From assembly GCF_013374095.1 (NCBI RefSeq), contig NZ_AP022672.1:2745501-2809500 (forward strand): a stretch of 64,000 bases of DNA. The letters run 5' to 3'. Origin of the DNA: Sphingomonas sp. HMP6. Its GTDB lineage: Bacteria > Pseudomonadota > Alphaproteobacteria > Sphingomonadales > Sphingomonadaceae. The position numbers and the translations under genes were made by a program. The notes under the pieces are model-generated. The model was not told where the DNA came from and searched no databases. It was given only the letters and a program-made list of their open reading frames with translations. Within the stretch, counting starts at the first letter, position 1. Every line of letters begins with the position of its first letter. Of this stretch, positions 1-64,000 are shown in pieces.

Positions 1-463
1 CGAGGCGATCCATTTCACGATCGCACATGACGACGGCATCGGTGCTGAAGATTGGGAAGACGCCGATATCGTGCTGGCCGGCGTTTCGCGCTCCTCCAAG
101 ACGCCGACCTCAATCTACCTCGCCAATCGCGGTTTCAAGACCGCCAATATCCCAATCGTGGTCGAAAGCCCGCCGCCGCCGATCCTGTATGCACTCAAGA
201 ACCCGATTGTCGTCGGGCTTACCACCAGCGCCGATCGCCTGATCCAGGTGCGGCGCAACCGGCTGCTCTCGCTCAATCAAGTGACCGAGACGGCCTATGT
301 CGATCAGGAGGCGGTCGTGCGCGAAGTCGCGTTTGCGCGACGGATGTTCGCCGACAATGGCTGGCCGGTAATTGACGTCACGCGGCGTTCAATCGAGGAG
401 ACGGCTGCCGCAATCATCGCTTTGGTTGGCGAACGGCGTGGCGATACGCGGGCGGAGTCGTGA
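1..463 (+). CDS. ppsR: PEP synthase/PPDK regulatory kinase-phosphorylase (5' truncated)
   Basis: This is the C-terminal part of a DUF299/PPSR family protein. The reading frame is open from base 2, so the gene begins before the window. The family is a bifunctional serine/threonine kinase and Pi-dependent pyrophosphorylase that switches pyruvate phosphate dikinase or PEP synthase on and off. The visible part contains the family signature VSRSSKTPTSIYLANRG followed by KTANIP, and ends in a helical tail with RRSIEETAAAI. The stop codon overlaps the start of the next gene (maf), as expected for the sphingomonad ppsR-maf-aroE-coaE-dnaQ block. Which dikinase it controls cannot be told from this fragment. 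Confidence 0.9.
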   Translation, partial: EAIHFTIAHDDGIGAEDWEDADIVLAGVSRSSKTPTSIYLANRGFKTANIPIVVESPPPPILYALKNPIVVGLTTSADRLIQVRRNRLLSLNQVTETAYVDQEAVVREVAFARRMFADNGWPVIDVTRRSIEETAAAIIALVGERRGDTRAES

Positions 464-1071
464 TGCAGGCGCAACAGCGAATCATCCTGGCATCGCAAAG
501 CAGCGCGCGGCGCGCGATGCTCACCGCCGCGGGGGTTGCTTTCGATGCGGTATCGGCCGCGGTGGATGAAGATTCGGCCAAGGCGGCGTTGCTGAGCGAA
601 GGGCTGGCGGCGCGCGACATGGCCGATGCGCTGGCGGAAATGAAGGCGATCAAGGTCTCGTCCGGGGACGGCCAAGCCTTGGTGCTCGGCTGCGATTCGG
701 TCGTCGCGCTGGAGGATGGCGCGATGCTCGACAAGCCGCGCGATCGGGCCGAGGCAGCGGTCCATTTGCGGCGGCTGTCAGGCAAACGCCACGAATTGGT
801 CAGCGCGGCGGTCATCGCCGAGGGCGGGCGTCCGGTGTGGCGCGTGGTCGATCGTGCCAAGATGCACGTGCGGCCTTTGTCCGACGCCTTTATCGAACAG
901 TATCTCGATCTCGAATGGCCCGACATTGCCGGCTGCGTCGGCTGTTACCGGATCGAAGGGCTTGGCGCGCAATTGTTCAGCCGGATCGAGGGCAGCCATT
1001 TTACCGTGCTCGGCCTGCCGCTGCTGCCGGTGCTCGATTATCTGCGGGTGCGAAGGGTTTTGGCGTCATGA
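463..1071 (+). CDS. maf: Maf-like nucleoside triphosphate pyrophosphatase
   Basis: This is a Maf/Ham1-superfamily protein of about 202 residues. The family hydrolyses non-canonical or methylated nucleoside triphosphates to monophosphates and pyrophosphate, a housecleaning role sometimes linked to cell division arrest. The N-terminal IILASQSSARR motif (SxSxRR, about residues 7-17) and the LVLGCDSVV segment with the likely base aspartate are visible. The ATG at 463 overlaps the ppsR stop; a GTG at 460 is an equally possible start. Its stop overlaps the aroE start, indicating translational coupling. Whether it prefers dTTP/UTP (YhdE-like) or 7-methyl-GTP (YceF-like) is not resolved. Confidence 0.92.
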   Translation: MQAQQRIILASQSSARRAMLTAAGVAFDAVSAAVDEDSAKAALLSEGLAARDMADALAEMKAIKVSSGDGQALVLGCDSVVALEDGAMLDKPRDRAEAAVHLRRLSGKRHELVSAAVIAEGGRPVWRVVDRAKMHVRPLSDAFIEQYLDLEWPDIAGCVGCYRIEGLGAQLFSRIEGSHFTVLGLPLLPVLDYLRVRRVLAS

Positions 1072-1880
1072 TGTTTGCTGAAGTGATCGGGGACCCGATC
1101 GCGCATTCCAAATCGCCGGTGATCCATAAATTCTGGATCGAGGCCGCGGGGATCGACGCCGATTATGCGCGGCATCATGTCGTGCCGGCCGATCTGGCCG
1201 ACTATCTCGTCACTGCGCGTACCAACCCCGAGTGGCGCGGGTGCAATGTCACGCTGCCCCATAAGGTCGCGGTCATGGATCTGGTCGATGATCCAGGCGA
1301 CATCCGTGGGACGATCGGCGCGATGAACACGATCCTGCGGCAGGAGGATGGATCGCTGATCGGCACCAACACCGATGCGGCGGGCTTCTACGCGCCGATC
1401 GCCGAGCTCGATCTGGCGGGTGCGCCGGTGGTGGTGATCGGCGCGGGCGGTGCGGCGCGCGCGGTGCTGTTCGCATTGTCGCGGCTTGGCGTCGGCCCGG
1501 TGACGATCCTGAACCGCAATGTGCTGAAGGCGGCTGCCTTGCTCTCGTCGTTCGGCTTGAAGGGACAAGCGCTGGCGCTCGACGCGAAGCTTCCCCCGGC
1601 CGCCTTGCTCGTCAACGCCAGTTCGCTTGGCATGGCGGGGCAAGCGCCGCTCGATCTCAACCTCGACGCGCTGCCCGACGATGCGGTCGTCTATGATGTC
1701 GTCTACGCGCCGCTCGAAACCGATTTGCTTGCCACGGCACGCGCGCGCGATCTGGAGACGGTGGACGGGCTCGACATGTTGATCGGGCAAGCCGCGCTGG
1801 CGTTCGAATTGTTCTTCGGCGTGGCCCCCCCGCGCGATGAGGCCAGCGATACCGCACTTCGGGCGCTGTTGACGGCATGA
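1068..1880 (+). CDS. aroE: Shikimate dehydrogenase (NADP+)
   Basis: AroE reduces 3-dehydroshikimate to shikimate with NADPH in aromatic amino acid synthesis. The protein is 270 residues, normal for the family. The substrate-binding SKSP motif is at about residues 14-17 and NVTLPHK carries the catalytic lysine at about residue 66. A GAGGAARAVL nucleotide-binding loop and the C-terminal DGLDMLIGQAALAFELF helix follow. The start at 1068 gives a 4-base ATGA overlap with maf; ATG 1071 is an alternative. It overlaps coaE by 4 bases at its 3' end. Confidence 0.96.
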   Translation: MMFAEVIGDPIAHSKSPVIHKFWIEAAGIDADYARHHVVPADLADYLVTARTNPEWRGCNVTLPHKVAVMDLVDDPGDIRGTIGAMNTILRQEDGSLIGTNTDAAGFYAPIAELDLAGAPVVVIGAGGAARAVLFALSRLGVGPVTILNRNVLKAAALLSSFGLKGQALALDAKLPPAALLVNASSLGMAGQAPLDLNLDALPDDAVVYDVVYAPLETDLLATARARDLETVDGLDMLIGQAALAFELFFGVAPPRDEASDTALRALLTA

Positions 1881-2491
1881 CGTCAGGCAGCCCCATGACG
1901 GTCGGTCTGACCGGCTCGATCGGGATGGGCAAATCGACCGTCGCCGCGATGTTTATCGAGGCCGGTATCCCGGTGTTCGATTCCGATGCCGAGGTTCACG
2001 CATTGCAAGGCGCAGGCGGGCGGCTGGTGCCCGCAATCGCGGCGGCGTTCCCCGGCTCGACGCGCGATGGAAGCGTCGATCGCGCACTGCTCGGGCCGAT
2101 GGTGCTGGGCGATCCGGCGGCGTTGAAACGGCTCGAGGCGATCGTGCATCCGGCAGTCGGCGAAGAGCGCGCGGCGTTTCTGGCAACCAACGCCGACGCG
2201 CCGATCGTGGTGTTCGACGTGCCCTTGCTGTTCGAGACAGGAGGCGAGTCGCGAGTCGATTGCGTCGTGGTGGTATCCGCGCCTGCCGATGTGCAGCGCG
2301 CCCGCGTGCTCAGTCGGCCCGGCATGTCGGTCGAGAAGTTCGAGGCGATTCGCGCCATGCAATTGCCCGACGCGGAAAAAGTCGCGCGAGCCGACTTTGT
2401 CGTGCCGACCGGAGGATCGCACGAGGAGACCCGCCGCGCGGTCCACGCCATCATCGCTTGCCTAGCGGCGCGCGAACCCCCATCATCGTAA
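1877..2491 (+). CDS. coaE: Dephospho-CoA kinase
   Basis: CoaE phosphorylates the 3'-hydroxyl of dephospho-CoA, the last step of coenzyme A synthesis, in the cytoplasm. The P-loop GLTGSIGMGKST lies at residues 10-21, followed by FDSDAEVHAL and the VVFDVPLLFETG segment typical of the family. The length of 204 residues is normal. The chosen ATG overlaps the aroE stop by 4 bases; a second ATG at 1895, six codons in, would sit directly before the P-loop strand and is possible. It is followed by dnaQ after 4 bases. Confidence 0.96.
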   Translation: MTSGSPMTVGLTGSIGMGKSTVAAMFIEAGIPVFDSDAEVHALQGAGGRLVPAIAAAFPGSTRDGSVDRALLGPMVLGDPAALKRLEAIVHPAVGEERAAFLATNADAPIVVFDVPLLFETGGESRVDCVVVVSAPADVQRARVLSRPGMSVEKFEAIRAMQLPDAEKVARADFVVPTGGSHEETRRAVHAIIACLAAREPPSS

Positions 2492-2495
2492 GACC

Positions 2496-3188
2496 ATGCG
2501 CGAGATCGTCTTCGATACCGAGACTACCGGATTCAGTTTCACCGACGGCGACCGTATGGTCGAGATCGGGTGTCTCGAGATGATCAACCGGGTCGAAACC
2601 GGGCGCACCTTTCACGCGTACTTCCATCCCGAACGCACGATGCCGCCCGAGGCGCAGCGCGTCCACGGCCTGAGCGATGCGTTCCTCGCCGACAAGCCGC
2701 TGTTCGTGCAGCAAGCCGACGCATTGCTGGAGTTTTTGGGCGACAGCCCGCTGGTCGCGCACAATGCGAGCTTCGATTTCGGCTTCCTCAATGGGGAATT
2801 GCAACGCTGCGGGCGCGGCACCGTTGGTTTGCACCGGATGGTCGACACCGTTGCAATGGCACGGATGCGGCATCCGGGCGCAAAGCACAGCCTCGATGCG
2901 CTATGCGGCCGCTTCGGTATCGATCGCAGCCACCGGACGCTGCACGGCGCGCTCCTTGACGCGCAATTGCTGGCGCAAGTCTATGTCGAGCTCACCGGCG
3001 GGCGGCAGATCGGCCTTGGCCTGGTCAGCGATGTGGTGGTCGAGGCGGCGCCGAGTGCGCCACTTGCCCCCGCGATCGTCCGTCCGGCGCGCATATTCGC
3101 GATCAGCGAAGCGGATCGCGCGCGGCACGTCGCTTTCATGAAAACCGTCGTTAATCCATTGTGGGGGAGCGAAGCGGTCGCGCAATAG
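2496..3188 (+). CDS. dnaQ: DNA polymerase III epsilon subunit (3'-5' exonuclease)
   Basis: This is the proofreading subunit of the replicative polymerase. The three DEDDh exonuclease motifs are complete: Exo I FDTETTGF with D7 and E9, Exo II HNASFDFGFL with D94, and Exo III HRTLHGALLDAQLL with H150 and D155. A short C-terminal tail after residue about 185 would contact the alpha subunit. The 230-residue length fits the family. It is the last gene of the first co-directional block and is followed by a 90-base gap before hpf. Confidence 0.96.
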   Translation: MREIVFDTETTGFSFTDGDRMVEIGCLEMINRVETGRTFHAYFHPERTMPPEAQRVHGLSDAFLADKPLFVQQADALLEFLGDSPLVAHNASFDFGFLNGELQRCGRGTVGLHRMVDTVAMARMRHPGAKHSLDALCGRFGIDRSHRTLHGALLDAQLLAQVYVELTGGRQIGLGLVSDVVVEAAPSAPLAPAIVRPARIFAISEADRARHVAFMKTVVNPLWGSEAVAQ

Positions 3189-3277
3189 TTTGAAGGGGGT
3201 CGAGGTATCCGATTGATACCGTCCACCGGTCGGGCGATCGTCACAGGCGACGCCGGCCGAACCTAAGGAGAATGCTC

Positions 3278-3865
3278 ATGGATATTCGGGTTTCCGGCCA
3301 TCAGGTCGAAACGGGCGAGGCGCTCAGAACCCATGTCGACGAGCGACTTCAGGGCATCGCCACCAAATATTTCGCGCGCGCCATTTCGTCGCAGGTCACG
3401 TTCGGCAAGGGGCCGCACGACAATCGCTTCACCTGTGACATCGTTGCGCACGTCATGCAGGGGCTGATCCTGAAGGGCAGCGGCGACGCGGCCGATGCCC
3501 ATGCCGCGTTCGAGGGTGCGGCCGGCAAGATCGAGAAGCAATTGCGCCGCTATATGCGCCGCTTGAAGGACCGCAACGCTGGTGTCGCCACCGCGATCGA
3601 AGCCCAGGCCGTGAATGCGGCGGATAATGCCGGTTACACGCTGTTTCAGGAAAATGTGGCCGAGGAAGAGGTCGAGGATTTCCCGCTGATCGTGGCGGAA
3701 ACGCGCGTCGACGTGCCCGACGCGACGGTGTCGGATGCGGTGATGATGCTCGATTTGCGCAACACCACGGCGTTGCTGTTCCGCAATTCGGGGTCAGGCA
3801 CCTACAATATGGTCTATCGCCGCGGTGACGGGACGATCGGCTGGGTTGAGCCGCAACGGCAATAG
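3278..3865 (+). CDS. hpf: Ribosome hibernation promoting factor, long form
   Basis: This is a long-type HPF/RaiA protein of 195 residues that binds the 30S subunit and, through its C-terminal domain, dimerises 70S ribosomes into inactive 100S particles. The N-terminal S30AE domain (about residues 1-110) begins DIRVSGHQVETGEALRTHV. After a linker comes the C-terminal domain with FRNSGSGTYNMVYRRGDGTIGWVEP. The ATG at 3278 is preferred over the ATG at 3272 because the AAGGAG at 3265-3270 is 7 bases from the former and only 1 from the latter. It precedes ptsN as in many proteobacteria, but rpoN is not upstream here; dnaQ is. Confidence 0.94.
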   Translation: MDIRVSGHQVETGEALRTHVDERLQGIATKYFARAISSQVTFGKGPHDNRFTCDIVAHVMQGLILKGSGDAADAHAAFEGAAGKIEKQLRRYMRRLKDRNAGVATAIEAQAVNAADNAGYTLFQENVAEEEVEDFPLIVAETRVDVPDATVSDAVMMLDLRNTTALLFRNSGSGTYNMVYRRGDGTIGWVEPQRQ

Positions 3866-3918
3866 GCCGAACTCCCAGCGGATCGCTCGTGCTTTCGCAC
3901 CGCGGACAACGCCGCTAT

Positions 3919-3953
3919 GGGCCCGCGTCTCGGCATGTGCGATGCGCGGGCCC
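3919..3953 (+). promoter_or_regulatory. Inverted repeat between hpf and ptsN
   Basis: A perfect 9-base inverted repeat, GGGCCCGCG at 3919-3927 and CGCGGGCCC at 3945-3953, can be extended inside by GCAT/ATGC. It ends just before the AAGGA ribosome binding site (3955-3959) of ptsN. No T run follows, so it is more likely an attenuator, an RNA processing or stability hairpin, or a weak terminator than a standard intrinsic terminator. Confidence 0.45.
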
Positions 3954-3964
3954 CAAGGATTGTG

Positions 3965-4432
3965 ATGACCGACCTCCACGATATTCTTTCGCCAGAGGCG
4001 GTGCTGGAACATGTCAGCGCGGGTACCCGCAAGGCGCTGTTCCAGCATCTCGCCGCGGCTGCGGCCGCAGCCTATGGACTCGATCCGGCCGTTGTGGCGG
4101 CGGCTGTCGCGGCGCGCGAAAAGCTGGGGTCCACGGCGTTCGGTGCGGGCGTGGCGACGCCGCACGGCAAGGTGCCAGGTCTGACGCACGTCTGCGCAGT
4201 CTTCGCACGGCTCAGCAACCCGCTCGATTTCGACGCAGTGGATGATCTGCCGGTCGACATCGTTTTCATGCTGCTCTCGCCGCCCGATGCCGGTGCCGAC
4301 CATTTGAAGGCGCTCGCGCGTATCTCGCGCACGCTGCGCGACCAGGCGTTCGTCGACAAATTGCGCGGTGCCGGATCGCGCGACGCACTGGTCGCGTTGC
4401 TGAGCGCCGATGCCGTGTGCGACGCGGCCTGA
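3965..4432 (+). CDS. ptsN: PTS IIA-like nitrogen regulatory protein
   Basis: PtsN (EIIA-Ntr) is the terminal phosphoacceptor of the nitrogen PTS and regulates potassium, nitrogen and stress functions rather than sugar uptake. The 155-residue protein begins MTDLHDILSPEAVLEHV. The phosphorylated histidine is H67 in FGAGVATPHGKVPGL. The ATG at 3965 is supported by AAGGA five bases upstream; the in-frame ATG at 3917 would place the hairpin repeat in the coding region. No EI-Ntr or NPr gene is in the window. Confidence 0.95.
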   Translation: MTDLHDILSPEAVLEHVSAGTRKALFQHLAAAAAAAYGLDPAVVAAAVAAREKLGSTAFGAGVATPHGKVPGLTHVCAVFARLSNPLDFDAVDDLPVDIVFMLLSPPDAGADHLKALARISRTLRDQAFVDKLRGAGSRDALVALLSADAVCDAA

Positions 4433-4433
4433 G

Positions 4434-4892
4434 ATGGAACGCCCGCCCGCCGGGGAAGCGGCGCATTTCCGCGCGCTCGAATCGCTCTATGCGGCGGCAC
4501 CGATCAATCGCCTGTTTGATTCCACGCTCGAAATTCCCGAGGCAGGCATCGCCCGAATCCATTTCACCCTCGACGAACGGTATTTCCACGCCGCCGGCGC
4601 TGCGCACGGGACGAGCTATTTCAAGATGCTCGACGATGCCGCCTTCTATGCCGCGAACAGTTTGGTGACCGATCGTTTCCTGCTGACGACGGCATTCAAC
4701 TTGCTACTGACCAAGCCGCTGCGGGCCGGACCGGTCACGGCCGAGGGTCGCTGGGTTTCAGGACAGCGGCGGGTCTTCGTTGCCGAGGCGCGGCTGATCG
4801 ATGCGGAGGGCGACGAAGCGGCGCGCGGCACCGGTACCTTTATGCGCTCGCAAATCCCGCTCGCCGGGTTGCCGGGGTATCGCGCTTCGTGA
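4434..4892 (+). CDS. PaaI-family hotdog thioesterase
   Basis: This is a 152-residue single hotdog-domain protein of the PaaI/4HBT superfamily, which hydrolyses acyl-CoA thioesters in the cytoplasm. The hotdog helix region is FHAAGAAHGTSYFKMLDDAAFYAANSL, with the HG-x-x-x-x-x-x-D pattern typical of these enzymes, followed by strands FLLTTAFNLLLTKPL and RRVFVAEARLID. The ATG is one base after the ptsN stop; an upstream in-frame ATG at 4410 would overlap ptsN. Substrate is unknown. Confidence 0.8.
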   Translation: MERPPAGEAAHFRALESLYAAAPINRLFDSTLEIPEAGIARIHFTLDERYFHAAGAAHGTSYFKMLDDAAFYAANSLVTDRFLLTTAFNLLLTKPLRAGPVTAEGRWVSGQRRVFVAEARLIDAEGDEAARGTGTFMRSQIPLAGLPGYRAS

Positions 4893-5230
4893 GCGCTACG
4901 CTGCCGACCGGGATGCTCGTGTCGGCCCTGCTCAAGCGCGTGAACGATGCCGGGGGGATGGGCATGGTGCGCGCGCGCGGCGACGCCGAATCCGGCGCGA
5001 TCCTGCTCATTTTGAATGAAGAGCGTGGCGTATCGCGGCTCATGGAACGCGCGCTCGACCCGTCGGGCAAGCCCATCCTGGCAGGCGCTGGCCCGAACGA
5101 TCCACAAGATATAGCGGCGCGCGAAGCGTATTGGCGCAAGCGGCGAGCAGGCGATCCGGATTTGTGGGTGATCGAACTGGACATCGCATCGGCAGAACGA
5201 TTCGCCGCAGAAACGATCTGCGGTGGTTGA
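4889..5230 (+). CDS. DUF1491 family protein
   Basis: This small protein of 113 residues belongs to the alphaproteobacterial DUF1491 family. It starts with GTG in a 4-base overlap with the thioesterase gene. Features seen are LVSALLKRVNDAGGMGMVRARGD near the N-terminus, a middle block RLMERALDP, and the C-terminal DPDLWVIELD. No catalytic motif or membrane segment is visible. The function of the family is not known. The overlap suggests co-expression with ptsN and the thioesterase. Confidence 0.85.
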   Translation: MSATLPTGMLVSALLKRVNDAGGMGMVRARGDAESGAILLILNEERGVSRLMERALDPSGKPILAGAGPNDPQDIAAREAYWRKRRAGDPDLWVIELDIASAERFAAETICGG

Positions 5231-5385
5231 CTGCGCTGCGTTGCACAACGATAGGCCGCGCTCTTAGTCACGGGCGTTGTGCCGTGCCGGGTGCGATCCG
5301 GCTTGGTTACGCAGTCGGGGGGATGTCCGGGTGGACGACGTCGTGTCGTTCATGTCCGCGCACCAACCGCATTTTAGTCGCTTTC

Positions 5386-6063
5386 ATGTCGTTTTCGAAT
5401 CGCGTCGCTACCTTTGCGACGGTTACCTTCGCCCTTGCCGCCCTGATCGGCATCGGCTCTCCCGGCTTTGCGCAGGAAATCAACCGCGCCATTAACGAGC
5501 CGGCTGTCGCTTCGGTTCCAGCTCGGGCGACACCAATGCAGTCGATTGAGGTTCAGGCGACCCTCGCCCCGGCAATCGCGACCAGTACCGCACCGACTTC
5601 CCCTTTCCAGGCAGAAGCTAGCGATGATCTTCAAGCGGGCGATACCGTTGAATATGGTACGCTCGCGGCCGCCGTTGCCGCTCAATCCGTCCCTGACACG
5701 ATCGCAGAGGACCTGCAGTGCATGGCCGGCGCGATTTATTTCGAGGCCAAGGGTGAGCCACTGAGCGGCCAGCTCGCGGTCGCCGAAGTGATTCTCAACC
5801 GCGCCAAATCGGGCCGCTTCCCCAAATCGGTCTGCTCGGTGGTCACGCAGCGCGGGCAATTCTCGTTCGTGCGCGGTGGCCGCATTCCGGCGATCTCGCT
5901 CAACAAGCAGTATCGCACGGCGGTAGCCGTGGCGCGGGTCGCCTTGGCCGATGCGTGGGACAGCCCGGCCTCGGGCGCGATGTATTTCCATGCGCGCCGG
6001 GTCTCGCCAAGCTGGAATCGCGTGCAGGTCGCCGCGATCGGCAATCACGTCTTCTATCGCTGA
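5386..6063 (+). CDS. Secreted SleB-like cell wall hydrolase
   Basis: This 225-residue protein starts with a signal peptide (MSFSNRVATFATVTFALAAL to GFAQ), then a low-complexity linker rich in A, T, P and S, then a Hydrolase_2/SleB domain. The domain shows LQCMAGAIYFEAKGEP with the conserved catalytic glutamate, AVAEVILNRAKSGRFP, CSVVTQRGQFSFV and the C-terminal GNHVFYR. Such enzymes cleave glycan strands of peptidoglycan in the periplasm. The ATG at 5386 is chosen because it begins the signal peptide; upstream in-frame sequence is not signal-like. It stands alone, with 155 bases upstream holding no clear gene. Confidence 0.88.
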   Translation: MSFSNRVATFATVTFALAALIGIGSPGFAQEINRAINEPAVASVPARATPMQSIEVQATLAPAIATSTAPTSPFQAEASDDLQAGDTVEYGTLAAAVAAQSVPDTIAEDLQCMAGAIYFEAKGEPLSGQLAVAEVILNRAKSGRFPKSVCSVVTQRGQFSFVRGGRIPAISLNKQYRTAVAVARVALADAWDSPASGAMYFHARRVSPSWNRVQVAAIGNHVFYR

Positions 6064-6113
6064 TAGGCGCGTGTCGGATTTGACGCGTTCGTGAAATGTT
6101 CTAGAGTCGGGTG

Positions 6114-6620
6114 ATGCTTCGAACGTCGCCCGATTCAGTGTCAGATGCGTGTGTCGATCATCCCGGTTCGCCGCTGTGCGCCACCGATGTGGCGCGCGGC
6201 ACGATCCGGATGTTGCTCCGCCACGATTTGGTCGCGCTCTGTGAAGTGCCGCTCGACGGCAATCGCCGTGCCGATCTCATGGCGATCGACGCGCGCGGCC
6301 AGATCGTGATCGTCGAGATCAAGGTTTCACGTGCCGATTTACTGGGTGACGCGAAATGGCCCGACTATCTCGGGTGCTGCGATCGCTATTATTGGGCGGT
6401 TCCCGCCGGGTTCGACTTGCGTCCGCTCGACGGCCCCGCATTCCTGCCGGATCGGACCGGCATTATCGTCGCCGATCGCTACGATGCGGCGATCCTGCGC
6501 GGGGCACATAGCGAAGCGCTCTCCGCGGCAACCCGCAAGCGGGTAACGCTGGCCTTTGCCCGGCGTGCGGGACGGCGACTGATCGGCCTGATCGATCCCG
6601 ACGCGCAGCCGCTGCTTTAA
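6114..6620 (+). CDS. mmcB: MmcB-family DNA repair protein
   Basis: This 168-residue protein matches the alphaproteobacterial MmcB family, a restriction-endonuclease-fold protein implicated in mitomycin C resistance and repair in Caulobacter. The nuclease-like core is visible as RRADLMAID, then IVIVEIKVSRADLLGDAKWPDY, giving a D...ExK arrangement, followed by CDRYYWAVP. Start could be GTG 6111 or ATG 6114. It converges with the ankyrin gene, overlapping by 4 bases. Function is by family resemblance. Confidence 0.85.
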   Translation: MLRTSPDSVSDACVDHPGSPLCATDVARGTIRMLLRHDLVALCEVPLDGNRRADLMAIDARGQIVIVEIKVSRADLLGDAKWPDYLGCCDRYYWAVPAGFDLRPLDGPAFLPDRTGIIVADRYDAAILRGAHSEALSAATRKRVTLAFARRAGRRLIGLIDPDAQPLL

Positions 6621-7234
6621 AGCTTCGGACCCGACACGGCGCGGCGCGTTTTTTTCGGCGTGGCATCGATGATGGCGGCGATGGCGGGGGAGCGCGTATC
6701 CTGATGCGCGTAATCGCGTGCCGAAAAGCCTTGCAGCCGGTCGGTCTGATCAGGATCGCCACCAAGATCGAGCATTTCGCGCACCATCGCCTGGTCGCGG
6801 CGCTGCACCGCGACGATCAGTGCGGTCTCGCCGCTTGAATTGCCCAAATTGGGATTAGCGCCCCCTTTCACGAGCGGGCTGATCATTTCCGTGCGCCCCA
6901 GCCGTGCCGCGATCAACAATGCGGTTTCGCCTTTGCCATCCCGCAAATTGGCGTCGGCACCCTTGGACAGCAAATAGCTTAGATAGGGCAGGTCGCCGCG
7001 CCGTGCGACGATGTGCAGCGCACCCTCCCCCGACACCACGTCGCGCGTGTTGACGACGGTCGCGCCGGGCTTGTCGAGAAAGGCGATAACCTCGTCATTC
7101 TTCGAATCCTTGACCGCCTGCAGGAATTTATACCCCTGCGATTGTCCAAGCTGAGCTGCCGCGGGGCCTGCGATCAGCAATGCCGTCGGCGCGGCAATCA
7201 GGGCGAGGGATAGCGAAGCGGCACGGAAAAGCAT
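6617..7234 (-). CDS. Secreted ankyrin-repeat protein
   Basis: This is a periplasmic or exported protein of 205 residues with a clear signal peptide, MLFRAASLSLALIAAPTALL ending AGPAAAQ. About four ankyrin repeats follow, with recurring elements GEGALHIVARRGDLPYLSYLL, GKGETALLIAARLGRTEMI and SGETALIVAVQRRDQAMVREML. The basic tail ends KKTRRAVSGPKL. An upstream ATG at 7276 would add 14 residues before the signal peptide; ATG 7234 has a better AGGAC site. Ankyrin proteins bind other proteins, and the partner is unknown. Confidence 0.82.
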   Translation of the reverse strand: MLFRAASLSLALIAAPTALLIAGPAAAQLGQSQGYKFLQAVKDSKNDEVIAFLDKPGATVVNTRDVVSGEGALHIVARRGDLPYLSYLLSKGADANLRDGKGETALLIAARLGRTEMISPLVKGGANPNLGNSSGETALIVAVQRRDQAMVREMLDLGGDPDQTDRLQGFSARDYAHQDTRSPAIAAIIDATPKKTRRAVSGPKL

Positions 7235-7325
7235 CGAACACGTCCTGGCTGATAATTGGGCGTTGGCGTTAGTCATGGACTCTGGCGGATGGTGGCAAAC
7301 CTTGCACCTTCCCGCCTAACAGATC

Positions 7326-7931
7326 ATGGCTGGCCACGCCATGAACCAGATTTTCCGCGCCGTCTCCATCCTCCTGCTCGCCGTCTTGCCGGTCGCGTGC
7401 GGTCCCGCCACGCCGGAGCGCGCGCCGCTGGACGGCGTCAAGATTGGCGGACCGTTCAGCTTGATCGACCAGGACGGCAAGCCGCGCACCGATCGCGATT
7501 TCGCCGGGCGCTATCGCATCGTTTATTTCGGCTACACTTTCTGCCCCGATGTCTGCCCGACCGACGTTCAGACGATCGGCGCGGCGCTACGGGCGTTCGA
7601 GAAGCAGGATGCGGCGCGGGCGGCGAAGGTCGTGCCGATCTTCGTGACGGTCGATCCCAAGCGCGATACCCCGGCGGTGTTGAAGGCGTTCGTTTCGGCG
7701 TTCCACCCACGCATGGTCGGCCTTACCGGCACGCCAGAAGCGATCGCCGCAGCGGCCAAGGCCTATGGCATCTATGCCGAAGCGGAAAAGCCTAATGCCG
7801 ACGGCGGCTATCTCGTCGCGCACAGCCGCTTTGCGTATCTGATGGATCCGGCGGGCAAGCCCGTTGCGCTGCTGCCGCAGGACAAGACGCCGAAGGATGT
7901 CGCGGCGGAACTCGATCGCTGGGTGCGCTGA
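7326..7931 (+). CDS. SCO1/SenC family copper-binding lipoprotein
   Basis: SCO proteins deliver copper to the CuA site of cytochrome c oxidase or act as periplasmic thiol reductases. The protein carries a lipoprotein signal ending LPVAC, so it should be anchored at the inner membrane facing the periplasm. The copper-binding CPDVC motif lies in VYFGYTFCPDVCPTDVQ, and the later histidine is in GYLVAHSRFAYLMDP. The length is 201 residues. ATG 7341, five codons later, is an equally good start. Its stop is 2 bases from the YcgN-like gene. Confidence 0.92.
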   Translation: MAGHAMNQIFRAVSILLLAVLPVACGPATPERAPLDGVKIGGPFSLIDQDGKPRTDRDFAGRYRIVYFGYTFCPDVCPTDVQTIGAALRAFEKQDAARAAKVVPIFVTVDPKRDTPAVLKAFVSAFHPRMVGLTGTPEAIAAAAKAYGIYAEAEKPNADGGYLVAHSRFAYLMDPAGKPVALLPQDKTPKDVAAELDRWVR

Positions 7932-7933
7932 CG

Positions 7934-8371
7934 ATGTCGGAAAGCGGCAAATTCTGGGAAGAACCGATCGACACGCTCGATCGCGGGCAGTGGGAGGCGT
8001 TGTGCGACGGCTGCGGCAAATGCTGTGTCCACAAGCTCGAGGATGAGGAAACCGGCGAGCTTTTGCCGACCAACGTGTCGTGCCGCCTGCTCGACCGCGC
8101 GACAGCGCAATGTTCGAACTACAAGCATCGCCACGCTTATGTCAGCGAATGCGTGCGGTTGAGCCGCGACAATGTCCGGACGATCGACTGGTTGCCCGCG
8201 ACCTGTGCGTATCGGCTGCGCGCGGCGAACGAGCCGTTGCACGACTGGCACTATCTCGTTTCCGGCGACCGTGAATCGGTCCACCGCGCGGGTCAATCGG
8301 TGCGCGGCTGGACGGTCTCGGAGGACGATGCCGGCGAGCTCGAATTTCATCTGGTCGACCGCGAGCTGTGA
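7934..8371 (+). CDS. YcgN/UPF0260 cysteine cluster protein
   Basis: This 145-residue cytoplasmic protein belongs to the YcgN (UPF0260) family. A zinc- or iron-sulfur-like cysteine cluster is visible: CDGCGKCCVHKLED near residue 24, then SCRLLD, CSNYKHR, CVRLS and CAYRL. The family is widespread in proteobacteria but of unknown function. It lies directly after the SCO gene and 22 bases before the metallopeptidase gene, so the three are probably one transcript. Confidence 0.88.
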   Translation: MSESGKFWEEPIDTLDRGQWEALCDGCGKCCVHKLEDEETGELLPTNVSCRLLDRATAQCSNYKHRHAYVSECVRLSRDNVRTIDWLPATCAYRLRAANEPLHDWHYLVSGDRESVHRAGQSVRGWTVSEDDAGELEFHLVDREL

Positions 8372-8393
8372 CGCCAATTGGGGTCGGGGCGGC

Positions 8394-9068
8394 GTGACCG
8401 TGCCGATCGAAATCGTGCGCAATGCGCGGGCACGGCGCGCGCGGCTGTCGGTCGACAGTGCGACCGGGCGGGTACGGCTGGTGCTGCCGCCACGCGCACC
8501 GCTCAAGGCGGCATTGGCCTGGGCTGAGGACAAATCGGCCTGGATCGCGGCACAGCGCGCACGCCTGCCCACCCCCATCCCGTTTGTGGCCGGTGCCGAG
8601 ATCCCGTTCGAGGATGGTGTGCTGACGATCGCATGGGATGCCGATGCGCCGCGCCGCGTCGAGCGTGTCGGGGATGTCCTGCGCTGCGGTGGGAGGGAAG
8701 AGGGCCTGTCGCGCCGGGTCGGTTTGTGGCTGAAGCGTGAGGCGCTGCGCGTGTTGAGCGCCGAAACCGCCGAATTCGCGGCTCGCGCGGGTGTCGAGGT
8801 CACCACGGTGGCGGTGGGCGACCCCCGGACACGCTGGGGCAGTTGCGCCGCGTCGGGTACGATCCGCTACAGCTGGCGCTTGATCCTGATGCCGGCCTGG
8901 GTCCGGCGCTCGACCGTCGCGCATGAGGTCGCGCACCGGCTCCACATGAACCACAGCGCGCAGTTCCATCGGGTGATGGCGGTGCTCGACGAGACCGATC
9001 CGGACGAGTCGCGTCGCTGGCTTCGTCGCCATGGGGCCGAACGTCACTGGGTCGGACGGGACTCTTGA
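8394..9068 (+). CDS. YgjP/SprT-like zinc metallopeptidase (DUF45)
   Basis: This is a 224-residue M48-related protein of the YgjP (DUF45) family. The zinc motif HEVAH is at residues 177-181 and a further histidine follows in HMNHSAQFHRVM. The upstream TRWGSC segment typical of the family is at about residues 146-151. No membrane segment is present. GTG at 8394 is chosen after a GGGG-rich site; GTG 8400 is an alternative. Its 3' end overlaps the convergent PBP gene by 25 bases. Confidence 0.87.
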   Translation: MTVPIEIVRNARARRARLSVDSATGRVRLVLPPRAPLKAALAWAEDKSAWIAAQRARLPTPIPFVAGAEIPFEDGVLTIAWDADAPRRVERVGDVLRCGGREEGLSRRVGLWLKREALRVLSAETAEFAARAGVEVTTVAVGDPRTRWGSCAASGTIRYSWRLILMPAWVRRSTVAHEVAHRLHMNHSAQFHRVMAVLDETDPDESRRWLRRHGAERHWVGRDS

Positions 9069-11191
9069 CGGTCAGGCAGCGGGGCGCGCGTTGGCACCGG
9101 CGCGGGGCGGGACTGGTCGCGGCCTAAGACGCGGTCGATCCACGCCTGATCGAGCTTCGGATCGTCTTTTTTGTCGGCCGGTGGCGCGGCTGGCTGCTCG
9201 GTCGGAGCGCGTTGCTCGATCGGATTGCCATCGGCATCGACTTGCTGTCCCGGCGCGGGTGGCGTGGTGTCGCCTTGGCCAACCGGATTACCATTTTCAT
9301 CGACGAACAAGCCGTTGTCGGCCTCTCCGAAATACGATTCCTGGTCGGGCTCGAGCTGGAATTCGGGCAAGGTCACCTTGGTGTCGAATTCTTCGGGCGG
9401 GCGGTCCGCGACGGCGACCTTCATGAAGGCCGCAAAGGCCTTGGCGGGCGCGGTCCCGCCGTGCAGGCCGGGGATCGACTTTGCATCGTCGCGCCCCATC
9501 CATACGCCGGTGGTCAGCCCGCTGGAGAAGCCGAGGAACCAGCCATCCTTGCTCGACGTCGTCGTGCCGGTCTTGCCCGCGACCGGGCGGCCGATCTGCG
9601 CGGCGCGACCGGTGCCGGTATTGACGGTGGTCTGCAGCAGGTCGGTCATCTGCGCGGCGACATAGGGCGCGACCAGCACTTGGGTGGTGTCGACCGCTTG
9701 CGCATAAATTGTCTCGCCCGCGGCCGTCACCTTGGTGATGGCATAAGGGGTGACGGCGACGCCCTTGTTGCCCACGCTCGCAAACGCACGGGTCATGTCG
9801 ATCAACCGCACGTCGGACGTGCCGAGCACCATCGACGGATGTGTGTTGACCTTGGTCGTGATGCCGAAGCGTCGCGCCATGTCCGCAACCGTTGAAAAGC
9901 CCACTTCCTGGCCAAGCTTTGCGGCGACGGTGTTGAGCGAATAGGCAAAGGCGGTGCGCAGGCTCACCGCACCGCTGTTGCGGCGCGAATCGTTGCGCGG
10001 GCTCCAGCCGTCGATCGTGATGGGCTCGTCGACCACCGAATCCTCGACCTTATGTCCGGCCTCTAGTGCAGCGAGGTACACGAACAGCTTGAACGCCGAA
10101 CCCGGCTGGCGCTGCGCCTGCGTCGCGCGGTTGTAGATCGAGCTGACATAATCGGTCCCGCCGACCATCGCGCGGACTGCGCCGTCGCGATCGATCGACA
10201 CCAAAGCGCCTTGGGCCCCCTTTGGCGCGTTCGCCTGGATCGCGGCATCGGCGGCCCGCTGCATACCCAAGTCGAGCGTGGTCCACACCTCAAGCGGGCG
10301 CTGCGTTTCGTCGATCAGCACTTCGAGCTGCGGGAGCGCCCAATCGGTGAAATAGCGCACGCTATTCTGCCGCGCTTCGGGGACGAAGGCGATCTGCCCG
10401 ACGGCGGATTCGGCCTGGCTTGCCTGCGACGGCGTAATCGCGCCGGTTTCCTGCATCAACGACAGCACCACCTTGGCGCGCCCGCGGGCTGCATCAATAT
10501 CGGCGGTCGGCGAATAATTGGACGGCGCCTTGACCAGACCAGCGATGACCGCCGCCTCGCTCAGGCTGAGGCGATCAGCGCCATGTCCGAAAAATTTGCG
10601 GCTGGCCGCATCGATCCCGTATGCGCCGCCGCCGAAATAGACTTTGTTGAGGTACAGTTCGAGCACTTGATCCTTGCTGAACTTGCGCTCCAGCGCGAGC
10701 GCGAGGATCGCCTCACGAATTTTGCGGTCGAACCTTTTGTTCGAATTGAGGAAGATGTTGCGCGCAATCTGCTGCGTGATGGTCGATCCGCCCTGCCGCC
10801 AATGGCCCTTTTCGATCCGCACCTGAACCGAACGCGCCATGCCGATCGGATCGACGCCGGGATGCATCCGGAAGCGGCGATCCTCGACCGAGATCATCGC
10901 ATCGCGCATCACCGCCGGGATTCGCTCGTACGGCAGCCATTCGCCATAGCTCGGGCCGATCGACACGATCACGGTGCCATCGGCGGCATGGACGCGGATC
11001 ATCTGCCCGTTGGGCGAGGATTTCAGCTCATCATAGCTCGGCAATTGCCCCTGCGAGACATAGACGGTGATGGCGAGGATAATGAAGCCAAGCAGCGCCA
11101 GACCACTTGCGATCTGAACGGCCAGCACGCTGCGGCGACGCCAGAGCGGCGCCTTGGCGGAGCGGGGGGTGGAAGCTGAGGAACGGGCCAT
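9044..11191 (-). CDS. Class A penicillin-binding protein (PBP1A type)
   Basis: This is a bifunctional peptidoglycan synthase of 715 residues. A cytoplasmic basic stretch is followed by a membrane anchor at about residues 22-45. The GT51 glycosyltransferase domain has the catalytic glutamate E103 in SVEDRRFRMHPGVD and QGGSTITQQ at 133-141. The transpeptidase domain has the serine S365 in QPGSAFK, SLN at 418-420 and KTGT at 540-543. The C-terminus after about residue 640 is a low-complexity proline/aspartate-rich tail. It is transcribed away from msrB. Confidence 0.94.
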   Translation of the reverse strand: MARSSASTPRSAKAPLWRRRSVLAVQIASGLALLGFIILAITVYVSQGQLPSYDELKSSPNGQMIRVHAADGTVIVSIGPSYGEWLPYERIPAVMRDAMISVEDRRFRMHPGVDPIGMARSVQVRIEKGHWRQGGSTITQQIARNIFLNSNKRFDRKIREAILALALERKFSKDQVLELYLNKVYFGGGAYGIDAASRKFFGHGADRLSLSEAAVIAGLVKAPSNYSPTADIDAARGRAKVVLSLMQETGAITPSQASQAESAVGQIAFVPEARQNSVRYFTDWALPQLEVLIDETQRPLEVWTTLDLGMQRAADAAIQANAPKGAQGALVSIDRDGAVRAMVGGTDYVSSIYNRATQAQRQPGSAFKLFVYLAALEAGHKVEDSVVDEPITIDGWSPRNDSRRNSGAVSLRTAFAYSLNTVAAKLGQEVGFSTVADMARRFGITTKVNTHPSMVLGTSDVRLIDMTRAFASVGNKGVAVTPYAITKVTAAGETIYAQAVDTTQVLVAPYVAAQMTDLLQTTVNTGTGRAAQIGRPVAGKTGTTTSSKDGWFLGFSSGLTTGVWMGRDDAKSIPGLHGGTAPAKAFAAFMKVAVADRPPEEFDTKVTLPEFQLEPDQESYFGEADNGLFVDENGNPVGQGDTTPPAPGQQVDADGNPIEQRAPTEQPAAPPADKKDDPKLDQAWIDRVLGRDQSRPAPVPTRAPLPDRQESRPTQ

Positions 11192-11204
11192 TGCGTGATC
11201 GCAG

Positions 11205-11241
11205 CGTTACGGCCTGCGGCGGATGCCGACAAGCCGTGACG
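11205..11241 (-). terminator. Weak inverted repeat between msrB and the PBP gene
   Basis: CGTTACGGC (11205-11213) and GCCGTGACG (11233-11241) form a 9-base near-perfect inverted repeat in the 57-base gap between msrB and the downstream PBP gene. No T run is present, so it may be a weak terminator or simply a chance hairpin. Confidence 0.25.
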
Positions 11242-11248
11242 CCAAGGA

Positions 11249-11695
11249 TTAGCTGTGCAGTTCGTCGCTTATCGCGCTCTCCCCAGCGCTTTCGCCCCCT
11301 GCGTCGCGCTGACGGAAGTCGAGGCTGAGTGAGTTCATGCAATAGCGCAGGCCCGTCGGGGGTGGGCCATCGGGGAAAACGTGACCGAGATGCCCGTCGC
11401 AGCGCGCACAGCGCGCTTCGATGCGGGTCATGCCGTGGCTGATGTCGCGATGCTCGATCACGCGCTCGGGTGCGATCGGTTGGGTGAAGCTCGGCCAGCC
11501 CGACCCGGAATCATATTTGTCGGCCGAATCGAACAAAGGCTGCGCGCATCCGCCGCAGCGATAGATGCCGTCGGCCTTGTTGTTGTTATAGCGACCGGAG
11601 AACGCCCGCTCGGTCCCGGCCTCGCGCAGCACGTGATACGCCTCGGGGCTCAGTTTCTTACGCCATTCGGTTTCGGACAAAGTGAGATGGTCCAT
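11249..11695 (-). CDS. msrB: Peptide-methionine (R)-S-oxide reductase
   Basis: MsrB reduces the R-epimer of methionine sulfoxide in proteins and repairs oxidative damage. The zinc site is formed by C47-GG-C50 and C96-AR-C99. The catalytic cysteine C119 is in RYCMNSLSL, and the substrate loop SGSGWPSF is intact. No signal peptide is seen, so it is a cytoplasmic form of 148 residues. It sits 11 bases upstream, in transcription direction away, from the end of the FAD oxidoreductase gene. Confidence 0.95.
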
Positions 11696-11706
11696 GGAAG
11701 TTCCTG

Positions 11707-12840
11707 TCAGCGGGGGCTGTGGTCAAGCGGGGAATGGCCGATCCGCGTCAGCGACGCGATCGTATCGATCAAGCCGGGAATATGGGATAGCAGCGGCAGC
11801 GCGGCAAGGGCCAGGCGGGGGCGTTCTGCCGCATCGCGGACCAGTCCGGCCAGCGTGATCGGCCGCCGTGTCGCGCGGGCAAAGTCGGACTGAAAGCGCG
11901 GTGCCGCCGCGGCACCTCCGGCTAGAAAAGCATTGGCGGCACGGATTCCGCTGGCAATCGCGATGCCCATGCCCTCGCCCGCCAGCGATGGGATGACGCC
12001 CGCCTGATCACCGAGCCGGAACACGCCCGGATCGCTGCGTAGCGCGCGCCAGCCATAGGGCACGTTGGCGATGGCATCGATCGTCTCCCCGCCACCGCGA
12101 TAGGCAAGGCGCTCGCCGAGCCTCGGATGGTCGCGCGCCAGCGCATCGAGCAACACCGCGGGCGACCCTGCCGCCAACATCGCCGAACGGTGCACCGCCA
12201 TGCAGATGTTGGCGCTGCCGTCCTCCTGCAGATTGATCCCGACATAGCCGCGATCGAACAGATGCAGTTCGACCGCATCATTGATCAGCCGGGTGAGGCC
12301 GGGCGCGGCGGCGATGCGCACGCGCAAGCCCAGCACGGGATCGTCGCCGCGCGCCTCCGCCGGTCGCGCCATGCCGCGCACGTCGTGTTTGCCGCTGGCG
12401 AGAAACAGCGTGTCGCTGGCCAGCGTCGCACCGTCGTCGAGCGTCGCGGTGGTGCCGACAAGGCCGCGCACGGTGACGCCGCGCTCGATCGCTGCGCCTG
12501 CCGAAACAGCTTGCGCGAGCAGGACGGTATCGAGCGTCCGCCGCGACACGCCGAGCGCCGGGCGCGGGAGGGCTGCCTCGACAACGCGATCCCCCGCGAT
12601 GATCCGCGTCCGCGTGATCCGCGCGCTGCCCAGCATTTCCGGCGCGACGCCGAGCCGCGCGAGCGATTCGAGCGTGCGCCAGCTCAGGAATCCGCCGCAA
12701 ATCGCATCGCCGGTCTCGCGGCTACGCTCGACCAGCAAATGCGGTGCGCCGGCGCGCGCCAGCGTGATCGCGGCGCTTGCCCCGGCGGGGCCGCCGCCGA
12801 CGATCAGCGCGGGGGTTGAGCGCACAGCTTTTCGACGCAT
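11707..12840 (-). CDS. FAD-dependent oxidoreductase of the type III PKS cluster
   Basis: This is a 377-residue flavoprotein related to geranylgeranyl reductase/UbiH-like monooxygenases. It has an N-terminal Rossmann motif [21 protein letters not shown], an arginine-rich second strand LLVERS, and the C-terminal FAD motif [27 protein letters not shown]. It is the third gene of a cluster with a type III polyketide synthase and a methyltransferase and overlaps the latter by 37 bases. By context it should oxidise or hydroxylate the PKS product. The ATG at 12840 is the only good start near the Rossmann strand. Confidence 0.85.
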
Positions 12841-13505
12841 AAGCGGAAGGGAAAGGCTCGGTAGACGCGGGCCTGCACGCCCGCTTCCGCCAGAATCGGG
12901 GACCATTCTGCGGGTCGGTAAGACCGCGCGATCGACAGTTTTCCGTCGTGGCGGACGATCGGGTGCCAGCGCGCCAGTGTCGCCAGCAGCGGGTAGCCGA
13001 AATGGGCAAAGCCATGGCGGTGGAGATCGTTGACCAGCCAGCCCGCTGCGCTTTCGCGGTCCATGAAGCGCAGGAAAGCGATGAGCTGGTCGTGCGTCAT
13101 GTGATGCGCGACCAGGCTGGAGACGATGAAATCCCACCCTTCCCCCGCGTGATCGGCATAATCGCCGGTCCGATACCGGATCGGCAAATCCGCCGACGTA
13201 TGCGCCGTCGCCGCGGCTTGGCTGCGCGGGTTGAGGTCAACGCCGAACAGTTCGGCCTCCAGGCCGCGCTTCGCCGCCCAGCGCGCGATCCGCCGCAGCA
13301 TGTCGCCATCGCCGTACCCGACATCGAGCAGTCTGAAGCGCTTCATCCCCGCGGTGCCGCGCCGCAGAAAATCGAGCGTCGGGCGCGCTGCCATCGTCAC
13401 GCCATTGACCTTGGCGAGATCGCCGACGACGGCGGCATAGGTTGCGGGCGACAGGTCGTCGGCGTCCATCAGCTCTTCGGCAATGGCGCGGGTCGCAAGG
13501 CTCAC
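12804..13505 (-). CDS. Class I SAM-dependent methyltransferase of the type III PKS cluster
   Basis: This is a 233-residue Rossmann methyltransferase. Motif I is LLDVGYGDGDMLRRIA, motif II LFGVDLNPRSQ, and motif IV is in WDFIVSSLVAHHMT. It starts with GTG in a 4-base overlap with the polyketide synthase stop and overlaps the oxidoreductase gene by 37 bases, so the three are translationally coupled. It probably O- or C-methylates the polyketide or quinone made by this cluster; substrate is inferred from context only. Confidence 0.85.
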   Translation of the reverse strand: MSLATRAIAEELMDADDLSPATYAAVVGDLAKVNGVTMAARPTLDFLRRGTAGMKRFRLLDVGYGDGDMLRRIARWAAKRGLEAELFGVDLNPRSQAAATAHTSADLPIRYRTGDYADHAGEGWDFIVSSLVAHHMTHDQLIAFLRFMDRESAAGWLVNDLHRHGFAHFGYPLLATLARWHPIVRHDGKLSIARSYRPAEWSPILAEAGVQARVYRAFPFRLCVEKLCAQPPR

Positions 13506-14575
13506 GCCGCGCTCCGGAATCCGAAGCCCTCGGCGGCAAGGCCCGGCCCGAACGCCAGCGCCACGCCATCGCGGATCGGCGGGCCGCTCAGCAGCCGCGC
13601 CAGCACGAACATCAGCGTCGCCGACGACATGTTCCCGAAATCCGCCAGCACCCCGCGCGACGCGGCGAGCGCGCCTTGCTGCAAATGCAGCGTGTTTTCG
13701 ACAGCATCGAGGATCGAGCGGCCGCCGGCATGGACCGCCCATCCGTCGATCTCGCTCGGGTCCCGCCCGCCCGTCGCGGCGGTCGCGAAGTCGGGATCGG
13801 ATAGCCCAGCGGCGATCCGCGCGGGGACTTCGCCCGACAAATGCATCGCAAACCCGCTGTCGGTAATGTCCCAGCGGATCAATGCGGCCGAATCGGGCAA
13901 GGTCGTGGCGAACGGCTGGCCGAGTGCCAGTCCGACCGGCTCGGCGGTGACGAGCGCGGCGGCGGCACCATCGCCGAACTGGAGCATCGCGAGCAGCGGT
14001 TCGAGCGCGGGGTTGTCCTGCAAATGCAGCGTCGACAGCTCGACGCACAGGACGAGCACGCGCGCTTGCGGATCGGACCTTACGATGTGGCGTGCGCTGC
14101 GCAGCGCGGCGACGGCGGCATAACAGCCCATGAAACCGACCAGGAGCCGCTCGACCGAAGGGGCGAGGCCGATCTGCGCCGCGACGATCTGGTCGATGCC
14201 GGGGGCGACGAAGCCGGTGCAGCTCGCCACCACGAAATGCGTGATGCCGTCGATCGGAGTTTGCGCGCGCAACGCCTCGATCGCGGCGATGCTCAGGACT
14301 GGCGCCGCTTCGGCATAGAGCCGCATCCGCTCGGCCGTGCCTGGAGGCAGGTCACGTGCATAAAAGCCGCCGGCATCGACCGGCGATCCGCCATCGGCGC
14401 TGCGCGGCAGAACCGACCAGCGATGCCCGATCGCCGCGCGCCCCGCCATCCGATCGAACACGCGCGCCGCGCGCGCATCGGGCAGCCGCGTTCGCGCCCA
14501 GCCGATAAAGGCCTGGTGAATGTCGTGATCGGGAACAGCGGTGCCGATCGCGGCGATATGGGCAGTAGCAGGCAA
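13502..14575 (-). CDS. Type III polyketide synthase (chalcone synthase-like)
   Basis: Type III PKSs are homodimeric ketosynthases that extend an acyl-CoA with malonyl-CoA and cyclise the chain. The thiolase-fold triad is complete: C119 in VVASCTGFVAPGID, H282 in GWAVHAGGRSILD and N315 in FGNMSSATLMF. The length is about 357 residues. No ATG precedes the conserved N-terminus, so start is uncertain: a TTG at 14575 after GAAAG is preferred and a TTG at 14650 is possible. It heads the PKS-methyltransferase-oxidoreductase cluster. The acyl starter is unknown. Confidence 0.9.
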   Translation of the reverse strand: MPATAHIAAIGTAVPDHDIHQAFIGWARTRLPDARAARVFDRMAGRAAIGHRWSVLPRSADGGSPVDAGGFYARDLPPGTAERMRLYAEAAPVLSIAAIEALRAQTPIDGITHFVVASCTGFVAPGIDQIVAAQIGLAPSVERLLVGFMGCYAAVAALRSARHIVRSDPQARVLVLCVELSTLHLQDNPALEPLLAMLQFGDGAAAALVTAEPVGLALGQPFATTLPDSAALIRWDITDSGFAMHLSGEVPARIAAGLSDPDFATAATGGRDPSEIDGWAVHAGGRSILDAVENTLHLQQGALAASRGVLADFGNMSSATLMFVLARLLSGPPIRDGVALAFGPGLAAEGFGFRSAA

Positions 14576-14659
14576 AGCGAACTTTCGGGCGGCGCGGGCG
14601 GGGTGCGTCCGGACCAGGCATAACGCTACCCCAGCCGATACGATCCGCAAAGCCCGGCG

Positions 14660-16150
14660 TTAGGCCGTATCGACTCGCACCCGCAGCATCGCGAGCGCCG
14701 CCAGCGCCATCACGACGGCGGCGAACAGCATCGTCCAAATCGGCTCGTTCGGGAAGAAGGCCTGCATGATCGACCCCATCACGGTCGCGACCAGCAATTG
14801 CGGGATCACGACGAAGACGTTGAACAGGCCCATGTAGATGCCGAGCTTGGCTTGTGGCAGGCTGGACGCGAGGATCGCATAGGGCATGGCGAGAATCGAC
14901 GCCCAGGCGATGCCGATGCCGATCTCGCTCAATAGCAGCATCTGCGGGTCGCGGATCACCAAGAAGCTCGCATAGCCCGCCGCCCCGCACAGCAGCCCGA
15001 CGACATGCGTGAGCGCGGCACCGATCCGCTTGGCGAGGAACGGCAGCAGCGTCAGCGCGGCGATCGCGGCGACGCCGTTATAGGTGCCGAACAGCACATC
15101 GACCCAGCTCGCCCCCTCCTGATAGCGGGGTGACGCCGGATCGGTCGCGCCAAAGGCGTATTGCGCGACGATCGGGGTGGTGTTGATCCACATGATGAAC
15201 AGCGCTGACCAGCTGAAGAACTGCACGAGTGCGAGGCGCTTCATCAGATCGGGCATCCCGCCGAAATCGCCGACGATATGGCCGAGCATCGACGGCGAAG
15301 ACCCGCCGCGCGCGCGGGCAATCGCGATGATGCTGGCGATGCCGTAGCCGCCGAGCAACCCGCCGAGTAGATAGACTTCCTTCTTCAGCCCGAACGCCGC
15401 CACCGCTGCGATCACTGTGATGCCGCCCGCGATCCACCACAGGCTGCCGGTGAAGGTCCGCGCGGCGAGCAGGCGCAGCGTTTCGGTTTCCTGCTCGGCG
15501 GTACCGTCGAACGCCGCCATTTCCGCAGGCGAATACTCACGCGTCGTCAGCACCGTCCACAACACCGACAGGAACAGCGCCGCCCCGCCGAACCAGAAGG
15601 CATAGCGCACCGTATCGGGGATCACGCCGGGCGCTGCGGTATTGGCGACGCCCCAATGTTCGAGCAGCTTGGGGAAAATCGACCCGATCACCGCGCCCGC
15701 GCCGATGAAGGCGGTCTGCACCGCATAACCGACGCTATGCTGGTCCTTGCGCAACATATCGCCGACGAACGCGCGGAACGGCTCCATCGAAATGTTGAGC
15801 GACGCATCGAGCACCCACAGCATGACGGCGGCGAACAGCAGCAGGTTCGACAGCGGCATCACGAACAAGGCGAGCGTCGCCAGGATCGCGCCAGTCAGGA
15901 AATACGGTCGCCTGCGCCCCAGCCGCCCAAGCCAGGTCTTGTCCGACAGATGGCCGATGATCGGCTGCACCAGCAATCCGGTGAGCGGGGCCGCGACCCA
16001 CAAAGCGGGCAAATCGTCGAGATTGCTGCCCAGCGTCTGAAAAACGCGGCTCATGTTCGCGTTCTGCAGCGCAAAACCGATCTGAATCCCGAAAAAGCCG
16101 AACGAGATGTTCCACAGCCCGGCAAAGGACTGGCGTGGCCGTTCGTTCAC
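14660..16150 (-). CDS. SLC45/GPH-type sugar:H+ symporter (MFS)
   Basis: This is a 12-helix MFS permease of about 496 residues, similar to the alphaproteobacterial maltose/sucrose transporters of the SLC45 group. The family loop GHLSDKTWLGRLGRRRPYFL after helix 2 is intact. It would carry maltose or maltodextrins across the inner membrane for the cytoplasmic glucosidase. GTG 16150 is chosen for its GGGGA site; ATG 16219 would overlap lacI. A copy of the LacI-type operator sits about 70 bases upstream inside the 3' end of lacI. Confidence 0.87.
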   Translation of the reverse strand: MNERPRQSFAGLWNISFGFFGIQIGFALQNANMSRVFQTLGSNLDDLPALWVAAPLTGLLVQPIIGHLSDKTWLGRLGRRRPYFLTGAILATLALFVMPLSNLLLFAAVMLWVLDASLNISMEPFRAFVGDMLRKDQHSVGYAVQTAFIGAGAVIGSIFPKLLEHWGVANTAAPGVIPDTVRYAFWFGGAALFLSVLWTVLTTREYSPAEMAAFDGTAEQETETLRLLAARTFTGSLWWIAGGITVIAAVAAFGLKKEVYLLGGLLGGYGIASIIAIARARGGSSPSMLGHIVGDFGGMPDLMKRLALVQFFSWSALFIMWINTTPIVAQYAFGATDPASPRYQEGASWVDVLFGTYNGVAAIAALTLLPFLAKRIGAALTHVVGLLCGAAGYASFLVIRDPQMLLLSEIGIGIAWASILAMPYAILASSLPQAKLGIYMGLFNVFVVIPQLLVATVMGSIMQAFFPNEPIWTMLFAAVVMALAALAMLRVRVDTA

Positions 16151-16208
16151 TGATCCATCCCCTGCGTTTTTATCGCGTGTACGCGCGGTGGTGGCCGGGA
16201 ACGGCGGG

Positions 16209-17255
16209 TCAGTCGCCATGAATACGTATGCCGCTCGACGCGCGCACCACCAGCCGCGGCGGCAGGATCGCGGTGGCGGTCGGCTCGCCGCGGATCCGTG
16301 CGAGCAGCGTATCGACCAGGAATTCGCCCGCACGGCGATAATCCTGCGCGACCGTGGTGAGCGGCGGATGCGCCAGCGTGGCGGCGGGCAAATCGTCGAA
16401 CCCGATGATCTTCACATCCTCGGGCACGCGCCGCCCCGCCTCGGCCAGCGCGCGCATCGCGCCGATCGCGATCAGGTCGCTCGCCGCGAAGATCGCGTCG
16501 AAATCGCGCGCGCGCGCCAGCAATGTTACGGCGGCGGCATAGCCCGACGCTTCGGTGGTGATCGCATCGACCTGGAGTGCGGGGTCGAACAGCATCCCCG
16601 CTTCGTCGATCGCCTCGCCAAGCCCGCGATAGCGATCCTCGAATTCGGGATAATGGCTCGACGCCTCCCCCAGAAAGGCGATCCGGCGGCAGCCTTGCGC
16701 AATCAAATGCCGTCCGGCGTCGCGCCCGCCGCGCACATTGTCGCAGCCAACCGTCGCATCGGCGGCCTGGTTCGACCGTACCGATCCCCAGCGGACGAAA
16801 TGCGTGTTCTGCCCCGCAAGCAAATCGAGCCGGGCACGATATTCCTCATAATCGCCATACCCGAGCAGGATGATCCCGTCGGCCTTGCGGCTATCCTCAT
16901 AATCGACGTGCCAGTCGTTCGAGAGGTGCTGGAACGAGATCAGCAGATCGTACCCACGCAGCGCACAGGTCCGCGTGATCGACCCGAGCATGGCGAGGAA
17001 GAACGGATTGATCAGCGAATCGTCGGGCGTCGGATCTTCGAAAAACAGCAAGGCGAGCGTGTTGGAACTGCCACGCCGCAAGTTCGACGCATTCTTGTCG
17101 ACCTTGTAGTTGAGTTGCCGCGCGATCGCCTCGATCCGTAGCCGCGTGGCCGCGCTGACGGTCGGATCGCCGCGCAGCGCGCGCGACACCGTCGGCTGCG
17201 ACACGCCAGCCAGCGCCGCAATGTCGAAGGAGGTGGGTTTGTCGTTCAGCGCCAT
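16209..17255 (-). CDS. LacI-family transcriptional regulator of the maltodextrin locus
   Basis: This is a 348-residue LacI/GalR regulator. The N-terminal helix-turn-helix reads FDIAALAGVSQPTVSRALRG, with the hinge helix NASNLRRGSSNTLALLF. A periplasmic-binding-protein-like effector domain follows, with FAASDLIAIGAMRALAEAG and IIGFDDLPAA. It is divergent from the TonB receptor and upstream of the permease on the same strand. Identical ATACGTAT-core sites are found in the divergent intergenic region and before the permease, so it probably represses both arms and itself. The inducer is likely maltose, by context. Confidence 0.93.
   Translation of the reverse strand: MALNDKPTSFDIAALAGVSQPTVSRALRGDPTVSAATRLRIEAIARQLNYKVDKNASNLRRGSSNTLALLFFEDPTPDDSLINPFFLAMLGSITRTCALRGYDLLISFQHLSNDWHVDYEDSRKADGIILLGYGDYEEYRARLDLLAGQNTHFVRWGSVRSNQAADATVGCDNVRGGRDAGRHLIAQGCRRIAFLGEASSHYPEFEDRYRGLGEAIDEAGMLFDPALQVDAITTEASGYAAAVTLLARARDFDAIFAASDLIAIGAMRALAEAGRRVPEDVKIIGFDDLPAATLAHPPLTTVAQDYRRAGEFLVDTLLARIRGEPTATAILPPRLVVRASSGIRIHGD
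16219..16232. promoter_or_regulatory. Putative LacI-family operator, copy 1 (inside 3' end of lacI)
   Basis: The sequence TGAATACGTATGCC, with an 8-base palindromic core ATACGTAT, lies in the last codons of lacI and about 70 bases upstream of the permease start. The same 14 bases occur upstream of the TonB receptor. The position suggests control of the permease promoter. Confidence 0.6.
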
Positions 17256-17358
17256 CTGCGCAAGCGGTTCCTCAGCCTGATCGGCGCCGGGCCTCCGGTC
17301 ACCGTAACCGGTGTACGCCTAGCCCGACATGCACGAAACGCCCCTGCCGGGGCGAGCT

Positions 17359-17372
17359 TGAATACGTATGCC
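17359..17372. promoter_or_regulatory. Putative LacI-family operator, copy 2 (lacI / TonB receptor intergenic)
   Basis: This is an exact second copy of TGAATACGTATGCC, about 105 bases upstream of lacI and 93 bases upstream of the TonB receptor start. A further inverted repeat, CACCG-taac-CGGTG at 17300-17313, lies nearer lacI and could be another site. The 209-base gap holds no gene. Confidence 0.65.
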
Positions 17373-17464
17373 CTTTCCTTGGCTTTGCAATCATGCGGGC
17401 GCAATCACGCTCACGAAATGCTCAACGCGCAAAAGACGCCGTGGAGCCGAAGGGGAGAGATAGC

Positions 17465-20335
17465 ATGATCGCATCGACGCGCCGTGAGGCGACGCAATTC
17501 CGCAATACCCTGTCTTTGGGCACCAGCATGAGCGCGCTGGGCGCAGCCTTGCTGCTGTTCGGCACGACGGCGGCGCACGCGCAGACGGCGCCCGCCGCCG
17601 ACGCGCCCGCGGCCGAGGAAAATGATCAGGACATCGTCGTCACCGGCTTCCGCGCTTCGCTGCAAAGCGCGGTCAACGCCAAGAAATCGCGCGATCAGGT
17701 CGTGGAATCGATTTCTGCGGAAGACATTGGCAAGCTGCCCGACGCCTCGATCGCGGAATCGATCGCGCGCTTGCCGGGCCTGACCTCGCAGCGCGTCTCG
17801 GGTCGCTCGAACGCAATCTCGATCCGCGGTTTCGCCCCCGACTTCTCGACGACCTTGCTCAACGGGCGCGAGCAGACCTCGACCGGAGACAATCGCGCGG
17901 TCGAATATGACCAATATCCCTCCGAAATCATCAGCTCGGTGCTCGTCTATAAGACGCCACAAGCCAATATCGTCGGGCAGGGCCTGTCGGGCACGGTCGA
18001 TCTCAAGACGGTCCGTCCCCTCGAATATGGCAAGCGCGCGATTTCGATCGGCGGGCGCGGCACCTATGCCGATCTCGGCAAACTCAACGCCGAATCGCAG
18101 GATATGGGCTACCGCGTCAACGGCACCTTCATCGACCAGTTCGCCAATGATACGATCGGCGTGGCGCTGTCGGCGAGCTATCTCAACGAACCGTATCAGA
18201 TTCAGGAATTCAACGCCTGGGGCTATGCCGGCGGCGGGACTGCCGCAAACCCGGTCGTGATCGGGGGTTCCAAATCCTATGCCACGTCGACCACGCTCAA
18301 GCGGCTTGGCCTGCAGGGAACGCTCGAATGGCGTCCATCGCCCAATTTCACGACGACCTTCGACGGCTTCTATTCCGATTTCAGCGACAACCAGATCAAG
18401 CGCGGGATCGAACTGCCGCTCGGTTTCGACGTCAATAACGATCCGACGCAACCCAATGCGACGAAGCTGAACGTCACCGCGAATGACGGTGTCTTCGCGA
18501 CCGCTGGGACCTTCTCCAACGTCGAGGGCGTGGTGCGTAACGACGTGTTCCAACGCAAGGCGAAGCTCTATTCGTTCGGCTGGAACGGCAAATGGACCGG
18601 CGACGATGGCTGGAACGTGATGGCCGATCTCAGCTATTCGAAAACAGACCGCAACGAATTGATCCTTGAATCGAACGCCGGCACCGCACGCGGGCAGGAT
18701 ACGGGCGCGGTCGATACGGTCGGCTTCACCAGCGGCTCGAACGGCACGGTGTTCCGCCCGACGCTGAATTACGGCGACTATAATCTGATCAAGCTGACCA
18801 GCCCGCTCGGCTGGGGCGGCAATCAGACCGGCGTGGACGGGAAACGGATCCTCAACGGTCAGGACGGCTATTATAACAACCGGATCATCAGGGACGAGCT
18901 GAAGCAGTACCGGCTCGAGATTGAGAAGGAGACCGACGGTTTCTTGAGGAGCGTCCAGTTCGGCCTGAACTATACCGATCGCTCCAAGTCGCTGACCCCA
19001 GACGAGGCGTTCCTCGGGCTTGTCGCCAATACCAACGGAACGACCGATGTAGCGGTCCCGACGCAGTTCCGGCTCCCGACGACGAGCCTGAGCTATCTCG
19101 GCCTCGGGCCGGTGATCAGCTATGATCCGGTCGCCTTGCTCAATGCCGGGGTCTATCAGCTCATCAAGAATCCGTATGGCGACGTTGTGGTGAAGGCATA
19201 CAACGTCACCGAACGGCTGATGACGAGCTACCTCCAGGCGAACATCAAGCAGGCGATCGGCGCGAACACGCTGACCGGCAATGTCGGCGTCCAGGCGGTC
19301 TTCACCGATCAGCATTCAAGCGGCGCGCAAGCGGCATTCCTCGGCACCAATCCCAACGGGTCGCCCAACATCGGCGGCATCCCCCGGCGCGAGGGCGCGA
19401 ATTACGTCGACATCCTGCCAAGTCTCAACCTGTCGTTCCGCACCGCCAACGACTTCGTGATCCGTTTCAGCGCCGCGCGCGAGACGATCCGTCCGCGTCT
19501 GGACGATATGCGCGCCTCGCTCAGCTATGGCACGACCGTCGGCGATAATGGCGGTATCACCAACCCGCTTCCGGGACGCACCTATGCCGTGGTGCGGGGC
19601 GATTCGGGCAATCCCGATCTGCGACCGTGGCGCGCCAATGCGCTCGATCTCACGTTCGAAAAGTATTTCGGCACCAAAGGCTATGTGGCGGTCCAGCTTT
19701 TCTACAAGGATTTGAAGAGCTACATCTACAACGCCGCCGTACCGTTCGATTTCACCGGTTTCCCGGTCCAGTCGGCCGGGGTGGACGGCAACGGTCTGCC
19801 GATCATCATCAACTATCAGGGCACCGTGAACGCGCCGATCAACGGCAATGGCGGCAGCTTGTACGGCGCGGAATTGGCGGCCACCTTCCCGCTGGCGACG
19901 CTGACCAGCGCGCTCGACGGGTTCGGCGTGACGGGTGGCGTGTCGTATACCAAGACCAAGATCAGCCCCACGCCGGGTGCGCCCGCCGAGGACATCCCCG
20001 GCTATTCGAAATATGTCGCCAACGGCACCGCTTACTTTGAGAAATGGGGTTTCTCGGCCCGCGCGAGTGCGCGTTATCGTTCGACCTTTATCGGCGAACT
20101 GTCGGGCTTCGGCGGCGCCCGTACGCGGCGTCGTGCGCGCGACGAGACGATCATCGATGCGCAGATCGGCTACGATTTCAGCAGCGGTTTTGCCAAGGGC
20201 CTCTCGCTGTTCGTGCAGGGCCAGAACCTGACCAATGCCCCGTTCGTGACCGCCGATCCGCGTGACGACCGCGCGGTGATCGATTACCAGACGTATGGCC
20301 GCCGCTATCTCGCGGGTGCCAGCTTCAAGTTCTGA
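17465..20335 (+). CDS. TonB-dependent receptor (TonB-Xanth-Caul type), maltodextrin locus
   Basis: This is an outer-membrane gated porin of 956 residues. A signal peptide ends TTAAHAQ at about residue 40, then the TonB box DIVVTGFRASL, the plug domain with IGKLPDASIAESIARLPGL, and a 22-strand barrel ending in the aromatic motif YLAGASFKF. It resembles the Caulobacter MalA type that imports maltodextrins. ATG 17465 has AGGGGA 8 bases upstream; no signal-like sequence precedes it. It is the first gene of a plus-strand operon running at least to 30017. No SusD partner is present. Confidence 0.93.
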   Translation: MIASTRREATQFRNTLSLGTSMSALGAALLLFGTTAAHAQTAPAADAPAAEENDQDIVVTGFRASLQSAVNAKKSRDQVVESISAEDIGKLPDASIAESIARLPGLTSQRVSGRSNAISIRGFAPDFSTTLLNGREQTSTGDNRAVEYDQYPSEIISSVLVYKTPQANIVGQGLSGTVDLKTVRPLEYGKRAISIGGRGTYADLGKLNAESQDMGYRVNGTFIDQFANDTIGVALSASYLNEPYQIQEFNAWGYAGGGTAANPVVIGGSKSYATSTTLKRLGLQGTLEWRPSPNFTTTFDGFYSDFSDNQIKRGIELPLGFDVNNDPTQPNATKLNVTANDGVFATAGTFSNVEGVVRNDVFQRKAKLYSFGWNGKWTGDDGWNVMADLSYSKTDRNELILESNAGTARGQDTGAVDTVGFTSGSNGTVFRPTLNYGDYNLIKLTSPLGWGGNQTGVDGKRILNGQDGYYNNRIIRDELKQYRLEIEKETDGFLRSVQFGLNYTDRSKSLTPDEAFLGLVANTNGTTDVAVPTQFRLPTTSLSYLGLGPVISYDPVALLNAGVYQLIKNPYGDVVVKAYNVTERLMTSYLQANIKQAIGANTLTGNVGVQAVFTDQHSSGAQAAFLGTNPNGSPNIGGIPRREGANYVDILPSLNLSFRTANDFVIRFSAARETIRPRLDDMRASLSYGTTVGDNGGITNPLPGRTYAVVRGDSGNPDLRPWRANALDLTFEKYFGTKGYVAVQLFYKDLKSYIYNAAVPFDFTGFPVQSAGVDGNGLPIIINYQGTVNAPINGNGGSLYGAELAATFPLATLTSALDGFGVTGGVSYTKTKISPTPGAPAEDIPGYSKYVANGTAYFEKWGFSARASARYRSTFIGELSGFGGARTRRRARDETIIDAQIGYDFSSGFAKGLSLFVQGQNLTNAPFVTADPRDDRAVIDYQTYGRRYLAGASFKF

Positions 20336-20359
20336 TGTGATGGTGTGCGTCGCCCCGCC

Positions 20360-20392
20360 TGGACCCAGGTCTGGTCGGGGTACGCGGGTCCA
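20360..20392 (+). promoter_or_regulatory. Inverted repeat between TonB receptor and halogenase
   Basis: TGGACCC (20360-20366) and GGGTCCA (20386-20392) form a 7-base hairpin with a 19-base loop in the 72-base gap after the receptor gene. It could reduce read-through so that the receptor is made in excess of downstream enzymes. No T run follows. Confidence 0.3.
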
Positions 20393-20407
20393 AGGGTCTT
20401 TGGTGTG

Positions 20408-21967
20408 ATGGAACGCGGCTCAGAGACCGGCGATGCGACGGCCGCGCGATCCGCGATCCGGCGCGTCGTCATCGTCGGCGGCGGAACCGCAGGGTGGATG
20501 GCGGCTGCCGCGTTCGCACGCTTCCTGCCGGAGGGGACCAGCATCGCCTTGGTCGAATCCGATGCGATCGGCACGGTCGGTGTGGGCGAGGCGACGATCC
20601 CGCAAATCCGCCTGTTCAATCAGGGGCTCGGGATCGACGAGGATGATTTCCTCCGCGCGACGCAAGGCACCTTCAAGCTCGGCATCGAATTCGTCGGCTG
20701 GTCGGGCGCGCCGGGCGGAGTCGAGAGCCGCTACATCCACGCCTTCGGGACGATCGGGCGCGGGCTCGGGCTGGTGCCGTTCCATCAGCATTGGCTGCGG
20801 CATCGCAGCCTCGGCGGCACGCGCGGATTGTGGGATTTCTCGGCGAGCGCGCTCGCGGCGCAGCACGATCGCTTCGCGCGCGACATGGGCCGGCCCGATC
20901 TGCCGAGCGGCATCGCCTGGGCGTTCCAGTTCGATGCCGGGCTCTATGCCGCCTATCTGCGGAAATATGCCGAGGCACGCGGCGTTGTGCGGCACGAGGG
21001 CCGGGTCGTCGCGGTCGCACAGGATCGCGAACGCGGTGACATCACCGGGGTGACACTCGACGATGGGGCGGAGATCGCTGGCGATTTCTTGGTCGACTGT
21101 TCGGGGTTTCGCGGCCTCCTGATCGAACAGGCGTTGCACGCCGGCTATGACGATTGGTCGGCGTTGCTGCCGTGCGACCGGGCGCTGGCCGTGCCCTCGG
21201 CCACCGTCGGCTCGACCACGCCCTATACGCGGGCGACGGCACGCGAAGCGGGCTGGCAGTGGCGCATCCCGCTGCAGCATCGCACCGGCAACGGGCTGGT
21301 CTATTGCAGCGCGTTCCTCGACGATTCGCGCGCGGCGGACCTTCTGCTCGCCAATCTTGAGGGCGCGGCGCTGGCCGATCCGCGCCCGTTGTCCTTCACC
21401 ACCGGGCGCAGGCGCAGCGCCTGGGTGAAGAATTGCGTCGCGCTCGGGCTGGCCGCAGGATTCATGGAGCCGCTCGAATCGACCAGCATCCATTTGATCC
21501 AATCGGGCATCGCGCGGCTGTTGCAATTGTTTCCGCAGGATCATGAGAGCAGCGTGGAGGCGGCCGAATTCAACCGCCAGACCGAGCAGGAATGGCTTGC
21601 GGTGCGCGATTTCCTGGTGCTGCACTATCATGCCAACGGCCGCGACGAGCCGTTCTGGCGCGCGTGCCGCGAAGCACCGCTTCCTGACAGCCTCGCGCAC
21701 CGGATCGATCTGTTCCGCTCGACCGGCCGATTGTTCCGCGAAGGCGAGGAGCTGTTCGCCGAACCCGGCTGGCTGCAAGTGCTGATCGGGCAGGGCGTGA
21801 CGCCACGGCGGTACGATCCTTTGGCCGACGGCCTGCCCGCGGCACAGCTCGACGAATTTCTCGGCCTCGCACGTCGGCATGTCGAGCAGGTCGTCGGCAA
21901 GATGCCGACCCACGACGCTTTCATCGCGGCGCATTGCGCTGCTTCGGACAGGATGGCCGCAGGATGA
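20408..21967 (+). CDS. Flavin-dependent halogenase, PrnA/tryptophan halogenase family (copy 1)
   Basis: This is a 519-residue FAD-dependent halogenase. The FAD motif GGGTAGW is at residues 24-30, the catalytic lysine is K90 in GTFKLGIEF, WxWxIP is WQWRIP, and the glutamate motif is GFMEPLES. All known catalytic elements are therefore present. Such enzymes make HOCl or HOBr from FADH2, O2 and halide and need a flavin reductase, which is not in the locus. It lies between the TonB receptor and the amylase, overlapping the latter by 4 bases. Substrate is unknown; ATG 20408 follows AAGGG, GTG 20345 is possible. Confidence 0.9.
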   Translation: MERGSETGDATAARSAIRRVVIVGGGTAGWMAAAAFARFLPEGTSIALVESDAIGTVGVGEATIPQIRLFNQGLGIDEDDFLRATQGTFKLGIEFVGWSGAPGGVESRYIHAFGTIGRGLGLVPFHQHWLRHRSLGGTRGLWDFSASALAAQHDRFARDMGRPDLPSGIAWAFQFDAGLYAAYLRKYAEARGVVRHEGRVVAVAQDRERGDITGVTLDDGAEIAGDFLVDCSGFRGLLIEQALHAGYDDWSALLPCDRALAVPSATVGSTTPYTRATAREAGWQWRIPLQHRTGNGLVYCSAFLDDSRAADLLLANLEGAALADPRPLSFTTGRRRSAWVKNCVALGLAAGFMEPLESTSIHLIQSGIARLLQLFPQDHESSVEAAEFNRQTEQEWLAVRDFLVLHYHANGRDEPFWRACREAPLPDSLAHRIDLFRSTGRLFREGEELFAEPGWLQVLIGQGVTPRRYDPLADGLPAAQLDEFLGLARRHVEQVVGKMPTHDAFIAAHCAASDRMAAG

Positions 21968-23772
21968 TCCGCAAGATGCTGCTCGCCTCGCTCCTGGCGG
22001 TCGCCGGGATGCCCGCCGCTGCGCAGACGGCGCCCGCCTATCGCGATCGCCTGCCGCAGGACGAAGTGATCTATTTCGTGCTGCCCGACCGCTTCGCCAA
22101 TGCCGACCCGGCTAACGATCGCGGTGGGTTGACCGGCGACCGGCTTGTCACCGGCTTCGATCCGACCGCCAAGGGCTTCTATCACGGCGGCGATTTGCAG
22201 GGGCTGATCGGGCGGCTCGACTATATCCAGGGGCTCGGCGCGACCGCGCTGTGGGTCGGGCCGATCTTCAAGAACAAGCCGGTGCAGGGCGCCAAGGGCT
22301 CCGAGTCCGCGGGCTATCACGGCTATTGGATCACCGATTTCACGAGCGTCGATCCGCATCTCGGCAGCGCGGCCGATTTCAAGGCGCTGGTCGATGCGGC
22401 GCATGCACGCGGGATGAAGGTCTATATGGACATCATCGTCAACCACACCGCCGACGTGATCAAATATCGCGAATGCGTGCCCGACCAGTACTGCGTCTAT
22501 CGCAGTCTGGGAGACTATCCATATCAGCGCCGTGGCGGCGTGACCGGTGCGGCGATCAACTCAGGGTTCGCCGGGCATAATGATGGCAGTGCGGCCAATT
22601 TTGCGAAGCTGACCGATCCGACTTACGCCTTTACGCCGTACCTTCCCAAAGGCGAGGAGCGCGCGAAAACCCCGGCGTGGCTGAACGACGTCACCTTGTA
22701 CCACAATCGCGGCGATTCCACCTTTTCGGGCGAGAGTTCGACGCTCGGGGATTTCTCCGGGCTTGACGATCTGATGACCGAAAACCCGCGCGTCGTGGCC
22801 GGCATGATCGACATTTTCGGCGGCTGGATCGATCGCTTCGGGGTGGACGGTTTCCGCATCGACACCGCGCAGCACGTGAACCCCGAATTTTGGCAGGTCT
22901 TCGTGCCTGCGATGAGAGCGCGCGCGGCGGCCAAGGGTATTCCCAACTTCCACATCTTCGGCGAAATCGCGACCGGCGACATGGATCCCGCGCGGCTCGC
23001 CACCCATACCCGCGTCGACGGGCTGCCCGCGGTGCTCGACTTCGCGTTCCAGCGTGCGCTGGTCGACACCGTCGGCGGCGGCGCGGGCACCGACGAGCTG
23101 CGCCGCTTGTTCTTCGCCGATCCGCTGTATGAAGGCGGCGCTGCGGGCGCGATGCAGCTGCCGACCTTCCTCGGCAATCACGATGCCGGCCGTTTCGCGA
23201 TGTTCGTAAAGCGTGGTTTCCCCAAGGCAAGCGACGCCGAACTGCTCAGCCGTGTCATCCTCGGCCATGCGATGCTGCTCACGCTGCGCGGCGTGCCGAC
23301 GATCTATTCGGGCGACGAACAGGGCTTCGTCGGCAAGGGCGGCGACCAGGATTCGCGCGAGGACATGTTCGCGAGTCATGTGGCGAGCTATAACGACAAT
23401 CGCCTGCTCGGCACCGCGAAGACGACCGCCACCGACAGCTATGACACCGCGCATCCGCTGTACCGCGCGATCGCCACGCTCGCGAAGTTGCGCGCCGAAC
23501 TGCCCGCCCTGCGCCGCGGCAAGCAGATGCTCCGCGCCTATGGCGACAAGCCCGGCCTGTTCGCCGTGTCGCGCTTCGATCCCGATACCGGCCGCGAAGT
23601 GCTGCTCGCCTTCAACACCTCGACCGCCCCGGTCAGCGCGAAAGTGCTGGTCGAAACCCGCTCGACCGATTTCACCGCCCGCCACGGCGTGTGCGCGCCC
23701 AAGGCGACCGCCCCCGGCAGTCTTTCCGTGACCGTCCCTCCCCTCGATTATGTGATCTGTACCGCGCAATGA
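21964..23772 (+). CDS. Periplasmic GH13 alpha-amylase / cyclomaltodextrinase-like
   Basis: This is a secreted GH13 hydrolase of 602 residues with a signal peptide ending GMPAAAQ. The catalytic triad is visible: nucleophile D300 in GFRIDTAQHV, acid/base E334 in FHIFGEIATGD and D407 in FLGNHDAGRF. A C-terminal beta-sandwich follows. It would cut dextrins brought in by the TonB receptor. The ATG overlaps the halogenase stop by 4 bases, and the gene overlaps the next one the same way. Confidence 0.92.
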   Translation: MIRKMLLASLLAVAGMPAAAQTAPAYRDRLPQDEVIYFVLPDRFANADPANDRGGLTGDRLVTGFDPTAKGFYHGGDLQGLIGRLDYIQGLGATALWVGPIFKNKPVQGAKGSESAGYHGYWITDFTSVDPHLGSAADFKALVDAAHARGMKVYMDIIVNHTADVIKYRECVPDQYCVYRSLGDYPYQRRGGVTGAAINSGFAGHNDGSAANFAKLTDPTYAFTPYLPKGEERAKTPAWLNDVTLYHNRGDSTFSGESSTLGDFSGLDDLMTENPRVVAGMIDIFGGWIDRFGVDGFRIDTAQHVNPEFWQVFVPAMRARAAAKGIPNFHIFGEIATGDMDPARLATHTRVDGLPAVLDFAFQRALVDTVGGGAGTDELRRLFFADPLYEGGAAGAMQLPTFLGNHDAGRFAMFVKRGFPKASDAELLSRVILGHAMLLTLRGVPTIYSGDEQGFVGKGGDQDSREDMFASHVASYNDNRLLGTAKTTATDSYDTAHPLYRAIATLAKLRAELPALRRGKQMLRAYGDKPGLFAVSRFDPDTGREVLLAFNTSTAPVSAKVLVETRSTDFTARHGVCAPKATAPGSLSVTVPPLDYVICTAQ

Positions 23773-25409
23773 CCGCTCAGCCGCTGCCAACCCCCGAAGC
23801 CCCGCCCGAAGCGCAGTCCGCCCGCCCGTGGTGGCGCGGCGCGGCGATCTATCAAATCTATCCGCGGAGCTTCGCCGATTCGAACGGCGACGGCATTGGC
23901 GATCTCGCCGGGATCACCGCGCATCTGGAGTATGTCGCGGCGCTCGGCGTCGATGGCGTGTGGCTGTCGCCCTTCTTCGCCTCGCCGATGAAGGATTTCG
24001 GCTATGACGTGTCGGATTATCGCGCGGTCGACCCGATCTTCGGCACGCTCGCTGATTTCGATGCCTTGGTCGCGCGCGCGCACGCGCTCGGGCTGAAGAT
24101 CATCATCGACCAGGTCTATTCGCACACCTCGGACGCGCACGCCTGGTTCGCCGAGAGCCGCGCCGACCGCAGCAACCCGAAGCACGACTGGTACGTCTGG
24201 GCCGATGCCAAGCCCGACGGATCGCCGCCCAACAATTGGCAATCGGTGTTCGGTGGCCCGGCGTGGACGTGGGATGCGCGGCGCGGGCAATATTACATGC
24301 ACAATTTCCTGAGCGCGCAGCCGCAACTCAATCTGCATGCGCCCGCAGTGCAGGATGCGGTGCTCGATGTCGCGCGCTTCTGGCTCGACCGCGGCGTCGA
24401 CGGGTTCCGCATCGATGCGATCAATTTCGCGATGTGCGACCCCGAACTGCGCGATAATCCGCCCGCCCCCGCCACCAACGGCGTGCGCACGCGCTCCTTC
24501 GATTTCCAGCGCCACGTCCACAACCAGTCGCACCCCGACATCCCGCTCTTTCTCGAACGGCTGCGCGCGCTGACCGACCGCTATGACGGCTGCTTCACCG
24601 TGGCCGAAGTGGGCGGGGCCGAGGCCGAAGTGGAGATGAAGCGCTTCACCCACGGCGCGCGGCGGCTGAACAGCGCGTACGGCTTCAACTTCCTCTACGC
24701 GCCTGCGCTGACCCCTGCGCTGGTACGCGATGCAGTCGAGCAATGGCCCGATACGCCCGGCATGGGCTGGCCAAGCTGGGCGTTCGAGAATCACGATGCG
24801 CCGCGCGCGGTCTCGCGCTGGGCGAGCAGCGCAGACCGGACGGCGTTTGCGCGGCTGAAGATGCTGCTGCTGGTCGCGCTGCGCGGCAATATCTTCCTGT
24901 ATCAGGGCGAAGAGCTCGGGCTGACGCAAGTCGACATCCCGTTCGAGCGGCTGCAGGACCCCGAAGCGATCGCCAATTGGCCGCTGACGCTGAGCCGCGA
25001 CGGCGCGCGTACGCCGATGCCATGGGTGGCGGAGGCACCGCAATTGGGCTTTTCGAGCGCAGAGCCGTGGCTGCCGATCGGCGCGGATCACGCAGGGCTG
25101 GCGGTCGATCTGCAGGATGCTGCGGCGGAGTCGATGCTGGCGCTGACACGCGATCTGCTGGCGCTGCGCCGCGCGCATCCGGCGTTGCAGAGCGGCGACA
25201 TCCATGTGCTGGAGGCGGCGGATACCCTGCTCGTGTTCGAGCGGCGCGCGCCGGGGCAGAAGCTGGTGTGCGTGTTCAATCTAGGGGACGACCCGGTGAC
25301 CTGGCGTCCGACCGATCCGGGCGCGTGGCGCATCATCGCACGCGTGAACGCGATCGAAGACTGGCAGTTCGGCGGCCATGCCGCGCTGATCGCCGAAAGG
25401 GTGATGTAA
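23769..25409 (+). CDS. Cytoplasmic GH13 alpha-glucosidase (GH13_23-like)
   Basis: This is a 546-residue oligo-1,6-glucosidase/alpha-glucosidase type enzyme without a signal peptide. The calcium-like loop DSNGDGIGDL, nucleophile D216 in DGFRIDAINF, acid/base E280 in FTVAEVGG and D343 in ENHDAPRAVSRW are intact. It would release glucose from maltose and short dextrins after import by the permease at the other end of the locus. Exact linkage preference (alpha-1,4 or alpha-1,6) cannot be read from sequence. It overlaps its neighbours by 4 and 1 bases. Confidence 0.93.
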   Translation: MTAQPLPTPEAPPEAQSARPWWRGAAIYQIYPRSFADSNGDGIGDLAGITAHLEYVAALGVDGVWLSPFFASPMKDFGYDVSDYRAVDPIFGTLADFDALVARAHALGLKIIIDQVYSHTSDAHAWFAESRADRSNPKHDWYVWADAKPDGSPPNNWQSVFGGPAWTWDARRGQYYMHNFLSAQPQLNLHAPAVQDAVLDVARFWLDRGVDGFRIDAINFAMCDPELRDNPPAPATNGVRTRSFDFQRHVHNQSHPDIPLFLERLRALTDRYDGCFTVAEVGGAEAEVEMKRFTHGARRLNSAYGFNFLYAPALTPALVRDAVEQWPDTPGMGWPSWAFENHDAPRAVSRWASSADRTAFARLKMLLLVALRGNIFLYQGEELGLTQVDIPFERLQDPEAIANWPLTLSRDGARTPMPWVAEAPQLGFSSAEPWLPIGADHAGLAVDLQDAAAESMLALTRDLLALRRAHPALQSGDIHVLEAADTLLVFERRAPGQKLVCVFNLGDDPVTWRPTDPGAWRIIARVNAIEDWQFGGHAALIAERVM

Positions 25410-27511
25410 TGAAGCCGACCCATTTGCTCGCGCTCGCCGCAGCCCTCAGCGCCAGCGCCGCCGTCGCGCAGGACAAGCCTACCGTCCCCGCGCCCGTCGT
25501 GACCAACGAGACGATCAAGCCGCAAGCCGCCGCCGCGATCCCGAGCGTCACCGCCGCTTCACCCGACGGCAGCATCGTCGTCACGCTGGCGACCGATGGG
25601 GAGGGCCATGCGAGCTATGCGATCACGCGCAAGGGCGAGACGATCGTCGCACCGTCGCGATTGGGTTTCCTGTTCACCGATGCGCCCAAGCTCGACCGGC
25701 ATCTGCAGATCGCGAAGGTCACGCGCGCCGCGTCCGACACCAACTGGACCCAGCCCTGGGGTGAGTGGACCACGATCCGCGACAACCACAATGAACTGCG
25801 CGTGCATCTGCAGGAAACCAGCGCGCCCGGTCGCACGCTCGATGTGGTGTTCCGCATCCAGAATGACGGCGTCGGCTTCCGCTACGAATTCCCCGAACAG
25901 GCGGGCGGCAAGCCGGTCAACATCGCCGAGGAACTGACGCAATTCGCCTTCGCCTCGGACGCGACCGCCTGGTGGAAGCCCGCGTTCGAGTGGAACCGCG
26001 AGGAATATCTCTACAACCGCACCCCGCTGCGTGCGGTCGGCACCGCCGCCACGCCGATCACCTTGAAACTGGCGAGCGGCACGCATGTCGCGCTGCACGA
26101 GGCCGCGCTGATCGATTATTCGGGCATGTCGGTGGCCAAGGTCGGCGACAGCAACACGCTCAAAGCCGTGCTGACGCCGGGTTCGGGCGCGCCGAAAGTC
26201 ACGCGGACTGGTCCCTTCACCACACCGTGGCGCACGCTGATCATCACCGACGATGCCCCCGGCCTGTATATGAGCCACCTCGAACTCAACCTCAACGAAC
26301 CCAACAAGCTCGGTGACGTCAGCTGGGTCAAACCCGGCAAGTTCGTCGGCGTGTGGTGGAACATGATCACCGGCAAATGGAGCTGGGCAACCGGACCCAA
26401 GCACGGCGCGACGACCGCCAACGTCAAAACCTATATCGATTTCGCGAGCGCCAACCGGATTCCGGGCGTCTTGGTCGAGGGCTGGAATGTCGGGTGGGAC
26501 GGCGACTGGTTCGGCAATGGCAATGCGATGCAGTTCGACACGCCGACGCCCGATTTCAATGCCGCCGAGCTGATGCGCTATGCCAAGGCCAAGGGCGTGT
26601 ATTTGATCGGCCATAACGAAACCGGCGGATCGGCCAGCCATTACGACAGTCAGCTCGACCGTGCGTTCGGCTATGCCCGCGACCACGGCATCCCGGTGGT
26701 CAAGACGGGCTATGTCACCGATGCGGCCGAAATCGAACGCGTCGATCCCGACGGCAGCCAGCACCGCGAATGGCATGAGGGGCAGTGGATGGTGAACCAT
26801 TACCTGCGCGTCGTGACGACGGCGGCCAAATACCACGTCGCAATCGACGCGCATGAGCCGGTCAAGGATACGGGCCTGCGCCGCACCTACCCCAATTGGG
26901 TGTCGCGCGAGGGATCGCGCGGGATGGAATATAATAGCTGGCCGGGGAAGAACCCGCCCGAGCATGAGGCCAATCTGGTGTTCACGCGGATGCTGGAGGG
27001 GCCGATGGATTTCACCCCCGGCGTGCTGAGCCTCAAGGGATCGGATGACAGCGATCTGCTCTCGACCGAGGCCAAGCAATTGGCGCTCTATGTATTGCTC
27101 TATTCGCCGGTCGCGATGGCGGCGGATACGCCCGAGCAATATGCCAAGCACATGCCCGCCTTTCAGTTCATCCGCGATGTGCCGACTGACTGGTCCGACA
27201 CGCGCGTGCTAAACGGCGAAGTCGGCGATTATGCGACGATCGCGCGGCAAGATCGCAAGTCGAACGATTGGTATCTCGGTAGCGTGACCGATGAAAATGC
27301 GCGGACGCTTTCGGTCTCGCTCGATTTTCTCGATGCCGGGCGGCGTTACACCGCGCAAATCTATCGCGACGCGCCCGATGCCGACTATCGCACCGACAAG
27401 CGCCACGCGATGGTGATCGAAACGCGCCCGGTGAAGCGCGGTGACACGCTCAGCCTGCCGCTCGCGCCGGGGGGCGGCATGGCGGTGCGCTTCGTGGCGG
27501 CGAAGAAATAA
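25409..27511 (+). CDS. GH97 alpha-glucosidase (SusB-like), secreted
   Basis: This is a 700-residue GH97 enzyme with a signal peptide ending ASAAVAQ. The N-terminal beta-sandwich (about residues 45-290) is followed by a TIM barrel with GVLVEGWNVGWDGDW and DAHEPVKDTGLRRTYPNW, then REGSRGMEYNSWPG with a family-conserved glutamate, which favours the inverting SusB-type active site. The C-terminal sandwich ends GGGMAVRFV. It is expected in the periplasm. The start forms TAATG with the previous stop, and its own stop forms TAATG with the esterase gene. Confidence 0.93.
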   Translation: MKPTHLLALAAALSASAAVAQDKPTVPAPVVTNETIKPQAAAAIPSVTAASPDGSIVVTLATDGEGHASYAITRKGETIVAPSRLGFLFTDAPKLDRHLQIAKVTRAASDTNWTQPWGEWTTIRDNHNELRVHLQETSAPGRTLDVVFRIQNDGVGFRYEFPEQAGGKPVNIAEELTQFAFASDATAWWKPAFEWNREEYLYNRTPLRAVGTAATPITLKLASGTHVALHEAALIDYSGMSVAKVGDSNTLKAVLTPGSGAPKVTRTGPFTTPWRTLIITDDAPGLYMSHLELNLNEPNKLGDVSWVKPGKFVGVWWNMITGKWSWATGPKHGATTANVKTYIDFASANRIPGVLVEGWNVGWDGDWFGNGNAMQFDTPTPDFNAAELMRYAKAKGVYLIGHNETGGSASHYDSQLDRAFGYARDHGIPVVKTGYVTDAAEIERVDPDGSQHREWHEGQWMVNHYLRVVTTAAKYHVAIDAHEPVKDTGLRRTYPNWVSREGSRGMEYNSWPGKNPPEHEANLVFTRMLEGPMDFTPGVLSLKGSDDSDLLSTEAKQLALYVLLYSPVAMAADTPEQYAKHMPAFQFIRDVPTDWSDTRVLNGEVGDYATIARQDRKSNDWYLGSVTDENARTLSVSLDFLDAGRRYTAQIYRDAPDADYRTDKRHAMVIETRPVKRGDTLSLPLAPGGGMAVRFVAAKK

Positions 27512-28527
27512 TGTTCCCCCAACTTCCCACCCCGGCAAAGGCCGGGGCCCAGTTGCGCAGGTCCTGGTTACAATGCGCAGCGTCCGAAGTATCGATGCCG
27601 GGTAACTGGGCTCCGGCCTTCGCCGGGGAGGCGTTACTTTTACTGCTGCTTTTGCTCGCGTTGCTGATCCCGCTGCCCGCTGCGGCGCAAGATGCCGGCC
27701 GCTTCGTCACGATCGAGGCCGCGCCTTCGGTCAACATCACCCCCCCGCGCGTGACAATCTGGCTGCCGCCGGGCTATGATGCGGGTAGGCGGCGCTATGG
27801 CGTCATCTACATGCATGACGGGCAGAATCTGTTCGATCGCAAGCACTCGAACTTCGACAAGGTGTGGGCGGCGGACAAAGCGGTGCTACGGCTGGTCGCG
27901 GCGGGCAAGATCGCGCCGGTCATCATCGTCGGCGTCGATCAGCCGGGCGCAGCACGCTATCGCCAATATTTCCCGCAAAGGCTCTATGCCGCCGCGTCGC
28001 CCAAGCTCCAAGCCGAGATCGATCAGAGCGCCAAGGGACCGCTGACCGGCGACGCCTATCTGCGCTTCCTCGCCGACGAATTGAAACCGCTGATCGACCG
28101 GACCTATCGTACGCGACGCGATGCTGCGCATACTGCGGTGGTCGGGTCGAGCATGGGCGGATTGATGTCGTGTTACGCCTTCATCGAACAGCCCAGAGTG
28201 TTCGGGCGTGCCGGGTGTGTCTCGACGCATTGGCCGCTTACCTTCGCGCTGCAACTCGTTCCCGGGGACGAGCGACCGGCGCTGTGGAAGGCCTATCTGA
28301 CGCAGAAGCTGGGCAAACCGGCCGGGCGTAGGCTGTGGATGGATCATGGCGACAAGACGCTCGACGCCGCTTACCCGCCTTACCAGGCAGTGATCGATCA
28401 GGATGTTGCTGGCCTCGGGTGGAAGAAGGGCCGCGATTTCGAAAGCCGTGCCTATCCGGGCGCCGAGCATGAGGAAAATGCCTGGGCGGCGCGGCTCGAC
28501 GAGATTTTCGGCTGGCTGCTCCGGTGA
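27511..28527 (+). CDS. Secreted alpha/beta-hydrolase (esterase D / CE1-like) with repeat-derived N-terminus
   Basis: This alpha/beta-hydrolase-fold esterase shows GVIYMHDGQNLFD, the nucleophile motif VVGSSMGGLMS, and a late AEHEENAW histidine region. Its first 40 codons come from an intergenic inverted repeat, giving PTPAKAGAQL and NWAPAFAGE, before the hydrophobic signal segment and PLPAAAQ. Translation may start at ATG 27511 (TAATG junction) or at ATG 27595 inside the repeat, which gives a normal signal peptide. Substrate is unknown; context suggests acylated glycans. It overlaps the next halogenase gene by 4 bases. Confidence 0.85.
   Translation: MFPQLPTPAKAGAQLRRSWLQCAASEVSMPGNWAPAFAGEALLLLLLLLALLIPLPAAAQDAGRFVTIEAAPSVNITPPRVTIWLPPGYDAGRRRYGVIYMHDGQNLFDRKHSNFDKVWAADKAVLRLVAAGKIAPVIIVGVDQPGAARYRQYFPQRLYAAASPKLQAEIDQSAKGPLTGDAYLRFLADELKPLIDRTYRTRRDAAHTAVVGSSMGGLMSCYAFIEQPRVFGRAGCVSTHWPLTFALQLVPGDERPALWKAYLTQKLGKPAGRRLWMDHGDKTLDAAYPPYQAVIDQDVAGLGWKKGRDFESRAYPGAEHEENAWAARLDEIFGWLLR
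27530..27628. repeat. REP-like inverted repeat A, copy 1 (inside esterase 5' end)
   Basis: This 99-base element has 25-base terminal inverted repeats at 27530-27554 and 27604-27628 (23 of 25 match), beginning CCCCGGCAAAGGCCGG. The same element occurs at 55667-55763. Here it is read in frame as part of the esterase N-terminus. Confidence 0.85.
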
Positions 28528-30017
28528 CACTCCCGCCCGCTGGCCTGCATATCGTCATTCTCGGCGGCGGTACGGCTGGGTGGATGGCGGCGAATCTGTT
28601 CGCGCACGCTTGGCCGAGCGCGCAGATCATCGTGATCGAAAGCCCCGAAATCGGCATCATCGGCGTCGGCGAGGGATCGACCCCGCAGTTGAAGGCATTC
28701 TTCGACCGGCTCGGCATTGCCGAGGCTGACTGGATGCCGGCCTGCAATGCCACGTACAAGAATGGCATCGAGTTTTGCGGCTGGTCGGATCGCACGGGAT
28801 ACGACCGCTATTTTCACCCCTTCCCCAGCCCGCTCGATCTCCACACCGCGCCCGCCTTTTTCGATGCGACCAGGCGGCGGCGGCATGGACAGGATGTGTG
28901 GGCGCATCCCGATCGCTTTTTCCTGCCTGCGCGGCTGGCGGCGGATCGGCTGGCTCCGATCGCCGCCGAGGCGTTTCCGCTCGGGCCAGCGTACGGCTAT
29001 CATTTCGACGCGCATCTGGTCGGCGCGTTCCTGCGGACCCATGCCGCCAAGCGCGGCGTGGTGCATCTCGAACGCCGCATCGTCGAGGTCGCGGTGACGG
29101 ATGGCGCGGTCACGGCCCTCATTGCTGAAGGCGGCGAGCGGATCGCGGGCGATCTGTTCGTCGATTCGAGCGGCTTTCGATCAGTGATCCACCAGGCCGC
29201 GCTCGGCGTTCCGTTCGTGTCATTCGGCGAAAACCTTTTCAACGACAGCGCCGTCGTGATGCCGACTCCCGCCGATCCGACCGGCACCGCCTCCGCCACC
29301 CGCGCGACTGCGCTCAAGGCGGGCTGGGCGTGGGACATTCCGCTCACCAGCCGCACCGGCAATGGCTATGTCTATGCGTCGGGCTATTGCTCGAAGGATG
29401 AGGCCGAGGCCGAACTCCGTGCGCATCTCGGCGTCGGCGACGAAGGGACCGCGCGGCATCTGTCGATGAAGGTCGGGCGCGTGGCTGAAACATGGTTCGG
29501 CAACAGCCTTGCCGTTGGCCTGTCGCAGGGGTTCATCGAACCGCTCGAGGCGACCGCGCTGCATATCGTCCAGGCGACGGTCGAGGCCTTCATCCAGGCG
29601 TATGAAGCGGGCGGGTTCACGCCTGCCCATCGCGGCGCCTTCAACGACCGGATCGCGGCGCGGTACGACGGGATCCGCGATTATATCGTCTGCCATTACC
29701 GGATGAACCGGCGCGCCGACACGGCCTATTGGCGCGACAATGCCGCGAATGATCGCCTGTCCGATTCGCTGAAGGCCATCATCACCTGCTGGTTCACGTG
29801 TGGCGATCTGGCGGCGGAGGTCGCGCAGCAGGGGATTGCGGGCTATTATGCCGCGACCTCGTGGCACTGTCTGCTAGCGGGATATGGTCAATTTCCCCAG
29901 TGCGCGCCGCACCCGGCGGGGCCCGGGGCAGCCGACATGGCGGCGATCGACGATTTCCTGCGCCGTGCCGCGCTCAATTTCGCGGACCATCGCAGCGTCC
30001 TCGCCGCCTTGGGCTAG
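28524..30017 (+). CDS. Flavin-dependent halogenase, PrnA/tryptophan halogenase family (copy 2)
   Basis: This is a second, clearly divergent halogenase of 497 residues. The FAD motif GGGTAGW is at 14-20, catalytic lysine K79 in TYKNGIEFCGW, WxWxIP is WAWDIP and the glutamate motif is GFIEPLEA. The lysine position equals that of PrnA. GTG start overlaps the esterase stop by 4 bases, making it the last of a coupled gene chain. Its C-terminal region differs from copy 1, and the long substrate-cover regions are unlike, suggesting a different substrate. No flavin reductase is adjacent. Confidence 0.9.
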   Translation: MTLPPAGLHIVILGGGTAGWMAANLFAHAWPSAQIIVIESPEIGIIGVGEGSTPQLKAFFDRLGIAEADWMPACNATYKNGIEFCGWSDRTGYDRYFHPFPSPLDLHTAPAFFDATRRRRHGQDVWAHPDRFFLPARLAADRLAPIAAEAFPLGPAYGYHFDAHLVGAFLRTHAAKRGVVHLERRIVEVAVTDGAVTALIAEGGERIAGDLFVDSSGFRSVIHQAALGVPFVSFGENLFNDSAVVMPTPADPTGTASATRATALKAGWAWDIPLTSRTGNGYVYASGYCSKDEAEAELRAHLGVGDEGTARHLSMKVGRVAETWFGNSLAVGLSQGFIEPLEATALHIVQATVEAFIQAYEAGGFTPAHRGAFNDRIAARYDGIRDYIVCHYRMNRRADTAYWRDNAANDRLSDSLKAIITCWFTCGDLAAEVAQQGIAGYYAATSWHCLLAGYGQFPQCAPHPAGPGAADMAAIDDFLRRAALNFADHRSVLAALG

Positions 30018-30044
30018 CCCCGCGACTGTGCGATAGCATCGCCC

Positions 30045-30419
30045 ATGGACTCGCTGACGAATCCCCGGCTGACGGTATGGCATGACGGCGGTTGCCCGCT
30101 GTGCCGCCGCGAGATCGCCGTGATGCGGCGGCTCGATCGGGCGGGGGCGATCGATTTCATCGATGTCGCCGCCGAGGATGCGACATGCCCGATCGACCGC
30201 CGCGAATTGCTCGCCCGCTTCCACGCCCGCGAAAATGGCGTGCTGCTATCGGGCGCGGCGGCCTTTGCGGCGATGTGGCGGGCGATTCCGCTGCTGCGGC
30301 CGCTTGGCCTTGCCGCGCGCGTGCCGATCGTGCTGGCGGCGCTGGAGCGGCTGTATCTGCTGTTCCTGCGCGTTCGACCCCGATTGCAGCATCTGGCGAG
30401 AAAGTGGGAGCGCGTATGA
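30045..30419 (+). CDS. DCC-family thiol-disulfide oxidoreductase-like protein (DUF393)
   Basis: This 124-residue protein has the DUF393 hallmark DGGCPLC near the N-terminus (about residues 14-20), inside a thioredoxin-like beginning LTVWHDGGCPLCRREIAVM. The middle contains GVLLSGAAAFAAMW, and the end is hydrophobic then basic. The family is of unknown function. It follows the halogenase by 27 bases and overlaps the DUF427 gene by 4, so it may belong to the same transcript without being functionally linked. Confidence 0.85.
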   Translation: MDSLTNPRLTVWHDGGCPLCRREIAVMRRLDRAGAIDFIDVAAEDATCPIDRRELLARFHARENGVLLSGAAAFAAMWRAIPLLRPLGLAARVPIVLAALERLYLLFLRVRPRLQHLARKWERV

Positions 30420-30913
30420 ACTGGCCGACCCCCGATCCGATCCAGCCGGGCCAGGAAAGCGTCTGGTCCTTCCCGCGTCCGGCGATTTGCGAACCGACCG
30501 CTGCGCATGTCGTGATCGAGCATCGCGGGCTTATTCTCGCCGATACCCGCCGTGCGATCCGCACGCTCGAAACCAGCCATCCCCCCAGTTATTACATCCC
30601 GCTCGCCGATATCCGCCCCGGAATCCTGCGCCGCGGCGGAGGGAGTTCGTTCTGCGAGTGGAAGGGGCAAGCGGTCTATTGGGACGTTGTGCTGGAGGAC
30701 GAAGTGCTGCCCGCGGTCGGCTGGAGCTATCCCAATCCCTCGCGCGCCTTCGCTATGTTGCTGGATCATATAGCTTTTTACGCACACGCCTTCGACCGGT
30801 GCAGTGTCGATGGCGAAACCGTCGTGCCGCAGCCGGGGGGCTTTTACGGGGGCTGGATCACCAGCGCGGTCGCCGGGCCGTTCAAAGGAATCCCGGGTAG
30901 CCGTTTCTGGTAA
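30416..30913 (+). CDS. DUF427 domain protein
   Basis: This 165-residue cytoplasmic protein carries a DUF427 beta-tent domain. Family features are VVIEHRGLILADTRRAIRTLETSHPPSYYIP, then CEWKGQAVYWDVV and the C-terminal FYGGWITSAVAGPFKG. The function is not known. The ATG overlaps the DUF393 gene by 4 bases. It converges with the ABC1 kinase gene, only 3 bases apart. Confidence 0.87.
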   Translation: MNWPTPDPIQPGQESVWSFPRPAICEPTAAHVVIEHRGLILADTRRAIRTLETSHPPSYYIPLADIRPGILRRGGGSSFCEWKGQAVYWDVVLEDEVLPAVGWSYPNPSRAFAMLLDHIAFYAHAFDRCSVDGETVVPQPGGFYGGWITSAVAGPFKGIPGSRFW

Positions 30914-30916
30914 GCG

Positions 30917-32248
30917 CTACAGATATTTATCCAGCAGAGCGCGCAGATCGACCTGCGCCTTCAGCCGCGCTGCCAGCCAATAACTCCCGCCAAGCTTGCG
31001 CTGCACGAACAACGTCTCCGCCGGCGGCACGCGCCACATCGTCCGGTCCGAGGCCAGCGCAAGGCCACGTCCGCGCATCGATTTGATCCAGCTCGCATCG
31101 CCGAAATCGAACGCGCCTTCCTGCAGCAACATGCCGGCGCTGAGATCGAACAGCGCGAGCACTTCGTCGCGATGCGCCGCCGTGGTGCCGGCATCGAACA
31201 GGCCGAACGCCTCGAGCGCCTTCAGCGCCGCCGCCCGGTCGCCATCCCGCACTGCCCGCAGCATCTGGCGGTAGAGGTCGGCAATCTCCGGAGAAATCTC
31301 CCGAGTCGCGCCGAAATCGAGCAGCACGATCTTTCCCGTCGCCGCGTCGTAGCGGTAATTGGCAAGGTTTGGATCGGTCTGCATCAGCCCGAAATCAAAC
31401 AGCTCGCGCAGCACCAGATCGAGCATCCGCGCGGCGACCGCGTCGCGTTCTGCCTGGGGGCGGTCGGTCAGCGATTCGATCGGCACGCCCTCGGCATAGG
31501 ACATGGTCAGGATCGTTGGCGTTGAAAGCTCAGGCAGGAAGGCGGGAACTTGAAAATGCGGGTCGCCCGCGAGCAGATCGCCGAAGCGGGCGAGACACGC
31601 ACCTTCGCGCACATAATCGGCCTCCTCGCGCAATTGCACCTTGGCGACTTCGAGCAACGGGGCGAGGTCGAGTTCCTTCGGCACCAGCCCCGACAGGCGC
31701 AGCAAGGTCGCGACATTGTCGACATCGCTGTCGATGCTCTTCGCGACGCCGGGATATTGCACCTTGATCGCCAGCGGCCGCCCGTCGCGGGTGCGGCCGC
31801 GGTGGACCTGGCCGATCGAGGCGGCGGCGATCGGACTGGCATCGAAGGCGGAGAGCTTGCTCTTCCAATCCGCACCCCATTGTCCGGTCAGGACCGCGCT
31901 GAGCTGTCGATCGGGCATCGGTTCCGCATCGGCGCGCAAGCGGGCGAGGATTTCGCTGAGCTCGGGCGGTAGCAGCTCGCCCGAATCGAGCGACACCAAT
32001 TGCCCCAATTTCATCGCCGCCCCGCGCAGATTCGCCAGCCGATCGGTGACGCGCCCGATATTGCCGGGGGTCAGCAGCAAATCGCCCAGCACCGGGCGCT
32101 TGCCGCTGGCGAGCTGTCGCGCGCCTTCGCCGATCATGCCGCCGGCCACGCCCGCTGCGAGCCCGCCGAAGCGCGACAGCCGGGCGAGGCGACCGGTCGG
32201 GACGGCGCTTCCAGTACCGGGGCCACTGCGGGGGATCGGAGGTTTCAA
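30917..32248 (-). CDS. ABC1/AarF/UbiB family atypical kinase
   Basis: This 443-residue protein is of the ADCK/UbiB family, which supports ubiquinone or prenyl-lipid metabolism and has a protein-kinase-like fold with ATPase activity. The KxGQ motif K80-LGQL, an alanine-rich loop AAASIGQVHRG, the invariant lysine in LAIKVQYPG, and the late LLDFGATREI (DFG-like) are intact. The usual C-terminal transmembrane helices of UbiB are not obvious. The start is a TTG at 32248 and is uncertain. It stands alone between convergent and divergent neighbours. Confidence 0.87.
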   Translation of the reverse strand: MKPPIPRSGPGTGSAVPTGRLARLSRFGGLAAGVAGGMIGEGARQLASGKRPVLGDLLLTPGNIGRVTDRLANLRGAAMKLGQLVSLDSGELLPPELSEILARLRADAEPMPDRQLSAVLTGQWGADWKSKLSAFDASPIAAASIGQVHRGRTRDGRPLAIKVQYPGVAKSIDSDVDNVATLLRLSGLVPKELDLAPLLEVAKVQLREEADYVREGACLARFGDLLAGDPHFQVPAFLPELSTPTILTMSYAEGVPIESLTDRPQAERDAVAARMLDLVLRELFDFGLMQTDPNLANYRYDAATGKIVLLDFGATREISPEIADLYRQMLRAVRDGDRAAALKALEAFGLFDAGTTAAHRDEVLALFDLSAGMLLQEGAFDFGDASWIKSMRGRGLALASDRTMWRVPPAETLFVQRKLGGSYWLAARLKAQVDLRALLDKYL

Positions 32249-32355
32249 AAGCGTCGGCCTTCACGCGCAGCGGATCATACCGGCCTGCCGCGCCGCTATA
32301 GCACCGCCGCCATTCCACGCTACAAACAACCAAACAGATTGAGAGGGTGCCCATC

Positions 32356-33294
32356 ATGAATCGTTTCCTTGCCCACACCGGCGCGCGCTATCCGATCGTC
32401 CAGGCGCCGATGGGCTGGATCGCGCGTTCGGCGCTCGCCTCGGCGGTGTGCGAGGCGGGGGGCTTGGGCATCATCGAGACATCGTCGGGCGAAACTGCGA
32501 TCTGCCAGGCCGAGATCCTGAAAATGGCGGCGCTGACCGATGCGCCGTTCGGGGTGAACCTTCCGATCCGCTTCTTGAAGGACGAAGCGATGCTCGATTT
32601 CATCTGCACGTCGGGGGTCAAGTTCGTCACTACCTCGGCGGGCAGTCCGGCCAAGTTCGTCGGCCCGCTCAAGGCCGCCGGGATTGTCGTCTATCACGCC
32701 GTCCCAACGGTCGATGCCGCGCTGAAGAGCGTGGCCGCGGGGGTCGACGGATTGATCGTCGAGGGCGGCGAGGGCGGGGGTTTCAAGAATCCCGAGGAAG
32801 TCTCGACGCTCGTCCTGCTCCAGGCGATCCGCCGCGTCACCGATGTGCCGATGGTCGCGGCGGGCGGGATTTGCGACGGCAAGGGCATGGCGGCGGCGTT
32901 CGCTTTGGGGGCGGAAGCGGTGCAGATGGGCACGCGCTTCGTCGCGTCGGCGGAAAGCCCGGTGCATCCTGGCTTCAAACAGGCGATCCTCGACGCCAAG
33001 GAAACCGGCACCTTCATGCTCAACACCAAATCGACGCCGTGCATCCGCGCACTGAAGACGGCGCGGACCACCGCGATCCATGAAGCGGGGCTGATGCCCG
33101 CCGACACCTTCGCGCGGATTCAGGAGCTGTACTTTGCCGGCGACATGGAGGCTTCGGTTGGTCTGGCGGGCGAGAGCGCCGGGCTGATCGACGAAGTGCG
33201 CAGCGCGCGCGACATCATCCACGACATGGTCGGCGAATTCCACGGCATCTGCGCGCGGATGGGGGCGATGGCGACGGCCGCCGATTTCGGCTGA
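32356..33294 (+). CDS. Nitronate monooxygenase / NPD-type FMN enzyme
   Basis: This 312-residue TIM-barrel flavoprotein belongs to the nitropropane dioxygenase family. Visible FMN-binding parts are PIVQAPMGWIA at the N-terminus, IVEGGEGGGF, MVAAGGICDG and AVQMGTRFVASAESPVH. The family oxidises alkyl nitronates such as propionate-3-nitronate, but many members, including FabK-like enoyl reductases, do other chemistry. ATG 32356 follows GAGAGG at good distance; GTG 32347 is less likely. A repeat follows the gene. Confidence 0.85.
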   Translation: MNRFLAHTGARYPIVQAPMGWIARSALASAVCEAGGLGIIETSSGETAICQAEILKMAALTDAPFGVNLPIRFLKDEAMLDFICTSGVKFVTTSAGSPAKFVGPLKAAGIVVYHAVPTVDAALKSVAAGVDGLIVEGGEGGGFKNPEEVSTLVLLQAIRRVTDVPMVAAGGICDGKGMAAAFALGAEAVQMGTRFVASAESPVHPGFKQAILDAKETGTFMLNTKSTPCIRALKTARTTAIHEAGLMPADTFARIQELYFAGDMEASVGLAGESAGLIDEVRSARDIIHDMVGEFHGICARMGAMATAADFG

Positions 33295-33329
33295 CCGGAA
33301 AGAGCGTTTCCTAGACGGATCTACCCCAT

Positions 33330-33406
33330 CCGTTCGTGTCGAGCGCAGTCGAGACACACATGCCGCGTGCACGATGGGTTTCTCGACTTCGCTCGAAACG
33401 AACAGG
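33330..33406. repeat. Intergenic inverted repeat B
   Basis: Arms at 33330-33354 (CCGTTCGTGTCGAGCGCAGT...) and 33381-33406 are inverted copies with about 22 of 25 matches. It lies in the 147-base convergent gap between the nitronate monooxygenase and zinc-dehydrogenase genes and could act as a two-way transcript end. The outer CCGTTCGT end resembles that of the repeat at 62245. Confidence 0.75.
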
Positions 33407-33441
33407 ATTAGGTATCGGCATCAAACATTTCGCCGCCCGCG

Positions 33442-34584
33442 TCAGCCTTTATGCGGGCAGATCAGATATTTGGACCCCGTCGCACGCTTGGCATAGGCCG
33501 CGAAAATCTCCGGCTGCAACGCCTCGGTCAGCGAGATTTCGTGCGTGTAATGGCTGGCGAAGGTCGTCGTCAGTTCTGCGACGACGCGGTCCTTCAGCGC
33601 CTGCACCGCCTCCGGCCCGATCTTGACCAGGAAGGGCGTGAGCAAAAACCCGCCGAGCGCCCAGCTGAAGCCGAAATTGCGGTTGAGCGTGGTCGGCGCG
33701 AGATCGAGCCCGCCATAGATATAGACTTGCTTGAACGTGTCGGAGCCGTAGCGGCTGTAGGTCGTCATCCGCTTGACCGCGGCGGCCTCCATGCAGCTCA
33801 GCAACTGCCCGGCAAGCTTGCCCCCGCCGATCGCATCGAAGGCGATCGTCGCGCCGGTTTCGACCATCATCGCGGTCAGCGTGTCGAGGAAATCGGGCGC
33901 GCTCGAATCGGCGACATGCGCCGCGCCGATGCCGCGCAGCAGCTCGGCCTGCGCCGGGCTGCGCACGACATTGACGAGTGGGATACCGTCCTTTGCGCAA
34001 ATCTTGACCAGCATTTGCCCGAGGTTGGAGGCAGCCGCAGTGTGGACCAGCGCGCTATGGCCCTCGCGGCGCATCACTTCGGTCATCGACAAAGCGGTGA
34101 GCGGGTTGACGAAGCACGATGCACCATCGGCGGGCGCGGTGCCGTCGGGCAGGACCAGGCACTCGGCGACACGCAGCGTGCGATATTGCGCATACATCGC
34201 CCCGCCCAGCATCGCGACGGTCTTGCCGAGCAACGCCTGCGCCGCCGGGGACGCACCCGCCGTAATCACCACGCCCGACCCTTCATTGCCGACCGGCATC
34301 GCTTCACCGATCCGCCCCGCCATCGCGCGCATTCCGGGTGTCGGCACGTCGGCGGTGACCAAGGGATGGCCGTCGCGCGTGGAGACATGCGCGGTGGACA
34401 AGTCGCCTGCGCCGAACAAAAGGCCGAGATCGGACGGGTTGATCGGGGTCGCCAGCACCTTGACCACGACCTGATCGTCGCGCGGATCGGCGATCGGCTG
34501 ATCGATCAGCGACACCTCAAGCTTGCCCTCGGCGGTGACGAGCGAGAGCAATTGCAGGCCGGTGTGCGGGATCGGGTCGGTCAT
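33442..34584 (-). CDS. Zinc-binding dehydrogenase / MDR-family reductase
   Basis: This is a 380-residue medium-chain dehydrogenase/reductase of the quinone or enoyl reductase type. The N-terminal GroES-like domain contains LATPINPSDLGLLFG, and the nucleotide-binding domain has ALVHTAAASNLGQMLVKIC in place of the classic GxGxxG, with later ATIAFDAIGGG. No catalytic zinc ligands are apparent. Start ATG 34584 has AGGAG 8 bases upstream; the longer in-frame start at 34623 lacks one. Substrate is unknown. It is transcribed alone. Confidence 0.83.
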   Translation of the reverse strand: MTDPIPHTGLQLLSLVTAEGKLEVSLIDQPIADPRDDQVVVKVLATPINPSDLGLLFGAGDLSTAHVSTRDGHPLVTADVPTPGMRAMAGRIGEAMPVGNEGSGVVITAGASPAAQALLGKTVAMLGGAMYAQYRTLRVAECLVLPDGTAPADGASCFVNPLTALSMTEVMRREGHSALVHTAAASNLGQMLVKICAKDGIPLVNVVRSPAQAELLRGIGAAHVADSSAPDFLDTLTAMMVETGATIAFDAIGGGKLAGQLLSCMEAAAVKRMTTYSRYGSDTFKQVYIYGGLDLAPTTLNRNFGFSWALGGFLLTPFLVKIGPEAVQALKDRVVAELTTTFASHYTHEISLTEALQPEIFAAYAKRATGSKYLICPHKG

Positions 34585-34670
34585 GATTGGCTCTCCTGTG
34601 GTGTTTGGTGTTTGGCCCGACATGCCACTGGCGGACGGTTGGGGCTACTGCGAAGACGTGGGCGCTAGCC

Positions 34671-35066
34671 TCAGTCGCCAGTGATCTCGCCGTCTTCGTC
34701 CGGCAGTTTGGCCTTCACCCGACCGCGCCGCGCCGCCTGTATCTCATCCTCAATCTCGAAGAGCAGCGCGCGTCCCTCGTCGGTTTTGCCATTCGTGTCG
34801 TCCTGATCGGCGGCAAACAGCGCTTTGGCGCGCGCCGCTAGATCGATGAGCTTGGCGTAACGCTCCTCGCCAAGCTTTTTGCGGACGAGCGCGAAGCCCT
34901 GCGTGAGCTTATTGAATTCACTGTCGATGTTGCGGTTGGGAAAGTCGCCCCATCGATCAACGAAAGTTGGTGCCCCGAGTATCATTGACCCCAACGTGTC
35001 GTAAATCTCGCTAAGCGATGCCGGGATGTAGGGCTTCGCGTTGAAATAGGAGTTGGATCCGCTCAT
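34671..35066 (-). CDS. Hypothetical protein, possible immunity partner
   Basis: I do not recognise this 131-residue protein. It is cytoplasmic and mostly helical, with a C-terminal half rich in charged residues (KLIDLAARAKALFAADQDD, FEIEDEIQAARRG) and an acidic tail DEDGEITGD. Its ATG overlaps the stop of the upstream 370-residue gene by 4 bases. The two lie in a lower-G+C patch next to a tRNA gene. Size and tight coupling fit an immunity or antitoxin partner, but nothing in the sequence proves it. Confidence 0.6.
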   Translation of the reverse strand: MSGSNSYFNAKPYIPASLSEIYDTLGSMILGAPTFVDRWGDFPNRNIDSEFNKLTQGFALVRKKLGEERYAKLIDLAARAKALFAADQDDTNGKTDEGRALLFEIEDEIQAARRGRVKAKLPDEDGEITGD

Positions 35067-36175
35067 TGTTTTGGCTCCGGACGGGAAATGACATATGTGT
35101 AGTTTGAGCCGAGTTGACTCGGCCGAATAATGACGACGCGGCGTGGCCTGAAGTCGGCTTTGAAGAAACCACGGATCTGCGCCGTTCCCAATGTTTTGCG
35201 CGTGAGCGTCACATCGAACGCGACGTCCTTTACCCGCGCATCGGGGCGGCGATAGGTGGTGTCGGTCCCCGAACTATCATCTTCACGCCGGTTTACCCGA
35301 ACGGGTCCCTTGCCAGCAGAATCGATGTCGAATCGAGCGTAACGCTCGCGTAGTTCCTGGCGAACTCGTCGGTCTATGTAATTACCAAGCGCCTCTTGCT
35401 CGGACAGCCGCGGCGAGAGACGTCCGGACTTGAGCAGGGTCAGTCCCTCCTCGTAGGCATAGTCAGTGCGTCGCTGCACGAAGCGGAGGGTTTCGACTTG
35501 AAGCGGGCGGTACTCCCCCTGTAAGCGGGCAACAATGGCGGCACGTTGAAAACGGAGGTCGTTTACCCTCGCGGCTAAACCTTGTTGCGTGATGATCGGC
35601 GTTCCGAATGCATCGGTCGGACCAATCTCGTCATAATGCCATTTCGGCTCGAGTGCTTTTATCTGTGTGGTGACGCGCTTCGACTGGTCCTGCAGAAACT
35701 CCATCATTGATCTGTCAGCGGGTCCGGTGAAATCAAACAGATTATCGGCCACAGCAAGGATGGTGCCACCTGGAGATGTTCGCAGCCCCGGGAAGGATTG
35801 TTCGAGCGTCATAGGGTCTTCGAAGGCCCGACTGTTGCTGCCGCGTCCCATCGCCGGACCCGGGCGCGTTGGCGGGCGTGTCTGTCGTGCCGCCGGAGCA
35901 AACGTGTCGATGCCCGGAATTACCTCTTTGTCGTCCGCGCTTCCCGCGCGGTCCGCGTGTCTCACTCTTGCCGGTGCCGACCGATGGAAGTGACCACTTG
36001 CGGGACCCGCAACGCCACCTGGCGCAAAGGTAAAGCGCCCATTTCGTGGATCATGGTAGGGATTAAACTTGAATTCGACATCGTCCGCGCTGGCTACGTC
36101 GGCAATCAGAATCCTGCCGGTCCGCAACCAAATCGCAAACGCCTGCCGGCGTGCGTCATCGGATAGATGTGGCAT
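35063..36175 (-). CDS. Hypothetical protein, possible toxin-like effector
   Basis: This 370-residue protein has a modular build. Residues 1-55 contain RRQAFAIWLRTGR and FKFNPYHDPRNGRFTFAPGG, a block that looks like a leader or targeting region. A disordered, proline/arginine-rich linker runs to about 115, then a helical middle, then a compact C-terminal beta-rich part with VAFDVTLTRKTLGTAQIRGFF and VVIIRPSQLGSNYTYVISRP. There is no signal peptide. The modular shape with a short overlapping downstream gene suggests a polymorphic toxin-type effector, but I cannot name the domain. The ribosome binding site lies in a hairpin. Confidence 0.6.
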   Translation of the reverse strand: MPHLSDDARRQAFAIWLRTGRILIADVASADDVEFKFNPYHDPRNGRFTFAPGGVAGPASGHFHRSAPARVRHADRAGSADDKEVIPGIDTFAPAARQTRPPTRPGPAMGRGSNSRAFEDPMTLEQSFPGLRTSPGGTILAVADNLFDFTGPADRSMMEFLQDQSKRVTTQIKALEPKWHYDEIGPTDAFGTPIITQQGLAARVNDLRFQRAAIVARLQGEYRPLQVETLRFVQRRTDYAYEEGLTLLKSGRLSPRLSEQEALGNYIDRRVRQELRERYARFDIDSAGKGPVRVNRREDDSSGTDTTYRRPDARVKDVAFDVTLTRKTLGTAQIRGFFKADFRPRRVVIIRPSQLGSNYTYVISRPEPKQ

Positions 36176-36177
36176 GT

Positions 36178-36206
36178 TGTTCTCCGCTGTTTAGGCGGCG
36201 AGAACA
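36178..36206 (-). promoter_or_regulatory. Hairpin covering the ribosome binding site of the 370-residue gene
   Basis: On the minus strand TGTTCT-cg-CCGC pairs with GCGG-AGAACA across a 7-base loop, giving 10 base pairs with a 2-base bulge. The GGAG ribosome binding site is inside the second arm, which ends 2 bases before the ATG. Translation of this gene may be limited by the structure. Confidence 0.55.
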
Positions 36207-36295
36207 TTTGAGCAACATTTTCCAACTTGTCAACGCAGCGGTCTGCATGACGAGGCTTCCGCCTACGCCCGCCCCCAGCGGCTCTCAGAAAAAAG

Positions 36296-36382
36296 TGGTG
36301 CGGCCGAGAAGACTCGAACTTCCACGGGCTTTCGCCCACAACGACCTCAACGTTGCGCGTCTACCAGTTCCGCCACGGCCGC
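36296..36382 (-). tRNA. tRNA-Leu (anticodon GAG)
   Basis: The minus strand gives an 87-base class II tRNA starting GCGGCCGTGGCGGAACTGG, with anticodon loop TTGAGGT (anticodon GAG, reading CUY leucine codons), a variable arm TGGGCGAAAGCCCG and an encoded CCA end at 36296-36298. The acceptor stem GCGGCCG/CGGCCGC is complete. A T run follows the 3' end. Its 3' side faces the accessory gene pair at 34671-36175. Confidence 0.95.
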
Positions 36383-36503
36383 ACGTAACATCGCCGGGCA
36401 CGCCCGGCATCTGGTAGGCGAGCGCCCCTAGCAAAGCCTTGGGCGGGGCGCAACGCCAATCGTGCCCTATCGGCGATGGCGCGATCCGGGTAGCACGCGC
36501 ACC

Positions 36504-37868
36504 ATGTCCGCAACCCACCGCGCTCTCTGGTCCGCTGAGACCCGCCGCTTGCTCGCGCTGGCGTGGCCGGTGATGCTGACCAGCCTCAACTGGACGATCC
36601 TGAGCGTCACCGACATCGTCGTCGTCGGGCTGACCGGCACCGACCAGGTCGCGGCGCTCGGCGCGAGTCGTGCGCTGACTTTCGTCACGATCGTCGCGGG
36701 GCTCGCCTGGCTGTCGGGAACGCTGGTCTTCACGGCGCGCGCCGATGGGGCGGGAGACTTGCCCGAGACCGGCGCGACGCTGCGCGCGGGGTTGGTGCTG
36801 GCGGTCGTGCTCGGGCTGGCGGGGGCGCTGGGGTTCGGGATCTTTGCCGAATCGCTGCTCCGCGGGATCGGCGTTGCGTCTGCGCTGGTCGAACCGGCGG
36901 CGCGCGTCGTGCGCGTCATGGCGCTGTCCTATCCGTTCCAACTGACGATGATCGCGGCGAGCTTCTTTCTGGAAGGGATCGCGCGGCCGCGGCGCGTTAT
37001 GGTGGTCAATCTTGCGATCCTGCCGCTCAATGCGCTGCTCGCCTGGGCCTGGTCGGGCGGGCATCTCGGCTTTCCCGCGCTGGGCGCGGTCGGCGCGGCG
37101 GTGGCGACGGCGACCGCCTCGGCGATCGGGTCGGTGCTGATGCTGGGTGCGGCCTGGACGACGACGCGCGCCAGCGAACGCGGTGTCCGCGACATGTCCG
37201 GTGCCGCCTGGGCGGCGGCCCTGCCCGGCGCGGTGCGGCTGGCGACGTTCGGTGCGATTCCGGCGCTCGCTTCGGGTCTGGAACTTGCCGGCTTCTCGAT
37301 CCTGATCGCGCTGTCGACGGGCTTCGGGCCGATCACGGCGCATGCCTTTCAGATCGTCTTTTCGGTCCACAACGTCACGTTCGGGGTCGCCTTGGGGTTG
37401 GGATCGGCGGCTGGGGTTCGCGTCGGCAATGCGGTGGGCGAGGGGACGCTCGACCAAGCGATACCGCGCACGCTGATCGCGGCTGGGCTGGCGGCGCTGT
37501 TCACCGCGCTGCTGGCGGTGGTGATCGTCGTGGCGCGCGGGCCGATCGTCGCGGCCTTCCCGGCGGCGGCTGGGGTTCATGCCGTCGCGCTCGCGATGCT
37601 GCCGCTGTGGGCGCCGTTCATCCTGTTCGACGGGGTGCAAGTTGTGTTCGTCTACGCGCTACGCTCGCTCGGTGATCAAATCGTTGCCGGAGTGAACAGC
37701 ATCGCCGCGTTCTTCGTGGTTACAGGCGGTGCGGGCTGGCTCTTCGTGCAAAACGGCACAGGTTCGATCGGGCTGGTCTATGCCTCGGGCCTCGGCATGG
37801 TCGCCGCAGCCGTGTTGCACGGCGCGCGCTTTGGCCAGATCAGCTTGCGGCTTCGCCCGAAAAGCTGA
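36504..37868 (+). CDS. MATE-family multidrug/Na+ antiporter
   Basis: This is a 454-residue 12-helix MATE efflux protein. Paired MatE domains are visible, the first from about residue 16 (LALAWPVMLTSLNWTILSVTDIVVVG) and the second from about 245 with FGAIPALASGLELAGFSILIAL. The pump expels cationic drugs or metabolites with Na+ or H+. ATG 36504 is chosen because the in-frame stretch upstream is not hydrophobic or conserved-looking. It converges with the zinc-ribbon gene and overlaps it by 29 bases. Confidence 0.92.
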   Translation: MSATHRALWSAETRRLLALAWPVMLTSLNWTILSVTDIVVVGLTGTDQVAALGASRALTFVTIVAGLAWLSGTLVFTARADGAGDLPETGATLRAGLVLAVVLGLAGALGFGIFAESLLRGIGVASALVEPAARVVRVMALSYPFQLTMIAASFFLEGIARPRRVMVVNLAILPLNALLAWAWSGGHLGFPALGAVGAAVATATASAIGSVLMLGAAWTTTRASERGVRDMSGAAWAAALPGAVRLATFGAIPALASGLELAGFSILIALSTGFGPITAHAFQIVFSVHNVTFGVALGLGSAAGVRVGNAVGEGTLDQAIPRTLIAAGLAALFTALLAVVIVVARGPIVAAFPAAAGVHAVALAMLPLWAPFILFDGVQVVFVYALRSLGDQIVAGVNSIAAFFVVTGGAGWLFVQNGTGSIGLVYASGLGMVAAAVLHGARFGQISLRLRPKS

Positions 37869-38559
37869 GCACCAGTTCCTGCGCATTGACCGGCACGTCG
37901 ATCTTCGCGCTGTTGAACTGGATCTGCGCCTTGGGCGCAAGCATCGTCGCCTCGGGCCGGATCATCCAGCTGAACACGATCCTTTTCTGCGCGTCGCGCA
38001 GATCGGCGCGAATGTCGGGGATCGGCTGGCGCGTGTCGGTCGGGTTGAGCACGGTACCGCTGACCGCGAAAATCTCGTTGCCGTTGAAGGTGTGCCGATC
38101 GACCGGCTTGGTCACCAGCTTCAGCGGGGTCGGCGCGACCGGGCTGAACAGATCGTGCGCGAAGATGGGTGCATCAGAATAGGCCAGCACGCCAACACCC
38201 GCGAGCATCGCCGCGCCGGCCGCACCCGCCGCCATCGTCCAGCGCCGCGCCGGGTTGCGACGCGGGCGGAAGGGCGGCTCGTGTGCGAAGGCATCGTAAT
38301 CCGGATAGGAGCCGGGCGGCGCGATTTCGACCACGCGTGCGGCGGAATATACCGGCTCGGCCGGTGGCGCGGTTGGCGCGGGCTCGGGTGGGAGTGCGGG
38401 TGCGACCGTTTCGGCGCGGGCGACCAGATCGAGCACCGGCACGCCCTCCTGAAACCAGCTATGCTTGCAGCTGGCGCAGCGCACCGTGCGCCCGTCCGCC
38501 CCGATCGAAGAGTCGGGGACGAGATAGCGCGTGTGGCACTCGGTGCATTCGAGGATCAT
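37840..38559 (-). CDS. MJ0042-type zinc-ribbon membrane protein
   Basis: This 239-residue protein starts with a zinc ribbon, MILECTECHTRYLVPDSSIG then VRCASCKHSWF, with two CxxC pairs in the first 33 residues. A proline-rich linker, a single membrane helix at about residues 108-126, and a C-terminal extracytoplasmic domain (about 135-239) with FAVSGTVLNPTDTRQPIPDI follow; the latter looks like a DUF3426-type domain. In sphingomonads it commonly lies beside ftsE, from which it is divergent with 153 bases between. Function is unknown. Confidence 0.85.
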   Translation of the reverse strand: MILECTECHTRYLVPDSSIGADGRTVRCASCKHSWFQEGVPVLDLVARAETVAPALPPEPAPTAPPAEPVYSAARVVEIAPPGSYPDYDAFAHEPPFRPRRNPARRWTMAAGAAGAAMLAGVGVLAYSDAPIFAHDLFSPVAPTPLKLVTKPVDRHTFNGNEIFAVSGTVLNPTDTRQPIPDIRADLRDAQKRIVFSWMIRPEATMLAPKAQIQFNSAKIDVPVNAQELVLSFSGEAAS

Positions 38560-38712
38560 CTGTGCGTCTTGGCTCCGTTCGCGAGCGCTGGCAACATGGT
38601 GAATCTACGCGCTGTCGTGCTGAGTAAGCAAGTGTTTCACGCACCTGCGCGCTTGTCCCGGGCGTTACGATCGTGCGATGCAGGTACGGGGCATCAGACA
38701 CTAAAGCGAGCA

Positions 38713-39444
38713 ATGCGCGCCGCCATGGCGAATATCGTCCAGTTCGAGAATGTAGGGCTGCGCTACGGCAGCGGTCAGGAGACGCTGTCCGACGTCAGCT
38801 TCACGCTGTCGACCGGCGCCTTTTATTTTCTCACCGGGGCAAGCGGCGCGGGGAAGACGTCGTTGCTAAAGCTGCTGTATCTGTCGCAGCGCCCGACGCG
38901 CGGCAGCATACGGTTGTTCGGCGAAGACGCGGTCACGCTGCCGCGCGCGCGTTTGCCGGGCTTTCGGCGGCGGATCGGCGTGGTGTTTCAGGATTTCCGG
39001 CTGGTCTCGCATTTGTCGGCCTATGATAATATCGCGCTACCCTTGCGCGTGTCGGGCGTGCCCGAAAGCGATGTCGATGCGCCGGTACGCGAAATGCTCG
39101 CTTGGGTCGGGCTGTCCGACCGCGTTGACGCCAAGCCGCCGACTCTGTCCGGGGGTGAGCAGCAGCGCGTGGCGATCGCACGCGCGGTGATCGGCCGCCC
39201 CGAAATTCTCGTCGCGGACGAACCAACCGGCAACGTCGATCCGGACATGGCCGAACGACTGCTGCACCTGTTCGATTCCCTCAACCGGCTCGGCACGACG
39301 GTGGTGGTGGCGACGCATGATTTCCATCTGCTCGGGCGGATCCAGAACGCGCACATGATGCGGCTCGACAAGGGGCGGCTGCTCGATCCGACCGGATCTT
39401 TGCGCTTTCCCCCGCCCAATGCGACGTCGGGAAGCTCCGAATGA
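38713..39444 (+). CDS. ftsE: Cell division ATP-binding protein FtsE
   Basis: FtsE is the ATPase of the FtsEX complex that activates septal peptidoglycan hydrolases at the divisome. The 243-residue protein has Walker A GASGAGKTS at 42-50, Q-loop VVFQDFRLV, signature LSGGEQQRVAIARA and Walker B ILVADEPTGNVD. ATG 38713 is chosen; ATG 38725 (MANIVQFENV) is also possible. Its stop overlaps ftsX by 4 bases. It starts a plus-strand operon ftsE-ftsX-ydcF-plsC. Confidence 0.95.
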   Translation: MRAAMANIVQFENVGLRYGSGQETLSDVSFTLSTGAFYFLTGASGAGKTSLLKLLYLSQRPTRGSIRLFGEDAVTLPRARLPGFRRRIGVVFQDFRLVSHLSAYDNIALPLRVSGVPESDVDAPVREMLAWVGLSDRVDAKPPTLSGGEQQRVAIARAVIGRPEILVADEPTGNVDPDMAERLLHLFDSLNRLGTTVVVATHDFHLLGRIQNAHMMRLDKGRLLDPTGSLRFPPPNATSGSSE

Positions 39445-40334
39445 GCGTCGCGATGATCGCCTCGGCCGCCGACCGGCGCCTGCTCGATGAGAGCCGCGGT
39501 ACGCGCGCGATGACATGGATTATGGCGATCATGCTGTTCCTGACGGTCCTCGCCGCGTCTCTCGGGCTCGGCACGCTGGGTGCGGCGACGTTGCTCGACC
39601 GGCAATTGGCCGGGCGCTTGACGGTGCAGATCGTCGAGCCGGTTGAGGCGAAACGTACCGACCAGGCAGCGCGGGCGCTTGCGGCGCTGCGGGCGACGCC
39701 GGACGTAACACGCGCGGTCGCGGTCGATCACGCCAAGCTCGTGACGCTCTTGCGCCCGTGGCTTGGTCCCGACGGCGCCGATCCCGATTTGCCGATCCCG
39801 GCGATGATCGACGCCGATCTGGGCGTGGCGAGCGACGCGGCGGTGGCACGGGTGACCGCTGCGGTGCGCGCCGCTGCACCTGCCGCGCGGATCGACCGAC
39901 ACGAAAGCTGGATGTCGCCGGTGCGCGATTTCATGGGAATGGTCAGTTGGCTTGCTGCCGCGCTCGTCTTGCTGATGGCGGCGGCGACCGCGGCGGTGGT
40001 CATCCTGGCCGCGCGCGCCGGCCTTGAAACGCACCGCGACACGATCGAAGTGCTGCACATGCTCGGCTCAACCGATGTGCAGGTCGCGCGGCTGTTCCAG
40101 CGCCGCATCGCGATCGACACGTTGCTTGGCGGGATGATCGGAACGGTAATCGCGGTCGGCGTGATCGCGTTGATCGGCTTGCAACTGGCGGCCCTGGGGT
40201 CGGATTTGCTCGCCGGGCTCAGCTTGAGCGTGCGCGACTGGATCGTGCTCGCGGCTTTGCCGGTCGCCTTTGCCGTGCTGGCCACGCTCGCGGCGCGGCA
40301 GGCCGTCCTCACCACGCTCGGCCGCTATCTGTGA
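39441..40334 (+). CDS. ftsX: Cell division protein FtsX
   Basis: FtsX is the membrane partner of FtsE. The 297-residue protein has a first membrane helix at about residues 25-50 (WIMAIMLFLTVLAASLGLGTL), a periplasmic domain to about 165, and three further helices, with ETHRDTIEVLHMLGSTDVQVARLFQ between them, a typical FtsX coupling region. The ATG overlaps ftsE by 4 bases, and the stop overlaps the following GTG by 4. Confidence 0.94.
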   Translation: MSVAMIASAADRRLLDESRGTRAMTWIMAIMLFLTVLAASLGLGTLGAATLLDRQLAGRLTVQIVEPVEAKRTDQAARALAALRATPDVTRAVAVDHAKLVTLLRPWLGPDGADPDLPIPAMIDADLGVASDAAVARVTAAVRAAAPAARIDRHESWMSPVRDFMGMVSWLAAALVLLMAAATAAVVILAARAGLETHRDTIEVLHMLGSTDVQVARLFQRRIAIDTLLGGMIGTVIAVGVIALIGLQLAALGSDLLAGLSLSVRDWIVLAALPVAFAVLATLAARQAVLTTLGRYL

Positions 40335-40867
40335 TCATCCGACTCTTCGCGGCAATCGCGCTGTTCTATCTGGCCGGATTCGGGATTTATCTGCTGACGA
40401 TGCCGGCACCCCTCGACGGACCGAAGACCGACGCGATCGTGGTGTTGACCGGTAGCGCGGGGCGGATCGACCGGGGGTTGCGCTTGCTAGAAGCGCATGC
40501 CGCGCAACGCATGTTGATCAGCGGCGTAGCGCCCGAGGTGCGGCCGAACGAACTAGCGCACGAATATAAGGTCAGTCCCGACCTGTTCCGCTGCTGCATC
40601 GACCTCGGCCATGAGGCGGTCGATACCCGTTCCAACGCCCACGAGACCGCCGATTGGCTGCGCACGCACAATTATAAAACGGTGCGGCTGGTGACCTCGG
40701 ACTGGCACCTTGCGCGCGCGAAGCTCGAATTGGTGAGTGCGCTCGACGGCGACGCGACGGTGATCGGCGACGGTGTACCGAGCAGCCCGCGCTGGGCCGT
40801 ATTGCTAGGTGAGTATAACAAATTGATTGTGCGCAAGGCGGCCTTGCTGATTGGGCGTGCGACATGA
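40331..40867 (+). CDS. YdcF/DUF218 family membrane-anchored protein
   Basis: This is a 178-residue protein with an N-terminal membrane helix (LFAAIALFYLAGFGIYLL) and a DUF218 Rossmann-like domain with DAIVVLTGSAGRIDRGLRLLE, RMLISGV and TRSNAHETADWLR, then VRLVTSDWHLARAKLE. The family includes ElyC/SanA-type proteins linked to envelope integrity and YdcF, which binds SAM. GTG start overlaps ftsX by 4 bases. Its place between ftsX and plsC fits an envelope role. Confidence 0.88.
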   Translation: MIIRLFAAIALFYLAGFGIYLLTMPAPLDGPKTDAIVVLTGSAGRIDRGLRLLEAHAAQRMLISGVAPEVRPNELAHEYKVSPDLFRCCIDLGHEAVDTRSNAHETADWLRTHNYKTVRLVTSDWHLARAKLELVSALDGDATVIGDGVPSSPRWAVLLGEYNKLIVRKAALLIGRAT

Positions 40868-41574
40868 CTGCGTTGCGCAACCTGCTGTTCAAGTTGATTT
40901 TTTATGCCGGATCAGTACCGATCGTGCTGACCACGCCGATATCGGCGCTGATCGGGTGGCGCGTGCTCGTCGCACACACCCATTTCTGGACGCGCTGGCA
41001 CGGCTGGACGACGCGCCATATTCTCCACATCAACAAGCGGATCGAAGGCAGCCGCTTCGGTGACATGCGGGCTGGCGGTGCACCCGTGCTCTACGCCGCA
41101 AAGCATCAGTCGATGTACGAAACCCTCGAGCTGGGGCGGATGCTGCACAACCCTGCGATCGTGATGAAACAGGAACTGACCGACATTCCGGTGTGGGGCT
41201 GGTCCGCAAAACGCTATGGCGTCATCGTCGTCGATCGCGAAGCGTCGGCCGGCGCGTTGCGGCGCATGCTGCGCGACGCCCGTGCCGCACTGGCGGCAAA
41301 ACGCTCGATCCTGATCTTCCCCGAGGGAACGCGGGTGTCGCCCGGTGAGCAACCAGAGCTGCGCGCGGGGTTTGCCGGGCTCTATCAGATGCTGAAGATC
41401 CCGGTGGTGCCGATAGCGATCGACAGCGGGATGGTATGGCCAAAGCACGGGCCCAAGGTCCCCGGTACGGTGACCTTCCGCTTCGGTGAGCCGATTCCGC
41501 CCGGTCTGCCGCGCGAAGAGGCCGAGCGGCGCGTCCACGCCGCGATCAACGCGCTGGACGTGCCGCAGCCTTAA
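40864..41574 (+). CDS. plsC: 1-acyl-sn-glycerol-3-phosphate acyltransferase
   Basis: PlsC acylates lysophosphatidic acid to phosphatidic acid at the inner membrane. The 236-residue protein has an N-terminal hydrophobic segment, the catalytic block KHQSMYETLE with H81 and acidic E86 (HX4E instead of the usual HX4D), the glycerol-phosphate motif FPEGTR and later VVPIAIDSG. It closes the ftsEX-ydcF operon with a 4-base overlap and converges with tyrA by 4 bases. The H-x4-E form is found in some AGPAT relatives. Confidence 0.9.
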   Translation: MTALRNLLFKLIFYAGSVPIVLTTPISALIGWRVLVAHTHFWTRWHGWTTRHILHINKRIEGSRFGDMRAGGAPVLYAAKHQSMYETLELGRMLHNPAIVMKQELTDIPVWGWSAKRYGVIVVDREASAGALRRMLRDARAALAAKRSILIFPEGTRVSPGEQPELRAGFAGLYQMLKIPVVPIAIDSGMVWPKHGPKVPGTVTFRFGEPIPPGLPREEAERRVHAAINALDVPQP

Positions 41575-42479
41575 TCGTGCGTGCGGCCGAAATCGGGGGC
41601 CGGATCGTCCTGCCCCTGTTCGATGATGCCGCGGCGGATCGCGCGGGTCTTGCTGAACAGGTCGAACAGTTCGTCCCCCTTGCCCCAGCGGATCGCGCGT
41701 TGCAGTGCTGACAAATCTTCCGAAAAGCGCTGCAACATCTCGAGCACGGCTTCGCGATTGGTGAGGAAGACGTCGCGCCACATCGTCGGGTCAGACGCGG
41801 CGATGCGGGTGAAATCGCGAAACCCGCCCGCCGAATATTTGATGACTTCGGACCGCGTCACTTCTTCCATGTCCGACGCGGTGCCGACGATCGTGTAGGC
41901 GATAAGATGCGGCAAATGGCTGGTGATGGCGAGCACGCGGTCATGATGGTCGGGTGCCATCATCTCGACATCCGCGCCCAGCCTGCGCCAGAATTCGGCG
42001 ACGCGCTCGACGGCGAGCGGGTCGGCCTCCTCGGGCGGCGTTAGGATGCACCAGCGTTTGTTGAACAGCGTGGCGAAACCCGCCTCGGGCCCCGATCGCT
42101 CGGTGCCAGCAACGGGATGTGCGGGCACGATCGTTGCGCCGGGCAACGCTTCCGAGAGCGCGCGGACCACCTCGGCCTTGCAACTGCCGACGTCGCTGAC
42201 CACGGCGTCGGTCGGCAGGTCGGCTGCGAAACCGGCGGCAGCCGCGCCCATCGCGCCGACCGGAACGCACAGAATCACCAGATCGGCGTCGATCACTGCA
42301 GCGCCGCTACTGTCGGCGACATCATCGAAAAGCTGCAGCGCATCGGCGGTCGCGCGGACGTCCGGGTCGGCATCATAGCCGGTCAGCCGCACGGTCGGCA
42401 TGTTGGCGCGCACGGCGCGCGCGATCGACGATCCGATCAGGCCGATGCCGATGATGGTGACGCGGGCGAAAGGCAACAT
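41571..42479 (-). CDS. tyrA: Prephenate/arogenate dehydrogenase
   Basis: This 302-residue TyrA/TyrC-type enzyme oxidises prephenate or arogenate with NAD(P)+ in tyrosine synthesis. The N-terminal GIGLIGSSIARAV loop binds NAD(P), then VSDVGSCKAEVV, the substrate motif PAHPVAGTERSGPEAG, and DHHDRVLAITSHLPHLIAY. No fused chorismate mutase or ACT domain is present. It is divergent from the amine oxidase gene with an 85-base gap. Whether it prefers prephenate or arogenate cannot be decided. Confidence 0.93.
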   Translation of the reverse strand: MLPFARVTIIGIGLIGSSIARAVRANMPTVRLTGYDADPDVRATADALQLFDDVADSSGAAVIDADLVILCVPVGAMGAAAAGFAADLPTDAVVSDVGSCKAEVVRALSEALPGATIVPAHPVAGTERSGPEAGFATLFNKRWCILTPPEEADPLAVERVAEFWRRLGADVEMMAPDHHDRVLAITSHLPHLIAYTIVGTASDMEEVTRSEVIKYSAGGFRDFTRIAASDPTMWRDVFLTNREAVLEMLQRFSEDLSALQRAIRWGKGDELFDLFSKTRAIRRGIIEQGQDDPAPDFGRTHD

Positions 42480-42564
42480 GGCGGGCCGTGTGGCGGAAGC
42501 TCCTCCTTATGGCAAGCTGGCGTTCCGCGGCGCGCCTGCTAGGAGGCGGCAGCGGGAGACGGGA

Positions 42565-44136
42565 ATGCGGGGTAGCGATACGGTCTGGCGTGCGCTGGAA
42601 CAGGCACGGCGCGCCAATGTGACGGCAAGCGGTCACGCGGCGCCAGTGGTGGGCGAAACGGGGCAGACGCGGCGCGCGGTCTTGCTGGCGCTGGGGGCGA
42701 CCGGGGTCGCGACAGCGCTTCCCCGTCCGGCCTTTGCCGCTGGAACGGCGAATGGGCCGATCGCGATCATCGGCGGCGGGATCGCGGGCCTGACCGCGCT
42801 GTGGCATCTCACCCAGGCAGGCATCGATGCGCGGCTGTACGAAGCGCGCGCACGGCTGGGCGGGCGCGTGTACACCGCGCGCGAGAAGGGGCGGCCGACG
42901 CTCGAGGCGGGCGCGCAACTCGTCAACACCGACCATGCCGACATGAAGATGCTGGCGCGCGAATTCGGCACCCCGCTGATCGACCGCAAGGCCGCGGCGC
43001 ACCGCACGATGATCCTGGCCGATGGCAAGGAAGTGCCCGAGGGCAAGCTTGCCAGCGCGCTGCGCGGGATCGCCGGGCAGATCGACGCAGATTCGGTGCG
43101 GCTCGACCAGGATTACGCCCGCGTCGCGATCGAACTCGACCGGATGAGCTTCACTACGTATCTCGACAAGCATGCGGCGTTGATGCCCGAGCCGTGGGTG
43201 CGCCATTTGATGGAGGCGACCGCGCGCACCGAATATGGTGTCGAGCCGGGGCAAGCGTCCGCGATCGAACTGGTGTTTAATTTGCCCGCGATCAACGGGC
43301 GGCGGATCGACGTGCTCAGCCGCAGCGATGAGCGCTATTTGATTTCGGGCGGCAGCAGCGCGTTGGTTGACGCCATGGCGGCACGGCTGCGCGATCGGAT
43401 CGAGACCAACCGCCGCGTCGTGCGCGTTGATCCGTTCGGGGCCGGCGTCCGGCTCGTCTTTGCCGATGGCAAGACGGTGGACGCGGCGAACGTGATCGTC
43501 ACCACGCCCGCCTCAATCACCCGGAAAATCGATTTCCGCGTGCCGTTGCCGCCATTGTGGCGACGCTTCATCGCCGAAGTTGGTCTTGGCACGAACATGA
43601 AGGTGCAAGCGGGTATGACTGCGCGCCCGTGGGACAAGGCGATCGGGCGCGGCGGCGAAGTCTGGCAGACCAAGCCGGGCGCTGGCCTCGCAAGCGGTTG
43701 GGATGGCAGTGTCCGCGGCGGTGCGGCGAGCGGCGATGTATGGACCTGGTTTCTTGGCGGGGCCGAAGTGGCGGCGGCCGATGGTTCGGAACCCGGTGTG
43801 CTGGCGCGCAAATTCGCCGCACAGGTCGAAAAGGGCATCCCGGGCATGACGGCCGCCACAAGCGCGTTCGCGCGGCGGACCAACTGGCACCGCGATCCAA
43901 TGGCGATGGGGGCCTATGTCAATTTCCGCCCCGGCCAGTTGACGCGCTTCGGGCGGCTGATCTGGGCCGAGGTCGATGGTATCGCCAAGGCGCCGGTCGG
44001 CGCGGGGCCGGTGATCTTTGCAGGCGAGCATCTGTCGGACGCTTACCCCGGCTATATGAACGGCGGTGCGCAGACCGGGCGGCTCGCGGCCGGGGTGATC
44101 ATCGGGAGCCGGGCCAACGCGCGGCGCTTGAGTTGA
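42565..44136 (+). CDS. Flavin monoamine oxidase family protein, exported by Tat-like signal
   Basis: This is a 523-residue FAD amine oxidase. Residues about 35-60 contain TRRAVLLALGATGVATALP, a Tat-like signal, after an unusually long N-region. The mature part begins IAIIGGGIAGLTALWHL (FAD Rossmann), LYEARARLGGRV, and ends with FAGEHLSDAYPGYMNGGAQTGRLAA. The ATG has GGGAG 7 bases upstream. It would oxidise an amine or amino acid in the periplasm, releasing aldehyde or keto acid and H2O2. Substrate is unknown. It precedes metX by 27 bases, but a functional link is not apparent. Confidence 0.86.
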   Translation: MRGSDTVWRALEQARRANVTASGHAAPVVGETGQTRRAVLLALGATGVATALPRPAFAAGTANGPIAIIGGGIAGLTALWHLTQAGIDARLYEARARLGGRVYTAREKGRPTLEAGAQLVNTDHADMKMLAREFGTPLIDRKAAAHRTMILADGKEVPEGKLASALRGIAGQIDADSVRLDQDYARVAIELDRMSFTTYLDKHAALMPEPWVRHLMEATARTEYGVEPGQASAIELVFNLPAINGRRIDVLSRSDERYLISGGSSALVDAMAARLRDRIETNRRVVRVDPFGAGVRLVFADGKTVDAANVIVTTPASITRKIDFRVPLPPLWRRFIAEVGLGTNMKVQAGMTARPWDKAIGRGGEVWQTKPGAGLASGWDGSVRGGAASGDVWTWFLGGAEVAAADGSEPGVLARKFAAQVEKGIPGMTAATSAFARRTNWHRDPMAMGAYVNFRPGQLTRFGRLIWAEVDGIAKAPVGAGPVIFAGEHLSDAYPGYMNGGAQTGRLAAGVIIGSRANARRLS

Positions 44137-44163
44137 GCGCCGCTTGATCCTAACCCCCGCGCA

Positions 44164-45297
44164 ATGACCGACGACGTGCGTTTCGGGCTTGCCCGCCATG
44201 TGATCTTGCCCGGGCCGCTGCGGCTCGATGGCGGGGCGTTGCTGTCACCGGTCGAGATCGCTTACGAAACCTATGGCACGCTCAACGCCAACGCGTCGAA
44301 TGCGGTCCTGATCTGCCACGCGCTGACCGGTGACCAGCATGTCGCCAGCCCGCACCCGGTGACCGGTAAGCCCGGTTGGTGGACGCGCATGGTGGGGCCG
44401 GGCAGGCCGGTTGATCCGGCGCGGCATTTCATCGTCTGCGCCAATGTGCTGGGCAGTTGCATGGGATCATCGGGTCCGGCAACGGTCAACCCGGCGACCG
44501 GCGCACCGTGGGGCATGGGCTTTCCGGTCATCACGATCCGCGACATGGTGCGCGCGCAGGCGATGTTGCTCGATCATCTCGGCATCGCGGTGTTGCAGGC
44601 GGTGGTTGGCGGATCGATGGGGGGCATGCAGGCGCTGAGCTGGCCTGCGACTTTTCCGGAGCGGGTGCGCGCGGCGGTGGTGATCGCCTCTACCGCGCGG
44701 CACACCGCGCAGAACATCGCCTTTCACGAAGTCGGGCGGCAAGCGGTGATGGCTGACCCGAAATGGCGCGGCGGTGCCTATTACGATCTGGGCGACCCAC
44801 CCGCCGCTGGCCTCGCGGTGGCGCGGATGGCCGCGCACATCACCTATCTGTCCGAGGCCGGGCTGACCGAGAAATTCGGCCGCCGCCTGCAAGCGCGGCC
44901 TGACCGACCCGATGGCGCGATCAGCTTCGGGTTCGACGCCGATTTCCAGATCGAAAGCTATTTGCGGCACCAGGGGATCAGCTTTGTCGATCGCTTCGAC
45001 GCGAACTCGTACCTCTACATCACCCGCGCGATGGATTATTTCGATCTGGGCGGTGAGCATGGCGGGCCGCTCGCCAATGCTTTTCGCGCGACCAAAGCCC
45101 GGTTCTGCCTTGTCAGCTTCGATACCGACTGGCTTTATCCGACCGCCCAATCACGCGCGATCGTCCATGCGCTCAACGCGGCGGGCGCGCCGGTCAGTTT
45201 CGTCGAACTGTCGAGCCCCTATGGCCACGACGCGTTTTTGCTGGACGCGCCCGAGATGAACCGCGTGGTCGATGGGTTTTTGAGGGCGGGGGCATGA
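44164..45297 (+). CDS. metX: Homoserine O-acyltransferase MetX
   Basis: MetX activates homoserine by O-acylation for methionine synthesis. The 377-residue alpha/beta-hydrolase has [12 protein letters not shown], the nucleophile S151 in [14 protein letters not shown], and the late D and H in [10 protein letters not shown] and [11 protein letters not shown]. Members are acetyl- or succinyl-specific and this cannot be read reliably by eye. It overlaps metW by 4 bases, the standard metXW pair of alphaproteobacteria. No SAM riboswitch is seen in the 27-base gap upstream. Confidence 0.95.
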
Positions 45298-45920
45298 CGC
45301 TCCGTCCCGATCTCGCGATCATCGCCGAACACGTCGCGCCGGGCAGCCGTATTCTCGATGTCGGGTGCGGCGATGGTGCGCTGATGGCGGCGCTCCGCGA
45401 TTCGAAGGGCGTCGATGCACGAGGTCTGGAGCTGGACGCGGGCAATGTCGCCGCCGCCGTCTCGCGCGGGCTTTCGGTAATCCAGGGCGACGCCGATGTA
45501 GATCTGGCCGAATATCCCGATGCGAGCTTCGACTATGCGATCCTCAGCCAGACGCTGCAGACTGCGCACCGTCCCGATGTGGTGCTCGATCATTTGCTGC
45601 GGATCGGTCGGCGGGCGTTCGTGTCCTTCCCCAATTTCGCGCATTGGCGCGTCCGCATGTCGCTCTTGTGGGGCGGGCGGATGCCGGTGACGCGGTTGCT
45701 GCCGGAACGCTGGTACGACACGCCCAACATCCACCACGTCACGATCGACGATTTCCGCAGCTTCGTCGGCGAACGTGGGATCGAGGTGGAGGGCGCCTGG
45801 TTCCTGTCCGGCGACAAGCGCACCACCACAGCTGCAGCCAACATCCTGGCCGAGCACGCTGTTTTCCAGTTACGCATATTGAGCGAGATCAAGGAACCAA
45901 AAGGTCCGATGCGGGGTTAG
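45294..45920 (+). CDS. metW: Methionine biosynthesis protein MetW
   Basis: MetW is a methyltransferase-fold protein that pairs with MetX and is needed for its activity. The 208-residue protein shows [30 protein letters not shown] in short motif blocks, [16 protein letters not shown], and [11 protein letters not shown]. The ATG overlaps the metX stop by 4 bases. A receiver-domain gene starts 35 bases downstream. Confidence 0.94.
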
Positions 45921-45955
45921 CGCTCCATCAATCCATCAGGACCACCGTTATTGTC

Positions 45956-46348
45956 ATGCCCGCCACCGCGCTTATCGTAGAAGACGAGATTTTCGTCGCG
46001 CTCGACCTCGAACGTATCCTCATCGATGCGGGCTATGCGGTAAAGGCGATCGCGGCAGACCGGACCGGCGCACTGGAGGCGGCGGCCGATTGCAGCTTCG
46101 CATTGGTCGACATCAATTTGCGCGACGGGCCCACCGGCCCCGAACTCGCGCGCACCTTGGCGCAGGATTATGGGCTCAAGGTCGTCTTCGTGACGGCCAA
46201 TCCCGGTCAGATCGCCGAGCCGAGCGGTGCGCTCGGGTATGTGCGCAAGCCGTTCAGCGCCGATGCGATTCTCGCGGCAGCCGCTGTCGCGACCGAGGGC
46301 CCCGCGGTCAATCCGCCGCCGCACCAGGACTTCGTTCCGCTCGTCTGA
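45956..46348 (+). CDS. Single-domain response regulator
   Basis: This 130-residue protein is a stand-alone CheY-like receiver. The acidic pair D10-E11, phosphoacceptor D52 in FALVDINLRDG, T80 in VVFVTANPG and K98 in YVRKPF are all present. A short acidic tail follows and no output domain exists. It converges with an HWE-family sensor kinase gene 18 bases away, which suggests that the kinase phosphorylates it. Similar pairs feed or drain general stress and light responses in alphaproteobacteria. Confidence 0.9.
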   Translation: MPATALIVEDEIFVALDLERILIDAGYAVKAIAADRTGALEAAADCSFALVDINLRDGPTGPELARTLAQDYGLKVVFVTANPGQIAEPSGALGYVRKPFSADAILAAAAVATEGPAVNPPPHQDFVPLV

Positions 46349-46366
46349 GTTTTACGATCGGGCAGC

Positions 46367-47890
46367 TTAGGTTCGGCTCAGCGACGATTTTGGAATCGCG
46401 ATTTCGACGCGTAGTCCGGCTGGATCCCAATCGCGTTTCACCATACCGCCCAATTGCCGTACGGCGCTCAATTCGATCAATTGCGACCCAAAGCCCGTTT
46501 TCGCGGGCGCGCTTACGGCCGCGCCGCCGCGCTCGCACCAGTTGAGCAGAAGGCGATCCTGCTCGGAATGGATGTCGACGGTGATTGTGCCGCGTTCGTT
46601 GGCCAGCGCGCCATATTTCGTCGCGTTGGTGGCAAGTTCGTGGAAGAGCAAGGCGATCGGCGTCGCCGAACGATCATCGATTTCGACATCCTCGCCTTCC
46701 ACCACAATGCGCGCGCCTTCCTGCGGCTGATACGGCAGGAACAGCTCGCCCAGCAGCCCGTGCAGGCTGGTCGGTGCCGCGGTCGGGCGCGATTGGGCAC
46801 TATGCGGCCGCACGAAATCATGCGCCCGGCCAAGCGCGGTCACGCGCGCGCGCAAATCCGCCGCGATGGTGGCAAATTCGGGAGTACCGCGGGCCGAAAA
46901 TGCGATCAGACCAGAAATCACCGCGAAGATGTTCTTGATCCGGTGGCTGAGCTCCTGCGCAATGATCTCGCGCTCCTCGCTCGCCTCTTTCTGCTCGTGA
47001 ATGTCGGTGCACGTCCCGAACCAGCGCACGATCGCCCCTGCCTCGTCGCGGATCGGCAGCGCGCGGCCCAGCGTCCAGCGATATTGGCCGTCATGGCGGC
47101 GCAAGCGATATTCGATCTGGTACGGGTCGCCGGTCGCTAGCGAATGCTCCCACAACCGCCGCGCCCGGTCCTGATCGTCGGGGTGGAACATGTCGTTCCA
47201 GCCTTCTCCATCGGTCGAGCCCGCCGGCACGCCGGTAAATTCGTACCATCGGGCATTGTAATAATCATGGTTGCCGTCGGGCTGAGTCGACCAGACCATT
47301 TGCGGCATCGTATCGGCAAGCGTGCGGAACCGCCCTTCGCTGTCGCTGATTGCGGCGCGCGAGGCAGCCGTGGATTGACTGTCGCTCAACCGCATCATCA
47401 CGTCCGCCGCCAGCACGCGCAACCCTTGCGCTTGTAACGGGGTGAGCCCGTCGCGCGGGACCGTGTCGATCACGCACAGCGCCCCGAGCGCGATCCCGTC
47501 CGCCCGGATCAGAGGTGCGCCGGCGTAGAAGCGCAACCCTGCCTCGCCTGTGACGAGCGGATTGTCGGCAAACCGCGGATCCTGGCTCGCATCCGGCACG
47601 ACCATGATCTCATCGCTGAGCATCGCGTGCGCGCAGAATGACGTTTCGCGCGGACTCTCCGTCGTGTCGTACCCGGTGCGTGCCAGGAAAGTCTGGCTCG
47701 TTTCCTCGACGATACTGATTAGCGCGGTCGGAGCGGCGCACAGCGCCGCTGCGAAGTCGGTCAGGCGGCTGAGCGCGGCGTCGTCCCGAAGCGTATCCAG
47801 ATCATGCTCGGCAATTGCGGCCGCACGAATGCTCTCGTTGCTGGTCCAACTGGATAGGTCCGGCTGGAGCCGTTTAAAAAGATCGATCAT
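46367..47890 (-). CDS. HWE-family sensor histidine kinase with GAF and PAS domains
   Basis: This is a 507-residue cytoplasmic sensor. A GAF domain spans about residues 30-170 (TALISIVEETSQTFLAR, CAHAM), a PAS/PAC domain about 185-298 (WSTQPDGNHDYYN, ITDIHEQ-like end). The kinase region has H316 in ELSHRIKN, H417-E418 in LLFHELATNATKYGAL, and W451/E453 in LNWCERGG, the HWE hallmark. No membrane segment is seen, so the signal is internal or diffusible. ATG 47890 is chosen over upstream in-frame codons within ssb. It lies 31 bases after ssb. Confidence 0.92.
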   Translation of the reverse strand: MIDLFKRLQPDLSSWTSNESIRAAAIAEHDLDTLRDDAALSRLTDFAAALCAAPTALISIVEETSQTFLARTGYDTTESPRETSFCAHAMLSDEIMVVPDASQDPRFADNPLVTGEAGLRFYAGAPLIRADGIALGALCVIDTVPRDGLTPLQAQGLRVLAADVMMRLSDSQSTAASRAAISDSEGRFRTLADTMPQMVWSTQPDGNHDYYNARWYEFTGVPAGSTDGEGWNDMFHPDDQDRARRLWEHSLATGDPYQIEYRLRRHDGQYRWTLGRALPIRDEAGAIVRWFGTCTDIHEQKEASEEREIIAQELSHRIKNIFAVISGLIAFSARGTPEFATIAADLRARVTALGRAHDFVRPHSAQSRPTAAPTSLHGLLGELFLPYQPQEGARIVVEGEDVEIDDRSATPIALLFHELATNATKYGALANERGTITVDIHSEQDRLLLNWCERGGAAVSAPAKTGFGSQLIELSAVRQLGGMVKRDWDPAGLRVEIAIPKSSLSRT

Positions 47891-47921
47891 GACAGCAGGA
47901 ACGCCGATGGCTCGTTTGGGT

Positions 47922-48473
47922 TCAGAACGGAACGTCGTCGTCGAGATCGTCGGCAAAGCCACCGCGCGCCGCGCCGCCCGATGGAGCCCCGCCGCCGCGC
48001 GCCGCGCCACCGCGATTGCCACCGCCATAGCCGCCGCTCGATCCACCGCCGAAATCGTCATTGCCGCCGAAATCGTCGCGCCCGCTTGATCCGCCGCCGC
48101 CGCCGCCGCTACCACCGCCGGGTGCGCCGTCGAGCATCGTCAGCACGCCGTTGAAGCCCTGCAGCACGATTTCGGTCGAATATTTATCGTTACCCTGCGC
48201 GTCCTGCCATTTGCGAGTCTTGAGCTGGCCCTCGATGTAGACTTTCGAGCCCTTGCGCAGATAGCGCTCGGCCACGCCGCCCAACGCTTCGTTGAAGATC
48301 GCGACCGAATGCCATTCGGTCTGTTCCTTGCGCTCGCCGGTGTTCTTGTCCTTCCACGATTCGGACGTGGCGATGCGCAGATTGACGACCTTGCCGCCAT
48401 TCTGGAAGCTCTTGCTCTCCGGATCGCGGCCGAGATTGCCGACGATGATAACCTTGTTGACGCTGCCCGCCAT
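47922..48473 (-). CDS. ssb: Single-stranded DNA-binding protein
   Basis: SSB binds and protects single-stranded DNA in replication and repair. The 183-residue protein has an OB fold (about residues 1-110) beginning [16 protein letters not shown], with WHSVAIFNE and [14 protein letters not shown] long glycine-rich linker follows and the C-terminal tip is DDLDDDVPF, the conserved acidic protein-interaction tail. ATG 48473 begins the OB fold. The glycine-rich linker is typical of sphingomonads. Confidence 0.96.
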
Positions 48474-48484
48474 ATCGCGATTCC

Positions 48485-50344
48485 CTAAAGTCCGAGTCCG
48501 ATCGCGGCCCAATAGGTCGCGCCTGCTGCGATGTAAGCGAGCGCGAACAAATAGCCAACCATGAAGGCGGGCCATTTCCATCCATTGGTCTCGCGCCGCG
48601 TCACCGCGATCGTCGAGATGCATTGCGGCGCGAATACGAACCACATCAGGAAGGCGAGCGCGGTCGGCAAGCTCCAGCGTGCCTGCAGATTGCGGCGTAA
48701 TTGTCCGTCGCCGCGCGGATCATCGGGATTGTCGATCGAATAGACCGTCGCGATCGCGCCGACCGCCGCTTCGCGCGCGGCCATGGCGGGCAACAAAGCG
48801 AGCGCGATATCGTGGTTGAAGCCGATCGGCTTAACCACCACCTCGATTCCCGAAGCGATCCGCCCGGCGATCGAATATTCGCTCTGCTTCTGCCCGGCGG
48901 GCGCAACCGGATAGCTGGCCAGCGCCCATAGCAGAACGATCGTCAGTGCGATCGTGGTGCCAGCGCGTTTCAGGAAGATCTCTGCGCGGCTCCACAGTCC
49001 GATCGCGATATCGCGCAGCCGCGGCATCTGATATTTGGGCATTTCCATCATGAAGCCCGACGACACACCCGCGGTCACCGTCCGCCGCAGCACCAGCGCC
49101 ACGACGAACGCGCCGACCAGGCCCATCAGATACAACGCGAACATCACCAGTCCCTGCAGGCCGACGAACGGCAGGACGCGGGTGTCGGGGATCAGCGCGC
49201 CGATCACCAGCGTATAGACCGGCAATCGCGCCGAACAGGTCATCAGCGGCGCGATCAGGATCGTCGTCAGCCGGTCCTTCTCATCCTCGATCGTGCGCGT
49301 CGCCATGATGCCGGGGACGGCGCAGGCAAAGCTCGACAGCAAGGGGATGAACGCGCGGCCCGACAGGCCGACGCTCGCCATCACGCGGTCCATCAGGAAG
49401 GCGGCGCGGACCATATAACCCGATGCCTCAAGCACGAGGATGAAGGCGAACAGGATCAGGATCTGCGGCAGGAACACGATCACCGCCCCGACCCCGGCAA
49501 GCAGCCCGTCGGTCAGCAGCGAGCGCAGCGGCGTTGCCGTCATCGACCCGCGGATCGCTTCCTGCAGCCACGCGATCCCGGCGCTGATCGCGTCGGCGGG
49601 AACGGTCGCCCAGCTGAACACCGCCTGGAACATCGTAAACAGGATGACCATCAGCAGCAGCACGCCCCAGATCGGGTGGAGCGCGACCGAATCGAGCGCA
49701 TGGGCCCAGCGCCTGACGGGTGCTTCCGATATGGTGGCCCCTTGCGCGATCTTCCGCGCACGGCGTTGCAGCGTGACGATGTCCTCGCCGATCGCCGGGT
49801 CGCTCGGACGCAGGCGGATCGCGGCGGTTTCGAGGATCAACGTGGCGAGCGTGACCTTGACCTCATCGAGCCCGCGCCGCCGCACCGCGACGGTCGGGAT
49901 CACCGGCACGCCGAGTTCGCGCGAAAGGATGTCTGGATCGAGCGTCAGCCCGTCGCGCGCCGCCAAGTCAATCATGTTGAGCGCGACCACGACCGGCAGG
50001 CCGAGCGCGATCAATTGCAGGGCGAAGCGCAAATGATTGTCGAGGTTCGAGGCATCGACCACCACGATCAGCGCATCAGGCAGTCGCTCGCCGATTTGCG
50101 CGCCGGTCACCACGTCGCGCGTCACGCGCTCGTCGGGGCTGGAGGGCTCGAGACTATAGGCGCCGGGCAGATCGACCAATTCGACGATCCGGCCATCGGG
50201 CAGCACGAGCTTGCCCGAATGCCGTTCGACCGTGACGCCGGGATAATTGCCGACCTTCTGCCGCGCGCCGGTCAGTGCATTGAACAGCGCGCTCTTGCCG
50301 GCATTGGGATTGCCGACCAGCGCCACCAGCGGCGTATCGGCCAT
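48485..50344 (-). CDS. feoB: Ferrous iron transporter B
   Basis: FeoB is the inner-membrane Fe(II) importer. The 619-residue protein has an N-terminal G domain: G1 [17 protein letters not shown]3 DLPGAYSL, G4 NMID. A helical GDI-like region follows, then a membrane domain with gate motifs and the C-terminal core. It lies directly after feoA, sharing one junction with no gap, and runs into the ssb promoter region, ending 11 bases before ssb. Length is shorter than E. coli FeoB (773), common in alphaproteobacteria. Confidence 0.95.
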
Positions 50345-50617
50345 TTACTGTGCGACGAGTGAGACGAAAATCGCGCCCGCGACCGCGCGGCGAAGCGCGA
50401 CGGTCATCCGCCCGATGCGGCAGGCGATCGGCCCCTTGCCCAGGCTGGCACGGTGCAACACTTCGACGCCGACACCTTCATCGAAACCGAGTTCGCGCAA
50501 GCGCCGTGCTTCGGGCGTCGACAGATGCGACCAATCGATCGCCGCGACGGTCGCGCACTGCCGCTGCGGCAGCGATTCGAGGCTGAGCGAAGGCTTCACG
50601 GGACTCGACATGTTCAT
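50345..50617 (-). CDS. feoA: Ferrous iron transport protein A
   Basis: FeoA is a small SH3-like cytoplasmic protein that modulates FeoB. The 90-residue form starts MNMSSPV and contains ARRLRELGFDEGVGVEVLHRASLGKGPIACRIG and the final ALRRAVAGAIFVSL typical of FeoA. A GTG start at 50650 would put the Fur-like box inside the coding region, so ATG 50617 or 50611 is preferred. It is coupled to feoB with adjacent stop and start. Confidence 0.92.
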   Translation of the reverse strand: MNMSSPVKPSLSLESLPQRQCATVAAIDWSHLSTPEARRLRELGFDEGVGVEVLHRASLGKGPIACRIGRMTVALRRAVAGAIFVSLVAQ

Positions 50618-50620
50618 GCT

Positions 50621-50639
50621 GCGACTGATTATCAATAAC
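50621..50639 (-). promoter_or_regulatory. Fur-like box upstream of feoAB
   Basis: On the minus strand a 19-base site starting GTTATTGATAATCA matches the classic E. coli Fur consensus at 14 of 19 positions. It sits 3 bases before the feoA start codon. Iron repression of feoAB is expected. In alphaproteobacteria the regulator could be Fur, Mur or Irr. Confidence 0.6.
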
Positions 50640-50674
50640 GGCGGGGTCACGCCAGCGTTAAATGCGAACCATTC

Positions 50675-51364
50675 TCACACCGCCGGATAGCGCAGCCGCC
50701 CGACGAAGCGGGAAAAGCTCGGGCGCAATTCGCTTTGGCCAACCAGGCGGGACTTGGCTTTTTCAAACCGCATGATCCCCTCGATCCGGCGGCCGAGGAA
50801 GGCGCTGGTGTCGGCATGGCTCGCACTCTCGTCATCGAGGAAGACGGTGATCGTCGCGGCATAGACGCCGCCCAAGATCGTGCGCTTGGTATAATGATTG
50901 TAATCGGTCGCGGTGTCGCCGGCTGCGCGCCACATTACGTCCGCCGCGCGCCAGCCGAGCTTCACGCCGCGCAGCGCATTTTGGGGGAGTGCCAGGATCG
51001 CGAGCGCGCGGCGGAGTGCCTCGCGATTCGGCGCGGTCTCGGCGAGGCGGGCCTCGACCAAGGCGGTGATCTTCGCACGGATCTTCATGGGCTCAAGCCG
51101 TTCGGGCGGCAGGTGCGCAAGCATCGCGGCGTCGATCGCGGCAAACCAGGCGTCGATCATGTCGACCGCGCCGCCGGGAAAGGCGAGCCGCGCGACGTCG
51201 CGATCGACGCCCGCGCTATCCGCCGCCAGATCGCGCGCCTCGTCGCCCCAGCCGTCGAACCCGGCATTGGCGGCGATGGCGGGCGCAAGGCCCAAGCGGA
51301 TTTCGTCGAGCGTGCCTTCGGCGAGCGAAGCGGAGGGCGTGGCGGTGGCGGTGGAGTCGGTCAT
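50675..51364 (-). CDS. COQ9 family protein
   Basis: This 229-residue protein resembles COQ9, a TetR-fold-derived lipid-binding protein that assists ubiquinone hydroxylation. The C-terminal part contains DVMWRAAGDTATDYNHYTKRTILGGVYAATITVFLDDES, the strongest family signature. The N-terminal half is helical with DEIRLGLAPAIAANAGFDGWG. ATG 51364 is chosen over the in-frame upstream GTG within the EamA gene. It is 10 bases from the EamA gene end. Confidence 0.88.
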   Translation of the reverse strand: MTDSTATATPSASLAEGTLDEIRLGLAPAIAANAGFDGWGDEARDLAADSAGVDRDVARLAFPGGAVDMIDAWFAAIDAAMLAHLPPERLEPMKIRAKITALVEARLAETAPNREALRRALAILALPQNALRGVKLGWRAADVMWRAAGDTATDYNHYTKRTILGGVYAATITVFLDDESASHADTSAFLGRRIEGIMRFEKAKSRLVGQSELRPSFSRFVGRLRYPAV

Positions 51365-51374
51365 GTCCGCAAAC

Positions 51375-52286
51375 TTAGGCGCGCGGACGGCGGCTGACCA
51401 GTACCAGCGCGACCGCGACACAGAGTGCGCCGATAAGATCCGGCAGGCCAAGCCGCTCGTTGTAAACGACCCAGCCGATCGTCCCCGCCACCACCGGCTG
51501 GGTCAGCAAGCCGAGGCCAACGGTCAGCGGCGGCAAGCGGCCCAGCGCGTAGATCATCAGCCCCTGCCCGATGATCTGGCTGACCAGGGCGAGCCCCAGC
51601 AATGGCGTCCAGTCGGTCGGCACCAGCTTTTCGCCGAGCAGCAGCACGAAGGCCAGCAGCGGCAATACGCTCGCCATCGTCGACAGCGCGAGTGCGGGCA
51701 GCGGCGCCATCGTCGCGCGAGCGCGCGCCATCACGATGAAATAGCCGGTGTAAAGGATGCCGGCGAGCAGACACAGCAGATCGCCCGTCAGATTGCGCGG
51801 ATCGAGCTGATAGGATCGCCCCATCAAGAGCGCCGCGCCGACCGTGGCCAGCGCCAGCGCCACGCCCTGCAGCCGCGTCGGCCAGGCGCGCGCGATCAGA
51901 AAACCGTAGATCGGGAACATCAACGTCGCCGAATTGCCGAACAGCGTCGCGTTGGCGAGCGTCGTGCGCAGAATGCCGAGGTGCCAGCTCCCCAGATCGG
52001 CGGCGAAGCACAGTCCGCCGACCGCGATCATCAGCCACAGCCCGCGCGACAATCCCCCGCCCGCACCGCGATTCGGTCGCCACCCGGTCGCCAGCGCCGC
52101 CGCGAGCAGCACTGGTGCCGCTAGTGTGATCCGCCAGAAGGCCGAGGCGACCGGCCCGGTATCCGACAGCCGAACGAACCACGGCCCGAACGCGAGCGCG
52201 GCATTGGCGACGATCAGCGCGAGCAGGGGCAGCACCGATGTTGTTTCGGGCGCGACAGTTTTTCTTGTGGGAGAAGCGACGTGCAT
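51375..52286 (-). CDS. EamA/DMT-family transporter
   Basis: This 303-residue inner-membrane protein has about ten helices in two EamA repeats. The first repeat includes ANAALAFGPWFVRLSDTGPVASAFWR and the second GLALVSQIIGQGLMIYALGRLPPLTVGLGLL, the classic EamA end motif with late proline. Such proteins export metabolites. Substrate is not known. The gene is divergent from the old yellow enzyme gene by 58 bases. Confidence 0.87.
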   Translation of the reverse strand: MHVASPTRKTVAPETTSVLPLLALIVANAALAFGPWFVRLSDTGPVASAFWRITLAAPVLLAAALATGWRPNRGAGGGLSRGLWLMIAVGGLCFAADLGSWHLGILRTTLANATLFGNSATLMFPIYGFLIARAWPTRLQGVALALATVGAALLMGRSYQLDPRNLTGDLLCLLAGILYTGYFIVMARARATMAPLPALALSTMASVLPLLAFVLLLGEKLVPTDWTPLLGLALVSQIIGQGLMIYALGRLPPLTVGLGLLTQPVVAGTIGWVVYNERLGLPDLIGALCVAVALVLVSRRPRA

Positions 52287-52344
52287 GACGCGCCTTAGCG
52301 CCCTATCTGCTAGGCGTCAGGTAGCAAAACAAAACGGAGTTTCC

Positions 52345-53433
52345 ATGCCCAACCTCTTCGATCCGATCCAGCTCGGCGCGATCCACGCGTCCAACCGGAT
52401 CCTGATGGCACCACTCACGCGAGGTCGCGCCACGAAGGAAGCGGTGCCGACTGAACTCATGATCGAATACTATACCCAGCGGGCGAGCGCCGGGCTGATC
52501 ATCTCGGAAGCGACCGGGATCAGCCGCGAAGGGCTCGGCTGGCCGTTCGCGCCGGGCCTGTGGACCGACGAGCAGATCGAACATTGGAAGCCAGTGGTCG
52601 ATTCGGTCCATGCGGCGGGCGGCAAGATCATGGTGCAGATGTGGCACATGGGCCGTCAGGTGCATTCCTCGGTGATCGGCGGCCAGCCCGTTTCCTCGTC
52701 GGCGACGCGCACCGCGGGCCAGGCGCACACCTATGAAGGCAAGCAGGATTTCGAGATGGCGCGGCCGCTCGAACTCGACGAGATTCCGCGTCTGTTGGCC
52801 GATTATGAACATGCGACCAAGAACGCGCTGCGGGCTGGCTTCGATGGCGTGCAGATCCACGGCGCGAACGGCTATCTGATCGATCAATTCCTGCGCGACA
52901 ATGCCAATCTGCGTGATGACCGCTATGGCGGGTCGATCGAGAACCGCATTCGCCTGATGCGCGAAGTGACCGAGCGCGTTGCCGCAGTGGCGGGCGCGGA
53001 TCGCACCTCGATCCGCTTGTCGCCCAATGGCGATTCGCAGGGCGTGGATGACAGCAACCCGGTGGCGCTGTTCACCGCCGCCGCCAAGGCGCTCGACGAG
53101 ATCGGCATCGCCTTTCTCGAACTGCGCGAGCCCGGTCCGGACGGCACTTTCGGCCGCACCGAAGTGCCCAAGGTCAGCCCACAGATCCGTCAGGTCTTCT
53201 CGAACCCGCTGGTGCTGAACTCGGACTATACCACGGTCGAGGAAGCGCAGGTCGTGCTCGACAATGGCACGGCGGACGCGATCGCGTTCGGGCGCACCTT
53301 CCTCGCCAACCCCGATCTGCCCGAGCGCCTGCGCACGGGTGCCCCGCTCAACCCCGGCAACCCGCGGACCTGGTATAGCCAGGGGCCAGAGGGCTATACC
53401 GACTATCCCACGCTGGAAGAGGTTGCTGCGTAA
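52345..53433 (+). CDS. Alkene reductase (old yellow enzyme family, NemA-like)
   Basis: This 362-residue FMN enzyme reduces activated C=C bonds and nitro compounds with NAD(P)H. The family features APLTRGRA, MVQMWHMGRQVH, GFDGVQIHGANGYLIDQFLRD (with H-x-x-N), RYGGSIENR and AIAFGRTFLANPDLP are all present. ATG 52345 follows CGGAG. It is monocistronic, and a long inverted repeat separates it from the P450 gene. Confidence 0.94.
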   Translation: MPNLFDPIQLGAIHASNRILMAPLTRGRATKEAVPTELMIEYYTQRASAGLIISEATGISREGLGWPFAPGLWTDEQIEHWKPVVDSVHAAGGKIMVQMWHMGRQVHSSVIGGQPVSSSATRTAGQAHTYEGKQDFEMARPLELDEIPRLLADYEHATKNALRAGFDGVQIHGANGYLIDQFLRDNANLRDDRYGGSIENRIRLMREVTERVAAVAGADRTSIRLSPNGDSQGVDDSNPVALFTAAAKALDEIGIAFLELREPGPDGTFGRTEVPKVSPQIRQVFSNPLVLNSDYTTVEEAQVVLDNGTADAIAFGRTFLANPDLPERLRTGAPLNPGNPRTWYSQGPEGYTDYPTLEEVAA

Positions 53434-53438
53434 GCGGA

Positions 53439-53579
53439 TCCTCCCCGGCACGGGGAGGGGGACCGTGAGCATTCAGCGAACGGTGGAGGGGGCGGGCCAC
53501 AAGCGCCACCCCCTTGGCAGCCCCCCTCCACCACCCGCCTGAAGAAGGCGGGTGGTTCCCCTCCCCGTGCCGGGGAGGA
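53439..53579. repeat. Intergenic inverted repeat C with internal hairpin
   Basis: Perfect 22-base arms, TCCTCCCCGGCACGGGGA... at 53439-53460 and their complement at 53558-53579, bound a 141-base element. Inside, ACCACCCGCCT (53530-53540) and AGGCGGGTGGT (53546-53556) form a strong 11-base hairpin. It fills the convergent gap between the alkene reductase and the P450, ending right at the P450 stop codon, and could end both transcripts. Confidence 0.8.
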
Positions 53580-54956
53580 TTAAGAAAGCGGGACAAACCG
53601 CAGCGGCAAGCCATCTTTGGGGCGCGGAATTGGCCAGGCTTGCCATTCCGCGCCCGACCCTTCGTCGAGTTCGATGCGGTAGCGGCTGAGCAATTGCGTG
53701 ACGAGGATGCGGATCTGCATCGTCGCGAAGTGCAGCCCCAAGCACATATGAGCACCGCCGCCGAACGGCACCCACGCATATTTGTGCCGCGCGCGGACCT
53801 TGTCGGGGGTGAAGCGTAGCGGGTCGAAGGTCTGCGGATCGGGCCACAGCTCGGGCATCGTATGGGTATAGGCGACGCTGACGCTCACCGTGCTGCCCGC
53901 CGGAATGTGATAGCCGCCGAAATCGAACGCCTTCACCGCACGGCGGGGGAGTGAGGGCACGGGCGGGATCAGCCGGAGCGCTTCCTTGAACGCCATGTCG
54001 GTCAACTCCAGGCGGTCGAGCTGGCCATAGGGCAAGCCGCCGGTTTCGTTCAGCCCGAGCCCGGCGATCTCCGCGCGCAACTTTTCCTGCCATTCGGGAT
54101 TGCGGCCGAGCAGCATGATCAGGCTGGTCGCGGACGAGGTGATCGTATCGTGCGCCGCCATCATCAGGAAATTCATGTGATCGGCGATCGCGTCGGCGGG
54201 CAGCGGTTGCCCGTCATCGCCGGTCGCGCGGCAGAATTGCGAGAAGAAATCCTGCCCAGTCCCGGCACGGCGCGCGGGGATTTCGCGCTTGAACAGATCG
54301 ATCAGATACTCGCGGGCCTTCACCCCCTTGCGCATTTGCGAGCCCGGCAACGGGATGCGGATCGGGGTGATCGAGGCCTGCACCTCATCGACGAACGCCT
54401 GGTTGATCTTGGTCGCCTCTTCGCCGAGCGGCATTCCGAGGAAGCTCTCGGCGGCGAGATCGAGCGTCAGTTCCTTGATCGCATCGTAGAATTTGATGGG
54501 TTTCCCGCCCCAATCGGCCACCGTCCGCGCGATCCCGGCGTTGAGCGTCTCGGCATAATGCCGCATCGGTTCGGGCTTGAACGCGACCGCCATCACGCGG
54601 CGATCGGCGCGATGCTTGTCGAAATCCATCAGCATCAGCCCGCGCGGGAAGAGCAGATTGAGCAGCGGGCCCCAGCCCTGTTCGGACGAAAAGACGCGGT
54701 CGCGGTCGAACAGCACCAGCTCGTTCGCTTCTGGCCCCATCAGGCTGACCGTCGGCCCGCCAAAGGCATTGTTGCGGAACACCGGGCCATACGTGTCGAT
54801 CATCCGCTTGCCGAACGCGACCGGATCCTTGAGCATCCGGAAGGTGTTACCGACGAAGGGGAGCCCATTTTCGCCCGGAATGCCGGCGATGTCCGTCTGC
54901 TTTTGCGGGGGCAGCCAATGGGGATTGGCTTTATGGGTATGGGCGTAGGCCATCAT
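53580..54956 (-). CDS. Cytochrome P450
   Basis: This is a 458-residue soluble P450. The heme motif is FGGGAHMCLGLHF with C405, the ExxR is in KEALRLIPPVPSLPRR, and the I-helix oxygen-binding region is FLMMAAHDTITSSATSL. No ferredoxin or reductase gene is adjacent. ATG 54956 follows AGGAG; GTG 54977 lies in the operator. A 24-base palindrome directly upstream suggests TetR-type control, with no regulator nearby. Substrate is unknown, but the long hydrophobic N-terminus and form resemble sphingomonad CYPs acting on lipids or terpenes. Confidence 0.92.
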   Translation of the reverse strand: MMAYAHTHKANPHWLPPQKQTDIAGIPGENGLPFVGNTFRMLKDPVAFGKRMIDTYGPVFRNNAFGGPTVSLMGPEANELVLFDRDRVFSSEQGWGPLLNLLFPRGLMLMDFDKHRADRRVMAVAFKPEPMRHYAETLNAGIARTVADWGGKPIKFYDAIKELTLDLAAESFLGMPLGEEATKINQAFVDEVQASITPIRIPLPGSQMRKGVKAREYLIDLFKREIPARRAGTGQDFFSQFCRATGDDGQPLPADAIADHMNFLMMAAHDTITSSATSLIMLLGRNPEWQEKLRAEIAGLGLNETGGLPYGQLDRLELTDMAFKEALRLIPPVPSLPRRAVKAFDFGGYHIPAGSTVSVSVAYTHTMPELWPDPQTFDPLRFTPDKVRARHKYAWVPFGGGAHMCLGLHFATMQIRILVTQLLSRYRIELDEGSGAEWQAWPIPRPKDGLPLRFVPLS

Positions 54957-54966
54957 CGCGCTCCTG

Positions 54967-54990
54967 CTTACTGACACCGGTATAAGTAAG
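54967..54990. promoter_or_regulatory. 24-base palindrome upstream of the P450 gene, likely TetR-type operator
   Basis: Arms CTTACT (54967-54972) and AGTAAG (54985-54990) flank a central ACCGGT, and 20 of 24 positions are palindromic. It starts 11 bases upstream of the P450 ATG, next to the ribosome binding site. The remaining bases to 55213 hold nothing I can identify. Confidence 0.6.
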
Positions 54991-55213
54991 CATTGGCGGC
55001 AAAGGAAGGGGCAGATCGCCCCGGAAGTTTAGGCTAAGGTTAGGCGTAAATCCTGTGCGTGCATGTGCGCCCGGTGCCGGATGGCGGGATTGGCGATGGG
55101 CAAGGGGGTGGCGGACCGGGGCATGGCCGGGAGCTTACCGTCTCGCGGCATTGTAGGACAGCCGCGCTTGGCCGAGCCGAGGCCGCTCCGCCAACCGGAT
55201 CGTCATCCGGGGG

Positions 55214-55633
55214 TCAGCCGAAGCGTGCCTTCAGCGCCAGCATGGCGAGCGCCGCGTGCGCCGCACCGCCGCCCTTGTCGAGCTGTGCGCGGTCGGCACG
55301 GACGATCGCCTGTGCCTCATTCTCGGTGGTGAGGATGCCGTTGCCGATGCACAGGCCATCCATCGACAGTGCCATGATCCCGCGCGCGCTTTCACCAGCG
55401 ACGATTTCGAAATGATAGGTCTCGCCGCGGATCACGACGCCCAATGCGACGAACGCGTCATAGGCACCGCTTTCGGCCGCCAGCGCGATCGCGCCGGGCA
55501 CTTCGAGCGCGCCGGGGACGGTGATCGTCTCGTGGCTGTGCCCGGCCTGCGCGATCGCGGCGCGCGCGCCGTCGAGCAACATGTCGTTCAAATGGTCGTA
55601 GAAGCGTGCTTCTACGATGAGAATTTTGGCCAT
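55214..55633 (-). CDS. ribH: 6,7-dimethyl-8-ribityllumazine synthase
   Basis: RibH condenses 5-amino-6-ribitylaminouracil with 3,4-dihydroxy-2-butanone-4-phosphate to lumazine. The 139-residue protein has [60 protein letters not shown] and [11 protein letters not shown]. It is the last riboflavin gene here, 159 bases after ribBA, separated by a repeat. Confidence 0.95.
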
Positions 55634-55666
55634 GGGATTTCACACTCCTGTTTGCCCCAGCGCCCT

Positions 55667-55763
55667 CCCCGGCGAAGGCCGGGGCCCAGTCGCGGGGCGA
55701 TGATAGCGGGTGGCGGCATTCGCGTTCACGGCCATCGCCACTGGGCCCCGGCCTTCGCCGGGG
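55667..55763. repeat. REP-like inverted repeat A, copy 2 (between ribBA and ribH)
   Basis: This 97-base element has perfect 24-base terminal inverted repeats at 55667-55690 and 55740-55763, beginning CCCCGGCGAAGGCCGG. It is the same family as the copy inside the esterase gene at 27530. It lies in the 159-base gap between ribBA and ribH and may weaken read-through into ribH. Confidence 0.88.
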
Positions 55764-55792
55764 AAGCGTGGAAGAAAACGGGGTTGGCGAAG

Positions 55793-56956
55793 TTACTCCC
55801 CACCCGTCCCCGGAATCGCGCGCTCATCGACGATCGACAGGCCGTAGCCTTCGAGGCCGACCAGCGCATGGTGCGTGTTGGTGAGCAGCACCATTTCCTC
55901 CACTCCCAGCTCGGCGAGAATCTGCGCGCCGACGCCGTAATCGCGCAATTCCTCGACTTCGGGCGCGCCCGCACCCTTGCCTTCGCCGCGCAGCTTCATG
56001 AAGCGCGTGACCGAATCCTTCATCGGGCGGTTGATCACCACGATCACGCCGGCGCCTGCCTCGGCGATCAATTCCATCGAGCGCGACAGCAGGCCGGAGC
56101 GTTCGGATTGCTCACCGAACATGTCGACGAAGTAGGAGGCGGTGTGCATCCGCACCAGCGTCGGCTTGGCCGGGTCGATCTTGCCCTTCACCAGCGCGAT
56201 CGTTTCCTCGCCAGTGGCCTTGTTGAAAAAGGTCATCGCCTTCCACTGCCCGCCCCATTTCGAGTCGAACGCCATTTCGGCACGCTTCTCGACCAGATGA
56301 TCGTGGCGGCGGCGATAAGCGATCAAGTCGCGGATCGTCCCGATCTTGAGATTGTGGAGCTGCGCAAAGGACACGAGATCGTCGAGGCGGCTCATCGTGC
56401 CATCTTCGTTCATAATCTCGCAAATCACGCCCGACGGGTTCAATCCGGCAAGGCGTGCGACGTCGACCGCCGCCTCGGTATGCCCGGCGCGCACCAGTAC
56501 GCCGCCATCGCGCGCGACCAGCGGAAAGACGTGGCCGGGGGTGACGATCTCTTCCTTGCCCTTCGACGAATCGATCGCGACGGCGATGGTGCGGGCGCGG
56601 TCGGCGGCGGAAATGCCGGTGGTGACGCCGTCGCGCGCCTCGATCGAGGTGGTGAAGGCGGTTTCGTGCCGCGTGCCATTGTGGCGGCTCATCAAGCCGA
56701 GGCCGAGCTCATCGACGCGGCGCTTGGTCATGGCGAGGCAGATCAGGCCGCGACCGTGCTTGGCCATGAAGTTGATCTTTTCGGGCGTCGCCATTTGCGC
56801 CGGAATGACCAGGTCGCCCTCATTCTCGCGATCTTCATCATCGACCAGGATGAACATGCGGCCATTCTTGGCCTCGTCGATCAGATCCTCCGGCGAGGAC
56901 AGGAACCCATGGCGCAGCCGTGCAAGTTCGGGGCGCGCAACTTCAGGCTTTTGCAC
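55793..56956 (-). CDS. ribB: 3,4-dihydroxy-2-butanone-4-phosphate synthase with degenerate GTP cyclohydrolase II domain
   Basis: The N-terminal domain (about residues 18-205) is a Rib[12 protein letters not shown] at 39-49, THE-like [22 protein letters not shown] and [11 protein letters not shown]. It makes the four-carbon unit of riboflavin from ribulose-5-phosphate. The C-terminal domain (about 210-387) is RibA-like, but the zinc cysteines of GTP cyclohydrolase II are missing: the usual SECLTGD region reads [12 protein letters not shown]. It is probably active only as RibB. GTG start overlaps ribE by 14 bases. Confidence 0.92.
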
Positions 56957-57563
56957 GATAATGCTCCATGCGTTTCAAATAGCGGGCGAGGACGTCGATT
57001 TCGATGTTTACGGTAGCGCCCGCGCTCAGCGTGCCCAGCGTCGTCACCGCTTGCGTATGCGGGATAATGTTGAGCGAGAAGACCGCGCCGTCGTCGGTGT
57101 CGGTCACTGCGTTGACGGTCAGCGACACGCCATCGACTGTCACCGATCCCTTGGCGGCGATGAACGGCGCAAGCTCGGTGGGCACGGCAATGTCGACCTT
57201 CCACGAATCGCCCTGCGTCGTCACCGAAGCGACCGTGCCGATCCCATCGACATGGCCGGTGACGATATGCCCGCCCAATTCCTCGCCGAGCTTCAGCGCA
57301 CGTTCGAGGTTGAGGCGGCGCCCGGCGGTCCATTGATCGGCCGGGGTGCACGATACGGTCTCGCCCGAGACATCGACCGCGAACCAGCCCCCTGCGGCAT
57401 GGCTGCCCTTGTTGATGACGGTCAGGCACACGCCCGAACAGGCGATCGACGCGCCGAGATCGACGGTCGCCATGTCATAGGCGGTGTTGACGAAGATGCG
57501 CAGGTCGCCGCGCGCTTCGATCCGGTCGATCTGGCCGACGTCGGTGATGATGCCCGTGAACAT
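56943..57563 (-). CDS. ribE: Riboflavin synthase alpha subunit
   Basis: RibE dismutates two lumazines to riboflavin. The 206-residue protein has the two tandem lumazine-binding barrels, [12 protein letters not shown] and [14 protein letters not shown] in the first, and [13 protein letters not shown] and [13 protein letters not shown] in the second. It lies 9 bases after ribD and overlaps ribBA by 14 bases. Confidence 0.96.
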
Positions 57564-57572
57564 GGGTTTGCG

Positions 57573-58592
57573 TTATCCTTTGCCGCCATCCCCGGGCACA
57601 AAACCGGTTCCTATTGTTGCCGGAACGGCGGAGTCCCTGACGCGCTCGTAAACCTCGAGCCGGTCGCTGCCAAGGGTCCGTTCGTCGGTGATCAACCAGC
57701 GGCCATGCGCCGCTGTCACGTCGCCGAGACCGATGTCGGGCAGGGTGCGCCCGCCACCGATCAGGATCGGCGCGCGGTACAGCAGCAGGCGATCGACCAG
57801 ATCGGCGGCGAGGAACGCCGCCGCGGTCAGCGCGCCGCCTTCGACCAGCAGATGATCGACGCCGTCCAGCGTGGCGATGTCGTGCGGGGTGGCGATTCGC
57901 TCCCAGCCTGGGTTGGCGGTCTGCGACAGGACGATGCGGCGCGGTGCGCGCGCTTCAAGCCCGGCCAGCCGCACGTCGAGCGCCGGATCGTCCGCCGCGA
58001 TCGTGCCGCGCCCGACCAAGATCGCCTCGTGCCGCGCGCGTTCGAGATGCGCGTGCGCGCGCGCCCCGGGGCCGGTGATCCATTTGCTAGACCCCGATTC
58101 CAGCGCGGTCGCGCCGTCGAGCGAGAGCGCGAGCTTGAGCGTCACATGCGGCCGCCCCCGCGTGCGCCGCATGAGGAAGCCCGCCATCGCCGATCGTGCT
58201 TCGTCCGCGCGCAGACCGACATCGACCGCAATCCCCGCCTCACGCAGCCGCGCAATGCCGCTGCCATCGGTGCGCGGATCGGGATCGCCGAGCGCGATGA
58301 CGACGCGCGCGACGTTCGCCAGTTGCAGCAGATCGCTACAGGCTGGCCCGCGTGCCGACACGTGCGCGCAGGGTTCCAGCGTGGTGTAGACAGTCGCGCC
58401 GCGCGACTTCTTACCGGCCTGCGCCAGCGCCATCGCCTCGGCATGCGGGCGCCCGCCGGGTTGCGTCCAGCCGCGCCCGACGACGCGGCCGTCAGCCACG
58501 ATGACGCAACCGACGTTGGGGTTGGGGGCGGCGCGGCCGCGCCCGCGGCTCCCCAGCGCCAGCGCTGCGGCCATCCAGCGTGCGTCGTTCAT
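57573..58592 (-). CDS. ribD: Bifunctional pyrimidine deaminase/reductase
   Basis: RibD deaminates and then reduces the pyrimidine intermediate of riboflavin synthesis. The deaminase half has the zinc site H50-A-E52 and C75-x9-C85 ([16 protein letters not shown]). The reductase half begins near residue 145 ([18 protein letters not shown]) and ends with [14 protein letters not shown]. The 339-residue length is normal. It follows a small membrane protein by 1 base. No FMN riboswitch was seen upstream. Confidence 0.95.
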
Positions 58593-58593
58593 C

Positions 58594-58944
58594 TCAAATC
58601 CCGTAGGATTTCAGCGCGTCATCGATCCGTTTGAGCTGCGCCTTGCGCTCGGCCTGAAGCCGCTTGAGCTCTTGCTCCTGCCGCGTCTGCTCGACCCCGT
58701 CGATTTTCTGTTGCGCGATGATTTCGGCGTCGGTGCGATCGGCGCGCCACTGCTGCACATAGATGATCTCGCGGTGATAGGCGGGCTTGGGCATCCGCGC
58801 GACGTCGAGCGTGCCCAGAATCATCGTGTAGGTCAGCACCAAAGACAGCGCCATGAAACCGATCTGGTGCGGCCGCCGCGTCAGCACATAGCTGCGCAGA
58901 TCGCGCCACGCGCGGACCGGAGAGAAATACTGCCGAAGGTTCAT
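58594..58944 (-). CDS. Hypothetical single-helix membrane protein
   Basis: This 116-residue protein has a short basic N-terminus, one membrane helix at about residues 28-46 ([19 protein letters not shown]), then a coiled-coil-like, charged C-terminus ([23 protein letters not shown]). It probably points its C-terminus outward. It is 1 base upstream of ribD and 97 bases after the TonB gene. I do not know its function; it may be part of the same transcript as ribD. Confidence 0.72.
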
Positions 58945-59041
58945 GGCGTGGAAGATAGGCGCGGCAGGCGTGCGATGCCACCCCCGCCGCGCCTGCCGCT
59001 CATGCCTCGTGCCTCATTCCCCACCGCTCATTCCCAACGCC

Positions 59042-59713
59042 TCATTCTTCGTCCAGCACGAAGCGGACCGCCATCGTGTGCCACGCCTCGATCGCGACGC
59101 CGTCCTTGGTGCCGGGCTTGAAGCGCCATTTGGCGAGCGCTTGCTTGCGCGTCGCTTCGAAGAAGGAGGGGCTGGCAGCGCTGATTTGCTGGACGTCCTT
59201 CACGCGGCCATCGGTGCCGATCAGCACGCGTACCACGACGCGGCCTTCGTGTTCGCCCAAGCGCATGTCGCTGGGATAGGCTGGCTGGAAATAGTCGCGA
59301 TAACGCGGGTCGAGTGTGGGGCCGAGCAGGATGGGCGTGTGCAGCGGGATGACGGTCCCGATCTCGGTCCCGGTTCCGGCCGTCAGCGTGTTCGTCGGGG
59401 GCAAATCGACGAGCGTGCCGGTTTCCGCGCCGGGCGCCGGTGTCACTATCGGCTTGGTCATGTCGATTGAGTCGCGCGGCTGCGTGGGGACGGGTTTGAG
59501 CGTCTCCGTTTCGGGCTGCGGCTTGGGTGGGTCGATCGGCGGCGGGTCTGGCGTCAGGTGAATGGGTTCGCCGATCAGGATCGTCTCAATGTGTCGCGTG
59601 ATGTTCGGGGTCGCGAGCGTCAGGCCGAAGCCAATCACGCCACACATGGCGAGCGACAGCGTGACCCCGGCTGGATCGAGCCCGCGCCGGTTGGAATACC
59701 GATCTGCATACAT
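59042..59713 (-). CDS. TonB family energy-transducing protein
   Basis: This 223-residue protein has a membrane anchor at about residues 16-36, a long periplasmic region rich in proline, threonine and acidic residues (PDPPPIDPPKPQPETETLKP), and a C-terminal TonB domain with YPSDMRLGEHEGRVVVRVLIGTDGRVKDV in short blocks, ending AVRFVLDEE. It would energise outer-membrane receptors such as the one at 17465, but exbB and exbD are not adjacent. ATG 59713 follows GGAG; the upstream start at 59758 lacks one. Confidence 0.88.
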   Translation of the reverse strand: MYADRYSNRRGLDPAGVTLSLAMCGVIGFGLTLATPNITRHIETILIGEPIHLTPDPPPIDPPKPQPETETLKPVPTQPRDSIDMTKPIVTPAPGAETGTLVDLPPTNTLTAGTGTEIGTVIPLHTPILLGPTLDPRYRDYFQPAYPSDMRLGEHEGRVVVRVLIGTDGRVKDVQQISAASPSFFEATRKQALAKWRFKPGTKDGVAIEAWHTMAVRFVLDEE

Positions 59714-59813
59714 CGTCCATCTCCATCTCTGTCGCCCGATCGTGTGCCGGGCGTGCATCAGATGTTACATTATTACATTGTCGATGCAAGACACAACGTA
59801 TCATGTCAAAAGG

Positions 59814-61139
59814 CTAAGCAGAAAGGCGTGAAATGGCGCGTTCTTGCCCGATCAGCGGCAGTAAAGCCTTCATGTCGGGGCCATGATCGTGCGCAGTCAG
59901 CGCACGGCGCAGCGGCAGGAACAGCGCCTTGCCGCTGCGCCCGGTCTCCGCCTTCAGCGCGGCGGTCAGCGTGTGCCACGGGTCGCCGTCCCACGGAATC
60001 GTGGCGGCGAGGCGCGCGGCGGTGGCGAGGAAATCGGCGTCGGCCGGGTCACGCTCGGTGGCGATCGGCCCTTCGATCACCGTCCACCATTCGGCGGCGT
60101 CGGCGACGGTGGTTAGGTTGGGGCGCACCGCATCCCATTCCACTGCGCCCATGCCATCGGGCAGCCGTCCGGCGACCGAGTCGAAATCGAGCTGGTGGAC
60201 GATCTTGGCGTTCAAGCCCGCGAGTTCTGCCTCATCGAATCGCGCAGGGGCACGCCCGAAAACGGCGAAATCGAAGGTTTCGATCAGCGCGGCCGACTCG
60301 ATTAGCGGCTCCACCGGCAAGCTCGTCCCGATCCGCGCGAGCAACGCGCGCACCGCCGCCGGCTCGATCCCGATCTCACGGAAATGCTCGACGCCGAGCG
60401 ACCCGAGCCGCTTCGACAATTTTCCCTCGGTGCCGACCAGCAACGCCTCATGCGCGAAGGCGGGCGGCGTGGCGCCCATCGCGGCGAACATCTGCAATTG
60501 CAGCGCGGTGTTCGACACATGGTCTTCGCCGCGCACGACATGGGTGATGCCCATCTCCGCGTCATCGATCGCCGAGGGCAGCATGTAGAGCCACGATCCG
60601 TCGGCGCGGCGGATGACCGGGTCGCTCATCGTCGCGGGATCGAGCTTCTGGGGTCCCCGGATCAAATCGTCCCACACGATCGGCGCAGCATGATCGAGCT
60701 TGAATCGCCAGTGCGGCATGACGCCATCCGCCTCCAGCGCGGCGCGATCGGCGTCGCTAAGCGCAAGCGCGGCGCGGTCATAGATCGGCGGCAAGCCCCG
60801 CCCGGCGGCGATCTTGCGCTTCAGGTCGAGCTCCTGCCCCGTTTCATAAGCGGGATAGATCCGCCCGGCCTCGCGCAACTGCTGGAAACGCGCCTCATAG
60901 ATCGCAAAGCGCGCCGACTGCCGCTCCTCGCCATCGGGGATGAGTCCCAGCCAGTCGAGATCGGCGCGGATCCCCTCGACGAAGCGCTCCTCGCTGCGCG
61001 CGGCATCGGTATCATCGATCCGTAGCCAGAATTCCCCGCCACTTTTGCGCGCCCACAGCCAGCAATGCAGCGCGGTGCGGATGTTCCCGACATGCAACAT
61101 GCCGGTGGGCGAGGGGGCGAAACGGGTGCGGATGGTCAT
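59814..61139 (-). CDS. gltX: Glutamyl-tRNA synthetase
   Basis: GltX charges tRNA-Glu. The 441-residue class I synthetase has RFAPSPTGMLHVGNIRTAL (HVGN signature), RIDDTD, HWRFKLDH and the KMSKS-like KLSKR. The C-terminal anticodon-binding domain is short. Its length is typical for the shorter bacterial GluRS; many alphaproteobacteria have two copies, and which one this is cannot be told here. It is divergent from prs. Confidence 0.95.
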   Translation of the reverse strand: MTIRTRFAPSPTGMLHVGNIRTALHCWLWARKSGGEFWLRIDDTDAARSEERFVEGIRADLDWLGLIPDGEERQSARFAIYEARFQQLREAGRIYPAYETGQELDLKRKIAAGRGLPPIYDRAALALSDADRAALEADGVMPHWRFKLDHAAPIVWDDLIRGPQKLDPATMSDPVIRRADGSWLYMLPSAIDDAEMGITHVVRGEDHVSNTALQLQMFAAMGATPPAFAHEALLVGTEGKLSKRLGSLGVEHFREIGIEPAAVRALLARIGTSLPVEPLIESAALIETFDFAVFGRAPARFDEAELAGLNAKIVHQLDFDSVAGRLPDGMGAVEWDAVRPNLTTVADAAEWWTVIEGPIATERDPADADFLATAARLAATIPWDGDPWHTLTAALKAETGRSGKALFLPLRRALTAHDHGPDMKALLPLIGQERAISRLSA

Positions 61140-61237
61140 GCGCTTGCTCTAGGCAGCGCGTCCGAACGCGGCAATGCCCCTTTACCGCCAGCAAAGCGCG
61201 CGCCTAAAGGGCGCAACGACTGCGGGGAGCGACACGC

Positions 61238-62173
61238 ATGAAACTGATGACCGGCAATTCCAATCTGCCGCTGGCGCGCGATGTCGCGGCGTATCTTGAG
61301 CTTCCGCTGACCGATGCGCTCGTCCGGCGTTTCGCCGATGAGGAAATCTTCGTCGAGATTCAGGAGAATGTCCGCGGCGAGGATGTGTTCGTGCTGCAAT
61401 CGACCGGCTATCCGGCGAACGACAATCTGATGGAATTGCTGATCTGCATCGATGCGCTGAAACGCGCGTCGGCCAAGCGCATCACCGCCGTCATCCCTTA
61501 TTTCGGCTATGCCCGGCAGGACCGCAAACCGGGGCCGCGCACGCCGATTTCGGCGAAGCTCGTCGCGAATTTGATCACCGTGGCGGGTGCCGACCGCGTG
61601 CTGTCGGTCGATCTCCACGCCGGGCAGATCCAGGGCTTTTTCGACATCCCGACCGACAATCTGTTTGCCGCCCCCGTCATCGCAGCGGATATCCAGACGC
61701 GCTACAGCCGCCACAATCTGATGGTCGTCTCGCCCGATGTCGGCGGTGTGGTGCGCGCGCGCGCGCTCGCCAAGCGACTCGACAATGCCCCGCTCGCCAT
61801 CGTCGATAAACGCCGTGAGCGCGCGGGAGAATCCGAAGTGATGAACATCATCGGCGAGGTCGAGGGACGCTTCTGCATCCTGATCGACGATATCGTCGAT
61901 TCGGGCGGCACCCTCTGCAACGCCGCCGCTGCGTTGAAGGAAGCGGGTGCGGCGGGGGTGGCGGCGTACATCACCCACGGTGTCCTGTCGGGCGGCGCCG
62001 TCGCACGGGTCGAGGGTTCCGTGCTCGAGGAATTGGTGATCACCGATTCGATCGGCAGCCATGAGGTAATCGATGCCGCGAAGAAGATCCGCCACCTGAC
62101 GATCGCCCCGCTGCTCGCCGAGGCGATCCGTCGCATTGCGGATGAGAGTTCGGTATCGAGCCTGTTCGATTGA
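61238..62173 (+). CDS. prs: Ribose-phosphate pyrophosphokinase
   Basis: Prs makes PRPP from ribose-5-phosphate and ATP for nucleotide, histidine and tryptophan synthesis. The 311-residue protein has [14 protein letters not shown] at the N-terminus, [25 protein letters not shown] (flexible ATP loop), [14 protein letters not shown] and the PRPP loop [19 protein letters not shown] 61238 follows a purine-rich stretch. A repeat is found downstream. Confidence 0.97.
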
Positions 62174-62244
62174 GCGTCGGCGCGGGCCGAAAGCCGCAAA
62201 AGGTTGCTAGAGCGGGCTGACGTTAGCTTGATCCACTCCCCAAT

Positions 62245-62333
62245 CCGTTCGTGCTGAGCTTGTCGAAGCACCCGTGCAACACGCCAGCCTTTGCTTGTTG
62301 CACGGGCCCTTCGACAAGCTCAGGGCGAACGGG
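62245..62333. repeat. Intergenic inverted repeat D (nested hairpin)
   Basis: Outer arms at 62245-62268 (CCGTTCGTGCTGAGCTTGTC...) and 62308-62333 pair, as do inner arms CCCGTGCAAC (62271-62280) and GTTGCACGGG (62297-62306). The 89-base element folds into one long hairpin in the convergent gap between prs and crtZ, and may terminate both. Outer ends share CCGTTCGT with repeat B. Confidence 0.82.
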
Positions 62334-62354
62334 TCATGCTAATGTCATCCTGCT

Positions 62355-62885
62355 CTAAACCCGCTCTACCACGCGTCCCGATCCGTCCTGCGCGCCCGCC
62401 GCGCGCACACCGTCCAGCCCGCGGCGCTTCAATTCGGCCTTGAGCGCCTCGGGCTTCGGCGCATAAATGAAGCCGAAGCTGACCGTGCCATGCTTGGTGC
62501 TGACGACATGGTGCAGCCGATGCGCCTGCACGATGCGCTTCATATAGCTCCAGCGCGGGACATAGCCGCTTTCGACCCGGCGGTGGACGATCACGTCGTG
62601 GAACCCGAGATAGATCGCGCCATAGCCAGCGATTCCGGCGCCGATCCAGGTCGCCCAATCGCCGGTCGTGCCGCTCGTCCCCAGGATCAGCAGGACGATC
62701 GACGGCAGCGCGAAAATCACGAAATACCAGTCGTTCAGCTCCCAGAAGCCGGTGCGCGGGCGGTGGTGGCTTTCGTGCAGGAACCAGCCGAAGCCGTGCA
62801 TCACCCAGCGGTGGACGACATAGGCGAAGATTTCCATCCCCAGGATGGTCGCGAAAAAGGTCAGCAGGCCGGTTGTCCAGGACAT
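62355..62885 (-). CDS. crtZ: Beta-carotene hydroxylase (CrtZ type)
   Basis: CrtZ adds 3-hydroxyls to beta-ionone rings, giving zeaxanthin, at the membrane. The 176-residue protein has the diiron histidine motifs HRWVMHGFGWFLHESHH, HDVIVHRR and HRLHH and four hydrophobic segments. Members of this superfamily include sterol desaturases, but size and motif spacing favour CrtZ. No other carotenoid genes are adjacent. ATG 62885 is 28 bases from the divergent lipoprotein ATG, so promoters must overlap. Confidence 0.9.
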   Translation of the reverse strand: MSWTTGLLTFFATILGMEIFAYVVHRWVMHGFGWFLHESHHRPRTGFWELNDWYFVIFALPSIVLLILGTSGTTGDWATWIGAGIAGYGAIYLGFHDVIVHRRVESGYVPRWSYMKRIVQAHRLHHVVSTKHGTVSFGFIYAPKPEALKAELKRRGLDGVRAAGAQDGSGRVVERV

Positions 62886-62913
62886 GCTGCCGATATAGCA
62901 TCGCGGCCACGAT

Positions 62914-63216
62914 ATGCGACCCTTCTTCGTCCTTTTTGCGTGTGCTGCGCTGGCGGCCTGTTCGACGCCAGAGACCTTGACGCGCTCCGGCTTGGTCAGC
63001 GCCGGAATCCCCAAGCCGATCGCCGCGTGCATGGCGGGGCGGATGGTGGATCGGCTGTCGATCCTGCAATTGCGGCGGCTGTCGGGGCTCGGCAAGGCCG
63101 ACCGGTCGCGCGACCTCGATCAGTTCCTCTACCGCGTGCGATCACTGCGTGACCCGGAGATCATCGCGGTGACCGGGTCTTCGGCGGCGCTGTGTGCCAG
63201 CGGGATCGCACGCTGA
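62914..63216 (+). CDS. Small putative lipoprotein
   Basis: This 100-residue protein starts with a lipoprotein signal [16 protein letters not shown], with lipobox LAAC at 13-16 and mature N-terminus CSTPETL. The mature part is helical and includes [28 protein letters not shown] do not recognise the family. It is divergent from crtZ and precedes sucC by 70 bases. Confidence 0.7.
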
Positions 63217-63286
63217 GGGGGTGGATTCGCAGGGCCCGCTGTGCTTAAGGCCTGCGCATCCCCATCTCTGGCAAAGGCCCCGCCCC

Positions 63287-64000
63287 ATGAACATCCATGA
63301 ATATCAGGCGAAGGAAGTGCTGGCGAAATTCGGTGTTCCGGTGCCCGCAGGCTTTGCCGCGCTGACCGTCGACGAAGCCGTTGCCGCCGCCGCAAAGCTG
63401 CCCGGACCGCTCTATGTCGTGAAAGCGCAAATCCACGCCGGCGGGCGCGGCAAGGGCAAGTTCAAGGAACTCGGCCCTGATGCCAAGGGCGGCGTCCGCC
63501 TCGCGCGCAGTGCCGACGAAGTCCGCGCCGCAGCGACCGACATGCTCGGCAACACGCTGGTGACGATTCAGACCGGCGAGCATGGCAAGCAGGTCAACCG
63601 CCTGTACGTCACCGACGGCGTCGATATCGCCAAGGAATTCTACCTCGCGTTGCTCGTCAACCGCGCCACTGGCCGCGTGTCGATGGTCGCCTCGACCGAG
63701 GGCGGGATGGACATCGAAACCGTCGCGCATGACACGCCCGAGAAGATTCATTCGATCGACATCGATTGCGCGACTGGCTTCCAGCCACATCATGGCCGCG
63801 CCGTTGCCGCAGCCCTCGAACTGTCGGGCGATCTCGCCAAGCAAGCGGCGAACGTCGCGGCGAAGCTGTACGACGCCTTCCTCGGCACCGATGCAGAGCA
63901 GATCGAGATCAACCCGCTCGCCGTGACCGATGACGGCAAGCTGATGGTGCTCGACGCCAAGGTCGCCTTCGACGGCAATGCGATGTTCCGCCACAAGGAT
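63287..64000 (+). CDS. sucC: Succinyl-CoA synthetase beta subunit (3' truncated by window end)
   Basis: SucC forms the ADP-forming succinyl-CoA synthetase with SucD in the TCA cycle. The first 238 residues are visible, beginning [20 protein letters not shown], with the ATP-grasp parts [36 protein letters not shown] and [23 protein letters not shown]. It runs past base 64000. sucD is expected next. Confidence 0.96.

Follow-up and report, generated by a model that had tools for sequence, protein, structure and literature searches.

Why should an operon for the uptake of starch sugars carry two flavin-dependent halogenases (FDHs)? This question is raised by a locus of Sphingomonas sp. HMP6, which was analysed as a 64,000-nucleotide stretch of DNA (the window; Table 1). 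Two different FDH-like enzymes, here named H1 and H2, are regular members of this operon. Both genes are intact, deeply diverged relatives retain their catalytic residues, and conservation extends to the order of the genes and to a putative operator. We believe that the locus is probably a LacI/MalR-controlled maltodextrin uptake operon in which two different, putatively cytoplasmic and FADH2-dependent halogenases are standard parts.

Table 1. Features of the maltodextrin (mal) locus, in positions of the window
Feature	Position	Strand	Remarks
MFS sugar transporter	14660..16333	-	PF07690; adjoins LacI in most fetched relatives
LacI-family regulator, MalR-like (presumptive name)	16209..17255	-	PF00356/PF13377
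Second ATACGTAT	16222..16229	.	near MFS start / LacI 3' end
ATACGTAT palindrome, candidate LacI/MalR operator	17362..17369	.	upstream of TBDR
TonB-dependent receptor (TBDR), TIGR01782 type	17465..20335	+	PF00593, PF07715, TIGR01782; ORF opens 17393
H1, FDH of the BrvH/Xcc4156 clade	20408..21967	+	PF04820, 613 bits
GH13a, alpha-amylase-type	21964..23772	+	PF00128; signal peptide by eye
GH13b, alpha-glucosidase-like	23769..25409	+	PF00128 + PF11941; no signal peptide seen by eye
GH97	25409..27511	+	PF10566, PF14508, PF14509; signal peptide by eye
Putative esterase ORF	27511..28527	+	PF00756; true start probably 3' of repeat
Dispersed palindromic repeat	~27527..27631	.	overlaps 5' end of esterase ORF; 91 BLAST matches in own genome, itself included
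H2, second FDH, separate clade	28524..30017	+	PF04820, 405 bits

A preliminary description of the locus had reported two intact FDHs inside a maltodextrin operon, and this was borne out. Both proteins match the family HMM and carry GGGTAGW, the GxGxxG flavin motif, the lysine, WxWxIP and EPLE; the FDH fold was assigned from sequence with E below 1e-80. The genome (3.64 Mb) holds no further PF04820 match. As described, the two copies differ, with 37% identity over 462 aligned positions. No signal peptide was seen by eye in either. A flavin reductase of the PF01613 family is indeed missing from the locus: this family, the one searched genome-wide, has a single match, about 276 kb away. PF01613 proteins do occur near an H1-like FDH in L182 and L205, and an FMN reductase in L194. 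Tryptophan-pathway genes were not found among the FDH neighbours whose families were shown.

The series of receptor, GH13, GH97, esterase and halogenase genes was confirmed, except that there are two GH13 genes, not one. The overlaps of 1-4 bases claimed from H1 to H2 stand at most junctions: ATGA at 21964-21967 (H1/GH13a) and 23769-23772 (GH13a/GH13b), TAATG at 25409 (GH13b/GH97) and GTGA at 28524-28527 (esterase/H2). The exception is TAATG at 27511 (GH97/esterase). There the start of the esterase was over-read into the dispersed repeat, so that the gene probably begins elsewhere than at this 1-base overlap. A gap of 72 nt, read from the sequence, separates the TBDR stop (20335) from the ATG of H1 (20408). 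The TBDR itself more likely starts at ATG 17465, 3' of the purine-rich GGGGAGAG. The divergent LacI and MFS genes are part of the same mal locus, in which TBDR, LacI regulator, MFS transporter and alpha-glucan hydrolases are all present. LacI genes adjoining the same operon in fetched relatives were 56-75% identical. A type III PKS (13502-14650) and an FAD monooxygenase (11707-13137) near the MFS gene were considered as a source of aromatic substrate. They were found in 0/202 loci (L033-L234; tblastn, 1e-5), where by a rough count only 46 of the 81 stretches with an outermost MFS match extended 1.2 kb past it, and they are not treated as members of the system.

Gene order in relatives had been named beforehand as a refutation test, and it is kept. 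The order TBDR-H1-GH13a-GH13b-...-H2 was present in 39 of the 42 fetched H2 regions, and TBDR and H1 preceded GH13a in 75/101 GH13a-GH13b loci. L128 shows the same arrangement with a doubled GH13a, outside the 75-locus set of the Mantel, palindrome and receptor-tree analyses. Of these 75 loci, 72 entered the Mantel test, for which LacI was needed, and 74 the TBDR tree. A single genome contributes both L052 and L074 as two copies. For the GH13b places without H2, 80 of 95 were fetched. Catalytic residues and order are kept among orthologues that are only about 50-60% identical. The esterase is optional (13/39 ordered regions). H2 was detected in 42/246 genomes, our own included, vs 129 with GH13b. 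H1 is missing from three mal-operon lineages with divergent receptors, in which the alpha-glucan enzymes remain. It is also absent in L125 and L085, next to receptors close to the linked type, and next to the receptor of L090. This indicates that H1 is dispensable.

The palindrome ATACGTAT is expected 0.10 times in the 64-kb window, all copies counted. It was found upstream of the TBDR in 73/75 loci vs 2/75 for control regions upstream of GH13a, which makes it probable that the LacI/MalR regulon includes both FDHs. It also occurred in 4/4 H1-less loci checked.

Across loci of the mal and other types, no neighbour of H1-like genes is as constant as a TonB receptor. After Pfam checks, a TBDR lay directly upstream in 62/78 H1-like loci and within three genes in 74/78; by HMM alone, the former count was 58/78, and 28/45 among the non-mal loci. 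The 78 loci are 80 minus L159 and L179. Some of the 80 come from genomes already in the other fetched sets (e.g., the pair L180 and L038), so that the sets overlap. In eight hand-picked genomes (our own and seven others, several chosen for high FDH candidate counts), 29 of 37 FDH clusters lay within 5 kb of a TBDR, for an expected genome fraction of at most 0.0235 (~2%). Five weak FDH rows were omitted from the 37 clusters, 8 of which were fetched with their genes partly scanned. On a tree of 124 receptors, FDH linkage needed 3 changes, compared with 24 on average after shuffling. With 147 receptors, on a wider tree, it needed 6 vs 25; one "unlinked" row there (L113_5) duplicates the ORF of a linked row. 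FDHs also adjoin receptors that have diverged as far as those of L145-L152, and receptor divergence alone is therefore no predictor of FDH loss. The partial Mantel correlation of TBDR and H1 was 0.245 (0/500 permutations as high). However, H1 correlated almost as strongly with GH13b (0.22, 3/500) and LacI (0.178, 2/500), and TBDR with GH13a (0.168, 0/500), so that the coupling is not exclusive. The preliminary description had held it as known that Xanthomonas and Brevundimonas carry such halogenases close to TonB receptors. The arrangement is visible in L190, L195 and L219, but a statement of it, or of any FDH link to TonB or carbohydrate loci, was not found in the literature searched, which lay mostly outside subscription journals.

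The phylogeny suggested at the outset, against BrvH and Xcc halogenases, separated the two copies. In a quick tree, H1 grouped with BrvH, Xcc4156 and 9luq, outside the Trp-halogenase branches, and its nearest PDB entries were 6y1w (522 bits), 9luq and 6frl (457 bits). H1 shares its motifs with BrvH and Xcc4156 (6frl and 6y1w). The PYYHG-type C-terminal segment of the PyrH/BorH/Th-Hal branch has a role in binding. It is absent from H1, as it is from LooH. Enzymes of the H1 clade are reported to halogenate indoles (PMC5945002, PMC7336383), and free indole is a slow in vitro bromination substrate of BrvH (PMC5945002). The latter also describes a second FDH gene adjacent to BrvH, 42.7% identical, a further likeness to our locus. 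In contrast to BrvH and Xcc4156 as described, H1 sits in a LacI-type mal operon; term searches of the available text of both papers gave no mention of TonB. The native substrates of BrvH and Xcc4156 were called unknown in these papers of 2018 and 2020. A BrvH/Xcc-type enzyme fixed in a probable sugar regulon turns this open question into an experiment, and the constant receptor neighbour and the predicted operator give a concrete place to seek such substrates.

H2 resembles the Trp halogenases PyrH, BorH, Th-Hal, PrnA and RebH, as H1 does, in Pfam family, FAD fold, catalytic Lys/Glu and WxWxIP, and its best PDB matches belong to the tryptophan halogenase group. However, all H2 sequences in the quick tree formed one clade (16/16, support 100). 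Together with the two Trp-halogenase branches sampled, it makes up a larger group (support 87) of three branches; PrnA and RebH were not part of the tree. The signature of this clade is EPLEATAL + SWHxLxAGYGxFP. EPLEATAL was present in 43/43 rows, with EATA where the Trp halogenases compared read ESTG. The PYYHG-type segment is absent, and SWHxLxAGYG stands in the C-terminal segment. Among the matches listed in public records, the labels of H2-type proteins are limited to names such as tryptophan 6-/7-halogenase and further generic ones for flavoenzymes. Beneath these labels lies a distinct clade that has a signature of its own.

The mal CUT locus of Xcc (XCC2469) and the malA locus of Caulobacter likewise combine a TonB receptor, alpha-glucosidases, a sugar transporter and a repressor, with a receptor gene that is induced by maltose (PMC1790865). 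The two FDHs set the Sphingomonas operon apart; "halogenase" has 0 occurrences in the main text of PMC1790865 as available. In the proposed model of the Sphingomonas operon, maltodextrin would relieve the LacI protein at the candidate operator, and the receptor and FDHs would be made together. A general cellular reductase may supply reduced flavin. HOX, probably derived from bromide by analogy with BrvH, would then pass over the catalytic lysine to a receptor-dependent indole-type group. The acceptor may be a small aromatic compound imported with the sugar, or a side chain of a peptide or protein. H2 would catalyse a comparable reaction on a second target. Of the steps proposed, the nature of the substrate is the least certain.

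Alternatively, the FDHs might make a halogenated small molecule, such as a bromo-indole signal or antimicrobial, which is released during polysaccharide feeding and linked to the receptor by shared induction only. The activity of BrvH on free indole and the likely co-regulation of the FDHs with sugar uptake agree with this. FDH copies are also numerous (6-12 matches per genome, a few of them fragments, in 7/8 genomes), and the MFS genes beside FDHs (6/93 neighbours) could be exporters. However, neither an indole-making nor any other biosynthetic family was among the 25 commonest of 86 families in the 93 FDH neighbours scanned (of 177 listed, from 45 non-mal loci), and the absence of H1 from mal operons with distant receptors is left unexplained. 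We consider this explanation unlikely, although it is the strongest competitor to the mal-operon reading.

It is slightly less probable still that the FDHs have ceased to be halogenases and act in vivo as flavin monooxygenases on a receptor-linked substrate. The replacement of ESTG by EATA in every H2 row would fit, as would the recurrence near TBDR-linked FDHs of Cupin_8 proteins, the majority of which also match JmjC, though more weakly. Against this, 103/104 H1 rows and 43/43 H2 rows (K79 and E342) retain lysine and glutamate at the catalytic positions, and the clade of H1 includes the reported indole halogenases.

The preliminary description had proposed that the substrate of the FDHs might be an aglycone, or an aromatic group of a glycoside, that enters the cell by way of the receptor. 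The shared operon with receptor, glucosidases and esterase agrees with this idea, which is now disfavoured and looks improbable. Receptor-linked H1-like FDHs occur in loci for several sugars, with GH30, GH3, glucokinase, ROK kinase, aldose epimerase and EDD-type dehydratase as neighbours, and H2 was also found adjoining GH92. The three H1-less mal lineages and the optional esterase do not favour it either, and aglycones would also need to reach the cytoplasm.

An equally doubtful reading is that TonB-linked FDHs are receptor-maturation enzymes, which would halogenate a Trp of the receptor, or of a partner peptide, in the cytoplasm before export, with the Cupin_8/JmjC proteins of sister loci as partner modifiers. 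In a first alignment, Trp 474 (ORF numbered from 17393) was common to 98/98 mal-like or H1-neighbouring receptors; 23 of the 980 columns were invariant, and no other Trp was among them. After 14 further FDH-linked receptors were added, it was present in 111/112. Among receptors without H1, Trp 474 is lacking in the mal receptors of L078, L131 and L112 but kept in L090, L125 and L085. In eight FDH-linked receptors of another type, a Trp stood at 474 in 6/8 or 0/8, depending on the alignment. The remaining pattern could be due to common descent of the mal-like receptors. FDH-linked receptors had a mean of 10.5 Trp vs 5.7 in unlinked ones (20 of the 41 others of our own genome were used), which may only mark sugar receptors. 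SapC and Cupin_8 were rejected as necessary partners, our own genome having 0 Cupin_8 and one SapC only; the 18 kb around this SapC gave 0 matches to the mal-type TBDR, H1 and H2 models.

Finally, the patchiness of H2 and the occasional loss of H1 might suggest neutral passengers or genes fixed by linkage, but this is very improbable, because catalytic residues and order are held across such divergent orthologues and H1-like genes stay adjacent to receptors in alpha-, beta- and gammaproteobacteria.

The operon lies inside one 3.64 Mb contig (window, G000:C1:2745501-2809500). PF04820 covers nearly the full model length in both flavin-dependent halogenases (FDHs), H1 (613 bits) and H2 (405 bits), which are the only matches to this family in the whole genome. 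A gap of 72 nt separates the TonB-dependent receptor (TBDR) from H1, and the successive junctions from H1 to H2 share 4, 4, 1, 1, and 4 bases. The preliminary description took all of these tight overlaps as real. This was sustained at the other junctions but not at the esterase start, because the 5' end of that ORF is formed by a dispersed palindromic repeat, to which BLAST finds 91 matches across the genome; the overlap there is probably not a real start. By eye, signal peptides were present in GH13a, GH97, the esterase, and the TBDR, and none was seen in H1, H2, or GH13b, from which a cytoplasmic location of both FDHs would be expected.

Features of the operon and its surroundings (window positions)
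Feature	Position	Strand	Remark
FAD monooxygenase	11707-13137		near the MFS gene
Type III polyketide synthase	13502-14650		near the MFS gene
MFS transporter		-	divergent from operon
LacI regulator		-	divergent from operon
ATACGTAT, second copy	16222-16229		
ATACGTAT	17362-17369		
TBDR		+	
H1	20408-21967	+	
GH13a		+	
GH13b		+	
GH97		+	
Dispersed palindromic repeat	27527-27631		5' end of esterase ORF
Esterase-like gene		+	
H2	28524-30017	+	
ABC1/UbiB-type kinase-like gene	30917-32248		downstream of H2

Conservation of the gene order in relatives was borne out. Among 246 genomes of the order, 42 (the own genome included) have an orthologue of H2 (E<=1e-100), and 42 H2 regions were fetched from 41 other genomes. 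TBDR, H1, GH13a, GH13b, and H2 stand in one order and direction in 39 of the 42; the exceptions are L033, L071, and L073 (L numbers denote loci from other genomes), and in L073 H2 lies directly behind a receptor. GH97 was detected in 37 and the esterase in 13 of the ordered regions, two of which (L042 and L044) have the LacI gene between H1 and GH13a. At a threshold of 1e-150, GH13b was found in 129 of the 246 genomes and H1-like genes in 143. Together with the window and 80 GH13b loci that lack H2, the H2 regions gave 123 loci for comparison. The GH13a-GH13b pair is present in 101 of them, with TBDR and H1 upstream in 75 (plus L128, where GH13a is doubled), a TBDR without H1 in 4, and other orders in 21, in 12 of which the TBDR still adjoins H1. 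H2 is found in 40 of the 101. These counts make H1 a usual operon member and H2 a frequent extra. In the stretch 9486-15413 of L033, an H2 about 70% identical to that of the window adjoins an MFS gene and lies near GH92, not near maltodextrin (mal) enzymes; the mal operon of the same genome (L116) shows no H2. The same mal operon stands at each end of contig 1 of genome G190 (L052 and L074), probably owing to an unclosed circular assembly. Relatives of H1 were found on 91 of 72,556 plasmid records.

The association of H1 with a receptor extends beyond the mal operon. A scan of named genomes with an H1 alignment gave at least 590 loci. The best 80, from alpha-, beta-, and gammaproteobacteria, were taken, a sample biased to H1-like genes and partly from the same genomes as the mal/H2 comparison; 78 were usable. 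A TBDR lies directly upstream on the same strand in 58 of the 78 and within three genes in 69; among the 45 non-mal loci it is directly upstream in 28. Pfam revealed an outer-membrane TonB-type barrel directly upstream in four further loci and a TBDR on the downstream side in a fifth, raising the counts to 62 and 74 of 78. Neither the HMM nor Pfam found a receptor within three genes in the remaining L165, L182, L197, and L205. In eight hand-picked genomes, the 64 FDH genes form 37 clusters, 29 of which lie within 5 kb of a receptor match, while no more than 2.35% of the sequence of those genomes is that near to one. Of the eight far clusters, two are mal-operon H2 genes at a distance of about 8 kb from the receptor, five are at least 78 kb away, and one has no receptor match on its contig. 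After removal of GH13a, GH13b, and LacI, the distance correlation of H1 with the TBDR was 0.245 (0 of 500 permutations as high). The coupling is not exclusive, however: H1 retained correlations of 0.22 with GH13b (3/500) and 0.178 with LacI (2/500), and the TBDR one of 0.168 with GH13a (0/500).

A tree was built from 124 receptors: 74 mal and 24 other FDH-linked ones, 6 of mal loci that have no adjoining FDH, and 20 others of the own genome. On it FDH linkage requires 3 changes, against a shuffled mean of 24. A wider tree of 147, including 14 receptors in other orders and 8 that are of a different type, gave 6 changes against 25. The H1-less receptors of L078/L131, L090, and L112 fall far from the mal-type linked receptors, the pattern that an exchange of the receptor with concurrent loss of H1 would leave; those of L125/L085, also without H1, fall inside the linked group. 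The FDHs of L257-L264 adjoin receptors of quite different type, so the link is not confined to one receptor type.

The two FDHs are of different kinds. Among 147 rows, 103 of the 104 for H1 and all 43 for H2 retain the catalytic lysine and glutamate. H1 has EPLESTS, as in BrvH; all 43 H2 rows have EPLEATAL, and most have a SWHxLxAGYGxFP-like terminal segment. In a quick IQ-TREE result of 68 rows (ten references as printed pieces, PrnA and RebH not among them; one row, N_L187_4, with a very long branch), H1 shares a large clade with BrvH, Xcc4156, 9luq, and the other receptor-linked FDHs. H2 forms a clade of its own (16/16, support 100), a third branch next to two sampled Trp-halogenase branches. 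The best PDB matches were 6y1w, 9luq, and 6frl for H1 and 5hy5 and 5lv9 for H2. A database search scored 7998 candidates, of which 6839 are H2 relatives at E<=1e-60; the best 120 of these are 64-94% identical and mostly from Sphingomonas where the organism is given.

In 73 of 75 loci (all except L046 and L124), the 500 bases preceding the TBDR match contain the palindrome ATACGTAT, compared with 2 of 75 in an equal length upstream of GH13a. Four checked TBDR loci without H1 also carry it, and the window has two copies (0.10 expected). We infer that it is a candidate LacI/MalR operator and that H1 and H2, taken as parts of a single unit behind it, would be induced by maltodextrin. Both are presumed to be working FADH2-dependent enzymes produced on maltodextrin, and the target of H1 would be something dependent on the receptor: a small indole compound, a peptide, or the receptor itself are candidates. 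The aromatic glycoside proposed in the preliminary description is disfavoured as a common substrate, since FDH loci are spread over several sugars. A pointer to halogenation of the receptor is Trp 474 (window receptor numbering), present in 98 of 98 linked receptors. The first alignment has 980 columns, 23 of them invariant, and no other invariant column is a Trp; 5 of 26 unlinked receptors have Trp 474, three of them from H1-less mal loci. In a second alignment, 111 of 112 receptors that are mal-like or adjoin H1 have it. We consider the receptor a very improbable target, because the aligned Trp was found in 0 of 8 other-type FDH-linked receptors in the second alignment, against 6 of 8 in another, and shared ancestry could explain the remaining conservation.

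The paper on BrvH considers indole unlikely as its natural substrate and its site open to larger substrates (PMC5945002), and the native substrates of Xcc4156 are said to remain unknown in the paper on that enzyme (PMC7336383). The Xcc mal locus is related to that of the window; the word halogenase is absent from the main text of the Xcc carbohydrate-receptor paper (PMC1790865). Term searches returned no TonB in a genome survey of FDHs (PMC8269204) and no halogenase in papers on sphingomonad TonB transport and Shewanella sugar pathways (PMC7142613, PMC2996990). Our literature search turned up no paper in which FDHs are connected with TonB or carbohydrate loci, which does not disprove that one exists.

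The 93 neighbours surveyed in 45 non-mal loci were most often LacI (9), Cupin_8 (6), MFS (6), GH30 (4), and HATPase_c (4), followed by glucokinase, Na/H exchanger, and His_kinase (3 each). In L182, which also has Cupin_8, and in L205, the H1-like FDH has a flavin reductase (PF01613) no more than three genes away, possibly making a complete two-component set; an FMN reductase is near the FDH in L194. Cupin_8 proteins occur in at least six of eight fetched FDH clusters (L258, L260, L261, L262, L263, and L264), next to genes for a sugar transporter, ROK kinase, aldose epimerase, or GH3. In other organisms, JmjC-related Cupin_8 proteins are known to hydroxylate proteins. In L257-L262, 3-4 FDH genes cluster around a single large receptor, with ORFs some 1090-1150 aa long. 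Five of these six clusters contain a more distant FDH, which scores only about 130-190 bits against the H1 model, and four have a Cupin_8 protein. The type III polyketide synthase and FAD monooxygenase had no match in 202 fetched loci, many of which end short of that place. A gene similar to the ABC1/UbiB-type gene downstream of H2 precedes the H1-like FDH in L207, possibly by chance.
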